IMG/VR virus record: IMGVR_UViG_3300017989_000234
Location: 1-36,947 of that record
Reading direction: 5' to 3' (one strand)
Length of the DNA: 36,947 nucleotides
Source: a virus
Below are positions 1 to 36,947 of the stretch, piece by piece (the stretch's first letter is position 1; every line of letters starts with the position of its first letter). A program made the translations under genes and the position numbers. The notes under the pieces are model-generated. The model was not told the origin of the DNA, made no database searches, and saw only the letters and a list, made by a program, of their open reading frames with translations.

Positions 1-225
1 AATTTTATACTAGATGTTAAATCAGCACAGTCTATCTTAATTACTTGGTCAAAAGCTCCGAATTCAGATAAAACAATGGTTAGATACCAAGAAGGAGGTT
101 ATCCTACTAATCCTTATGATGGTTTGCAAGCATATTTTGATACAGGAAATAGTCATTTATTAACAGGATTAACTGAAAACACTACTTATTATTTTAGAGC
201 TTGGGCTTGGAAAGATAACTCTTAA
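1..225 (+). CDS. C-terminal end of a virion protein with a fibronectin type III domain (partial)
   Basis: The reading frame is open from the first base and stops with TAA at 223-225, giving the last 74 residues of a longer protein. The visible part resembles the second half of an Fn3 domain: an ITWSKAP strand, a polar middle with GGYPTNPYDG, then LTGLTENTTYYFRAWAW, the typical L-x-x-N/T-x-Y-x-F-R-A-W ending of Fn3 modules. Fn3 domains are common in phage structural proteins, where they are thought to help virions stick to cell surfaces. It lies 13 bases before the first repeat-rich connector fusion and on the same strand, so it is probably part of the head/neck gene set. The N-terminal part and the true function are outside the window. 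Confidence 0.7.
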   Translation, partial: NFILDVKSAQSILITWSKAPNSDKTMVRYQEGGYPTNPYDGLQAYFDTGNSHLLTGLTENTTYYFRAWAWKDNS

Positions 226-238
226 TTAAACTTTTTAT

Positions 239-2165
239 ATGGAAACAATATTAGCAAAAGCAAATATAACAGGTGGAAGCCTTTGGAGTGAAAACTATAC
301 TCAAGATAGTGAAACTACTTCTACTACACAAAGTTCTACTATTCAAGCTAAGGCTAGTATTAAATCTACCCAATTAAATACAATTCAAGCAAAAGCCAGA
401 ATTCAAGTAGGAGGAGTTGCTCAAACTATTCAAGCTAAAAGTAATATAAAAATTACCACTTCTTCCGTTGTTTCAGGAAAAGCAGATATACTGAATACTC
501 AAGATACTAATATCCAAACTAAAGCTAACATAAGAATTACTTCTTCTTCTAATATCCAAGCTATTGGTAGAATTGAAAAATCACCTTTAGATACTATTGA
601 GGCAAAAGCCAGAATTCAAGTAGGAGGCGTAGGACAAACTATACAGAGTAAAGCAGATATTAAATTATTAGGAGTTATCCAAACTGTCCAAGCTAAAGGA
701 AATATCAAAAATACTTTTTCAAATAATATCACTTCACAAGCCAGAATAGAAAAAACCATTCCTGTCAATATACAGGCAATAGCAAATTTAAAAATAACTA
801 CTGTTCAAACTATTCAAACAAAAAGCAGAGTTCAGGTTGCTGGCATAGGCACTACACTTCAAGCAAAAGCAGATGTGAAACTTACTGCTACTTCTTCTAT
901 TATAGCAAAGGCTTCCATTAAACTTCTTGGAGTATCTACTTTAATAGAAGCTAAGGCTAATATTAAAATAACAAGCTCTTTTAATATAGATGTGAAAGCT
1001 AATTTGAGGATAATTGCTTCTTCAATTATACAAAGCAAGGGAAATATTAGAGCATTCCAAGGAGAAATTATTTCTTCAAAAGGCAGAGTATTAGTAGGCG
1101 GAGTAGGCAATACAATACAAGCTAATGCAGATATAAAGAAAATGAATAGTTCAAATTTACAAGGACTAGGAAGAATACAAAAGACAGAAAGCTATACTAT
1201 ACAAGCCTTAGCAAATTTGAAACTTACTTTTTCTCCCGATATAGAAAGCAAGGCTAATATTAGACAAACTCAAGGTGTTTTAATTAATTCTTTAGCTAAC
1301 TTGCGTAGTGTTCAAAGTGAACTGATAGAAACAAAAGGAAGAATATTGTTAAGTGGAGAAGGTCAGAGTATCCAAGTAAAATCAAGCATAAGAAAAATGG
1401 CTTCTACTGCTATTGAGGCAAAAGCTAATTTGAGAATGACAGATTCTCCAACTATTCAGAGCAGAGCTAATATCAAACAGACTCAAAGTACTTCTGTTAG
1501 TGCTTTAGCGAGAATAGAAATAAGCAGTATTAGCCCGATAATACAAGCCAAAGCAAATTTACTGATAACTAATAGTAAAACCATTGAAGCTAAAACATCT
1601 GTAAAGAAAGAAACTACTCAAAGCATTCAAGTAGGAGGCTTTATAGAAATTGTTTCAGAAGCAGTTCTTCAAGCTAAAGCAAACATATTAATAACTACAC
1701 TCCAAACAATACAAGCATTAAGTAGTATAATTTTAACTCAAGAAACAGGTATCCAAGCAAAAGCAAATATTTTAGTTGAATATTCTGAAATTTTAGAAGC
1801 TAAAGGAGCTATCTTAAAAACAGTTGCACAAACTATTGATACAAAAGGAGCTATTGTATTTACTCCAAGTTATTTGATATCTGCAAAAGCCAGTTTGTTA
1901 ATAACTTCTTCTCAATTAACATCTGCTTTGGCGAGAATTCAATCAGAAACTCAAATTACAATTTCAGCTAAAGGGTCTATTCAATATTTAGGAGAACACA
2001 CTATTATGGCTCTCGCTAGAATCACTATTACTTCTTCTTCTAGTATTCAAACGAAAGCAAGAATTCAAGATGCTGATTTAACTAAAAGTATTCAAGCAAA
2101 AGCCAGAATAACAAAAGAAGAAGAATCTACTTCAATCCAAACTAAAGCAAACATCTATGCAGTAA
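239..2165 (+). repeat. Coding tandem repeat array 1 (14-15 residue units, about 42-45 bp)
   Basis: Roughly 40-45 degenerate units fill this stretch in one reading frame. The unit core reads x-I-Q-A-K-A-x-I-K; two unit types alternate irregularly: a 14-residue form ending in a polar turn such as K-x-T-x-S, and a 15-residue form containing A-R-I-Q-V-G-G-V. At the DNA level the units have diverged, but some segments are nearly identical, such as those starting near 388 and 602 that encode KARIQVGGV. Frame is kept throughout, so this is a protein repeat and not a CRISPR or satellite array. Confidence 0.9.
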
Positions 2166-2842
2166 GATATTTAACAGTAGCAGAATTTAAAGCAACTACT
2201 CTTATTAATACAGACGGCTATACTGATGAAGAATTACAATTGTATTTAACTAGAGGACAATCTATGGTAGATGCTTGGTTAGGCGGAAATATTGGATATA
2301 GCCAAAATGTAACAGAAGATATTAGAGTAATGTATGATTATCCAAAGAATGGAATAGCTATCCAGCTTCCAAAAAGACCTATAATTTCTATTTCAGAAAT
2401 TGTAGTTACTTATGGACCAAGTTCTACTATTACTTGGGATACTGCTTCTAAAATAGCAAATTGGAGAATAAATGAAGGAGTTGGTTATATAGAATATTAT
2501 GGACTTGCTTTAGGTGATTATGTTCTTAATATCTGCCTACGCGACCCGATGGCTTCTAATATAATTCCAATGGCTAAAGTAACTTATACAGCAGGATATA
2601 CTACTATCCCTGCGGATGTGAAAAGAGCTTTGGTTATTTTAACAGAACAGTTAATCAGAACTGATGAAGGAGAAGATAATGAGCTTTCTTCAGTAGCTAT
2701 TGGCAATTACAGAGAAAGTTATAGAAAAAGTATTGGAATTAAGGGGCTTGGAGTAATAGGTGGAACTGACCAAGTAGAGAGATTATTAAGACCTTATAGA
2801 CAGCCTGGTCAAACTATGTTTACTTACGGTCCATTAGGGTAA
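239..2842 (+). CDS. Giant repeat protein fused to a head-tail adaptor-like domain (867 aa)
   Basis: Residues 1 to about 640 are an almost unbroken array of a 14-15 residue repeat with the core T-I-Q-A-K-A-N-I-K followed by a short polar turn. Alternate residues are hydrophobic (I, A, A, I), as in a beta strand with one buried face, and Lys/Arg recur on the other face. From about residue 643 (YLTVAEFKATT) the sequence changes: a helical segment with EELQLYLTRGQSMVDAWLGG, a strand region IQLPKRPIISISEIVVTYG, then YTAGYTTIPADVKRALVILTEQLIR. This matches phage head-tail connector (gp6/gp15-like adaptor) proteins, which form a ring under the portal; such proteins are usually only 100-220 aa. Gene position fits, since stopper, tail-completion and tail-terminator homologues follow. 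No Met lies just before the adaptor domain, so the fusion is probably translated whole. The fibre role is inference; the adaptor call is by pattern only. Confidence 0.75.
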   Translation: METILAKANITGGSLWSENYTQDSETTSTTQSSTIQAKASIKSTQLNTIQAKARIQVGGVAQTIQAKSNIKITTSSVVSGKADILNTQDTNIQTKANIRITSSSNIQAIGRIEKSPLDTIEAKARIQVGGVGQTIQSKADIKLLGVIQTVQAKGNIKNTFSNNITSQARIEKTIPVNIQAIANLKITTVQTIQTKSRVQVAGIGTTLQAKADVKLTATSSIIAKASIKLLGVSTLIEAKANIKITSSFNIDVKANLRIIASSIIQSKGNIRAFQGEIISSKGRVLVGGVGNTIQANADIKKMNSSNLQGLGRIQKTESYTIQALANLKLTFSPDIESKANIRQTQGVLINSLANLRSVQSELIETKGRILLSGEGQSIQVKSSIRKMASTAIEAKANLRMTDSPTIQSRANIKQTQSTSVSALARIEISSISPIIQAKANLLITNSKTIEAKTSVKKETTQSIQVGGFIEIVSEAVLQAKANILITTLQTIQALSSIILTQETGIQAKANILVEYSEILEAKGAILKTVAQTIDTKGAIVFTPSYLISAKASLLITSSQLTSALARIQSETQITISAKGSIQYLGEHTIMALARITITSSSSIQTKARIQDADLTKSIQAKARITKEEESTSIQTKANIYAVRYLTVAEFKATTLINTDGYTDEELQLYLTRGQSMVDAWLGGNIGYSQNVTEDIRVMYDYPKNGIAIQLPKRPIISISEIVVTYGPSSTITWDTASKIANWRINEGVGYIEYYGLALGDYVLNICLRDPMASNIIPMAKVTYTAGYTTIPADVKRALVILTEQLIRTDEGEDNELSSVAIGNYRESYRKSIGIKGLGVIGGTDQVERLLRPYRQPGQTMFTYGPLG

Positions 2843-2870
2843 TTAAATAAATTTTTAATAAGGAAACGAA

Positions 2871-5800
2871 ATGTCTGTTAATATTCCAAACACAGAAGAT
2901 TTATCTGCTGAGATTAAAAGTAAACATACTGTAAAAAGAAATACTTTTCATAGAAAAGCAAAAGAGGATAAGGCAGATAATATAAATATTGAAATTGGGG
3001 ATTCAAAGCAAGATGACTTTTATCCTCAATTTAAGCTAACCCGCTGGGATAATGAGGGTAATTTTTCCGTGAGATATATAGATGAGTATGAAAATGCTGA
3101 AGTAATTACAGATAAGGAAAAAATTATATGGAGAAAGAAAAATAATGGTTTAGAAATTCATTTTTATGAAATAGAAGACAATCCTAATTGTCCTGAAGGA
3201 GGGACAGAAATGGAAGTTGTTCTTTTAAAAAAGCCAGAAAGTAATATTTTTGAATTTTCAATAAATAATAAGGATTTTGATTTTATTTATCAGCCACCTT
3301 ATGATGAGCAAAATAATCCTGAAGATGAGGCAAGAGTGGTTACTAAAACAGAAACAACTGGTTATGACAAAGATGGAAAAGTAGTAGCACATACTCCCGA
3401 ACATGTTATTAAATCTTATGTTGTTGCAAGTCATAGTCATATTAACGGTGGAAATTACTCTTTAGGAGGAGGCAAAAATTATAGATATGGCAAAGTTGGT
3501 AATATTTACAGACCAAAAGTAAAAGATAGTAATGGCAATGAATGTTGGGCAGAATTGTTTATAGATAGTCCTCACGCAAGAAATCACCCTACGCCTAATA
3601 CTATTACAGAAGGATTAGGCAAAATGACAATTACAGTTCCACAGAAATTTTTAGATAAAGCAGTTTATCCTGTATTTATTGACCCTACTTTCGGACAAAC
3701 TGGAACAGGAGATGCTGAATTTGATTTAGGTGGTGATTCTTATATAGGTCATTATGGAAATCCAGGTGGTTCTTGTAATATACAAAGTTTGACTGCGGCA
3801 ATAGGAGATGATTGGCTTTCCGGAACAGATGTAAAAGGTGCTTTATATTCTACTGCTGGTGTTTTAGATAGTGGTTCAGAAACAGTAGTATTAGATACTG
3901 GAACAGCTACTCCTGCTGAATTTACTTTTACAATAACAGGAGGTTTTATAGGGTCAAATAGAGTTTATGTTATTCCTTTTCAAGCGGATGCAAGCGTGTT
4001 CTCTGTATCTCTCAGAAGATATGCTGATACAGGGACTAATTCTTATTTTGAAAATACTGGAGTGCCTTGGGGTACTTGGGTTACACCAGTAACATGGGAA
4101 AGGTCAGGAAACAGATATTGTACTTATGCTACTTATGCTGATATACGAACAGAAACTATCCAAGCAAAAGCAAGTGTAAAAAAGACATTTTCTACTTCTA
4201 TTTCTGCTAAAGCAATAATTGGGGTAGCTACTCAAACCATTCAGGCTAAAGCAGATATAAAAATAGTTAATGCGGAACGAGTTTTACAGGCAAAAGCGAG
4301 TATTCGGATAACAGATTTAACCAAAACAATACAAGGCAAAGCCAATATTGTTAAAGCAGGAAGAAACTGGCTAGCAGGCTGGGCAAAAAGAATAGAAGTT
4401 TCAGTAGTAAGTTCTGGCAGAATTGATGCTAATCAAACTCATTTTCCTTTATTGTTAAAATTAGGAACTTCTGTTGGTATAAATAATGATGATATTTCTG
4501 CAATTTTTGATGAAGTTGGTGCTAATAGTCAAAAAATTGCTATTACTAAATCTGATGGAAGTACAGAGATATACGCAGAGATAATTTCTTGGGACAATGG
4601 TTCTGAAACAGCTTTCTTATTTGTTTCTAAATCTGACTTAATTTTATCAAATTCTGCAAATACCAAATTATATTTTTATTTTGATAATACTCATGCAGAT
4701 AATACTACTTATATTGGCACTACTATTGGTTCTTCTCCAGCAACAAATGTATGGGATAACAATTTTGTTAGTGTGTGGCATTTCCAAGAAACTACAGGTG
4801 ATTATAAAGATTCTACCGGTAATCATGATATATTAGATGCAAATATAACAATTACTTCAAGGGCAGGGAATGGTAAGATTGGTCCTAATGCTCCTGAATT
4901 TGACGGAATAAATGATTTTCTTGAAGTAGCTCATCATGCAGATTTTAGTTTGATTAATTATACATTAGAAATTACTTGTGAACCTGATGTTGTAGATGAC
5001 TGGAGGACTATAATAGCAAAAGGCATTTCTGGAACATTTAATTATTATACTGTATTTGATGTTGATGTATTAATTAATAGAAATGGGTGGACTGGCACTG
5101 ATGAAGTAGAATCTTCTACTACATTTACAACAGAATGGACTAATCTTGTAACTATTTGTGATGATACAAAAGAAGAAATGAGATTGTATAAGAATGGTGC
5201 TGAAGTTTCATATGCACAGCAAGATTGGGGTGGTTCAGCAAATACTAATACAGATGATGTTCAAATTGGTCAAAATGATGAATGGGGAGAATTCTTTGAT
5301 GGCGTAATGAATGAGATTCGTATCTCTAATATTGTTAGAACTGATGCTTATCTTAAAGCTAACAGCCATAGTCTTAATGATAATTTAGTTACTTGGAGTG
5401 ATGTAACCACTCAAACTGATATACAAGCCAAAGCAAATATTAGAGCTACTCAAAGTACTACTATTCAAGCTAAAAGTAGGATTCAGGTGGGTGGGGTTAC
5501 TCATACTATTCAAGCAAAAGCAAGGATAGAAAAAACTGAAATTTATACAATCCAAACTAAAGCAAGAATTCAGGTGGGGGGAGTCACACAAAGTATTCAA
5601 ACAAAAGCAAATATTAAAGCTGTTCAAACTACTCAAATACAAGCTAAAAGTAGAGTTCAAGTTGGTGGGGTTGCTAAAAATATACAAACAAAGGCAAATA
5701 TCCGAGCTACTCAGATTACTACTATCCAAGCTAAAGCAAACATAAAAATAATTAATGTAGAATGCACTTTACAAACAAGAGCAAAGCTTACTGGTGGAAG

Positions 5801-8357
5801 TCTTTGGAGTATTGGTTATGCTCAAGGAATTGCTACTACTGCTACTACTCAAACTAATACTATCCAAGCAAAGGCTCATATCACTTTAGTTTATATTGAA
5901 ACAATCCAAGTTAAAGCAAATTTAAAAATAACTACCAATCAAACAATACAAGCAAAAGCAAGAATACAAACTGGCGGAGTAGTTCATACTATTCAGGCAA
6001 AAGCAAGAACACAAAGAACTGAAAGTTTTAATATAGAAGCAAAGGCTCGCATACAAAGAACTGAAATTCTAACAATTCAGGCAAAGGCTAATATTAAAGC
6101 AACTTCTTCCATAAATATTTTAGCTAAAGCAAATATAAAAGTAACTACTCAAACAAATATCCAATCTAAAGCACGAATTCAAACAGGTGGGGTAGGAAAA
6201 AATATCCAAGCCAAAGCTAATATTAAAAAGATACAAGAAGTTACAATTCAAGCAAAAACGAGTATTGCTTTGACTTCTTTTTCAATTATTTTAGCAAAAG
6301 CAAATGTAAAAGGAAGTATTACAGAAAGTATTCAGGTTAAAGCAAGAATCCAAATTGGAGGAGTTATTCAATCTATACAAGCTAAAGCAAATATTAAAGC
6401 TGTTCAAACAACCTCAATAAATACCAAGGCTCGTATAGAACAATTATCTTCTACTAACATTCAAACAAAAGGCAGAGTATTAAAAGGAGGAGTAGGAAAA
6501 ACAATTCAAACAAAAGCTGATATAAAACTTTTAGCAATTTCTACTACTATTGAAGCAAAAGCGAGAATTGAAAAAACTGTTACTGATACTATCCAAGCCA
6601 AAGCTCAAATAAGAATTACAGGCAATCCTTATATTAATGTTAAGGCAGATATTAAAAAGACTACTGATAAAACTTTAGAAGCTAAAGGAGCTATCTTAAG
6701 AACAGAAACAACAACTATTCAAGCAAAAGGAAATATCCATTTTGTTTGGATTTCTCCTATTTCTGCTAAAGCAAATATTAGACAGGCTGTTTCTGTATCT
6801 TTAGAAGCAAAAGCAAGAATTCAAATTGCTGGTATATCTACTACAATTTCTGCTAAAGGAAGAATAGAGAGGACAGAAAGTAGTCTAATATTAGCCAAAG
6901 CAAGAATAGAAAAAACAGAGAGTTATAATATAGATGCTCAAGCAAGAATAGAAAAAACAGGGAGTTTAACTATCCAAACAAAAGGAAATATCCGAGCTAC
7001 TCAAATTGTTCAAATTCAAACTAAAGCACGAATCTTAATTGCTGGAGTAACTTTTATTATCCAAGCCAAAGGAGATATTAAATTGGCTACAAGTAATTTA
7101 ATTGATGCTAAAGCAAGAATTGAAATTTTAGGCGGTATTTATATTTCAGCCATAGCTAATATAAAAAGAACACAATTTTCAGAAGTTGCAACTAAAGCAA
7201 GAATAGAAAGAACTGAGCCTTATATTATTGATGCTAAAGCAAGAATTGAATTAACAAGTTCCGTTGATATACAAGCTAAAGGAAGAATTCAAGTTGGGGG
7301 TGTAAGCTATAATATTAATACAAAGGCAAATATAAAAAAGACACAAAGCTCTGATGCCCAAGCCAAAGGAAATATCAAAGCTGTTATCAGTAATACAATT
7401 GAAGCTAAAGGGCGTATAGAATATTTAGGAGAAATATTTATCCAATCTAAGGCAAGTATAAAAATCTTTGGAGTTCAAACAAATATCCAAGCCAAAGGTA
7501 ATATTAGACTGACTACTGGACGAGAACTATTAGTTAAAGCCAGAATTCAAAAAACTGAACTTCATAATATAGATGCAATAGCAAATATAAAAGTAACCAC
7601 TATCCAAACCATTGACGCAAAAGCAAGCATATTCAAAGAACTTCCCGGCATATTTATTTTAGCATTAGCAAGAATTGAGAAAACTGAAAGTTTTAATATA
7701 GAAGCAAAGGCTGATATACTTAAAGAACATATTTCTCTGATTTCTTCCAAAGCAAGAATAGAAAAAACAGAAATTATCAGTATAGAAGCAAAAGCAAGTA
7801 TCTTTATAGAATTGCCTGGAATCACTATTTCAGCTAAGGCGAACATTCAAAAGCCTTCTATTATTGTTACTATCCAAGCTAAGGCAAGAATAAAATTAAC
7901 AAGTTCTGTATCAATTCTAACAAAAGCACACATTCATGGAATATTAGTAAGACCCTTAGGTATAAAAAGAAGATTTCTTAATACAACTATTATGATTAAA
8001 AGAAAAACAGTTGCTAAAGATGCTATTGGGGATTTGACAGATTCTTGGAATAATATACATGACCAAATTCCTGCTACTATTCAACAATTAACTGGAGATG
8101 AAATAGCAAGTATGCAAGGTAAGCTATATAATTCTACACATAGGGGTTTTGCGCCTAAAGCTGTTATTAATGGTGGGAATATAACCTATATTGATATAAG
8201 AGAAGGTGATATAATAGAAGATGAAGAAGAGAATATAGATTATAGAGTAAAATTAGTAGAAAATTTAAAACAGGCAAATAAGAATGTTAATGGCACAAAA
8301 TATCATCATTACGAGTTAATTTTAGAAAAATTAAACGATACTAGATATGTTAGTTAA
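2871..8357 (+). CDS. Giant mosaic neck protein: virion domain, repeats, DUF2341, LamG lectin, repeats, head-closure-like domain (1828 aa)
   Basis: Layout by residue: 1-290 is a domain seen in many uncultivated-phage virion proteins (LTRWDNEGNFSVR, FDFIYQPPYDEQ, GKVGNIYRPKVKD, VYPVFIDPTFGQ); 290-425 looks like a jelly-roll; 427-493 holds four or five copies of the IQAKA repeat; about 498-630 is DUF2341-like (KRIEVSV, FPLLLKL, TKLYFYFDN); about 634-836 is a LamG/concanavalin-like lectin (VWHFQETTGDYKDSTG, LEVAHHADFSL, DGVMNEIRISNIVR); 846-1690 carries some 55-60 more repeats; about 1705-1828 resembles phage head-tail joining (stopper, gp16-like) proteins (TIMIKRKTV, PATIQQLTGDEI, IREGDII). Stoppers are normally about 110 aa and independent. 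An in-frame ATG at 7992 could start a free stopper. The stop overlaps the next gene by 11 bases. Functions as host-binding neck fibre and closure protein are inference. Confidence 0.75.
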   Translation: MSVNIPNTEDLSAEIKSKHTVKRNTFHRKAKEDKADNINIEIGDSKQDDFYPQFKLTRWDNEGNFSVRYIDEYENAEVITDKEKIIWRKKNNGLEIHFYEIEDNPNCPEGGTEMEVVLLKKPESNIFEFSINNKDFDFIYQPPYDEQNNPEDEARVVTKTETTGYDKDGKVVAHTPEHVIKSYVVASHSHINGGNYSLGGGKNYRYGKVGNIYRPKVKDSNGNECWAELFIDSPHARNHPTPNTITEGLGKMTITVPQKFLDKAVYPVFIDPTFGQTGTGDAEFDLGGDSYIGHYGNPGGSCNIQSLTAAIGDDWLSGTDVKGALYSTAGVLDSGSETVVLDTGTATPAEFTFTITGGFIGSNRVYVIPFQADASVFSVSLRRYADTGTNSYFENTGVPWGTWVTPVTWERSGNRYCTYATYADIRTETIQAKASVKKTFSTSISAKAIIGVATQTIQAKADIKIVNAERVLQAKASIRITDLTKTIQGKANIVKAGRNWLAGWAKRIEVSVVSSGRIDANQTHFPLLLKLGTSVGINNDDISAIFDEVGANSQKIAITKSDGSTEIYAEIISWDNGSETAFLFVSKSDLILSNSANTKLYFYFDNTHADNTTYIGTTIGSSPATNVWDNNFVSVWHFQETTGDYKDSTGNHDILDANITITSRAGNGKIGPNAPEFDGINDFLEVAHHADFSLINYTLEITCEPDVVDDWRTIIAKGISGTFNYYTVFDVDVLINRNGWTGTDEVESSTTFTTEWTNLVTICDDTKEEMRLYKNGAEVSYAQQDWGGSANTNTDDVQIGQNDEWGEFFDGVMNEIRISNIVRTDAYLKANSHSLNDNLVTWSDVTTQTDIQAKANIRATQSTTIQAKSRIQVGGVTHTIQAKARIEKTEIYTIQTKARIQVGGVTQSIQTKANIKAVQTTQIQAKSRVQVGGVAKNIQTKANIRATQITTIQAKANIKIINVECTLQTRAKLTGGSLWSIGYAQGIATTATTQTNTIQAKAHITLVYIETIQVKANLKITTNQTIQAKARIQTGGVVHTIQAKARTQRTESFNIEAKARIQRTEILTIQAKANIKATSSINILAKANIKVTTQTNIQSKARIQTGGVGKNIQAKANIKKIQEVTIQAKTSIALTSFSIILAKANVKGSITESIQVKARIQIGGVIQSIQAKANIKAVQTTSINTKARIEQLSSTNIQTKGRVLKGGVGKTIQTKADIKLLAISTTIEAKARIEKTVTDTIQAKAQIRITGNPYINVKADIKKTTDKTLEAKGAILRTETTTIQAKGNIHFVWISPISAKANIRQAVSVSLEAKARIQIAGISTTISAKGRIERTESSLILAKARIEKTESYNIDAQARIEKTGSLTIQTKGNIRATQIVQIQTKARILIAGVTFIIQAKGDIKLATSNLIDAKARIEILGGIYISAIANIKRTQFSEVATKARIERTEPYIIDAKARIELTSSVDIQAKGRIQVGGVSYNINTKANIKKTQSSDAQAKGNIKAVISNTIEAKGRIEYLGEIFIQSKASIKIFGVQTNIQAKGNIRLTTGRELLVKARIQKTELHNIDAIANIKVTTIQTIDAKASIFKELPGIFILALARIEKTESFNIEAKADILKEHISLISSKARIEKTEIISIEAKASIFIELPGITISAKANIQKPSIIVTIQAKARIKLTSSVSILTKAHIHGILVRPLGIKRRFLNTTIMIKRKTVAKDAIGDLTDSWNNIHDQIPATIQQLTGDEIASMQGKLYNSTHRGFAPKAVINGGNITYIDIREGDIIEDEEENIDYRVKLVENLKQANKNVNGTKYHHYELILEKLNDTRYVS
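4153..4350 (+). repeat. Short coding repeat block before the DUF2341/LamG insert
   Basis: Four to five units of the same IQAKA-type repeat (TIQAKASVKK, SISAKAII, TIQAKADIK, VLQAKASIR, TIQGKANIV). They sit between the jelly-roll and the DUF2341-like domain, so the lectin module is flanked on both sides by this repeat. Confidence 0.85.
5410..7940 (+). repeat. Coding tandem repeat array 2 (14-15 residue units)
   Basis: Some 55-60 units of the same repeat as in the preceding gene, all in one frame. Units with RIQVGGV cluster early (near 5480, 5565, 5655) and units with ARIEKTE cluster late (near 6900-7770), suggesting expansion by local duplication. Near 5789-5820 the array contains a GGSLWS segment that also occurs at the very N-terminus of the upstream repeat protein. 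Confidence 0.9.
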
Positions 8358-8769
8358 AATAGAAGTAAAAGGAGATAAAGCAGTAGTAAATTCTTTAAAA
8401 AGAGTAAATCAAAATTATTCTAATGCCATTAAATCTGCTGTCAGAACTTCAGGATTACAAGTAGAAAAAGCCGCAAAAATAAATAGTCCAGTAAAAACAG
8501 GTAATTTAAGAAGAGGTATATTGTCAAAAGAATCCCAACAAGGAAATAAATATATTGCTAGAGTGGGTCCTGATATAGCTACTGCTCCTTACGCAATTTA
8601 TGTGGAAGAAGGACATGCCCAACAGCCTGGGAGATTTGTTCCAGCATTAGGAAAAAGATTGGTTGCTTCTTGGGTAACAGGTAAATGGTATATGGCAAGA
8701 ACAGGAATTCAAATGCGAAAAAGAGTAGAGAATAATTTAAAAAACGCATTCAAGCAAATTAAGATATAA
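8347..8769 (+). CDS. HK97 gp10-like tail-completion/neck protein
   Basis: A 140-aa protein of the size and pattern of the HK97 gp10 family, found between head-closure and tail-terminator genes in many siphoviruses. Visible hallmarks are the N-terminal IEVKGDKAVVNSLKRVN, a central KAAKINSPVKTGNLRRGI (the conserved P-V-x-T-G-x-L-R motif), then YAIYVEEGHAQQPGRFVPAL, with the typical Y-x-x-x-V-E-x-G-H strand. The C-terminus is a basic helix (RKRVENNLKNAFKQI). It starts within the last 11 bases of the stopper fusion, which suggests translational coupling. Its likely role is completing the head-tail interface. Confidence 0.85.
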   Translation: MLVKIEVKGDKAVVNSLKRVNQNYSNAIKSAVRTSGLQVEKAAKINSPVKTGNLRRGILSKESQQGNKYIARVGPDIATAPYAIYVEEGHAQQPGRFVPALGKRLVASWVTGKWYMARTGIQMRKRVENNLKNAFKQIKI

Positions 8770-8773
8770 ATTT

Positions 8774-8893
8774 ATGCCTAGTGGAATTTATAAAAGAACA
8801 GAAAAAAATAAAAATGCAAAAGGAAAACATTGGGAGTTAACTAAAAATACAAAAGAAAAGATGAGAGAATCTAAATTAAATGCCATGAATTAA
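8774..8893 (+). CDS. 39-aa NUMOD3-like DNA-binding fragment
   Basis: A short open frame starting 4 bases after the gp10-like gene. The product starts MPSGIYKRTEKN and continues KGKHWELTKNTKEKMRESK, which looks like a NUMOD3-type helix found in homing endonucleases (motif K-x-x-x-E-T/N-x-x-K-M-R/S-E-S/A-K). No nuclease domain is present. It could be the remnant of a GIY-YIG or HNH homing endonuclease lost from this site, or a free-standing mini-protein. Bases 8894-8935 up to the next gene hold nothing recognisable. Confidence 0.5.
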   Translation: MPSGIYKRTEKNKNAKGKHWELTKNTKEKMRESKLNAMN

Positions 8894-8935
8894 CGGATAA
8901 TTATAAAGGTAGAGCTAAAAAATAATAATATTAAA

Positions 8936-9361
8936 ATGTTCAATTTACAAAATTTAAAACAATTGATTTATGAAAAATTAGCTAATGATGCTACGCTGAT
9001 TGCTCTTTTGGGTGGGAATTCAAATATTTTTCATTTTCACCCACAACAAGCAAGTAATATTCCTTATCCGATAATTGTTTATAATATTTTAGGAATTGAA
9101 GATAATGTTTATGATTCAGATAGAGATGGGGGAATCAATGCCTGTATAATTAATATTGATATATTTTCTAGCAGTTCTACAACAGAAGAGGCAGACAATA
9201 TTGCAGATAGAGTATACGCCTTATTACACAATCAAAATCTTTCAAATACAAATGTCCTTGTTTATACTTGTTACAGGGATTATCAAGATGAAAATTTTGA
9301 TGAATCCAGCCAATGCTGGAGAATAAATGCACACTATGAAGTAACTAATGTAGCAAAATAA
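8936..9361 (+). CDS. Tail terminator-like protein (gp17/DUF3168-like)
   Basis: A 141-aa protein in the position of the siphovirus tail terminator. It begins with a helix (LKQLIYEKLANDATLIALLGG), followed by IPYPIIVYNILG, a strand with ACIINIDIFSSS, a helix TEEADNIADRVYALLHN and a last strand WRINAHYEVTNV. This helix-strand-strand-helix-strand plan, with P-Y-P-x-I near residue 43 and an F/I-x-I-D-I-F strand, is that of the family that caps the growing tail tube and joins it to the neck. Gene order (stopper, gp10-like, terminator, tube protein) supports the call. Similarity is by pattern only. Confidence 0.7.
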   Translation: MFNLQNLKQLIYEKLANDATLIALLGGNSNIFHFHPQQASNIPYPIIVYNILGIEDNVYDSDRDGGINACIINIDIFSSSSTTEEADNIADRVYALLHNQNLSNTNVLVYTCYRDYQDENFDESSQCWRINAHYEVTNVAK

Positions 9362-9382
9362 ATAATTAATTTAGTAAAGAGT

Positions 9383-9733
9383 ATGAGTATTACAAAAAAG
9401 GTTATTACAACCAATGATGACAACCAACCTAAATATCAGAAGTTGCTTTTGGAGAAACTTCGCACTTGGACAGGGTTAAACGACCCTGAACTGTCCGAAG
9501 CTTTGCAAGATTTATGTGGTGATTCTTTCTTTGAAATGAGAAAAATGACAGCACAAATTTGTAGAGCAATAGAAAGTACAAAACTTTCTGAAGATGACAC
9601 TAAAAATTTAGTTAACGATGTGAAAGACCTTATTGATTCTACTTGGAGAAGTATTATTGATAAACAAAAAGTTGGAGTTGATAAGTTGGGGATAATTATT
9701 AAGAAGCATCTTAATAATTCAAAAGATGAGTAA
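9383..9733 (+). CDS. Unknown 116-aa protein in the tail operon
   Basis: I do not recognise this protein. It is mostly helical and charged, with KLLLEKLRTWTGLNDPELSEALQ, CGDSFFEMRKMTAQICRAIE and a C-terminal KKHLNNSKDE. No transmembrane segment, signal peptide or metal-binding motif is seen. It is preceded by the sequence AGTAAAGAGT next to its ATG and overlaps the next gene by 8 bases. Lying between tail terminator and major tail protein, it may be a minor structural or assembly protein. Confidence 0.6.
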   Translation: MSITKKVITTNDDNQPKYQKLLLEKLRTWTGLNDPELSEALQDLCGDSFFEMRKMTAQICRAIESTKLSEDDTKNLVNDVKDLIDSTWRSIIDKQKVGVDKLGIIIKKHLNNSKDE

Positions 9734-9947
9734 AGTAAAAATAGTATATGTTGGAAATGGACAATCCAGATATACTTTAAAGTGCGGAAAAAGAATTACC
9801 TTTGAAAGAAATATCCCTAAAGAAATAGAGGAAGAAGATGCTAAATATCTTCTAAAGTTAAGAGGGAAGGCTTGTAGGTGTCATAATGAAGAATCAAAAA
9901 TTATGTTCGTTACCTACAAAGTATGGAAAGAGTACAGAGTAATTTAG
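9726..9947 (+). CDS. Small protein with Cys pair, tail operon (73 aa)
   Basis: A short protein with KIVYVGNGQSRYTLKCGKRITFERNIPKEIEEEDAKYLLKLRG. The plan of a short beta hairpin followed by I-P-x-E-I-x-x-E-D-A-x-x-L-L resembles small phage proteins found between neck and tail-tube genes, of unknown role. Cysteines at about residues 20, 49 and 51 could bind a metal, but no complete set of ligands is visible. It overlaps the upstream gene by 8 bases, so it is probably co-translated. Confidence 0.6.
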   Translation: MSKVKIVYVGNGQSRYTLKCGKRITFERNIPKEIEEEDAKYLLKLRGKACRCHNEESKIMFVTYKVWKEYRVI

Positions 9948-9959
9948 GTTTATTAAACT

Positions 9960-9970
9960 AAGTAAAAAGT
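9960..9970 (+). promoter_or_regulatory. AAGTAAAAAGT motif before the tail tube start
   Basis: The 11-base motif AAGTAAAAAGT lies 3 bases from the ATG of the tail tube gene and recurs exactly at 18047-18057 before the gene at 18059; AGTAAAGAGT at 9373-9382 lies right before the ATG at 9383. It takes the place where a Shine-Dalgarno site would normally lie and may be a translation-initiation signal. Confidence 0.4.
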
Positions 9971-9973
9971 AAT

Positions 9974-10531
9974 ATGTCAATTACAGTAACAAACATCAAT
10001 ACAGGTGGAGCAGTAGTTACTCTTGGTGGAACAGTTAATGCTGTTGATGTAGATGGTTTTTACATCGGAACATCTGGAGGAACAGATGTTGGGTGTACTT
10101 CTGGTGGAGTAACTGTTACATACAGTTTTGAAACTAGAGATATCTTCTGCGACCAAGTAACTGCCCCTGTTGAAACAGCTATCACTAATGAAACAGCATC
10201 TATCAGATTTGATATGTTGGAGAGTGATGCTGACAATCTTCAGTTAGCTATACAGCAGTGTACTTATACTCAAGATGCTGGAGTAGCTAACAAAATTGGT
10301 GTTGGTGGAATCATAACTGTTAATTTTACGCCTTTGATGCTTGAAATTACAGATAATGATGATACCTCACTAAAAACTACTTGGACTTTCTTTAAGACAC
10401 TTTCAGGTGGAATTGAAACTAATTTTGAAAGAGAGAATCCAACAGCAGTAACAGTTACCTTTACTGCTTATGCAGATACTACTCACGCCTCAGGACATCA
10501 GTTATTCAGTGTTAATGAAGCATTGTCCTAA
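9974..10531 (+). CDS. Probable major tail (tube) protein
   Basis: A 185-aa beta-rich protein placed just before the tail assembly chaperones, the standard place of the siphovirus tube protein. Repeated T/G/V-rich strands (AVVTLGGTVNAVDVDGFYIGT, TYSFETRDIFCDQV), a central helix DMLESDADNLQLAIQQ and the C-terminal strand PTAVTVTFTAYAD fit the tube-protein fold, in which an E/A-x-L-x-x-L helix packs on a beta sandwich. Its codon use is richer in GC-ending and CC/AC codons than its neighbours, as often seen for highly expressed phage structural genes. An exact AAGTAAAAAGT motif lies just before its ATG. Confidence 0.75.
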   Translation: MSITVTNINTGGAVVTLGGTVNAVDVDGFYIGTSGGTDVGCTSGGVTVTYSFETRDIFCDQVTAPVETAITNETASIRFDMLESDADNLQLAIQQCTYTQDAGVANKIGVGGIITVNFTPLMLEITDNDDTSLKTTWTFFKTLSGGIETNFERENPTAVTVTFTAYADTTHASGHQLFSVNEALS

Positions 10532-10558
10532 TAATTAATTAAATAGGTAAGAAAAAAT

Positions 10559-10975
10559 ATGACAGAGTTAAAAAAAACATCTCTTACAGCTATGCTAAAT
10601 GGTAAAGAGATTACAATAAACAAATTAAAAGCCGGTAAGTATTATGAAGCACAGAAGATTTATATTGGACTTATAGATAAGGTAAGGCAAGACATGAAGT
10701 TAGAATTAAAGAAGCCACAAGGCAAAGAAATCAAACCAGAGGATGTTATTGCAAAGAAAGGATTAGATATAAATTCTCTTTATTCTGTGTTTCCAACAGA
10801 GATTGCTAAACTTGTGGCTTTTTGCATAGACTTTGAGCCTGAAAAATTGCTTGAAGAAGCATATCCAGAAGAAATCTCTAATATAGCAACAAAAGTTATT
10901 GAACTGAATAACTTCAATGAGAACTTAAAAAATTCCGTAGCCCCTATGATGGAGAGTATGGGGGCGGTGAAATAG
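10559..10975 (+). CDS. Tail assembly chaperone, G-type (short product)
   Basis: A 138-aa protein in the place of the lambda gpG-like chaperone, between tube protein and tape measure. It begins with a short beta section (LTAMLNGKEITINKLKAGKYYEAQKIYIGLIDKV), continues with charged helices and ends MMESMGAVK at TAG 10973-10975. G-type chaperones coat the tape measure during tail building. The downstream frame is open through this gene's end and encodes a second, T-like part, so a fraction of ribosomes probably shift by -1 to make a longer GT protein. Confidence 0.8.
   Translation: MTELKKTSLTAMLNGKEITINKLKAGKYYEAQKIYIGLIDKVRQDMKLELKKPQGKEIKPEDVIAKKGLDINSLYSVFPTEIAKLVAFCIDFEPEKLLEEAYPEEISNIATKVIELNNFNENLKNSVAPMMESMGAVK
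10927..10933 (+). promoter_or_regulatory. Probable -1 ribosomal frameshift site (A AAA AAT)
   Basis: In the G frame the bases read A AAA AAT, a heptamer of the X XXY YYZ type on which both tRNAs can re-pair after slipping back one base. Slippage here gives 125 residues of G followed by 148 residues of the downstream frame, about 273 aa in total. The overlap between the frames runs from here to the G stop at 10975. This is the usual arrangement of siphovirus tail chaperones; the exact slip site is inferred. Confidence 0.6.
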
Positions 10976-11379
10976 GCTCTGCTTCTAGCAAGGGTGTCCG
11001 ATTGCCTAATATAGGATTAATTCCTTGGGTAGTGGACATCCTTGCAACGAGGTATGGTTGGACAAAACAATATATTTTAGAAGGATTATATTGGGAGGAA
11101 ATGTGGGAACAGATAGAAGTAGCCTCTAATCTATCAGCTTATGAAAATAACCAAAAAAGGCATTTCAATTTTTTACTTCACGCAGGAAGCAAAGAAGCGG
11201 TAAAGAATTGGAAGGACTCTCCACTTCCATTTCCTGATAAAAATATTAAGCGAAAAAAACCTCATTATGGCGGGTTAGACCAACTGCCTGCTCATATACA
11301 GGTAAAGAGGGTTGGTTTCAAAAAATTAAAAAATAAAAAAGATGGCAAGCAAAATAGACATAGTAATACAAGCAGTTGA
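10933..11379 (+). CDS. T part of the GT tail assembly chaperone, made by -1 frameshift
   Basis: This frame is open through the end of the G gene and has no ATG at its beginning; the first possible independent start is a TTG at 11002. Read as the extension, it begins FRSPYDGEYGGGEIGS and continues RLPNIGLIPWVVDILATRYGW, then ILEGLYWEEMWEQIEVASN, which resembles the T-type extensions of siphovirus chaperones. The C-terminus is very basic (KRVGFKKLKNKKDGK). In lambda, the T part recruits the tail tube subunits to the tape measure. The last 38 bases overlap the tape-measure gene. Confidence 0.7.
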   Translation, partial: FRSPYDGEYGGGEIGSASSKGVRLPNIGLIPWVVDILATRYGWTKQYILEGLYWEEMWEQIEVASNLSAYENNQKRHFNFLLHAGSKEAVKNWKDSPLPFPDKNIKRKKPHYGGLDQLPAHIQVKRVGFKKLKNKKDGKQNRHSNTSS

Positions 11380-14266
11380 TAATTTGTCAGGAACAGTAGC
11401 TAAAATTGAAAAAAATGTTAAACAGATGTCTTCAGGTGTAAGTACTTCTATGAAAAAAGTGGAAGCAAGTTCTAAGCAAATGTCAGAAAAAACTGTTTCA
11501 AGCCTACAAAAGATGAATGAATCTTTTGGTGCATTGTCAACTAATATGCGAAGAATTGGTGCATTAGTTGGGTCTTTTTATGCTATCCGAAGTGCCGCAA
11601 TCGCCTTAGGGGCAACTGCAGAAAGTTTCAAAGATTTGAATGAGAATATGGCTTATACTAATACTATTGCTCAATTAACAGATGAACAATTAGCAGAATT
11701 GACAACTGAAGTGGAAGATATGGCACTTAGAGTGGGAAAAAGTGCAGGAGAATTAGCCAGAGGTTTATATGATGTATATTCTTCAGGATTTCAAGGAGCA
11801 GAAGCTCTTGATGTATTGGAAGTAGCTTCTAAAGGAGCAATAGCTGGAATGACACAAACAGAGGTAGCCGCAAGAGGTTTAATGGCTGTTATGAATGCTT
11901 ACAATAGAAAAACGGGTGCTGACGCAGTTGATATTATGGATAGTATGTTTAAAACAGTAGATAAAGGTGTAATTACTTTTGAGCAATTAGCTAGTGAGAT
12001 AGGTTCAGTAGCTTCTGTTTCTTCTGAATTAGGTATTCCTTTTAAAGATATTAGTGCCGCAATGTCTTTATTAACTTTAAGCGGAATAAGTGCTTCTGAA
12101 TCCGCTACTGCTTTAGAAAGTCTAATGAGGAGTATTATAAAGCCATCTGACCAAGCAAAAGAAGCAATAGAGAAATTAAATGAACGAAATAAGGATTTGA
12201 ATTTTCAATGGGATGTAGCAACTTTAAGGGTAAGAGGATTACAAGGAATGATAGAAGATTTAAGCAGAGCAACTCAAGGAAATTATGAAGTTGTTGGAGA
12301 AATCATACCTCAAATCAGAGGTTTGAGAGCTGAGATGGTTTTAGGTTCTGATGATGTTAAAGGTTTTAATAATATGTTAGAAGAACAGGAAAAAAGAATG
12401 GGGGCAACTGACAGAGCTTACAAAGAAGCAAATAAGAGTATTAGAAGGCAGTTAGAAGATACAAAAGCTGATTGGGATAAGTATCAGAGAAAAATAGGAG
12501 AAGTAGTAGCTCTGCTTCAATTACAATTATTTAAGACTTTAGTTGAAGTAGCAGATTATTTAAGCGACCATAAAGAAGAAATTTTTGATGTTATACACGC
12601 ATATGGAACTTTTTTAAATTCAATAACAACTACAATTGGAAAACTCATAGAACTTACAAAAGCAACTGACGATTTTGTAAAAAATAATCGGTTATTGAGT
12701 TGGCTATCTAAAGCTATTGAAGGATTTGCAAAATTAAATAGAGTAATGCTGGATGTTGCTTCTGGTTTTTCTTATTCTATATCAAAATTAGAAAATACAT
12801 GGACAAACACAGCTAAAGCTATTGGAGAAAATGCAGATGCTATTGGTGAGGCTTCAGTAGGATATAGAGAAAAACTTTTAGAAGATGCTCAAAAATTACA
12901 TTTAATACAACAAGAAGCACAAAAAGAAGGTGACACTGAAACTTTAGATAGAGCTAAAAATTTAGAAGAAAAAATATATAACTTAAAAAAGTTATACTCT
13001 GATAAATTAGTTATTTTAAATAGAGATGCTGGGGATAGAAATTTTGCAGAAGTTAACCGACAAATAATTGCTTTGAAAGGATTAATTGAAGGAGAAATGA
13101 AAGCCTTAGCAGATGTAGGAAAATTGACAGGAGGTTTGAAATTAATGGGTGTTTCGCCTGAAGGAATTACTACTCCTGAATATCCTGGTTTCCCTTCAAG
13201 AGAAGATTTATTGGGACCTGACCTTGATAAAAGTGCAGAAAAAATTAAAAAAACTATTGAAACGATTACAAAGGATATTAGTGAGTATTATGCTAATTTA
13301 GGAAGTTACGCCAGTAAAGAAGCAGAAGCATTAGAAGAACAAGCAGACGCTTTTGAAGATTCTGCTCTTACTTTTTCCAGATATTTAGAAGATATAAATA
13401 CTGATTTAACAAGAATGGAGGAAGAACATAAACAGATGATTGCTGATATTAATGATGATATAAGTAAAGAGAATAGAAACTTTAAAGAGTCAATGGATGA
13501 CAGAGCAAGGAAGTATAAAGAAACTATGGACGATATGAGAAGAAGTCATACAGATAAAGTGGAAGATTTACAGCATGAATTAGATTTAGAAATAGGCATG
13601 GGATTGCGTGCTGATGAGGAAAAAATTAAAGAATTAAGAAAAAGATTAGAAAGAGAAAATAGAGAATTTAATATTAAAACAGAAAGAGAACAAGAAGAAA
13701 AGGAAAGAGAGGATTTCAGAGATAGAAGGTCTAATGAAGAAAAGTTAGCAGATTTTACTACAAGAATGGAAAGAGAAAAAGAAGCATACCAAGAAAGAAC
13801 AGATGATATTAGAAAAAATCTTGAAAGAGAACGAATGGATTATGCTAATCAACAAGCAGATATTTTAAAAAGAACAAATGAGAATTTACAGAAGATTACT
13901 GAAAGCTATCAAAAAGCATTTAAGAAAATTTATGAATCTATTAGAGAATCAGGCGTTCCTTCTCTTTTAGCTATGTTGCCTGGATTAATGGATGTTTCAA
14001 TGGACAAAGCAATTACAGGTGTAAATATTCCGAGAAATTTAATGGCAGAACAAGAGTTTGTTAAAAATTGGGGTGGCTTATATGGCAGATTGCCTACTGC
14101 TGAAGAAATCAGTATGGGTGTGTATGGCTCTACTCAAGGTCCTAATGTTCAAGTTAATATAAATAATCCTATTGTAACTGACCAAGATTTAATTAATAGT
14201 TTAGTTGACCAAGCTCAACAACAACTTGGAGAAGCTCTTGAGTTAGCTAATAATGGAGCTAATTAA
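11342..14266 (+). CDS. Tail tape measure protein (974 aa)
   Basis: This is the longest gene after the chaperones, as expected for a tape measure. Residues about 70-300 match the TP901-type core of phage tail tape measures (ALGATAESFKDLNENMAY, AGELARGLYDVYSSGFQGAEAL, KGAIAGMTQTEVAARGL, FKDISAAMSLLTLSG). After a middle section with a few hydrophobic stretches, residues about 660-880 form a long, highly charged coiled coil rich in E, K and R. The protein sets tail length: at about 1.5 angstrom per residue, 974 residues correspond to a tail of about 145 nm. No lytic transglycosylase or peptidase domain is seen. The gene begins inside the end of the GT frame. Confidence 0.9.
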   Translation: MASKIDIVIQAVDNLSGTVAKIEKNVKQMSSGVSTSMKKVEASSKQMSEKTVSSLQKMNESFGALSTNMRRIGALVGSFYAIRSAAIALGATAESFKDLNENMAYTNTIAQLTDEQLAELTTEVEDMALRVGKSAGELARGLYDVYSSGFQGAEALDVLEVASKGAIAGMTQTEVAARGLMAVMNAYNRKTGADAVDIMDSMFKTVDKGVITFEQLASEIGSVASVSSELGIPFKDISAAMSLLTLSGISASESATALESLMRSIIKPSDQAKEAIEKLNERNKDLNFQWDVATLRVRGLQGMIEDLSRATQGNYEVVGEIIPQIRGLRAEMVLGSDDVKGFNNMLEEQEKRMGATDRAYKEANKSIRRQLEDTKADWDKYQRKIGEVVALLQLQLFKTLVEVADYLSDHKEEIFDVIHAYGTFLNSITTTIGKLIELTKATDDFVKNNRLLSWLSKAIEGFAKLNRVMLDVASGFSYSISKLENTWTNTAKAIGENADAIGEASVGYREKLLEDAQKLHLIQQEAQKEGDTETLDRAKNLEEKIYNLKKLYSDKLVILNRDAGDRNFAEVNRQIIALKGLIEGEMKALADVGKLTGGLKLMGVSPEGITTPEYPGFPSREDLLGPDLDKSAEKIKKTIETITKDISEYYANLGSYASKEAEALEEQADAFEDSALTFSRYLEDINTDLTRMEEEHKQMIADINDDISKENRNFKESMDDRARKYKETMDDMRRSHTDKVEDLQHELDLEIGMGLRADEEKIKELRKRLERENREFNIKTEREQEEKEREDFRDRRSNEEKLADFTTRMEREKEAYQERTDDIRKNLERERMDYANQQADILKRTNENLQKITESYQKAFKKIYESIRESGVPSLLAMLPGLMDVSMDKAITGVNIPRNLMAEQEFVKNWGGLYGRLPTAEEISMGVYGSTQGPNVQVNINNPIVTDQDLINSLVDQAQQQLGEALELANNGAN

Positions 14267-14273
14267 AAATTAT

Positions 14274-15038
14274 ATGAGTTCAACAATTACTTACAATTCA
14301 TACAATTTACAAACTGCTAATATTATAACAGAGAAAATTTTGCATACTTCTGCTCCTTCAAATGAAGTATTACTTCAGAGAAAAGTAAGAAGAGATGGGA
14401 GTGTGTTAATGTCTAATTATTGGACTCAGAAGAGGATTCAATTAACAGGACATATTTTAGGAAGTTCTGTATCTGATTTAGATAGTAAAATTGATACATT
14501 GAAACAAAATTTAGTAGGAGAAAATCAAAATTTAGATATTGGATATGCAGGAGGAACAAGAAGATATATTGCTACTTTAGACTCTTTAACTATTGATAGA
14601 GAGCATTTCCATACTTCCTGGGTGCCTTTTGCTTTAGAATTTATATGTGCTGACCCTTTTGGCAGAGCTACAAGCTCTACACAAGAAACCTTAACAGGAC
14701 AAACTTCTTCTCCTTTTACTAAAGTATTTACTATGGGGGGGAGTATTGGTGCTTATCCTGTCATTACTCTTGATTTTACTACTGGAGATAATGTAACAGC
14801 AGTAAAAATAGAAAATGAAACCACAGGAGATTATATCACTATTACTAGAAGTTTTTCTAATGGCGAATCTTTAGAAGTTGATTGTGATAATTTAACTGTG
14901 GAAGTAGATAGTTCAGCCGTAGATTTTACTGGGGTATTTCCTGAGTTTGTAGTCGGCTCTAATTCTTTAAAAATTACAGTAACGGGAACTCCTTTTGACA
15001 TTGATTTAGATATTACCTATACAAATTTATATTTATAA
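14274..15038 (+). CDS. Distal tail protein (Dit-like)
   Basis: About 254 aa from the ATG at 14274 (MSSTITYNSYNLQ), which lies 7 bases after the tape-measure stop; an earlier in-frame ATG at 14253 would overlap that gene by 14 bases. The beginning fits siphovirus tail-component (Dit) proteins: an N-terminal beta sandwich with RKVRRDGSVLMSNYWTQKRIQLTGHILG, a helix DLDSKIDTLKQNL, then FHTSWVPFALEFICADPFG, the usual end of the N-terminal domain. The C-terminal half is a beta-rich domain (GSIGAYPVITLDF). Dit forms the hexameric ring between tube and tip. It is followed after one base by the hub protein. Confidence 0.8.
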   Translation: MSSTITYNSYNLQTANIITEKILHTSAPSNEVLLQRKVRRDGSVLMSNYWTQKRIQLTGHILGSSVSDLDSKIDTLKQNLVGENQNLDIGYAGGTRRYIATLDSLTIDREHFHTSWVPFALEFICADPFGRATSSTQETLTGQTSSPFTKVFTMGGSIGAYPVITLDFTTGDNVTAVKIENETTGDYITITRSFSNGESLEVDCDNLTVEVDSSAVDFTGVFPEFVVGSNSLKITVTGTPFDIDLDITYTNLYL

Positions 15039-15039
15039 T

Positions 15040-18033
15040 ATGGCATCAAAAAATCATAAACTTTCATATAAACTCTATCAGCCAGATGGAACTTACTTAA
15101 AACTGCTTACTGAAGTGGGTAATATTTTATCTGAATTTCAAGTTAATAAAACTATAAATGGCGGAGTTAGTAATTTAAAAGTTATTATTAATGCTCCTAT
15201 TGATGATTATGATGAATACGATTCTGTAAAAAATCCTAATGGGGTTATTAAGTATGGCAATAGATTAAAAGTATATCTAAATGATGATTTTAATACAGAT
15301 ACACTTATTTTCTATGGATATCTAGTTAGGGTTAGCCCTCAATATGGAAATAATCAAGAAAAAGTAGAGTTAACTTTTTATGGGGCAATATCAAAATTAA
15401 GTAATGATTATTATAGAACTCACTCTGACCCAATAGATTTTTATGTTCCTGAATCAGCAATTTCTACTTCTACTATTATAAAAAATATTAGTGATAATTA
15501 TATAGACAATATTTCCAATTCAATGATTAGTTATACTTGGGGAGTAACTATTGATGATTGTGCAAATACTGTTTCATATACTTTTGATAGAGTAAAACAT
15601 TTAGACTCATTGAAAAAAATACAAGAGTATTTACCTGCTACTTGGTATTGGTATATTGATGCGGGCGGAGTTGTTTATGTTAAAGATAGTGCAAGTTCTA
15701 CTCAACATAGTTTTACTATCGGAAAAGATATTTCTGAAATTAAAGCACATAAATCAGCAGAGAGCATTGTGAATTATTTTTTCTTGTGGAATGGTCGTTC
15801 AACTGCTGATGCTTCTTATGTTTATGAAGAATATAAAGATGCTACTTCTCAAAGCAATTATGAAGTGATGACTTTATTTCAGTTGGATTCAGAAGTATTA
15901 ATTGATTCTGTGGCAGATATAAGAGGAAATGCTTTAATCACAAATAAAAAAGACCCTAAACAACAACTAACTATTGAATTGACAGATGAATATGATTTAG
16001 CAAGTATAGAGCCTGGACACAGAGTTTTAATTAGAAATATCAGAGACGGAAATCAAACTACTTTTCAGGATAATTTAGTTATAAAAAGAGTTTCTTATAA
16101 AATAGATAGTGCTTTAGTAGAGCTTGACCAAATAGGACATGATTTAACGAAATACACTTCTATGGAAGAAACTGCAGTAGAGCTTTCTATTATACAGGCA
16201 CAGCGTTCCACCGAAGGAATACAAGCAGGAGATACCCCAATAACTGAAGCTAATATTGAATATTCAGGAGGTAATTTTATAAATGAAAATATTATAACTG
16301 CTTATACAGGAATAGGAGATAATGTAATAGGATTAAATGGAACAGATGCTATTTTAAGGTCTTATGGCAAAACAGGTTTTAATAATTCAAGTATTGGCTT
16401 TTGGATGCAAAAAGACACATTTAATGATGTCTTTTTTGAATTATACGCAGATAGTGATAATTATTTAAGATATAATTCAAATACAGGAAAATTAGAACTT
16501 GCAGGAGATATTACACTCGGTCCAAGTACTACAATTACTTGGAGTCAGATTTCAGATGCTAATCCACCTAATAGTGCTGATTTAAAAAATGGTGGCTGGA
16601 CTAATAGCATGGACGATTTAATAAATGGAAATGTTTCTGGCGGAACTTTTATTTCAAGTACAACTGTCTATTCACCTATTATTGCAGGCAGTAGCGGTTA
16701 TTTTAGAGATAGCATTGAAATAGGTGCTTCTGGTATAGGAGGAGTATTAAAATCTTATAACAAATCAGGTTATGGAAATGGTTCTTCTGGTTTTTGGCTG
16801 GAATATGAATCAGGAGGAGATATAAGATTTGAATTATATGATGATGCTACTCATTATATACGATTTGATACTGGAGGTTCTCCTGCTTTGATAATTAGAG
16901 GAGGAGTAAATGCAGATGATATTTATACAGGTACTTTATCTGCGGATAGAATAGCCTCTACTTCCATAGAAGCTGGTAAATTAGGAACAACTGTTATTTC
17001 TGGTGGAAAAATAATTACTGGTTTATTGACTGCGGATAATATACAAGCAGGTACTTTATCAGGTAGAACTGTAAAAAGTTCTTCTGGCAATTCAAGAATA
17101 GAATTAATTAATGGAGATTATTTAGATTTCTATTCTGGCGGAGTAAGAAGGGCAAGATTAAGAGGAACTACTTTAGGTGCTGGTGGTATTCAATGCACTG
17201 CTGGAGATTTTTTTATCCCAAATAATAGGTCTTATTGGATTGCTGATTCTACTGGTAGTGCTACTAAGTATGGGGGTATTGGAATTACAAGTGGAAATCT
17301 TCTTTGGATTACTTGCGGAACAACTGATAATTTTTATATTAAAAATAATGCTCAAACAGTTAATCTTCTTACTGCTACAACAACACAAACTTACGTACCT
17401 CAGTTAATTTTTAGTACTGGTGAATACATTAATTCTAATTCAGGAAGTAATGATATGCGTTATTATGCAGGAGATAATCATGAGTTTTATCAAGGAGCTA
17501 CTATAAAAGCAATTATAGATGAAAATATTTGGACAGCAGGAGATTTACAAGCAAGTGGCTCTAAACCTTTTGTTATTCCTCATCCTGACGGAAGTGATAG
17601 ATTTCTTAGATACACAGCTCAAGAAAGTCCTGATGTTTGTGTACGGTGTAGAGGTAAAGCTAAAACAGGAGTAGATAAAAAAATTACAGTTATTTTGCCA
17701 AATCACTTTTATTTGGTAACTGAACCAACTGGTTTAATAACTGTTAATTTAACTCCAATTGGTCCAGCACATATATTTTTAGAGAAAGAACCTACTAATG
17801 AAAAAATTTTTGTGGAGAGTTCTGAAACAGAAGTGGATTTTTTCTATGAAGTAGTGGCTGTGAGAAAAGGATATTTAAACAGTATAGTTGAATTAGATGA
17901 AACAGATGTAAATTTAACAGAAGGAGATAAAAAAGTTATTACTACTATAAAAACTATTAAAAATAAAAACAAAGATTCACAAGACCATTATGATAAAATG
18001 AAAGATGAAGTAGATGACCTTTTTAAAAAATAA
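15040..18033 (+). CDS. Tail-tip hub and receptor-binding fibre protein (997 aa)
   Basis: Residues 1 to about 380 look like the hub (Tal/gp27-like) domain of siphovirus tail tips: a beta-rich start (YKLYQPDGTYLKLL), GNRLKVYLND, TLIFYGYLVRV, then LDSLKKIQEYLPATWYWYIDAGGVVYV and GHRVLIRNIRDG. The middle (about 400-800) contains fibre-like glycine-rich strands and the phage motif IYTGTLSADRI followed by LLTADNIQAGTLSG, which occurs in many receptor-binding tail proteins. Around residues 840-950 is a conserved terminal module (KPFVIPHPDGSDRFLRY, VRCRGKA, TVNLTPIGPAHIFLE) seen at the tips of large phage fibres. The C-terminus is a charged helix. The protein most likely anchors the tip and binds the host. 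No peptidase motif is visible. Confidence 0.8.
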   Translation: MASKNHKLSYKLYQPDGTYLKLLTEVGNILSEFQVNKTINGGVSNLKVIINAPIDDYDEYDSVKNPNGVIKYGNRLKVYLNDDFNTDTLIFYGYLVRVSPQYGNNQEKVELTFYGAISKLSNDYYRTHSDPIDFYVPESAISTSTIIKNISDNYIDNISNSMISYTWGVTIDDCANTVSYTFDRVKHLDSLKKIQEYLPATWYWYIDAGGVVYVKDSASSTQHSFTIGKDISEIKAHKSAESIVNYFFLWNGRSTADASYVYEEYKDATSQSNYEVMTLFQLDSEVLIDSVADIRGNALITNKKDPKQQLTIELTDEYDLASIEPGHRVLIRNIRDGNQTTFQDNLVIKRVSYKIDSALVELDQIGHDLTKYTSMEETAVELSIIQAQRSTEGIQAGDTPITEANIEYSGGNFINENIITAYTGIGDNVIGLNGTDAILRSYGKTGFNNSSIGFWMQKDTFNDVFFELYADSDNYLRYNSNTGKLELAGDITLGPSTTITWSQISDANPPNSADLKNGGWTNSMDDLINGNVSGGTFISSTTVYSPIIAGSSGYFRDSIEIGASGIGGVLKSYNKSGYGNGSSGFWLEYESGGDIRFELYDDATHYIRFDTGGSPALIIRGGVNADDIYTGTLSADRIASTSIEAGKLGTTVISGGKIITGLLTADNIQAGTLSGRTVKSSSGNSRIELINGDYLDFYSGGVRRARLRGTTLGAGGIQCTAGDFFIPNNRSYWIADSTGSATKYGGIGITSGNLLWITCGTTDNFYIKNNAQTVNLLTATTTQTYVPQLIFSTGEYINSNSGSNDMRYYAGDNHEFYQGATIKAIIDENIWTAGDLQASGSKPFVIPHPDGSDRFLRYTAQESPDVCVRCRGKAKTGVDKKITVILPNHFYLVTEPTGLITVNLTPIGPAHIFLEKEPTNEKIFVESSETEVDFFYEVVAVRKGYLNSIVELDETDVNLTEGDKKVITTIKTIKNKNKDSQDHYDKMKDEVDDLFKK

Positions 18034-18046
18034 TTAATTAATATAT

Positions 18047-18057
18047 AAGTAAAAAGT
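18047..18057 (+). promoter_or_regulatory. AAGTAAAAAGT motif before the 69-aa coiled-coil gene
   Basis: Second exact copy of the motif seen before the tail tube gene, one base from the ATG at 18059. No Shine-Dalgarno-like purine block is present otherwise. Confidence 0.4.
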
Positions 18058-18058
18058 T

Positions 18059-18268
18059 ATGAGTAAAAGTAATAAAAAAGAAACAAAACAATTAACTCCT
18101 CTTGAAGTTATAGACCAAGCAATTGAGGAAAAAACAGCCAAGTTAGATGGCTTAAGTGCAGAAATAAGAAATGCACAAAATATCCTTCAACAAACAGAGC
18201 CTCAATTATTTGGTTTACATGGAGCAATTAATTCTTTAAAAGAGTTAAGAGAAAAAATGACTAAATAA
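18059..18268 (+). CDS. Small coiled-coil protein (69 aa)
   Basis: Almost entirely one helix: PLEVIDQAIEEKTAKLDGLSAEIRNAQNILQQ and GAINSLKELREKMTK show heptad-like spacing of L, I and A. Many phages have such a small protein between tail fibre and lysis genes, sometimes acting as a trimerising or accessory fibre protein, but no specific family is recognised. An exact AAGTAAAAAGT motif precedes the ATG. Confidence 0.65.
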   Translation: MSKSNKKETKQLTPLEVIDQAIEEKTAKLDGLSAEIRNAQNILQQTEPQLFGLHGAINSLKELREKMTK

Positions 18269-18285
18269 ATAATTCATAAATCCCT

Positions 18286-18450
18286 ATGAAAAATGATAAT
18301 CTCAAAAAGCAACGAACTCGTTGCATGGTTTACAGTCGTGTAGTGGGTTGGCTTACTCCACTCCATAACTGGAATAATGGTAAAAAAGCCGAGTTTGAGG
18401 AAAGAAAGGTTTTTAAAATTAACGAAAAATCTTATGCAAATAATAGGTAA
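18286..18450 (+). CDS. 54-aa mini-protein with the glycyl-radical motif of anaerobic ribonucleotide reductase (NrdD-like C-terminus)
   Basis: A short frame from ATG 18286 to TAA 18448-18450. After a basic start it reads CMVYSRVVGWLTP, then NWNNGKKAEFEERKVF. This is the pattern of the extreme C-terminus of class III (oxygen-sensitive) ribonucleotide reductase, where C-x-V-x-S-R-V-x-G-Y/W-x-x-P and W-N-x-G-K-x-x-E-F-x-x-R surround the radical-bearing glycine (here in RVVGW, residue 21). The rest of the roughly 600-700 residue enzyme is absent. A detached glycyl-radical domain could repair an oxygen-cut reductase, as GrcA/YfiD does for pyruvate formate-lyase; that role is inference. Its 3' end overlaps the amidase in another frame by 17 bases if the amidase starts at 18434. 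Confidence 0.7.
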   Translation: MKNDNLKKQRTRCMVYSRVVGWLTPLHNWNNGKKAEFEERKVFKINEKSYANNR

Positions 18451-19126
18451 ATGCTTAAAGACAGAAGAGTTTAGAAAGTATGTTGAAAAGAAATTTTTTG
18501 GCTTTCTTCCTGCCAATAAAATTGTTTTACATCATACTCATAAACCTACTCCTGAACAATGGGAAGGAAAAAGAACTATTTACAATTTAAAAAGATTTTA
18601 TGAAAGGAAAGGTTGGACTACTGGACCTCATTTATTTATTGCTCCAGATGGTATTTGGTTATTTACAGATATGCGAAAAAATGGTACTCATGCAGGAAAA
18701 GGAAATTGGAGAAGTATTGGAATTGAAATGGTAGGTGATTATGATAAAGAAGTTCCAAAGGGAACTATTTGGGAGTATGCAAAATTTGTTATAACTGTCT
18801 TGAACAGGAAACTTAATCTAAAAAAGGAAGATATTAAGTTCCACAGAGATTACATGAATACTCATTGTCCAGGATTAGCAGTGGATAAAAAATGGGTTCT
18901 TAGAGAGTTAGCACAGTATTCTACTTTTCCTAACGGAAGTATTTTGAAATCTAAAAACAAATCAACTGTGTATTATGTTTTTGATAATGTAAAGTATCCA
19001 ATACCTGATTGGGATACTTACCAATTTTATTGGGAGGAACATATTCCAATAAAAGAAATATCTGATATAGAGCTAAGTAATTTAACAGAAGGCAAAATAT
19101 TACCTTCTATAAAAACAATTGTATGA
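18434..19126 (+). CDS. N-acetylmuramoyl-L-alanine amidase endolysin
   Basis: An Amidase_2-type zinc enzyme that cuts between the sugar and peptide of peptidoglycan. From the ATG at 18434 (230 aa) it shows VLHHTHKPTP (zinc His at about 33-34), GPHLFIAPDGIWLFTD, GTHAGKGNWRSIGIEMVGDY and FHRDYMNTHCPG, with His 137 and Cys 145 as the other zinc ligands. An earlier in-frame ATG at 18377 would add 19 residues, but those bases encode the glycyl-radical mini-protein in another frame, and family members usually begin near the EEFRKYVE helix. The last 60 residues (FPNGSILKSKNKSTVYYVFDNVKYPIPD) resemble a module found in surface proteins of uncultivated bacteria and may bind the wall. The stop overlaps the holin-like start as ATGA. 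Confidence 0.88.
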   Translation: MQIIGKCLKTEEFRKYVEKKFFGFLPANKIVLHHTHKPTPEQWEGKRTIYNLKRFYERKGWTTGPHLFIAPDGIWLFTDMRKNGTHAGKGNWRSIGIEMVGDYDKEVPKGTIWEYAKFVITVLNRKLNLKKEDIKFHRDYMNTHCPGLAVDKKWVLRELAQYSTFPNGSILKSKNKSTVYYVFDNVKYPIPDWDTYQFYWEEHIPIKEISDIELSNLTEGKILPSIKTIV

Positions 19127-19320
19127 AGTTACTATCTGCACAACAAAAATCATCATTAAAAGTAGCTGGCTTAGCTACTGTTGCCACAGCTTTGATTTCA
19201 TTTACTATTAACAAATTAGTAGAAATTGAATTGAATTTTTGGATGCTAATTGTTTTATTAGTAATTGGAATTGGAGTTTTTGTTTATCTTGATTTAAGGG
19301 GAAGTGGAGGTGGGAATTAA
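19123..19320 (+). CDS. Holin-like small membrane protein (65 aa)
   Basis: The ATG overlaps the amidase stop (ATGA), a typical lysis-cassette link. It has two hydrophobic segments: residues about 13-28 (VAGLATVATALISFTI) and 38-57 (FWMLIVLLVIGIGVFVYLDL), with a short polar hairpin and a small basic/Gly tail. Size, two membrane spans and position after an amidase point to a holin, which makes holes in the inner membrane to release the endolysin. Holins share little sequence, so the call rests on context. Confidence 0.7.
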   Translation: MKLLSAQQKSSLKVAGLATVATALISFTINKLVEIELNFWMLIVLLVIGIGVFVYLDLRGSGGGN

Positions 19321-19359
19321 AATCACTTTTTTAACCCTTTTTCAATATAGTTAACCTTA

Positions 19360-19381
19360 GGAATGGACTTTTGTCTATTCC
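19360..19381 (+). terminator. Strong hairpin after the holin-like gene
   Basis: GGAATGGAC (19360-19368) and GTCTATTCC (19373-19381) form a 9-bp stem with a TTTT loop; the single non-Watson-Crick pair is G-T, which is stable only in RNA read from the + strand. It may end or slow late transcription, or protect the 3' end, but the following bases are not a clean U run. Its position argues that the next gene starts after it. Confidence 0.5.
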
Positions 19382-19395
19382 TTTGGTATCTTAAT

Positions 19396-19584
19396 ATGAA
19401 ATATTTTTTAGTATTCTTGAATATTATTACTATTTTTTTAGCAATAGGAATGTTTAGAAAAGCAATAGATATTGTTGAAGCAAAAATAGCAGTTAAACTG
19501 CTAATAATTATTTTAATAGCTTGTCTTACTGCTTATCTTTTATTTTTTGTAACTGTTCCACTTTCAATTTGCTTAGAGCTGTAG
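19396..19584 (+). CDS. Small membrane protein at the end of the late operon (62 aa)
   Basis: Starting at ATG 19396 the product MKYFLVFLNIITIFLAIGM has a first membrane span, a short amphipathic stretch (FRKAIDIVEAKIAV) and a second span (KLLIIILIACLTAYLLFFV). An earlier ATG at 19363 lies inside the hairpin stem and is less likely. Two spans next to a holin-like gene suggest a second holin or antiholin. Its last 59 bases overlap the end of the RuvC-like gene on the other strand. Confidence 0.55.
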   Translation: MKYFLVFLNIITIFLAIGMFRKAIDIVEAKIAVKLLIIILIACLTAYLLFFVTVPLSICLEL

Positions 19585-20017
19585 AGCCGATAGCAATAGC
19601 ATCAGCTTCATCTTCTCCTAAATCTTTTTTATTAAACTCTAATTTGACTATTTTTTGATAATCTTGTTTTTTGCTTCTAGGAGGAACAGAATAATGACTT
19701 CTTACTTCTTGAGGGCTAATATCTATTATTTCAGAATTCTTATTAAAAATAATACAAAGGATAACTCCTCTTGCTTGTCCTAGCTTTAATCCTGATTGTG
19801 GATTTCGCCCTATATATGGAGTTTCTATAGCAAAATGATTAATATGTCCTTTATTGCTTAAAAACGCTTCTACGGCTTGTTTTAAGGCTCTGAGTCGGGT
19901 ATATAAAGGAGTTTTAGGATTGAATTTAAGTTGTTTTGACTCAATTAGTTTCTTATCTTCAAAGAAAGCAATACCGGCATTATTAGTGCCGGGGTCTATG
20001 GCTATTAATTTATTCAT
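19526..20017 (-). CDS. ruvC: RuvC-like Holliday junction resolvase
   Basis: 163 aa, close to the normal 160-175 aa of the family. It begins with AIDPGTNNAGIAFF (catalytic Asp 8 of the RNase H-type fold), has HFAIETPYIG (Glu 65) and ends with DEADAIAIGSTAL (Asp 136 and Asp 139), giving the full acidic set of RuvC. It cuts four-way DNA junctions during phage recombination or resolves branched DNA before packaging. It is the last gene of the - strand unit, downstream of the VanY-like gene, and its end converges with and overlaps the late operon. Confidence 0.85.
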   Translation of the reverse strand: MNKLIAIDPGTNNAGIAFFEDKKLIESKQLKFNPKTPLYTRLRALKQAVEAFLSNKGHINHFAIETPYIGRNPQSGLKLGQARGVILCIIFNKNSEIIDISPQEVRSHYSVPPRSKKQDYQKIVKLEFNKKDLGEDEADAIAIGSTALSKLKVEQLQKIKDKQ

Positions 20018-20050
20018 AAATTTTCAAAAAAGTCCGCCTATTTTGTTATT

Positions 20051-20713
20051 TTAAAGTTTTATAAAATCTTCTGTTGTAGTAACTATCAACTTCCAATGCC
20101 AAGGTTCTTCTGGATATCCTGTTCTATATGCGTTATCTTCACGATAACTTTGTTCAAGATTATATTTATAAGCATTATCAACCAGCCATTTATATTCTGG
20201 CAATTCTTTAAAAGGCTTTTCAAGCTCTAACCTTTCTATACTATCATCTCTTTTGCCATTTTTCATGGGACAGCCTGCAAAATCTACTGCTAATCCTGTT
20301 TGATGTTCACTTTGCCCTGCTTTTGCTATTATTTCTTTATCTTCTGCTAAATTATACATTTCTTCCTGTTCTTCTTTATCTCTATATCCTGAAACAACTA
20401 CTAAGCACATACCATCTTTTTCAGCATCTCTAATTATATCTTCTACTACTGCCTTGCCCATAGATTCTAAACTAACAGTAGAATTTAAGTAACTAGCTCT
20501 TTCAGAAAGTAGAATAGTATATCTTCCTTCTTGCCAATTAGGGTCTAAATATTCTCCTTTATTTATATGTCCATCTCCTGAAACATAAATTTTACTATCC
20601 TTTGTAACTTTGGTATTTATAGCTTTTTGATAATCTAGAAAAAGAACTAAAGCGAGAATAATAGTAAAAATAAGTATTGCAGAATAAATAGCTATTTTTA
20701 TTGGTTTTTTCAT
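20051..20713 (-). CDS. VanY-like D-alanyl-D-alanine carboxypeptidase, membrane-anchored
   Basis: 220 aa with an N-terminal membrane anchor (residues about 8-26) followed by an extracellular linker and a zinc peptidase domain. The VanY pattern is complete: SGYRD near 108-112, SEHQTGLAVD with zinc ligands His 137 and Asp 144, and PEEPWHW with catalytic Glu 203 (or 202) and His 206. It removes D-Ala from peptidoglycan stems or cuts cross-bridges. It lies far from the amidase, on the opposite strand and behind its own consensus promoter, so it is likely made at a different time, perhaps to modify the wall of the infected cell before lysis. Confidence 0.85.
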   Translation of the reverse strand: MKKPIKIAIYSAILIFTIILALVLFLDYQKAINTKVTKDSKIYVSGDGHINKGEYLDPNWQEGRYTILLSERASYLNSTVSLESMGKAVVEDIIRDAEKDGMCLVVVSGYRDKEEQEEMYNLAEDKEIIAKAGQSEHQTGLAVDFAGCPMKNGKRDDSIERLELEKPFKELPEYKWLVDNAYKYNLEQSYREDNAYRTGYPEEPWHWKLIVTTTEDFIKL

Positions 20714-20740
20714 AATTTTATCATTATTTATTATACTATT

Positions 20741-20769
20741 ATTATATAGGATTTTTTCCTTTTTGTCAA
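20741..20769 (-). promoter_or_regulatory. Perfect consensus sigma-70-type promoter
   Basis: On the - strand, TTGACA (complement of 20764-20769) and TATAAT (complement of 20741-20746) are separated by exactly 17 bases. It points to the VanY-like gene, whose ATG is 28 bases after the -10 box, and then RuvC. The spacer contains AGGA, five A, TCCT, a short palindrome that could bind a regulator. Confidence 0.85.
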
Positions 20770-20777
20770 GTTTTTTA

Positions 20778-21137
20778 TTAAAAATTCTGACATCTAATAA
20801 TAGTTTCTTTATTTTCCTTTAAGAAATTTTCTATTTCTGTAAACAATTCAGGAATACTATTAGCTGAGAATCTTTTTTCAAAAGAATCAATTTCAATAGT
20901 TCCATAATAATAAATATTTCCTTCTTCAGTAATTCTTTCTGATTTGTGATAATAAAAATCAGTTAATTCATTTAGAAAAGAATAATTACTTCGGCAATTA
21001 TTTTCACAAGGTAGGCAATTATTATTTGTATTTATATCCTTTTCTTTTATTGGAATAAGAATAAAAGGAAGAGATATTAAAAGTAAAATTATACACATAC
21101 AAATAGTTAAAATAATATTTCTTGTTGTTTTGTTCAT
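20778..21137 (-). CDS. Membrane protein with a Cys-rich stem (119 aa)
   Basis: One membrane span near the start (NIILTICMCIILLLISLPFIL), then a loop with Cys at NNCLPCENNCRSN, and a soluble domain (EGNIYYYGTIEIDSFEKRFSANSIPELFTEIENFL). The domain looks like a small alpha/beta fold. No family is recognised. A single span with the bulk of the protein after it suggests a surface-exposed or envelope protein, and the Cys pattern allows disulfides outside the membrane. It overlaps the upstream gene by 4 bases. Confidence 0.6.
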   Translation of the reverse strand: MNKTTRNIILTICMCIILLLISLPFILIPIKEKDINTNNNCLPCENNCRSNYSFLNELTDFYYHKSERITEEGNIYYYGTIEIDSFEKRFSANSIPELFTEIENFLKENKETIIRCQNF

Positions 21138-21403
21138 ATGATTAATTTCTTATTTTTTTGTAATCCTTTTTTGCATAAGGAAATAATAAATTTATCTTTT
21201 GTATAATCTTTTATTTTTTTAAGTGCATTACGAGCATTATCGTGTCCTTCTTCAAGTTCAAAATGCTTTAAAATACATTCATAATGGAACCGACCTCCAC
21301 AACCAGTACATCTATAAGAATCTTTTAATTTTAATTCTTTTTTACAGCCACCTTTATAAAATAAAGATATATTTCCTTTTGGGTTAGCATCTCCACATTT
21401 CAT
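21134..21403 (-). CDS. Zinc-finger protein with treble-clef/RING-like motif (89 aa)
   Basis: The motif C-K-K-E-L, YRCTGCGGRFHYECILKHF gives Cys and His ligands of a small zinc finger similar to RING or treble-clef folds (C, C-x-x-C, H, C, H). The C-terminal part is basic (DYTKDKFIISLCKKGLQKNKK). Similar short phage proteins are of unknown role. It overlaps the membrane-protein gene by 4 bases, and starts 4 bases after the HerA-like stop. Confidence 0.65.
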   Translation of the reverse strand: MKCGDANPKGNISLFYKGGCKKELKLKDSYRCTGCGGRFHYECILKHFELEEGHDNARNALKKIKDYTKDKFIISLCKKGLQKNKKLII

Positions 21404-21407
21404 AATT

Positions 21408-23072
21408 TTAAATAAATAAATTTTCTGATATTTTTAAATTACTACCTTCTATTTCAATTAAATTATTACTTTTTAAAATGCTTAGATAAGTTCCAAAAGT
21501 TCCGCTATTGTGAGTTAATTGTGTCAATTCTCCTATTTCTTCTTTAGATAATGAATTAGGATAGTTGTCAACTAAAACATCAAACATTCTTTTTGCTCCA
21601 CCTTTTAATATATCACGCCATTGTTGTATTATTTCTTCTGAAGTAGTAGGGGGTTGTATATTATCTCTACCAATATAATCTAATCCTTCTTCCGAAGCAG
21701 AGAAATGATTGCTTTCATTAATTATTAAATTTTTATTCTTTAGTAAAGATAAATAAGTATTAAAAGTTCCACTTGAAGATTTTAATTTAGAAAAAGTTGC
21801 TAACTGAACTTTAGTTAATTTTATTGGATAACGAGAAACTAATACTTGAAGCATTCTTAAAGCCCCTCCTGTTAATGTTTTTTCTTCAGAATTTATATTA
21901 TTTTCTGGAATTACTAATTCTTTCGGTGGGCTAATTACTTTTGGTATATTAATTTTTGGTTTAGAATTTGGAATAAAAATTGCGTTTTCTGGTAATTTAA
22001 TTTCTTTAGTAGCAGAAATTGTTTGACCTATTTTTTCCATTGTTCTTTGATAAATTTCTATATCTTTATGAAAAATCTGGCGTTCTTTATTAAACTCAAT
22101 TTCTTGTTTTTGTAAAGCTATCTTTACTGCTTTATCAATATCTATTTGAGAGGTATTTTTTGGACATCTATGTCGGCGTAGAGTCATAAGTTCTGTTTTT
22201 AATTCAGTAATAGTTTGAAGTTCTTTTTTTGCTTCTTCTGGAAGGTTGCCTAATTTTTTAAGAATAGTTTTTACTTTTGAAGTGGGCGGAGTAACTTTTA
22301 ATGATATTCGTGAACCTGCTTTTGGGTGAGTAGTTTCAACATTACCTATTTTTATTTGTCTAACATCTGGAGATAAAGCTGGACCGAAAGCAAAAAATTC
22401 TCCTGCATCAAGATTTCTTAATGATAAATATTGCTGTTTAGTAGTAAATCCTAATTCTTCTGAAGCTCTTTTCATATCAATATCAAGTCCTGTTCTACCT
22501 ATTAACTTATTATTACATTCTGCAACAGCATCTTTACTTAATTTAGATAATCTTTGTGTGGCTAATACTGCACAAAATCCTCTTTTTCTTCCACGAGTAG
22601 CCAAATCTATAACTGCCTCTGTGGCTTCTGATTGTCCTTTTTCTGGGCAAAAGATATGAGCTTCATCTATTATAACTAAACAAGGATGCCAAAGTTCTTT
22701 TGGAGCATTAATCATTGACTCTAAAAATAATTTTACAAAGTGCTTTCTTTCATAATGATGTAATTCATATAAATCTATAATAGCAGAAGCATTTAACTCT
22801 AATAATTTTTTTGCTAATAGAGAAGCATTACGAGGGTCAGAAGAAGTATCTCCGCCTTTTCCAATTAAAATATAATCAAATTTTTCTCTTAAAGTAGAAA
22901 ACTCTCCTTCTAAATCTATGATAATTTGCTGGATTTGATTATGTGATTTTTCAAGAATTCGTCTTAAAAGCCATGATTTACCACCGCCTGAATTAGCTTG
23001 AACTAACAAACGAGTATTTACTAAACTTTGTAAATCCAATTTATCTGAATTATTTAATTTAATATTTTTCAT
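21408..23072 (-). CDS. HerA/VirD4-like DNA-translocating ATPase with two winged-helix repeats (554 aa)
   Basis: Walker A is at residues 26-33 (ANSGGGKS), Walker B near 130-140 (CLVIIDEAHIF), followed by an Arg-rich segment ATRGRKRGFCAVLATQRLSKL that is typical of the HerA/FtsK/VirD4 (DUF87) group. These are hexameric ATPases that move DNA or protein. After a charged linker, the C-terminal 150 residues carry two copies of one module: GGALRMLQVLVSRYPIKLTK with SGTFNTYLSLLKNKNLI, and GGAKRMFDVLVDNYPNSLSK with SGTFGTYLSILKSNNLI, probably winged-helix DNA-binding domains. Its job could be end processing with a nuclease, or DNA transport. There is no neighbouring NurA-like nuclease. Confidence 0.8.
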   Translation of the reverse strand: MKNIKLNNSDKLDLQSLVNTRLLVQANSGGGKSWLLRRILEKSHNQIQQIIIDLEGEFSTLREKFDYILIGKGGDTSSDPRNASLLAKKLLELNASAIIDLYELHHYERKHFVKLFLESMINAPKELWHPCLVIIDEAHIFCPEKGQSEATEAVIDLATRGRKRGFCAVLATQRLSKLSKDAVAECNNKLIGRTGLDIDMKRASEELGFTTKQQYLSLRNLDAGEFFAFGPALSPDVRQIKIGNVETTHPKAGSRISLKVTPPTSKVKTILKKLGNLPEEAKKELQTITELKTELMTLRRHRCPKNTSQIDIDKAVKIALQKQEIEFNKERQIFHKDIEIYQRTMEKIGQTISATKEIKLPENAIFIPNSKPKINIPKVISPPKELVIPENNINSEEKTLTGGALRMLQVLVSRYPIKLTKVQLATFSKLKSSSGTFNTYLSLLKNKNLIINESNHFSASEEGLDYIGRDNIQPPTTSEEIIQQWRDILKGGAKRMFDVLVDNYPNSLSKEEIGELTQLTHNSGTFGTYLSILKSNNLIEIEGSNLKISENLFI

Positions 23073-23084
23073 ATTTCTTATTTA

Positions 23085-23228
23085 CTATTCATTTTTTTCT
23101 TCAAATATTCCAAATAACTCTGAAATAATTAAAATAATTACTCCAAGACAAAGGCAAGGTGATAATAAAAATAAATATCCAATAATCCTTACTATGCTTT
23201 TTATATAACTTATTTGTTTATGAGTCAT
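23085..23228 (-). CDS. Small membrane protein (47 aa)
   Basis: A short open frame in the gap before the HerA-like gene. The product MTHKQISYIKSIVRIIGYL is followed by a single hydrophobic segment (LFLLSPCLCLGVIILIISEL) and an acidic tail. It has no recognisable family. Position, strand and the single clean membrane span support it being real. Confidence 0.5.
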   Translation of the reverse strand: MTHKQISYIKSIVRIIGYLFLLSPCLCLGVIILIISELFGIFEEKNE

Positions 23229-23267
23229 TTTTTATATTATTATTTTTTTTCAATTTTTTTATCCTAA

Positions 23268-23573
23268 TTAACAAGCAATATATTCAAAACTATCCATAAT
23301 CATTTTTAATTTCTCTATTTTATATTTATGTGTTTTGTTATTATTGATAAAATATGTTTCAAAAATACCAATTATCTGATTTAAATCACTTTGCATACAA
23401 AAACAAGGAGTAGGATAAAAATAATTTTCTGGTATGTTACCTAAAATAGAAATAACTTTTTGATAATCATCTAAACTTTTTCTATCAAAAATCTTTCTGC
23501 ATTTTGATTTTAATGATGGTAAAATACTTTCAGATATTTTAATAAATTTTTCCATTTTTTCTTTTTGATTCAT
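23268..23573 (-). CDS. Unknown 101-aa protein
   Basis: Mostly helical and charged: EKMEKFIKISESILPSLKSK, RKSLDDYQKVISILGNIPENY, and a C-terminal KLKMIMDSFEYIAC. Four cysteines (CR, CFC and the last residue) do not form a known zinc pattern. It lies 4 bases from the HNH gene and on the same strand. I cannot assign a function. Confidence 0.55.
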   Translation of the reverse strand: MNQKEKMEKFIKISESILPSLKSKCRKIFDRKSLDDYQKVISILGNIPENYFYPTPCFCMQSDLNQIIGIFETYFINNNKTHKYKIEKLKMIMDSFEYIAC

Positions 23574-23577
23574 ATGG

Positions 23578-23850
23578 TTACCATTTATATCTTCTTATAT
23601 ATTTTTTAGGGTCTTTAGCAATTTTTTGTAAAATTCTAACATCATCATGGCAAGTTCTACATAAAGCAACTATATTTTCCTTTTTATTATCTCCACCATG
23701 ACTTCTGTATATTATATGATGAGGGTCTATTGCTTTCTTTCCGCAGTATTCACATTTTCCACCGCATCTTTCCCAAATATCCCTCCTAGTTTCTTCAGGA
23801 ATTGGAGTGCCTGGCTTCATTGTTCTTTGGATTTTGTGAAAATTTTTCAT
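23578..23850 (-). CDS. HNH endonuclease (90 aa)
   Basis: A compact HNH nuclease: RRDIWERCGGKCEYCGKKAIDPHHIIYRSHGGDNKKENIVALCRTCHDDV contains the two C-x-x-C zinc pairs around the catalytic D-P-H-H, N and H residues. Family members of this size nick or cut DNA; phages often place one near terminase genes, but none is seen here. An ATG 30 bases inside the frame (23820) gives a start closer to the domain and a smaller overlap with the upstream gene. It may act alone as a homing-type nuclease or in host or phage DNA processing. Confidence 0.85.
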   Translation of the reverse strand: MKNFHKIQRTMKPGTPIPEETRRDIWERCGGKCEYCGKKAIDPHHIIYRSHGGDNKKENIVALCRTCHDDVRILQKIAKDPKKYIRRYKW

Positions 23851-23998
23851 TATTTTCTAAAGCTCTTTTTTTAATAAACAAAAGAACTTGCCTACTTTCA
23901 TCATTTAAAATATCCCATAGAGTAAATTTTGAAGGGTGATAATATCTATGTTTTTTCTTGAAATTCTTTTTGCGTGATTTGAATTGCATATTTTTCAT
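23795..23998 (-). CDS. Small basic unknown protein (67 aa)
   Basis: A Lys/Arg-rich start (KSRKKNFKKKHRYY) is followed by PSKFTLWDILNDESRQVLLFIKKRALENNEKF, a likely helix pair. It overlaps the genes on both sides by about 55 bases, which is long, so the ends may be misjudged, but the composition is protein-like. No family is recognised; a nucleic-acid-binding role is possible. Confidence 0.45.
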   Translation of the reverse strand: MKNMQFKSRKKNFKKKHRYYHPSKFTLWDILNDESRQVLLFIKKRALENNEKFSQNPKNNEARHSNS

Positions 23999-24182
23999 CT
24001 AAGTTCCCATTTAATAAATCTTGGGCTTTTACTCCATTAGTAATAATGTACTCTGTTTTAACTTTAAAATATTTATCTACTCCATCATAATCTACTACTT
24101 GAATATGTTTCCATTCACCGAAAGTTTTAATCATGTTTTTTAGTAATTCTTGATTTTTTGGTTCTTGCCATTTTTTATCCAT
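23946..24182 (-). CDS. Unknown 78-aa protein
   Basis: The product has LLKNMIKTFGEWKHIQVVDYDGVDKYFKVKTEYIITNG followed by AQDLLNGNLDEKYAIQIT, suggesting a small helix plus beta sheet. No motif or family is recognised. It sits 16 bases after its upstream neighbour. Confidence 0.5.
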   Translation of the reverse strand: MDKKWQEPKNQELLKNMIKTFGEWKHIQVVDYDGVDKYFKVKTEYIITNGVKAQDLLNGNLDEKYAIQITQKEFQEKT

Positions 24183-24198
24183 ATGTTTATATATAAAT

Positions 24199-24528
24199 TT
24201 ATTTACCCCATTCTTTCCTAACTTTACCTCTTTTTATCATAATAAATTCAAATTTTGAAAAAGTATAAAGCCAATCTGCTATGTAAAGTTTATCTTGGTC
24301 ATTTAATTCTTCTGATTTTTGAACTTTCTCTCCTTGTTGAAGTATTTTTAAACTTCCATCTTTTTCTTTTGTAAGCCCAGAATTAAATTTATTTTTAAAC
24401 CATCTTAAAAATTCTTCAGTAGTTAATTCTCTTAATGAGTAATTACTCCATTTTCCATTTCTTTCTGCGCGAATGAAAATAAAATCTAAATCTTCATCTA
24501 TATAATGTTTTATTATTTCTTGTTCCAT
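24199..24528 (-). CDS. Unknown 109-aa protein
   Basis: A charged alpha/beta protein beginning with beta strands (IIKHYIDEDLDFIFIRAERNGKWSNYSLREL) and then helices (TEEFLRWFKNKFNSGL, DQDKLYIADWLYTFSKFEFIMI). No membrane span and no metal ligands. It overlaps the Lys-rich gene upstream by 16 bases. Function unknown. Confidence 0.55.
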   Translation of the reverse strand: MEQEIIKHYIDEDLDFIFIRAERNGKWSNYSLRELTTEEFLRWFKNKFNSGLTKEKDGSLKILQQGEKVQKSEELNDQDKLYIADWLYTFSKFEFIMIKRGKVRKEWGK

Positions 24529-24728
24529 GGTTTTTTCTCCTTAACTTTTTTAGATGTTTCTCTTTCAGGCAAAAATCTTTTGTTTTGCTTTGCTCTTACT
24601 TTATTTATTCTTTTAATTTTTTTTACTTTTTCTGATAGTTTCTTTTTCTTTAATGCTTTTTTTGCTTTACTTTTCTGATATTTTACTAATCGTTTTCTTT
24701 TTACTATTTTTGTTATTCTTCTTTTCAT
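24513..24728 (-). CDS. Extremely basic Lys/Arg-rich small protein (71 aa)
   Basis: 27 Lys and 8 Arg among 71 residues, with only four Glu and no Asp. The sequence has runs such as KAKKALKKKK and KVKKIKRINKVRAK, which may form a basic helix. Such a protein would bind nucleic acid without strong sequence preference, as a small nucleoid-like or RNA-binding protein. No domain family is recognised. The gene starts 4 bases after its upstream neighbour. Confidence 0.55.
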   Translation of the reverse strand: MKRRITKIVKRKRLVKYQKSKAKKALKKKKLSEKVKKIKRINKVRAKQNKRFLPERETSKKVKEKKPWNKK

Positions 24729-24732
24729 AAAA

Positions 24733-25128
24733 TTATTTATTTAATGATTTTTTTACTTCTTCTACTTGTTTTGCTATTATCTTCTTTCCGCCTAAAAAAT
24801 GATACCAAAAAAGTCTAACTAATCTGTTCCTTTCAAATTTACATAAAATATCTCTGATTAATCTCTGACTAAAATTTTCTTCAGGAATTTCTTTAATTAG
24901 TTTTAAAACAGTTACTTCATCTATTACTCCATCATATTCATCACCTATTTTTTTTCCATAAATTTCTCTACCTCCAATAGCACTATCAATTCCTCCGCCT
25001 TTTTTTCCTATACAAATACTTAAATACCCCCATCTATATCTAACATAAAAAGGTCTTAAATCCGCGAAGTATCCTTCCCATTGTGAGGGACAAGCTAAAC
25101 AAGTTTGTTTTATTTTATAAATAATCAT
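24733..25128 (-). CDS. Phage protein with conserved QWEG...RPFYVRYR...GYLSI motif (131 aa)
   Basis: The N-terminal 45 residues follow a pattern found in many uncharacterised phage proteins: a Cys pair (CLAC), PSQWEGYFADLRPFYVRYRWGYLSICIG. The middle has EYDGVIDEVTVLKLI and the C-terminus is a basic helix region. Function unknown. It overlaps the upstream zinc-binding gene by 4 bases, so it belongs to a translationally coupled set. Confidence 0.6.
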   Translation of the reverse strand: MIIYKIKQTCLACPSQWEGYFADLRPFYVRYRWGYLSICIGKKGGGIDSAIGGREIYGKKIGDEYDGVIDEVTVLKLIKEIPEENFSQRLIRDILCKFERNRLVRLFWYHFLGGKKIIAKQVEEVKKSLNK

Positions 25129-25391
25129 AAGTCGTTTAAATATTCTTGATTTTTATTTTCTTCTTCTATTTTATTTTCTTGACTATTTTTTCTAAAATCA
25201 TTCGCAAATTCACAAGTAGCAAAATGAGCTACAAATTTTTCTCCTGCTTCTTCAATAGGAATTTTCTTGCCTCTTTTTTCAGTAATAGCAAATCTAATTA
25301 ACTTTTTACATTTTCTACAAGCAACTCTTTTCGCATCTAAATCTAACAAAACATAAGCTCCACCTTTTAATTGTATTCTTTGATAATTCAT
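25125..25391 (-). CDS. Small zinc-binding protein (88 aa)
   Basis: One likely zinc site: CRKCKKLIRFAITEKRGKKIPIEE followed by FVAHFATCEFA, i.e. C-x-x-C and H-x-x-x-C. The K-K-I-P-I-E stretch between is a pattern seen in small phage and bacterial zinc-ribbon proteins. The C-terminus is acidic and polar. It overlaps the downstream gene by 4 bases; the upstream gene stops one base away. Confidence 0.6.
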   Translation of the reverse strand: MNYQRIQLKGGAYVLLDLDAKRVACRKCKKLIRFAITEKRGKKIPIEEAGEKFVAHFATCEFANDFRKNSQENKIEEENKNQEYLNDL

Positions 25392-25637
25392 TTATTTCAC
25401 ATTAAACTTTGTTGTATCATTTAATTTAGTAGTATCTTGTAATATATGTCCATCAGTGTCTTTATAGCCACAATTTCCGCATATACGGGCTTCTAACGCG
25501 CATTTCTTGCCTTTATGGTAATATGGGGCATAACTATACTTCCAGTTTAATTTAGAGCATTCTGGGCAAGGTTTTTTTCTATACTCCCGATATTTTGCTT
25601 TTTCACTTTTAAATAGATTTTTAAGAAAATTTAACAT
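25392..25637 (-). CDS. Zinc-ribbon protein (81 aa)
   Basis: Two Cys pairs make a zinc ribbon: CPECSKLNW and ICGNCGYKD, with a Tyr/Lys-rich loop between (KYSYAPYYHKGKKCALEAR). The C-terminal tail repeats TTKLNDTTKFN. No enzymatic domain is seen. It may be a DNA- or RNA-binding adaptor. Confidence 0.6.
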   Translation of the reverse strand: MLNFLKNLFKSEKAKYREYRKKPCPECSKLNWKYSYAPYYHKGKKCALEARICGNCGYKDTDGHILQDTTKLNDTTKFNVK

Positions 25638-25638
25638 A

Positions 25639-25974
25639 TTATATTAATTTATTTTGTTTATTGCTTTTAGGAATTATCCATAATCTTCTTGATAAAAATA
25701 TCTGTGCTTTGTGAGGTTTGAAATGTAAATACTTTCCTTTTTTCTGAAAGTGTTTAACTGTTGTGTGTAATATTTCTCCAGTTTCTTTTTCTTTTACTTT
25801 TATAAAATCTGCTTGATTTAATAACACATCATTAAAGAATTCTGCATCTATTCCATAAGCGTCTAATTTTTTAAATAAATGTTTTTTAATAGATACTTTT
25901 TTATAAAAAATTCTATTTAGTAATTCTCCTATCTTTTTTTCTTTTCCATTATTATCAGTTATAGTAATTAACAT
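25639..25974 (-). CDS. Unknown 111-aa phage protein
   Basis: The product shows a recurrent phage pattern: FFNDVLLNQADFIKVKEKETGEILHTTVKHF then KGKYLHFKPHKAQIFLSRRLWII. The helix-to-strand order hints at a small DNA-binding or regulatory protein, but I know no family name. It lies between the ParB-like gene and the zinc-ribbon gene. Confidence 0.55.
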   Translation of the reverse strand: MLITITDNNGKEKKIGELLNRIFYKKVSIKKHLFKKLDAYGIDAEFFNDVLLNQADFIKVKEKETGEILHTTVKHFQKKGKYLHFKPHKAQIFLSRRLWIIPKSNKQNKLI

Positions 25975-25977
25975 AAT

Positions 25978-26829
25978 TTATTCTACTAACTTTTTTAAGT
26001 GGTCAATAAATCTTGCCAAACTTGTACTGTGAAATTTTTTATATTCTTCTTCTATATAAGGATACGCCTGCATTAAAACTGTTTTTTTCAAATCTTGTTT
26101 GCCTATTAATTCCTCATCAGTAATTTTATCAATAGCTTCTCGCAAGACTTCTCCACTTTTCTTTAATAATTCTTCTGTATATTCTGGTTTCTGTTCTATA
26201 ATTTCAATAGTATCTTTTAAAGTTTCTCTGTTTGGAAAATCTTTATTTAAAATTTTCTTTTTTATTTTATCTCTTACTTTCTTTTCATCTATTTTGTTTG
26301 CTTCAATAATATGAGTATAAGAAACTTCGTCTTTTTCTATGGCATCAGTAATTATTTTATCTTCTTCTACTAAAAGCATGGCTTCTCTTACTGTCCAAGG
26401 AGTTTCTCCAATTTCAGAACTTAATTCTTTAATTCCTTTTGAGTGGTAATCTGATTTATGCTTATCATCTCTACTTTTTAATAATTCTTGTTTCTTATAT
26501 TTCAACATACTCTTAAAAGCACTTCCTTTTTCTACAATACTTAAATCTCTATGTTGGGCATTTTCTACATATTGCCTTCTTAGTTTTTGAAAATCAGTAA
26601 GTCCTTTTTTTTCTATGCAAGGAATAATTTTTAATCCAGCAATTTTAGAAGCTCTCCATCTTCTTTCTCCACAGATAATAATTTTATTTTCATCAATTTC
26701 AATAGGGTGGATAATACCTTGATTTTTTATTGTTTCTGCAAGTTCTTCTAAGGCTTTTTTATCAAATAAGTATCTAGGATTTTTAGGATTTCTTTTTATT
26801 TGATTTATTGGGATTTGTTTTACTTCCAT
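25978..26829 (-). CDS. ParB/Spo0J-like protein (283 aa)
   Basis: The N-terminal ParB nuclease-type domain is clear: IPINQIKRNPKNPR, ALEELAETIKNQGIIHPIEI and the box CGERRWRA at residues 53-60. This is followed by a helical part (LRRQYVENAQHRDLS) and a probable helix-turn-helix (IGETPWTVREAMLLVEED). ParB proteins bind centromere-like sites and CTP; phage copies may instead act as transcription regulators or DNA-binding nucleases. There is no ParA-type ATPase in the window, so a classical partition role is not shown. It overlaps the YkgJ-like gene by 47 bases. Confidence 0.82.
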   Translation of the reverse strand: MEVKQIPINQIKRNPKNPRYLFDKKALEELAETIKNQGIIHPIEIDENKIIICGERRWRASKIAGLKIIPCIEKKGLTDFQKLRRQYVENAQHRDLSIVEKGSAFKSMLKYKKQELLKSRDDKHKSDYHSKGIKELSSEIGETPWTVREAMLLVEEDKIITDAIEKDEVSYTHIIEANKIDEKKVRDKIKKKILNKDFPNRETLKDTIEIIEQKPEYTEELLKKSGEVLREAIDKITDEELIGKQDLKKTVLMQAYPYIEEEYKKFHSTSLARFIDHLKKLVE

Positions 26830-27814
26830 ATTTTTGCTTTATTTCACATGAAATTAAATTTGAAATATCTATAATTTGATTAAATGCTTCTCTCAAATCT
26901 TCATCAGTAAATTCTTTTTTGTATGCTTTTGAAAAAATATCAAGAGAAAAATTAGGTAATAAATTAAATACATCTCCAAGATTTTTTGCCATTCCTGCTG
27001 AAAGTTCAAAAGTTTTTACTTTATCTTCTTTTGTTTTATTAGGAAGATTTTTTAAACTTAATTGGCAACCAATAATCGTATCAAAATTATATAAAACATT
27101 TGCAAGGCTGTTAATTTCAGAAGGACTATGGTCTAATTTTATAACTACTTCTCCTATTTCTGTAAAAATATCATAAAATTTTAATGTTTCTTTTTCAAAA
27201 GAAGTTTCATCATTTTGTTTAAGCCATTGTTCAACTGTAACTTCTTTTTTAAAACATTCTTTTTTACAAGGAATTTTATCTTTATCAATCATCATAAATT
27301 TCAATTTCATTTTTCCTGTTTTTTTATTTTTTTCTGTAACTCTTCCTAAAGGATACAATCTACATACAGTTGGTCTATTTTTATAGATACTACATATTCT
27401 TTTTGCTTTTCCTTCTAATATTTTTTTCTTTACTAATTCAGCTACTTTTTCTTTCTTTTCTTCTAAAGAAATATCTAATTTTTGTATCTCTAAAATTTCA
27501 TCATTAAATTCTGGTTTTAAAAAAGGACACATAGATAAATTACCTGTTGGTGTCTGCACTCCTGGAAATTTTAAAACACACACAGGAAGTTTTGAATTCG
27601 GTCCTATGTGAATACTAATTATATTTTTTCGCAATAATTCATCAGTAGTTGTTTGCAGTTCTCTCCGTAATCTTAAAATATCAATAGGGGTTAAGATTAT
27701 ATCTTGATTATAACAACAATCTCCACAGGCAGTACAATTAAATTTTATTTTACTTTTTTTAGTGAGGAAATCATTATTTTTTAATTTTTCCTCAATCATT
27801 TTATCATTATTCAT
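26783..27814 (-). CDS. YkgJ-like cysteine-cluster protein (343 aa)
   Basis: Begins with CTACGDCCYNQDIILTPIDILRLRREL, then CVLKFPG and MCPFL, and later CSIYKNRPTVCRLYPLGR: the Cys cluster of YkgJ-type zinc/iron-chelating (formerly UPF0153) proteins. The family norm is about 100-200 residues; here a C-terminal extension of about 140 residues adds helices without obvious motifs. The biochemical role is not known; a metal-binding or thiol function is likely. It shares 47 bases with the ParB-like gene. A second, shorter YkgJ-like gene lies at 33355-33822. Confidence 0.75.
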   Translation of the reverse strand: MNNDKMIEEKLKNNDFLTKKSKIKFNCTACGDCCYNQDIILTPIDILRLRRELQTTTDELLRKNIISIHIGPNSKLPVCVLKFPGVQTPTGNLSMCPFLKPEFNDEILEIQKLDISLEEKKEKVAELVKKKILEGKAKRICSIYKNRPTVCRLYPLGRVTEKNKKTGKMKLKFMMIDKDKIPCKKECFKKEVTVEQWLKQNDETSFEKETLKFYDIFTEIGEVVIKLDHSPSEINSLANVLYNFDTIIGCQLSLKNLPNKTKEDKVKTFELSAGMAKNLGDVFNLLPNFSLDIFSKAYKKEFTDEDLREAFNQIIDISNLISCEIKQKYGSKTNPNKSNKKKS

Positions 27815-27828
27815 AATTTTGTATTTTA

Positions 27829-28246
27829 TTATTTTCCTCCTTTTGTTGCTAAAGTATCAGCCCATTCATTTTCTTCTCTTGATATCCATTGAAAAATAAT
27901 ATTTGAAAAATATTTTTCTACAAGTTTGCGAGTTTCTATTGCTAATTCTACATATAAACCTTCTCTTATTCTCCATTTCTTTTGCATTTGCTTTATAACT
28001 AATTTACTATCTCCTTTAGCAAGAATTCTTTCATTTTGAAAATTGTTCTCAATTAGATATTTTAATGCTTTATATAATGCAAAATACTCACCAACATTAT
28101 TTGATGTTTCTTTTTTTTGCTTCTGGTATGTATTCTTCAGAAATCTCAGTTAATATTTTTTGATTTTTAAGAATTACTGCTCCACCATAGCATCTTCCTC
28201 CCGGATTAATAGGTGTACAAGCACCATCAAAATAAATTTCTATCAT
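27829..28246 (-). pseudogene. rnhA: RNase HI interrupted by a frameshift in an A run
   Basis: The first frame (ATG at 28244-28246) reads MIEIYFDGACTPINPGGR..., the RNase HI start with catalytic Asp 7, and stops at 28097-28099 after 49 residues. The +1 frame continues without a break as ETSNNVGEYFALYKALKYL (catalytic Glu), LAKGDSKLVIKQM (Asp) and ENEWADTLATKGGK (Asp), ending at 27829-27831. Both parts join perfectly if one base is removed from the run of eight A (on the - strand; 28111-28118). The joined protein would be about 138 aa, normal for the family. RNase HI cuts RNA in RNA-DNA hybrids. The shift could be a sequencing or assembly error, a true mutation, or programmed slippage. Confidence 0.8.
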
Positions 28247-28250
28247 ATTT

Positions 28251-29861
28251 TTATTGATTTATAGTTGGTTCTTTTATATCTTCAAGACAAACAACTGCTT
28301 CGGTGGATAAGAACATTTCAGCAATACTTCCTGCATTTTCTAAAGCACATCTAACTACTTTGGTAGGGTCTATAATTCCTGCTTTAAACATATCTACATA
28401 AGTTTTTGCTTCTGCGTCATAGCCTTCATTTTCTGACCTTTCTAATAACTTACTCATTACTACTTCCCCTGTTTTATGCCCTGCATTAATTAGAATTTGA
28501 TTAAAGGGTTGTTCAATAGCATCCATTATAATATTATATCCTTTCTCCTCATCAGAAGAAGTAAAAGCTTCTTTATCTTTTCCTTTAAGATTTTCTCTTG
28601 CTCTTACTAAAGCAATTCCTCCTCCGACAACCACTCCTTCTTCTAATGCTGATTGAGTAGCACTTAAAGCATCTTCTATCCTTGTTTCTAATTCGTTTTG
28701 TTCCACTTCACTATTAGCACCTACTTTTATTAAGGCAACTACTCCTGAAAGCCTGCCAAGCCTTTCTCTGTATTTTTCTTTATTAAATTCATCTTTGCCA
28801 TTTTTTATTTTTTTCTCTAACTCTTTTATTTGTAATTCTATTTTTTCTTTATCTCCTTTTCCTTCTATAATAGTTGTGTAATCTTTTGAAACTACAATCT
28901 TTTTTGCTTTGCCTAAATGTTCAAGTTTAACATCCTTCAATTCTATACCAAGGTCTTGAGTGATTACTGTTCCACCTGTCAATAATGCAATATCTTTTAA
29001 ACTCTCTTTCATTCTATCTCCAAAATCAGGGGCTTTAATTGCTACTGATTTAAAAGTATTTCTAACAGTATTTACTACTAAGGTAGGCAAAACATTTCCA
29101 CCTATATCTCCGCCTATAATAACTAATTCTTTTCTTCCTGCTGTGGCTAATTCTTCAAATATTGGAAGAATACTATCCATATCATTTAGAGCCTTATCAG
29201 TAATTAATATGTAAGGGTTATCATATTCAGCAACTTCTTTTTCTTTATTATTTATCATGTAGGGAGAAACAAAACCTTTTTTAAATCTAAATCCTTCTAC
29301 TGTTTCCTGTTCTATTTTATTTGTTTGTCCTTTTTCAACATTTACAATTCCTGTCTTGCCTACTTTCATCATAGCGTCTGCTACTAATTTTCCTATTTCT
29401 TTATCTTTTGCTGAAATAGTGGCGATTTGTTCCATCTCTGTTTTATCATTTATTTTTTTTGAGTTGCTTTTTACTTCTGCTATTATATCTTTAATAGCTT
29501 TTTTCATTCCTTTTCTTAAATTTAAGGAACTAACGCCTATTTTTGCATATTCCATTCCTGCAGTTATCATTGCTTGAGCCAACACCATAGCAGTAGTAGT
29601 GCCATCTCCTGCCTCATCATTTGTTTTAATAGAAGCAGATTTGACTAAAGTGGCTCCAGTATTTTCAAACCTATCTTTATAATCTATACTTCTTGCAATA
29701 GTTACTCCATCTTGAAGAATATCTGGGTCGCCCCATTCTTTTTCTATAATTACACTTCTTCCTTTCGGTCCTAATGTTGTTTTGACAATATTAGTAATAT
29801 TATCCATTCCTTTTTTGATTTTATCTCTCGCTTCTTGAGAGGTTTTTATTTGTTTTGCCAT
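28251..29861 (-). CDS. groEL: GroEL chaperonin (60 kDa)
   Basis: 536 aa, near the usual 540-550. Hallmarks are DGVTIARSID with Asp 51, NDEAGDGTTTAMVLAQAM with Asp 86, an intact apical domain, RIEDALSATQSALEEGVVVGGG with the ATPase Asp, and VVRCALENAGSIAEMFLSTEAVV at the end. The usual Gly-Gly-Met C-terminal tail is missing; it ends KEPTINQ. All ATP-binding residues I can see are present, so it should be active. Phage GroEL copies may fold virion proteins. The co-chaperonin is encoded about 2.5 kb upstream of this gene, not next to it. It stops 4 bases before the RNase H-like gene. Confidence 0.97.
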   Translation of the reverse strand: MAKQIKTSQEARDKIKKGMDNITNIVKTTLGPKGRSVIIEKEWGDPDILQDGVTIARSIDYKDRFENTGATLVKSASIKTNDEAGDGTTTAMVLAQAMITAGMEYAKIGVSSLNLRKGMKKAIKDIIAEVKSNSKKINDKTEMEQIATISAKDKEIGKLVADAMMKVGKTGIVNVEKGQTNKIEQETVEGFRFKKGFVSPYMINNKEKEVAEYDNPYILITDKALNDMDSILPIFEELATAGRKELVIIGGDIGGNVLPTLVVNTVRNTFKSVAIKAPDFGDRMKESLKDIALLTGGTVITQDLGIELKDVKLEHLGKAKKIVVSKDYTTIIEGKGDKEKIELQIKELEKKIKNGKDEFNKEKYRERLGRLSGVVALIKVGANSEVEQNELETRIEDALSATQSALEEGVVVGGGIALVRARENLKGKDKEAFTSSDEEKGYNIIMDAIEQPFNQILINAGHKTGEVVMSKLLERSENEGYDAEAKTYVDMFKAGIIDPTKVVRCALENAGSIAEMFLSTEAVVCLEDIKEPTINQ

Positions 29862-29866
29862 AAAGA

Positions 29867-30094
29867 TTAAATTATTTCTGCTGAACCTACCATATGAAAT
29901 CCAGCAAATATTTTAAATTTATTATTTTCATATTCTGATACTGATACTTCTTGACTCATTAAGACTGTTTTTGCTTCTTTTATTATTTCATTTTCAATAG
30001 TTTCTTTATCAATGTAGCATTTTATTTCTTTTATCCAACGAGCTTTGTTTCTTCCAACATTTATAAAAACAAAAGTAATTTTTCTTTTTTTCAT
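29867..30094 (-). CDS. Unknown 75-aa protein upstream of groEL
   Basis: A short protein with RKITFVFINVGRNKARWIKEIKCYID and a C-terminal FKIFAGFHMVGSAEII. Alternating strand-like segments with a central helix suggest a small alpha/beta fold. No family is recognised. It lies 5 bases from groEL and 2 bases after the preceding gene, so it is probably co-transcribed. Confidence 0.5.
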   Translation of the reverse strand: MKKRKITFVFINVGRNKARWIKEIKCYIDKETIENEIIKEAKTVLMSQEVSVSEYENNKFKIFAGFHMVGSAEII

Positions 30095-30096
30095 AA

Positions 30097-30516
30097 TTAT
30101 TTTTTAAAAAAATTAAATATTTTTTTACCTATTTTATCTGGGATTGAATAAAATTCTGACCAAAATACATCAATATCATTCTTTGCGTATCCTATTAACA
30201 TTTTATATTTTTCCTCATCTGATTTGCCATCAAAATTAAAGTGAAGTGAATCATTAAATAAAAATTCATTTTTGTTTTTAAATAAAGTTCTTCCTAAAAA
30301 GAAGTAAGATAAACTTTCTAAAAGATACCAATTACCATTTGAATTATACATTCTTTTTATCATAGGCAAAGCATGTCCTTTTTCTTTCATTAATTTTTGC
30401 AAACCTTTCCATTCAGTATTAATTACTTCAGCAATAACATAAGGAAATCCTCTATACCAATGAATTTTATACTTTGCTATTCTTTTTCTTCTTTGTTTTC
30501 CTCTTAATATAATCAT
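30097..30516 (-). CDS. Unknown 139-aa protein linked to the sulfotransferase
   Basis: It starts very basic (RGKQRRKRIAKYKIHWYRGFPYV) and is rich in aromatic residues (GNWYLLESLSYFFLG, HFNFDG, DVFWSEFYSIPDK), ending KKIFNFFKK. No motif is recognised. It overlaps the sulfotransferase gene by 4 bases (ATGA-type link), suggesting a shared function or tight co-translation. Confidence 0.5.
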   Translation of the reverse strand: MIILRGKQRRKRIAKYKIHWYRGFPYVIAEVINTEWKGLQKLMKEKGHALPMIKRMYNSNGNWYLLESLSYFFLGRTLFKNKNEFLFNDSLHFNFDGKSDEEKYKMLIGYAKNDIDVFWSEFYSIPDKIGKKIFNFFKK

Positions 30517-31199
30517 ATTTTTTGTAATAATTTTTTATAATTATCCCAACACTTTTCTGCTACTTTTGATGCTTCTTTTGCTGTTAAAAATTTTTCTGTG
30601 GCATAATTAATATTTCTGTATACTCCTTCTGTTGGAATTTTTTGTCCTTGTTGGTTATTTAAAATAATTTCTCTTAAAGTTCCTTGATTAATTTTTGGCA
30701 AATCTAATTCTTTTATTAATCTGCTAAAATTTGTATATGGTCTATGTATTAAATCTTTATAATCAAGCAGTATTAATCTCTTGTCTTCTATACTTAAAAT
30801 ATTTTCTGCACTCCTATTATATTCAAAAATAGCTGTTTCAATATATTTTGTAATTTTAATAAACTTACTATTCATAAAAGAAGTTGCTACATCTAAAGGA
30901 TTTCTGACTACGGAAATTATATTGCAATTCGGCACGCCCTCTAAAATTTCTTTTATTTTTGCATGATGAGAGGGTGTTTTTTCTACTAAAATATCTCCTT
31001 CTACTTGATTTATTTTTTCTATTGCTTTATCTATTGGAAATTTTAGGAATACTCCTGTTTCCCAACTATTTCTTATTCGTGCTAATCCTACTTTTTCTGC
31101 TGTTATATGAGTAATATTAGGATAATCTTTTAATAAGGATAAAACATAAGTAGTTCCTGTTCGCCAACATCCTAAAATAAATATAAATTTTTTGGGCAT
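30513..31199 (-). CDS. Sulfotransferase-like protein (228 aa)
   Basis: Residues 8-18 (FILGCWRTGTTYVLSLL) form the 5'-phosphosulfate-binding loop that grips PAPS, and residues about 95-110 (ISVVRNPLDVATSFMNS) form the 3'-phosphate-binding motif with Arg 99. LLDYKDL near residue 175 also fits the family. Such enzymes move sulfate from PAPS to a sugar, lipid or protein. Sulfotransferases are not usual phage genes; a target on a host surface glycan or the virion itself is possible but inferred. The protein is slightly short but both cofactor motifs are intact. Confidence 0.8.
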   Translation of the reverse strand: MPKKFIFILGCWRTGTTYVLSLLKDYPNITHITAEKVGLARIRNSWETGVFLKFPIDKAIEKINQVEGDILVEKTPSHHAKIKEILEGVPNCNIISVVRNPLDVATSFMNSKFIKITKYIETAIFEYNRSAENILSIEDKRLILLDYKDLIHRPYTNFSRLIKELDLPKINQGTLREIILNNQQGQKIPTEGVYRNINYATEKFLTAKEASKVAEKCWDNYKKLLQKI

Positions 31200-31215
31200 A
31201 ATTAATTACTTAATT

Positions 31216-31274
31216 GGCTCACACAATTTAAAACAAAGTACAAGGAGGTGAACTAAGGTAAAATTGAGTAAGCC
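31216..31274 (-). ncRNA. Intergenic hairpin with anti-Shine-Dalgarno-like loop
   Basis: Between the prohibitin and sulfotransferase genes, bases 31216-31229 and 31261-31274 can pair over 14 positions. In the - strand RNA (the direction of all genes here) one mismatch becomes a G-U pair and only a U-U is left. The 31-base loop holds CACCUCCUU in that RNA (complement of 31242-31250), the sequence at the 3' end of bacterial 16S rRNA. There is no U run after it, so it is not a standard terminator. Whether it is a functional RNA is unproven. Confidence 0.5.
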
Positions 31275-31299
31275 GATAAATAATTAATATCTAAATTAA

Positions 31300-32109
31300 T
31301 TACTTGTTCATGTTAAATATAAATCCACCACTACTATCACTTGTTATAAATTGAGGAACTTGTGCTCCACCTGCCTGCCAAGCCTTTATCCATTGTAAAT
31401 TAACATAATCTTTCCCACCCTGTTGAGTAATAGCTTGTGCTTGAATTCTAATGGCTTCTGCATCTGCTTTAGCTTGAGTAATTTTTTGCTCTGCTTCCAT
31501 TTTAACTCTTTCTAAATCATTTTTAGCTTTTAATGCTTCTTGCTCTGCTCTTACTTTTGCTTCAATAGATTTATTAAACTCATCTGAAAAGTCAAAATCT
31601 GTAATAAAAATATCTTCTACAAGAATATAGCTATTAATCAAACTCTCTGCTATTGCTGTTTTTAAATTTTCTTTTACTTCGTCTCTTTTTGTTATCAACT
31701 CCTCTGCTGTGTATTGGGCAGTAGTTTTCTTTACAAACTCTGCAATAGTAGGTTCAATAACTCTAATATTGTACTCTCTTTTAAACTCTTGATAAAGTTT
31801 ATTAACTTTCAAAGCATCAGGACGATAATTAACTGCAACCTTTGAAGTTACAATCTGCAAATCTTTTGAAGAAGCAGAAGCTCCTCTCTCTTCTTTTTGA
31901 ATTGTAACATCTATTTTCTTTACATTTTTTACAATAGGCATAACCCAATGCCAGCCTTCATCAAGAATTTCATCTTGAACAGCTCCTAATTTTAAAACTA
32001 CTCCTCTTTGACCAGCAGACACAATAACTATCGGGTTTAAAGCAAAAAATGCGATTATTCCTACTACTATTAAAACAATAGCGAGGACACTTTTTCCTTC
32101 TTTACTCAT
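31300..32109 (-). CDS. Prohibitin/SPFH (band 7) family membrane protein (269 aa)
   Basis: One N-terminal membrane span (LAIVLIVVGIIAFFALNPIVIV) is followed at once by the SPFH domain: SAGQRGVVLKLGAV, ILDEGWHWVMPIVKNVKKIDVTIQKEE, then VNYRPDALKVNKLYQEF and AEFVKKTTAQYTAEELITKRDEV, all prohibitin hallmarks. A long coiled coil (IEAKVRAEQEALKAKNDLERVKMEAEQKI) and a short tail follow. Prohibitins build ring-shaped membrane scaffolds that control proteases and membrane organisation. A phage copy could protect membrane protein assembly or organise an infection site (inference). It shares 8 bases with the small membrane protein gene. Confidence 0.88.
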   Translation of the reverse strand: MSKEGKSVLAIVLIVVGIIAFFALNPIVIVSAGQRGVVLKLGAVQDEILDEGWHWVMPIVKNVKKIDVTIQKEERGASASSKDLQIVTSKVAVNYRPDALKVNKLYQEFKREYNIRVIEPTIAEFVKKTTAQYTAEELITKRDEVKENLKTAIAESLINSYILVEDIFITDFDFSDEFNKSIEAKVRAEQEALKAKNDLERVKMEAEQKITQAKADAEAIRIQAQAITQQGGKDYVNLQWIKAWQAGGAQVPQFITSDSSGGFIFNMNK

Positions 32110-32212
32110 TTTCTTTTTTATTATTGGTAGGTTTTGAGGTTAATAATTTATACGCCCCCCACACACCTAAGCCAACAAAACTTAATAATAATAATTCTGC
32201 TAAAATTCGCAT
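32102..32212 (-). CDS. Small membrane protein coupled to the prohibitin gene (36 aa)
   Basis: From the ATG at 32212, MRILAELLLLSFVGLGVWGAYKLL is a single membrane helix with a polar, basic tail (TSKPTNNKKENE). An ATG 105 bases upstream (32317) gives a 71-aa frame, but the added residues cover a G+C-richer region with a probable promoter and hairpins, so I take the later start. It overlaps the prohibitin start by 8 bases and may be a partner in the membrane. Confidence 0.5.
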   Translation of the reverse strand: MRILAELLLLSFVGLGVWGAYKLLTSKPTNNKKENE

Positions 32213-32354
32213 ATATGTAAATTTATTAATTAGATTAAGCCGAGATGCCGTTATTATCAGGAGAACTCTTGTCGTCAAAAATTGTCTTTCAAATTTTATC
32301 GCCCCCTTCAAAACCACGCAGTTCTCTTGGAACTTTACATCCTAGCCTAAAGAG
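32213..32354 (-). other. Structured intergenic region between groES and the prohibitin operon
   Basis: No convincing gene. It is richer in G and C than its surroundings (e.g. the CGCCCCCTTC stretch near 32300). Bases 32258-32267 can pair with 32320-32329 over ten positions, and 32320-32324 can instead pair with 32330-32334, so two exclusive folds are possible. A promoter candidate lies in it. Could be a leader RNA, an operator region or a remnant of an insertion. Confidence 0.4.
32251..32278 (-). promoter_or_regulatory. Candidate sigma-70-type promoter for the prohibitin operon
   Basis: On the - strand TTGACG (complement of 32273-32278) and TAATAA (complement of 32251-32256) are 16 bases apart. 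The match is weaker than that of the two perfect promoters in this window. It would start transcription about 30 bases before the ATG at 32212. Confidence 0.4.
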
Positions 32355-32648
32355 TTAATTTTCAAAAATACCTATAATGTTTTTTAATTCTACAAAAAAT
32401 TTATTATCTTCTAAAGTATATCCTTCTGTAAATTTAACTTTCTTTCCTTTCTTTAATAAATTAAGAATAATATTACCGTTATGGTCTTTGAACATTTCTC
32501 TAACTTTTTCAGTTAAATAAGAAGAATTAGAAATTATTATTCCTTCATTTTTTACTTCATTACCTCCTGATACTTCTATTCCTGCGGTATTTGTTTTCTT
32601 TTCTATTTGTATAATTACTCCATCAATAGGAGTGAATAGTTTTGACAT
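32355..32648 (-). CDS. groES: GroES-like co-chaperonin (97 aa)
   Basis: 97 residues, the normal GroES length. It begins LFTPIDGVIIQIEKKTNTAGIEVSGG, matching GroES strand 1 and the mobile loop (x-A-G-I-x-x-S/T-G) that docks onto GroEL; later LLKKGKKVKFTEGYTLED and VELKNIIGIFEN match the core (V-G-D-x-V-x-F) and C-terminal strand (D-I-x-A-I). Identity to cellular GroES is clearly low but the length, loop and end fit. It should cap the GroEL encoded at 28251-29861, with three unrelated genes between. It lies 11 bases after the preceding gene. Confidence 0.75.
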   Translation of the reverse strand: MSKLFTPIDGVIIQIEKKTNTAGIEVSGGNEVKNEGIIISNSSYLTEKVREMFKDHNGNIILNLLKKGKKVKFTEGYTLEDNKFFVELKNIIGIFEN

Positions 32649-32659
32649 AAGTTTGTTTT

Positions 32660-33004
32660 TTAATCTTCTTTTTTTAAATTTAATTTTAATTTATGTAGAA
32701 ATTCTGTTATATAATTAGCATCTTCAAACATAACTCCTAATTTTGTTGCTAAATATCCTACTCCTATCTCTCTTGAAATATCAAAAGGATAACACCCGAA
32801 CTTAATAATTCCTACACAAACATATCTTTCATCTGTTCCCGTCATTCTCAATTCTTCCCATTTATTATTAAGAGGAGTTAATATCATTTCATAAGAAGTT
32901 CTTGTTTCTGGTATTTCTAAAACTACCCTTTGGGAGTATCCTTTTTTTAATCTACTTCTTACTTCCTCTAAAGTTGTATTGACTATGTTATACATGTTAT
33001 ACAT
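32660..33004 (-). CDS. Unknown 114-aa protein
   Basis: After a possible start at either of two nearby Met codons (MYNMYN), the product has NTTLEEVRSRLKKGYSQRVVLEI, SYEMILTPLNNKWEELRM, RYVCVGIIKFGCYPFDIS and a C-terminal helix. It looks like a small alpha/beta protein. No family is recognised. It follows the DUF5659-like gene by 4 bases in the operon that begins at the promoter at 33318. Confidence 0.5.
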   Translation of the reverse strand: MYNMYNIVNTTLEEVRSRLKKGYSQRVVLEIPETRTSYEMILTPLNNKWEELRMTGTDERYVCVGIIKFGCYPFDISREIGVGYLATKLGVMFEDANYITEFLHKLKLNLKKED

Positions 33005-33008
33005 AAAA

Positions 33009-33293
33009 TTAACTATAAATTTTCTTTTTTAATTCTTTTTGAACACTGAATAATTTTTTAATTTTAACTGTCGGGTCAGAAGAAATAAAATGATTCATTA
33101 AATCTTCTAACTGTTCTGTCTTTTCAAAAACGAATTGTTTTCTATTTTGATTCTTCACATCAGGAAAGCTCTCTACATCTATTAAATTTACTCCTGAATA
33201 CAATAAAAAAACAGACAAGATAAAATCTGCTGTTTTAAAAACTTTTGTGGAATTATAACTATTTCCTTTATTACTCTTGAATTTTTTATACAT
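33009..33293 (-). CDS. DUF5659-like protein (94 aa)
   Basis: The pattern KTADFILSVFLLYSGVNLIDVES...KQFVFEKTEQLEDLMNHF...VKIKKLFSVQKELKKKIY follows the DUF5659 layout: a helix with D-F/L-x-L-x-x-x-L/F, a small turn, then F-x-F-E and a second helix. Members are found in phages and mobile elements; the role is unknown. It is the first gene after the perfect promoter at 33318-33346. Confidence 0.6.
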   Translation of the reverse strand: MYKKFKSNKGNSYNSTKVFKTADFILSVFLLYSGVNLIDVESFPDVKNQNRKQFVFEKTEQLEDLMNHFISSDPTVKIKKLFSVQKELKKKIYS

Positions 33294-33317
33294 AATTTTA
33301 AACCATTATTACTTATA

Positions 33318-33346
33318 ATTATATATCATAAATAAAAAACTGTCAA
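33318..33346 (-). promoter_or_regulatory. Perfect consensus sigma-70-type promoter
   Basis: On the - strand TTGACA (complement of 33341-33346) and TATAAT (complement of 33318-33323) are separated by exactly 17 bases, identical in layout to the promoter at 20741-20769. It would drive the DUF5659-like gene, whose ATG is 25 bases after the -10 box, and the genes up to GroES or beyond. Confidence 0.85.
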
Positions 33347-33354
33347 GTGGATAA

Positions 33355-33822
33355 CTAATCCATAATTTTTACTAATTTTTTTAAATATTTTTGAAAAGTT
33401 TCTTCTGCAGTCATTCTTACCTCCTCTCTGAAATAAGTACAAGGCATTATATCTGTTAATCCGAATAATCTGCAAATTAAAGGTCTTACTTCATAAATAC
33501 TGCATTTATTATCTTTAAGATATTTACATTTAACATTAAATGCTTCTTTTGGAGATACATCATAAATTTCATTTATTCCATGGGAATTCGGCAAAACATA
33601 TCCCCAAGCATATTTTTTTTCTATTAAAGGCAAATCTAAGTTATTCCTTTTAATATATTTATTAATTAATTCTTTTTCTGCTTCAGCACAACCTGTTACT
33701 GTGCAACATTCAGCTCGGCATTCTCCTGATAAACATTTCTTATGGCATTTTTTTGCCATTTCTGTTTTAGGAATAGTATCATAGATTTCTAATATTTTCT
33801 TTTTCAATTCTTTATATTTCAT
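33355..33822 (-). CDS. YkgJ-like cysteine-cluster protein, short form (155 aa)
   Basis: Cys-rich at the start (CHKKCLSGECRAECCTVTGCAEAE) and, near residues 100-125, VKCKYLKDNKCSIYEVRPLICRLFGL, the core of the YkgJ-like zinc/iron-chelating family. The last part (PCTYFREEVRMTAEETFQKYL) also matches. It is a second member of this family, distant from the 343-aa one. Function unknown. It lies just upstream of the promoter at 33318 and 9 bases after tRNA-Cys. Confidence 0.8.
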   Translation of the reverse strand: MKYKELKKKILEIYDTIPKTEMAKKCHKKCLSGECRAECCTVTGCAEAEKELINKYIKRNNLDLPLIEKKYAWGYVLPNSHGINEIYDVSPKEAFNVKCKYLKDNKCSIYEVRPLICRLFGLTDIMPCTYFREEVRMTAEETFQKYLKKLVKIMD

Positions 33823-33831
33823 ATTAATAAG

Positions 33832-33904
33832 AGGTGAGGACGGGGTTTGAACCCGCGTCTCTGATTTTGCAAACCAGCACCTAACCAGATTTGGCTACCT
33901 CACC
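33832..33904 (-). tRNA. trnC: tRNA-Cys (anticodon GCA)
   Basis: Full cloverleaf on the - strand: 7-bp acceptor stem (GGTGAGG with CCTCACC), D arm, anticodon stem CTGGT/ATCAG with loop TTGCAAA and anticodon GCA, 4-base variable region, and a 5-bp T stem with loop TTCAAAC. The discriminator is T, normal for Cys. CCA is not encoded. It is the only tRNA in the window and sits between genes for Cys-rich and membrane proteins. Confidence 0.95.
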
Positions 33905-33905
33905 A

Positions 33906-34037
33906 TTAAAAAATTATTGTGATTGTCCAATTAGGTGTTATGTCTTTTGATAATACTTGGATAATTAAGGCAGTAGTTATTATTATTATTGGTGCTAGAA
34001 TTATTGCAATTAATACTCCTTTTTCAAGAACTCCCAT
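33906..34037 (-). CDS. Small membrane protein (43 aa)
   Basis: A short frame just upstream of the tRNA. The product MGVLEKGVLIAIILAPIIII is followed by further hydrophobic residues (TTALIIQVL) and a polar tail. A single membrane helix, no family. It fills the gap between UDG and tRNA-Cys. Confidence 0.5.
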   Translation of the reverse strand: MGVLEKGVLIAIILAPIIIITTALIIQVLSKDITPNWTITIIF

Positions 34038-34067
34038 AATTTTTTCAAAAAAGTCTAACTTTTTTGA

Positions 34068-34865
34068 TTATTGTAATTTATTATAATAAATACTATTTGC
34101 TAATTTCTCTATATCTGCTTTTAATTCTGCTCTCTTTTCTGGTTTATATAAACTAACTGCTGGGTGGTATAAAGGAATTACTAAGATTTTTTTACAAATT
34201 GTTCCATCTGAAATAATAGTTAATACTCCTTGAAATATTTTTCCGTGTAAATCTTTCATCGGTCTATTTGAATATAAGTGTCCTGTTAATCCTGTAATAT
34301 TAAAAATTGTATTAGTAGCAATCCTTCCTAAACAAACTATTATTTTTGGCTCTAGTTCTTTTATTTCTTTTTTTAAGTTATCTAAACAAGCAGTTATTTC
34401 TGAATCTTTTGGGTTTCTATTTTGAGGTGGTCGGCATTTTAATATGTTAGTTATATAAATTTTTTCTTTATCTAATCCAACTTCTTCAAGCATTTTTCTA
34501 AAAGATTTTCCTGCTTTTCCAACAAAAGGTTTTCCTTCTTTATCTTCTGTTTTGCCAGGGGCTTCACCTACAAACATAACTTCAGGATTTTTACTCCCTT
34601 CTCCTAAAACATAATTCTTTTTAGTTTTATATAAAGGACACTTTTTACATTCTCTAATTAAATATTTATCTAAAATACCTCTTGACATAGTATCAAAACC
34701 TTTGAAAACTTCCTTTCCTTCATCATACGCTTTGTAATAAGCATCTAAATCATAAGGAAAATCTTTATCTTTTTGGCATTTAGTACAAAAACCTAATTCA
34801 TTTCCAGTTTCTCCTATAACAAAAGGCTTTCCACATAAAATACAATAATTTTTATCTTCTTCCAT
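34068..34865 (-). CDS. Family-4-type uracil-DNA glycosylase with extra N-terminal zinc ribbon
   Basis: 265 aa. Residues 1-35 have a zinc ribbon (YCILCGK, GFCTKCQK), absent from typical family members of about 200 aa. The UDG domain shows RECKKCPLY (Fe-S cysteines 73 and 76), MFVGEAPGKTEDKEGKPFVG (uracil pocket, 98-116), TNILKCRPPQNRNPKDSEITAC (remaining Fe-S cysteines) and LYHPAVSLY near the end. These 4Fe-4S enzymes remove uracil from DNA. A phage might use it in repair, or to act on host or uracil-containing DNA. It overlaps the next gene by 14 bases. Confidence 0.9.
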   Translation of the reverse strand: MEEDKNYCILCGKPFVIGETGNELGFCTKCQKDKDFPYDLDAYYKAYDEGKEVFKGFDTMSRGILDKYLIRECKKCPLYKTKKNYVLGEGSKNPEVMFVGEAPGKTEDKEGKPFVGKAGKSFRKMLEEVGLDKEKIYITNILKCRPPQNRNPKDSEITACLDNLKKEIKELEPKIIVCLGRIATNTIFNITGLTGHLYSNRPMKDLHGKIFQGVLTIISDGTICKKILVIPLYHPAVSLYKPEKRAELKADIEKLANSIYYNKLQ

Positions 34866-35271
34866 ATTTTTTAAATAATCTTTTGAACCAAGGCAATTTT
34901 TTATAATTTATCTCTTTATATTTATCTAATAAAATTGCTATTTGCACTACTTCATGCTCAAAATTTCCTCTGGTAATATTATTTAGTTCCTTTTCAAATT
35001 CATAATAAGTTTTTAAATCTTTTGTTGTTTTAATAATTACAGTATTTTCAGCCATCCTAGTAAAAACTTTAAATCCAATTTTTGTTAATATCTGAGCAAA
35101 AGTTCTATATCGTGCTAGCTTATCTTCTCTCTCCCAAGTTTGAATATAATTAAACAAAACATCTTTTGCCATATCACATAATTCTCTTTCATGTTCATCT
35201 AACCACCAATATTGGTTATAATGCAAAGGTGCTTTTGTATTATAAATTTTTTCTTTTGGTAGATTTTCCAT
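34852..35271 (-). CDS. Unknown protein upstream of the UDG gene (139 aa)
   Basis: From the ATG at 35271 the product MENLPKEKIYNTKAPLHYNQ is followed by LDEHERELCDMAKDVLFNYI, NTVIIKTTKDLKTYYEFEKEL and a basic C-terminus (KKLPWFKRLFKKYGRR). A start at 35322 would overlap the previous gene by 83 bases and is less likely. Mostly helical; no family is recognised. Confidence 0.5.
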   Translation of the reverse strand: MENLPKEKIYNTKAPLHYNQYWWLDEHERELCDMAKDVLFNYIQTWEREDKLARYRTFAQILTKIGFKVFTRMAENTVIIKTTKDLKTYYEFEKELNNITRGNFEHEVVQIAILLDKYKEINYKKLPWFKRLFKKYGRR

Positions 35272-35593
35272 TTTTAATTTTTGCCATTCTAGAATATTCC
35301 TCCCAGTATTCAGGAAAGGCATTTTTTAATTTAATAAAATTAATAGGGTCGGCATGATAAAAAGCTTCTGCTAATGCTTTAACAAAACTTCCGCCATAAG
35401 TTTCCATAGCTTTTAATACTTTAAATTGCTTTTCTGATTCTTGTCTTTCATGTATTCCAGTAATTTCAAAACATACTGCTAATCTTTGTTTCCAAACTTT
35501 AATGAATTCAGGAGAGCCAGTTTTTAGTGTTTTTAATTTATCTGCTAATTTAGTTCTTTCTTTTTCTAATAATTGTAATTTTGTTTTTACCAT
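35240..35593 (-). CDS. Unknown 117-aa protein
   Basis: A helical, charged protein: LQLLEKERTKLADKLKTLKTGSPEFIKVWKQRLAVCFEITG, then KVLKAMETYGGSFVKALAEAFYHADPINFIKLKNAFPEYWEEYSRMA. The last part (GSFVKALAEAFYHADPxNF) occurs in small unnamed phage proteins. No enzyme motif. It overlaps its downstream neighbour by 32 bases if that gene starts at 35271. Confidence 0.55.
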   Translation of the reverse strand: MVKTKLQLLEKERTKLADKLKTLKTGSPEFIKVWKQRLAVCFEITGIHERQESEKQFKVLKAMETYGGSFVKALAEAFYHADPINFIKLKNAFPEYWEEYSRMAKIKNGKSTKRKNL

Positions 35594-35596
35594 AAA

Positions 35597-35923
35597 TTAT
35601 TTTAACAGCCATTTATGCTTACATTTAATATTAAGGCATTGACCATAAGCCTTAGTATCATTAAAAGTATCTCCAATAGCTTTAGAAACTTCTGCTTCTT
35701 GTTTGCATTTTGGGCATTTTAGTTTATTATTTTTATACTCTTTTAAGTTTAAATTAAAAAGTCTTTTACAATTCTGACAAATAATATGTCTATCTTCTGT
35801 TAGTGTGAAAAATGAACAACGACATTCACATTTTAAATTGAAAAATGTAATTGTAGTAGATATAGATTTTTCTATTGTTTCTCTGGCTTCTTTTTCAGTA
35901 AATTTTTCAAATATTTTATTCAT
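35597..35923 (-). CDS. Multi-Cys zinc-ribbon protein (108 aa)
   Basis: Three groups of paired Cys: CECRC, ICQNCKRLF and CPKCKQ, plus CLNIKC at the end, suggesting two zinc ribbons in tandem. The segment between, AIGDTFNDTKAYGQCLNIKCKHKWLLK, resembles the Ogr/Delta-type end of transcription-factor zinc fingers, where Y-x-Q-C-x-N-x-x-C occurs. It may therefore be a phage late transcription activator; that is a tentative idea. Confidence 0.6.
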   Translation of the reverse strand: MNKIFEKFTEKEARETIEKSISTTITFFNLKCECRCSFFTLTEDRHIICQNCKRLFNLNLKEYKNNKLKCPKCKQEAEVSKAIGDTFNDTKAYGQCLNIKCKHKWLLK

Positions 35924-35931
35924 ATAATAAA

Positions 35932-36090
35932 TTAGTGAACTAATTTTTTTATAAATTCTTCAACAATAGGCTTGTCAGAATCATTAACATTAATTAATAA
36001 ATCATTAGAATAAGCCCAAGCCATTTTTAAAGCACTCTCAAAACCCTCTTTGTATCCTTTTAAATAAATTGTTTTTTCTTTGTCTAACAT
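35932..36090 (-). CDS. Small unknown protein (52 aa)
   Basis: A short frame in the gap between two zinc-finger genes: MLDKEKTIYLKGYKEGFESA, then a helix KMAWAYSNDLLINV and DSDKPIVEEFIKKLVH. The composition is protein-like and both ends fit the neighbours; no family is recognised. Confidence 0.5.
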   Translation of the reverse strand: MLDKEKTIYLKGYKEGFESALKMAWAYSNDLLINVNDSDKPIVEEFIKKLVH

Positions 36091-36120
36091 ATAGTATATA
36101 AATTTTAAAAAATATTTATA

Positions 36121-36531
36121 TTAATTTTTTTTTAATTCTTCTTTCCAGTTTCTTTCTTCTAATTTTTTAAGTAATTTAATACATTCTTTTTCAGTAGATT
36201 GTCCTATATGACATTCTTCTAAATTTTTATTTATTAATTTACTTAAAAAATAATAAGCGTCATTTCTTGTTAATATTTTTGATTTCCAAATTTTATCAAA
36301 TTTTAAATGAGCCAAACTTCTAAGTTCCCGCAATTTTTTATTAGCTACGCTTCCTTTTGGAACTTTTGTTTTATTATGGCAACTAGAATAAGCATCACAT
36401 TTCGGGTAATTAGAGCAAATTAAACTGAAACCAAAATCTTTACCATTATATATTTCTGAACTATGGACTATTTTTGTATCTGCCCCGCAATAAGGACATT
36501 TATTTTGTTTTTTCCTTTTTAAATGCGTCAT
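36121..36531 (-). CDS. DUF3268-like zinc-finger protein (136 aa)
   Basis: Zinc ligands CPYCGAD and LICSNYPKCDAY, then VPKGSVANKKLRELRSLAHLKFDKIW and RNDAYYFLSKLI, and finally CHIGQSTEKECIKLL, follow the DUF3268 pattern, found in many phages and in bacteria. The fold is related to topoisomerase zinc fingers, so DNA binding is likely. It overlaps the next gene upstream by 32 bases. Confidence 0.8.
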   Translation of the reverse strand: MTHLKRKKQNKCPYCGADTKIVHSSEIYNGKDFGFSLICSNYPKCDAYSSCHNKTKVPKGSVANKKLRELRSLAHLKFDKIWKSKILTRNDAYYFLSKLINKNLEECHIGQSTEKECIKLLKKLEERNWKEELKKN

Positions 36532-36703
36532 CTGTTATTTTTTTAAATTCATTTATATCTAAATTTTTCTTTTCTTTTTCCTCTAATTTATCATCAACTC
36601 CATCTAGTATTCTTTCAGAAATTCTATTACTAAGATTATAAAATTTAATTAAATCCCAAATAAATCTAAAGGGTGATATTATTTTTTTAAGTATTTTCTT
36701 CAT
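36500..36703 (-). CDS. Small unknown protein (67 aa)
   Basis: A helical protein with a basic, aromatic start (KKILKKIISPFRFIWDLIKFYNLSN), a middle RISERILDGVDDKLEEKEKK and a charged end. The first helix could lie on a membrane. No family. It overlaps both neighbouring genes (32 and 17 bases). Confidence 0.5.
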   Translation of the reverse strand: MKKILKKIISPFRFIWDLIKFYNLSNRISERILDGVDDKLEEKEKKNLDINEFKKITDDAFKKEKTK

Positions 36704-36875
36704 ATTTTTCTATGGCATTATCAATAGCTTCTCTTACAGAGGAGTATCCTTTTAAAGTTTCATGTAATCTCCATCCTCTATTTGTAGTTGACCATCTGAA
36801 TAAACATCTGCCAGTATATTTCTTTTTATTATTTTGACTTTCTAAAAAATCAAGTCTTTGTTTATCTGTTATCAT
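36687..36875 (-). CDS. Conserved small phage protein (62 aa)
   Basis: The product RLDFLESQNN...YTGRCLFRWSTTNRGWRLHET...YSSVREAIDNAI follows a pattern recurring in phage early regions: an N-terminal D-x-x-R-L-D-F-L helix, strands T-G-x-x-x-x-R-W/M-S, G-R/x-G-W-R-L-H-E and a final V-R-E-A-I-D helix. Its function is unknown. It shares 17 bases with the downstream gene. Confidence 0.65.
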   Translation of the reverse strand: MITDKQRLDFLESQNNKKKYTGRCLFRWSTTNRGWRLHETLKGYSSVREAIDNAIEKYEENT

Positions 36876-36947
36876 AATTATTAACAGGTATTGGAATAGG
36901 AGAAGGGACTTTACAAGAGTCCTTTAACTTGTTGAATACCTTTTCCA
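36862..36947 (-). CDS. C-terminal end of an upstream gene (partial)
   Basis: The frame is open to the right edge of the window and ends KVFNKLKDSCKVPSPIPIPV NNYDNR, overlapping the start of the 62-aa protein by 14 bases, as is common in this operon. Too little is visible to assign a function; another frame ending at about 36912 is possible. Confidence 0.35.
   Translation of the reverse strand, partial: EKVFNKLKDSCKVPSPIPIPVNNYDNR

Follow-up and report, generated by a model that had tools for sequence, protein, structure and literature searches.

The head-tail adaptor of phages is a 12-mer and the stopper is a 6-mer (PMC10747895; PMC10491603), and the adaptors described so far are about 100 to about 310 residues long (PMC10491603). 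Long fibers at a siphophage neck are known from the lactococcal P335 phage TP901-1, in which the neck passage structure (NPS) surrounds the adaptor; 12 anchoring domains have been modelled, six trimers have been proposed, and the trimers are predicted to measure 48 nm (PMC10747895). The whiskers of phage T4 (gp wac) and the collar spikes of Vibrio phage XM1 also emanate from the neck and are credited with sensing or binding the environment (PMC10491603). The collar, whisker, and NPS fibers are all separate proteins: the NPS is anchored by its N terminus, and the T4 and XM1 structures are neck-bound collar proteins that are not fused to the adaptor or the stopper. The locus described here resembles the NPS in encoding putative long fibers for a siphophage neck, but its stalks are fused to the N-terminal side of the connectors themselves. 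We found no sequence relation between the NPS and these stalks, and no repeat of the kind found in them has been reported for the T4 whiskers or the XM1 spikes. Neck fibers are already known; what sets this locus apart is that the stalks are joined covalently to the proteins of both connector rings and that the stalk repeat has no name. Our literature search found nothing on connector-fiber fusions or on this repeat.

The window that we analyzed is an entire IMG/VR virus record of 36,947 bases, and its opening gene is cut at the start of the record. The virus is an uncultivated, siphovirus-like phage. It encodes a phage amidase and a VanY-type carboxypeptidase, which point to a bacterium with peptidoglycan as the host. 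Both of the long open reading frames singled out by a sequence-only reading of this DNA are present, encoding proteins of 867 amino acids (aa) (positions 239 to 2842) and 1828 aa (2871 to 8357). The genes that follow include those for a Neck1/HK97 gp10-like tail completion protein (8347 to 8769; PF04883, E = 1.9e-8; phrog_5, E = 2.5e-19), the tail terminator (8936 to 9361; PF11367, E = 1.5e-9; phrog_78, E = 5.9e-10), the major tail tube protein (9974 to 10531; phrog_885, E = 9e-8; phrog_2175, E = 3.5e-17), the distal tail protein Dit (14253 to 15038; phrog_33, E = 2.2e-22), and a tail protein (15040 to 18033). The order adaptor-stopper-Neck1-terminator-tube agrees with that in relatives. All of these genes, and the domains described below, are on the + strand, as is the truncated gene at positions 1 to 225, whose 3' end encodes a terminal fn3-like domain (Pfam Purple acid phosphatase N / fn3-like, E = 5e-6 and 0.0036). 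By its position this gene is the counterpart of the first of two tandem fiber genes in relatives, and a similar arrangement upstream of the neck genes was seen in two of them (G006 and L097).

Elsewhere, the window encodes a GroEL-type chaperonin (28251-29861; PF00118, E = 4e-65) and a 97-aa open reading frame (32355-32648) that looks co-chaperonin-like by eye, with no Pfam match. There are also genes for a uracil-DNA glycosylase (34068-34865), a ParB N-terminal domain (25978-26829), a RuvC-type resolvase (19526-20017), and an SPFH/Band 7 domain protein (31300-32109; E = 1.5e-31). To our knowledge, SPFH/Band 7 proteins are uncommon among phages.

The C terminus of the 867-aa protein had been proposed to be an adaptor, and profile searches bear this out. 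Residues 642 to 867 alone (positions 2162 to 2839) match phrog_442 (E = 1.8e-18), and the match spans profile positions 87 to 267 of 270. The protein shares this C-terminal domain and its gene position with the phrog_442 adaptors, but in place of the N-terminal domain of relatives it has an array of 43 repeats (residues 3 to 645, positions 245 to 2173). The adaptor region is acidic, unlike the basic array. At its tip the array lacks a globular domain, a point against the fiber reading proposed below. The gene lies directly upstream of those for the stopper and Neck1, as it does in two relatives, G004 and G012. The short adaptor of G004 (242 aa) is 58% identical to the window domain and matches phrog_442 with an E value of 3.7e-16; that of G012 (324 aa) matches with an E value of 1.2e-23 and had no relative among annotated phages. 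The fusion had been thought unusual, and indeed all other adaptors that we found in IMG/VR are short: an adaptor scan gave 13 loci, and none of the loci read has a long array.

The 1828-aa protein had been described as repeats followed by a stopper. Both parts are present, but this description overlooked an acidic N-terminal region of 425 aa and a LamG domain. The N-terminal region (residues 1 to 425, positions 2871 to 4145, pI 4.9) matches no Pfam family; residues 110 to 376 resemble a protein of phage MW202647 (28%), and BLASTP found no homology between this region and the N-terminal region of the large repeat protein of G004. Next come five repeats (4155 to 4370) and a region resembling gp33 of a Methanoculleus virus (4371 to 5405; tblastn E = 5e-24), which includes the LamG (ConA-like lectin) domain (residues 680 to 826, 4908-5348; PF13385, E = 1.5e-12; 48.3 bits versus a gathering score of 27.6). 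Behind it lie the main array of 58 repeats (residues 850 to 1694, positions 5418 to 7952) and the stopper domain (residues 1699 to 1828, positions 7965 to 8354).

The stopper domain matches PF05521 (Phage_HCP) with an E value of 5e-4 and 21.1 bits, which is under the curated cut-off of 25; the same family was matched by 7 of 12 stopper orthologues at E ≤ 0.1. An AlphaFold2 model, made with 11 orthologous stoppers aligned, is a beta-barrel with most of the domain at pLDDT 78 to 92. This model matches SPP1 gp16 with a VIA Z score of 10.9 and an rmsd of 2.8 over 105 residues, and Foldseek gave an E value of 2.3e-4 against 7z4w_1 (SPP1 gp16). Its top match in the PDB is SF1141 (Z = 11.4), and further matches include neck proteins of Milano, 7-7-1, Chi, GTA, and others; the best matches are nearly all phage neck proteins. 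Predicted viral stoppers and head-tail joining proteins in BFVD match with E values down to 7e-7. The earlier assignment of this C terminus as a stopper therefore holds, on the basis of the SPP1 gp16 fold and a gene position between the adaptor and Neck1, where the short stopper of G004 also sits. The last 130 residues share fold and gene position with the PF05521/SPP1 gp16 stoppers, but in front of them the protein is longer by about 1,700 residues, which include 63 repeats and the LamG domain. Because tblastn found no second adaptor or stopper within the record, the giant proteins would be the connectors of this virus, barring a further copy in the upstream sequence that the record lacks.

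The sequence-only reading had put 40 to 60 repeat copies in each protein. A position-weight scan found 43 in the 867-aa protein and 62 to 63 in the 1828-aa protein (five ahead of the LamG region and 58 behind it); residue-shuffled proteins scored 3.2 units on average and never more than 9. Successive repeats are spaced by 14 residues 71 times and by 15 residues 27 times. The consensus is T-I-Q-A-K-A-[RN]-I-[KEQ], in which I-A-A-I occupy positions 2, 4, 6, and 8, Lys fills position 5 in 80 to 96%, position 7 is Arg or Asn, and position 9 is Lys, Glu, or Gln; position 11 is Thr in the 14-residue form. The strand I-x-A-K-A-x-I has one hydrophobic face, with Gln, Lys, and Arg/Asn on the other. The arrays are basic, as had been noted, with pI values of about 10.2 (867-aa protein) and about 10.5 (1828-aa protein). 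It was also correct that the repeat belongs to no named family, as it matched nothing in Pfam, PHROGs, NCBIfam, or the PDB sequences. We did not find it in annotated phages and plasmids, and single-protein scans of IMG/VR gave no close relatives of the arrays or the adaptor domain. Among 84,980 species genomes, the sole match to the repeat DNA pattern, a Treponema MAG (L064), has no repeat open reading frame and was dismissed as chance.

The invariant residues of the repeat are encoded by several synonymous codons, and codon likeness among repeats is 0.46 at third positions versus 0.54 at first and second positions. Together with a longest exact DNA repeat of 31 nucleotides, these figures indicate an old, selected protein repeat and not a recent DNA expansion. 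Each array contains one GGSLW insert (positions 266 to 340 and 5790 to 5861). The two copies are identical at 21 of 37 aa and 80 of 111 nucleotides (nt) over the stretch compared, which we take as a sign of exchange between the arrays. We also considered a heterotrimer on the basis of array colinearity, but taken as a whole the arrays show none (the best diagonal scored 19.4, versus a shuffled mean of 22.9), which leaves the heterotrimer without support from this comparison.

Structure prediction, which the sequence-only reading had suggested as a check, gave the SPP1 gp16-like beta-barrel for the stopper domain and an all-beta fold at low confidence for the repeats. The input for the repeats was an alignment of 44 nine-repeat segments (AlphaFold2 monomer). 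The best model has a pLDDT of 68, the five models disagree (48.7 to 68.0), and no PDB structure matched below an E value of 0.6. The beta solenoid with a charged face that had been expected is not borne out beyond the all-beta prediction. The folds considered were a monomeric beta solenoid and trimeric fiber repeats (triple beta-spiral, YadA-type beta-roll); one strand per repeat and a one-sided hydrophobic face would fit a trimeric fiber as well as a small solenoid. In the PDB, heptad regions of coronavirus spikes gave weak matches to the repeat profile (best E = 1.5e-4), but a coiled coil is contradicted by the irregular 14/15 spacing, the Gly-Gly turns, and the all-beta prediction, and we regard the match as a composition effect.

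When IMG/VR was scanned with the DNA pattern and with an adaptor profile, the repeat turned up in roughly 18 virus groups that could be told apart (a count of loci). In most readable relatives, the neck genes are directly preceded by one or two genes for long repeat proteins. These free-standing proteins (G005, G006, G012, G014, L055, L056/L097, L061, L085, and L096) range from 559 to 3065 aa: 559 aa in G014, 678 in G005, 1485 and 1043 in G006, 1336 in G012 (5' truncated), 1363 in L096, 1543 in L055, 1919 in L061, and 3065 in L097, the last with 123 units. They share with the window proteins the repeat and the position beside the neck genes, and where the domain was typed (L061), a LamG-type domain lies on the N-terminal side (E = 1.7e-21), together with a Disaggr_repeat domain (E = 2.6e-12). 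They differ in being separate proteins, and the connectors stay short where seen (adaptors, 188 to 331 aa; stoppers, 125 to 143 aa). In G014 and G005, the repeat gene is followed by that for a 280-aa SU10-adaptor-like protein. No relatives of the repeat proteins and adaptors of this virus group were detected among 50,697 annotated phage records.

The repeat also occurs in tail-tip proteins (G012, with LamG; L055; L060; L061) and in an N-terminal extension of the G004 homologue of the window tail protein at 15040 to 18033, an extension that the window lacks. Given these occurrences, the repeat is best seen as a general modular stalk that is not specific to the neck. In some relatives, glycosyltransferase group 1/family 4 genes lie upstream of the fiber gene (L061:284-2355, L096:10315-12463, L046:1952-3028, L075:7067-8017); given this position, their products might glycosylate the Thr/Ser-rich repeats, which we offer only as a lead. 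Homing-endonuclease-like open reading frames surround the adaptor and stopper genes of others (L056:8992-9654, L058:1068-1613, L062:825-1376, L063:1265-1801, L096:2151-2933), and among these the NUMOD3 motif was found in L056 only.

The nearest relative, G004, is represented by four near-identical contigs. Its genes run from a 1492-aa repeat protein to the 242-aa adaptor and then a 151-aa stopper. The 1492-aa protein has 62 repeats and ends in a stopper-like domain that is 50% identical to that of the window. The arrangement is intermediate. In a tree, the window stopper domain groups with both G004 copies (100/100), with the order among the three left unresolved.

Single repeats are found on the short connectors of relatives. 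The short adaptor (L042:12967-13695) and short stopper (L042:12506-12961) of G004 each open with one repeat-like unit, which aligns with the final repeat in the arrays of the window. About ten relatives in the other branch have short stoppers that all finish with one repeat-like strand, A-K-A-x-I (L045:5005-5433, L055:7415-7846, L058:1600-2028, L063:1798-2226, and others), for example TVTSKARIS, TVTSKAKIV, or TLTSKAQIT. Several giant fibers likewise end in a single repeat past a non-repeat linker (WITAKARIRS, WVTAKAKIRH). The simplest reading of these sequences is that repeat units were swapped by recombination, which would have seeded the fusions in the window. The single repeat on the connectors may also be a docking site.

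These results lead us to propose that the two proteins are probably true connector subunits that are N-terminally extended by a modular repeat stalk and form neck-anchored adhesion fibers. The C-terminal domains would build the two rings, of which the adaptor ring normally has 12 copies and the stopper ring 6. The basic, beta-patterned arrays would stick out from the neck as stalks, with the C terminus in the ring and the N terminus outward, and the six stopper-linked stalks would bear the LamG domain and the acidic region at their far ends. From the LamG domain and the basic stalks, we infer that this end most likely binds glycans, either of the host surface or of its environment, before the tail engages. 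Fusion to the rings would probably have come about by recombination at the single repeat that short connectors already carried. Dozens of neck fibers had been predicted, but because stoppers are normally hexamers (PMC10747895; PMC10491603), about 12 + 6 = 18 chains would be expected. The sequence-only reading also left out the LamG domain, the fact that relatives encode free-standing fiber proteins, and the single repeats with which short connectors are tagged. An extension of the proposal, which we consider speculative and rather unlikely to hold in full, makes the single repeat a plug: free fibers would dock to it by strand stacking, the link would have become covalent on both rings in this virus, and the 12 + 6 stalks would form six mixed trimeric fibers with no separate collar protein.

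An unlikely alternative to connector-anchored fibers is that the arrays are synthesized but do not stay on the ring, so that cleavage or internal initiation yields short connectors and the full-length proteins are a minority or a by-product. Short connectors suffice in relatives, and the start at position 239 has no Shine-Dalgarno-like sequence; an internal in-frame ATG at 2006 (residue 590) has AGGAG 11 nt upstream and could give an additional, shorter adaptor of about 278 aa with about four repeats. The stopper, however, has no comparable start, since TTG 7812 has no Shine-Dalgarno sequence and ATG 7992 is inside the domain, and the repeats are conserved as protein while synonymous sites vary, as expected of a maintained product. 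We give slightly less credence to the possibility that the repeat proteins are decorations of the capsid or of the virion in general, for which the connectors are here just a convenient anchor. The location of the free fiber genes, after the head genes and before the adaptor gene, would fit this, as would the repeats beside LamG in the tail-tip proteins of other viruses; but both the window and G004 have arrays covalently joined to connector domains, and about ten relatives have short stoppers with a repeat strand at the end. That metagenome assembly wrongly joined separate fiber, adaptor, and stopper genes is very improbable: the contig is metagenomic, the region is repetitive, and the full fusion of both genes is in one contig only, but array collapse or mis-joining is unlikely because exact DNA repeats in the region do not exceed 31 nt, with just one repeated 31-mer; moreover, both joins are in frame exactly where the short genes of G004 bear their single repeat, and the stopper-array fusion recurs in the four G004-type contigs.

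The reading that we favor, connector subunits that carry their own fibers, has several consequences, provided that virions contain the full-length proteins. The rings that act as gatekeepers and keep the DNA in the head would double as the base of adhesion fibers, and host binding would be tied directly to the parts that open when the DNA is released. Core connector genes would also tolerate large N-terminal grafts. In this group of uncultivated viruses, an unnamed repeat is found again and again as the stalk that links lectin-like domains to several virion proteins.
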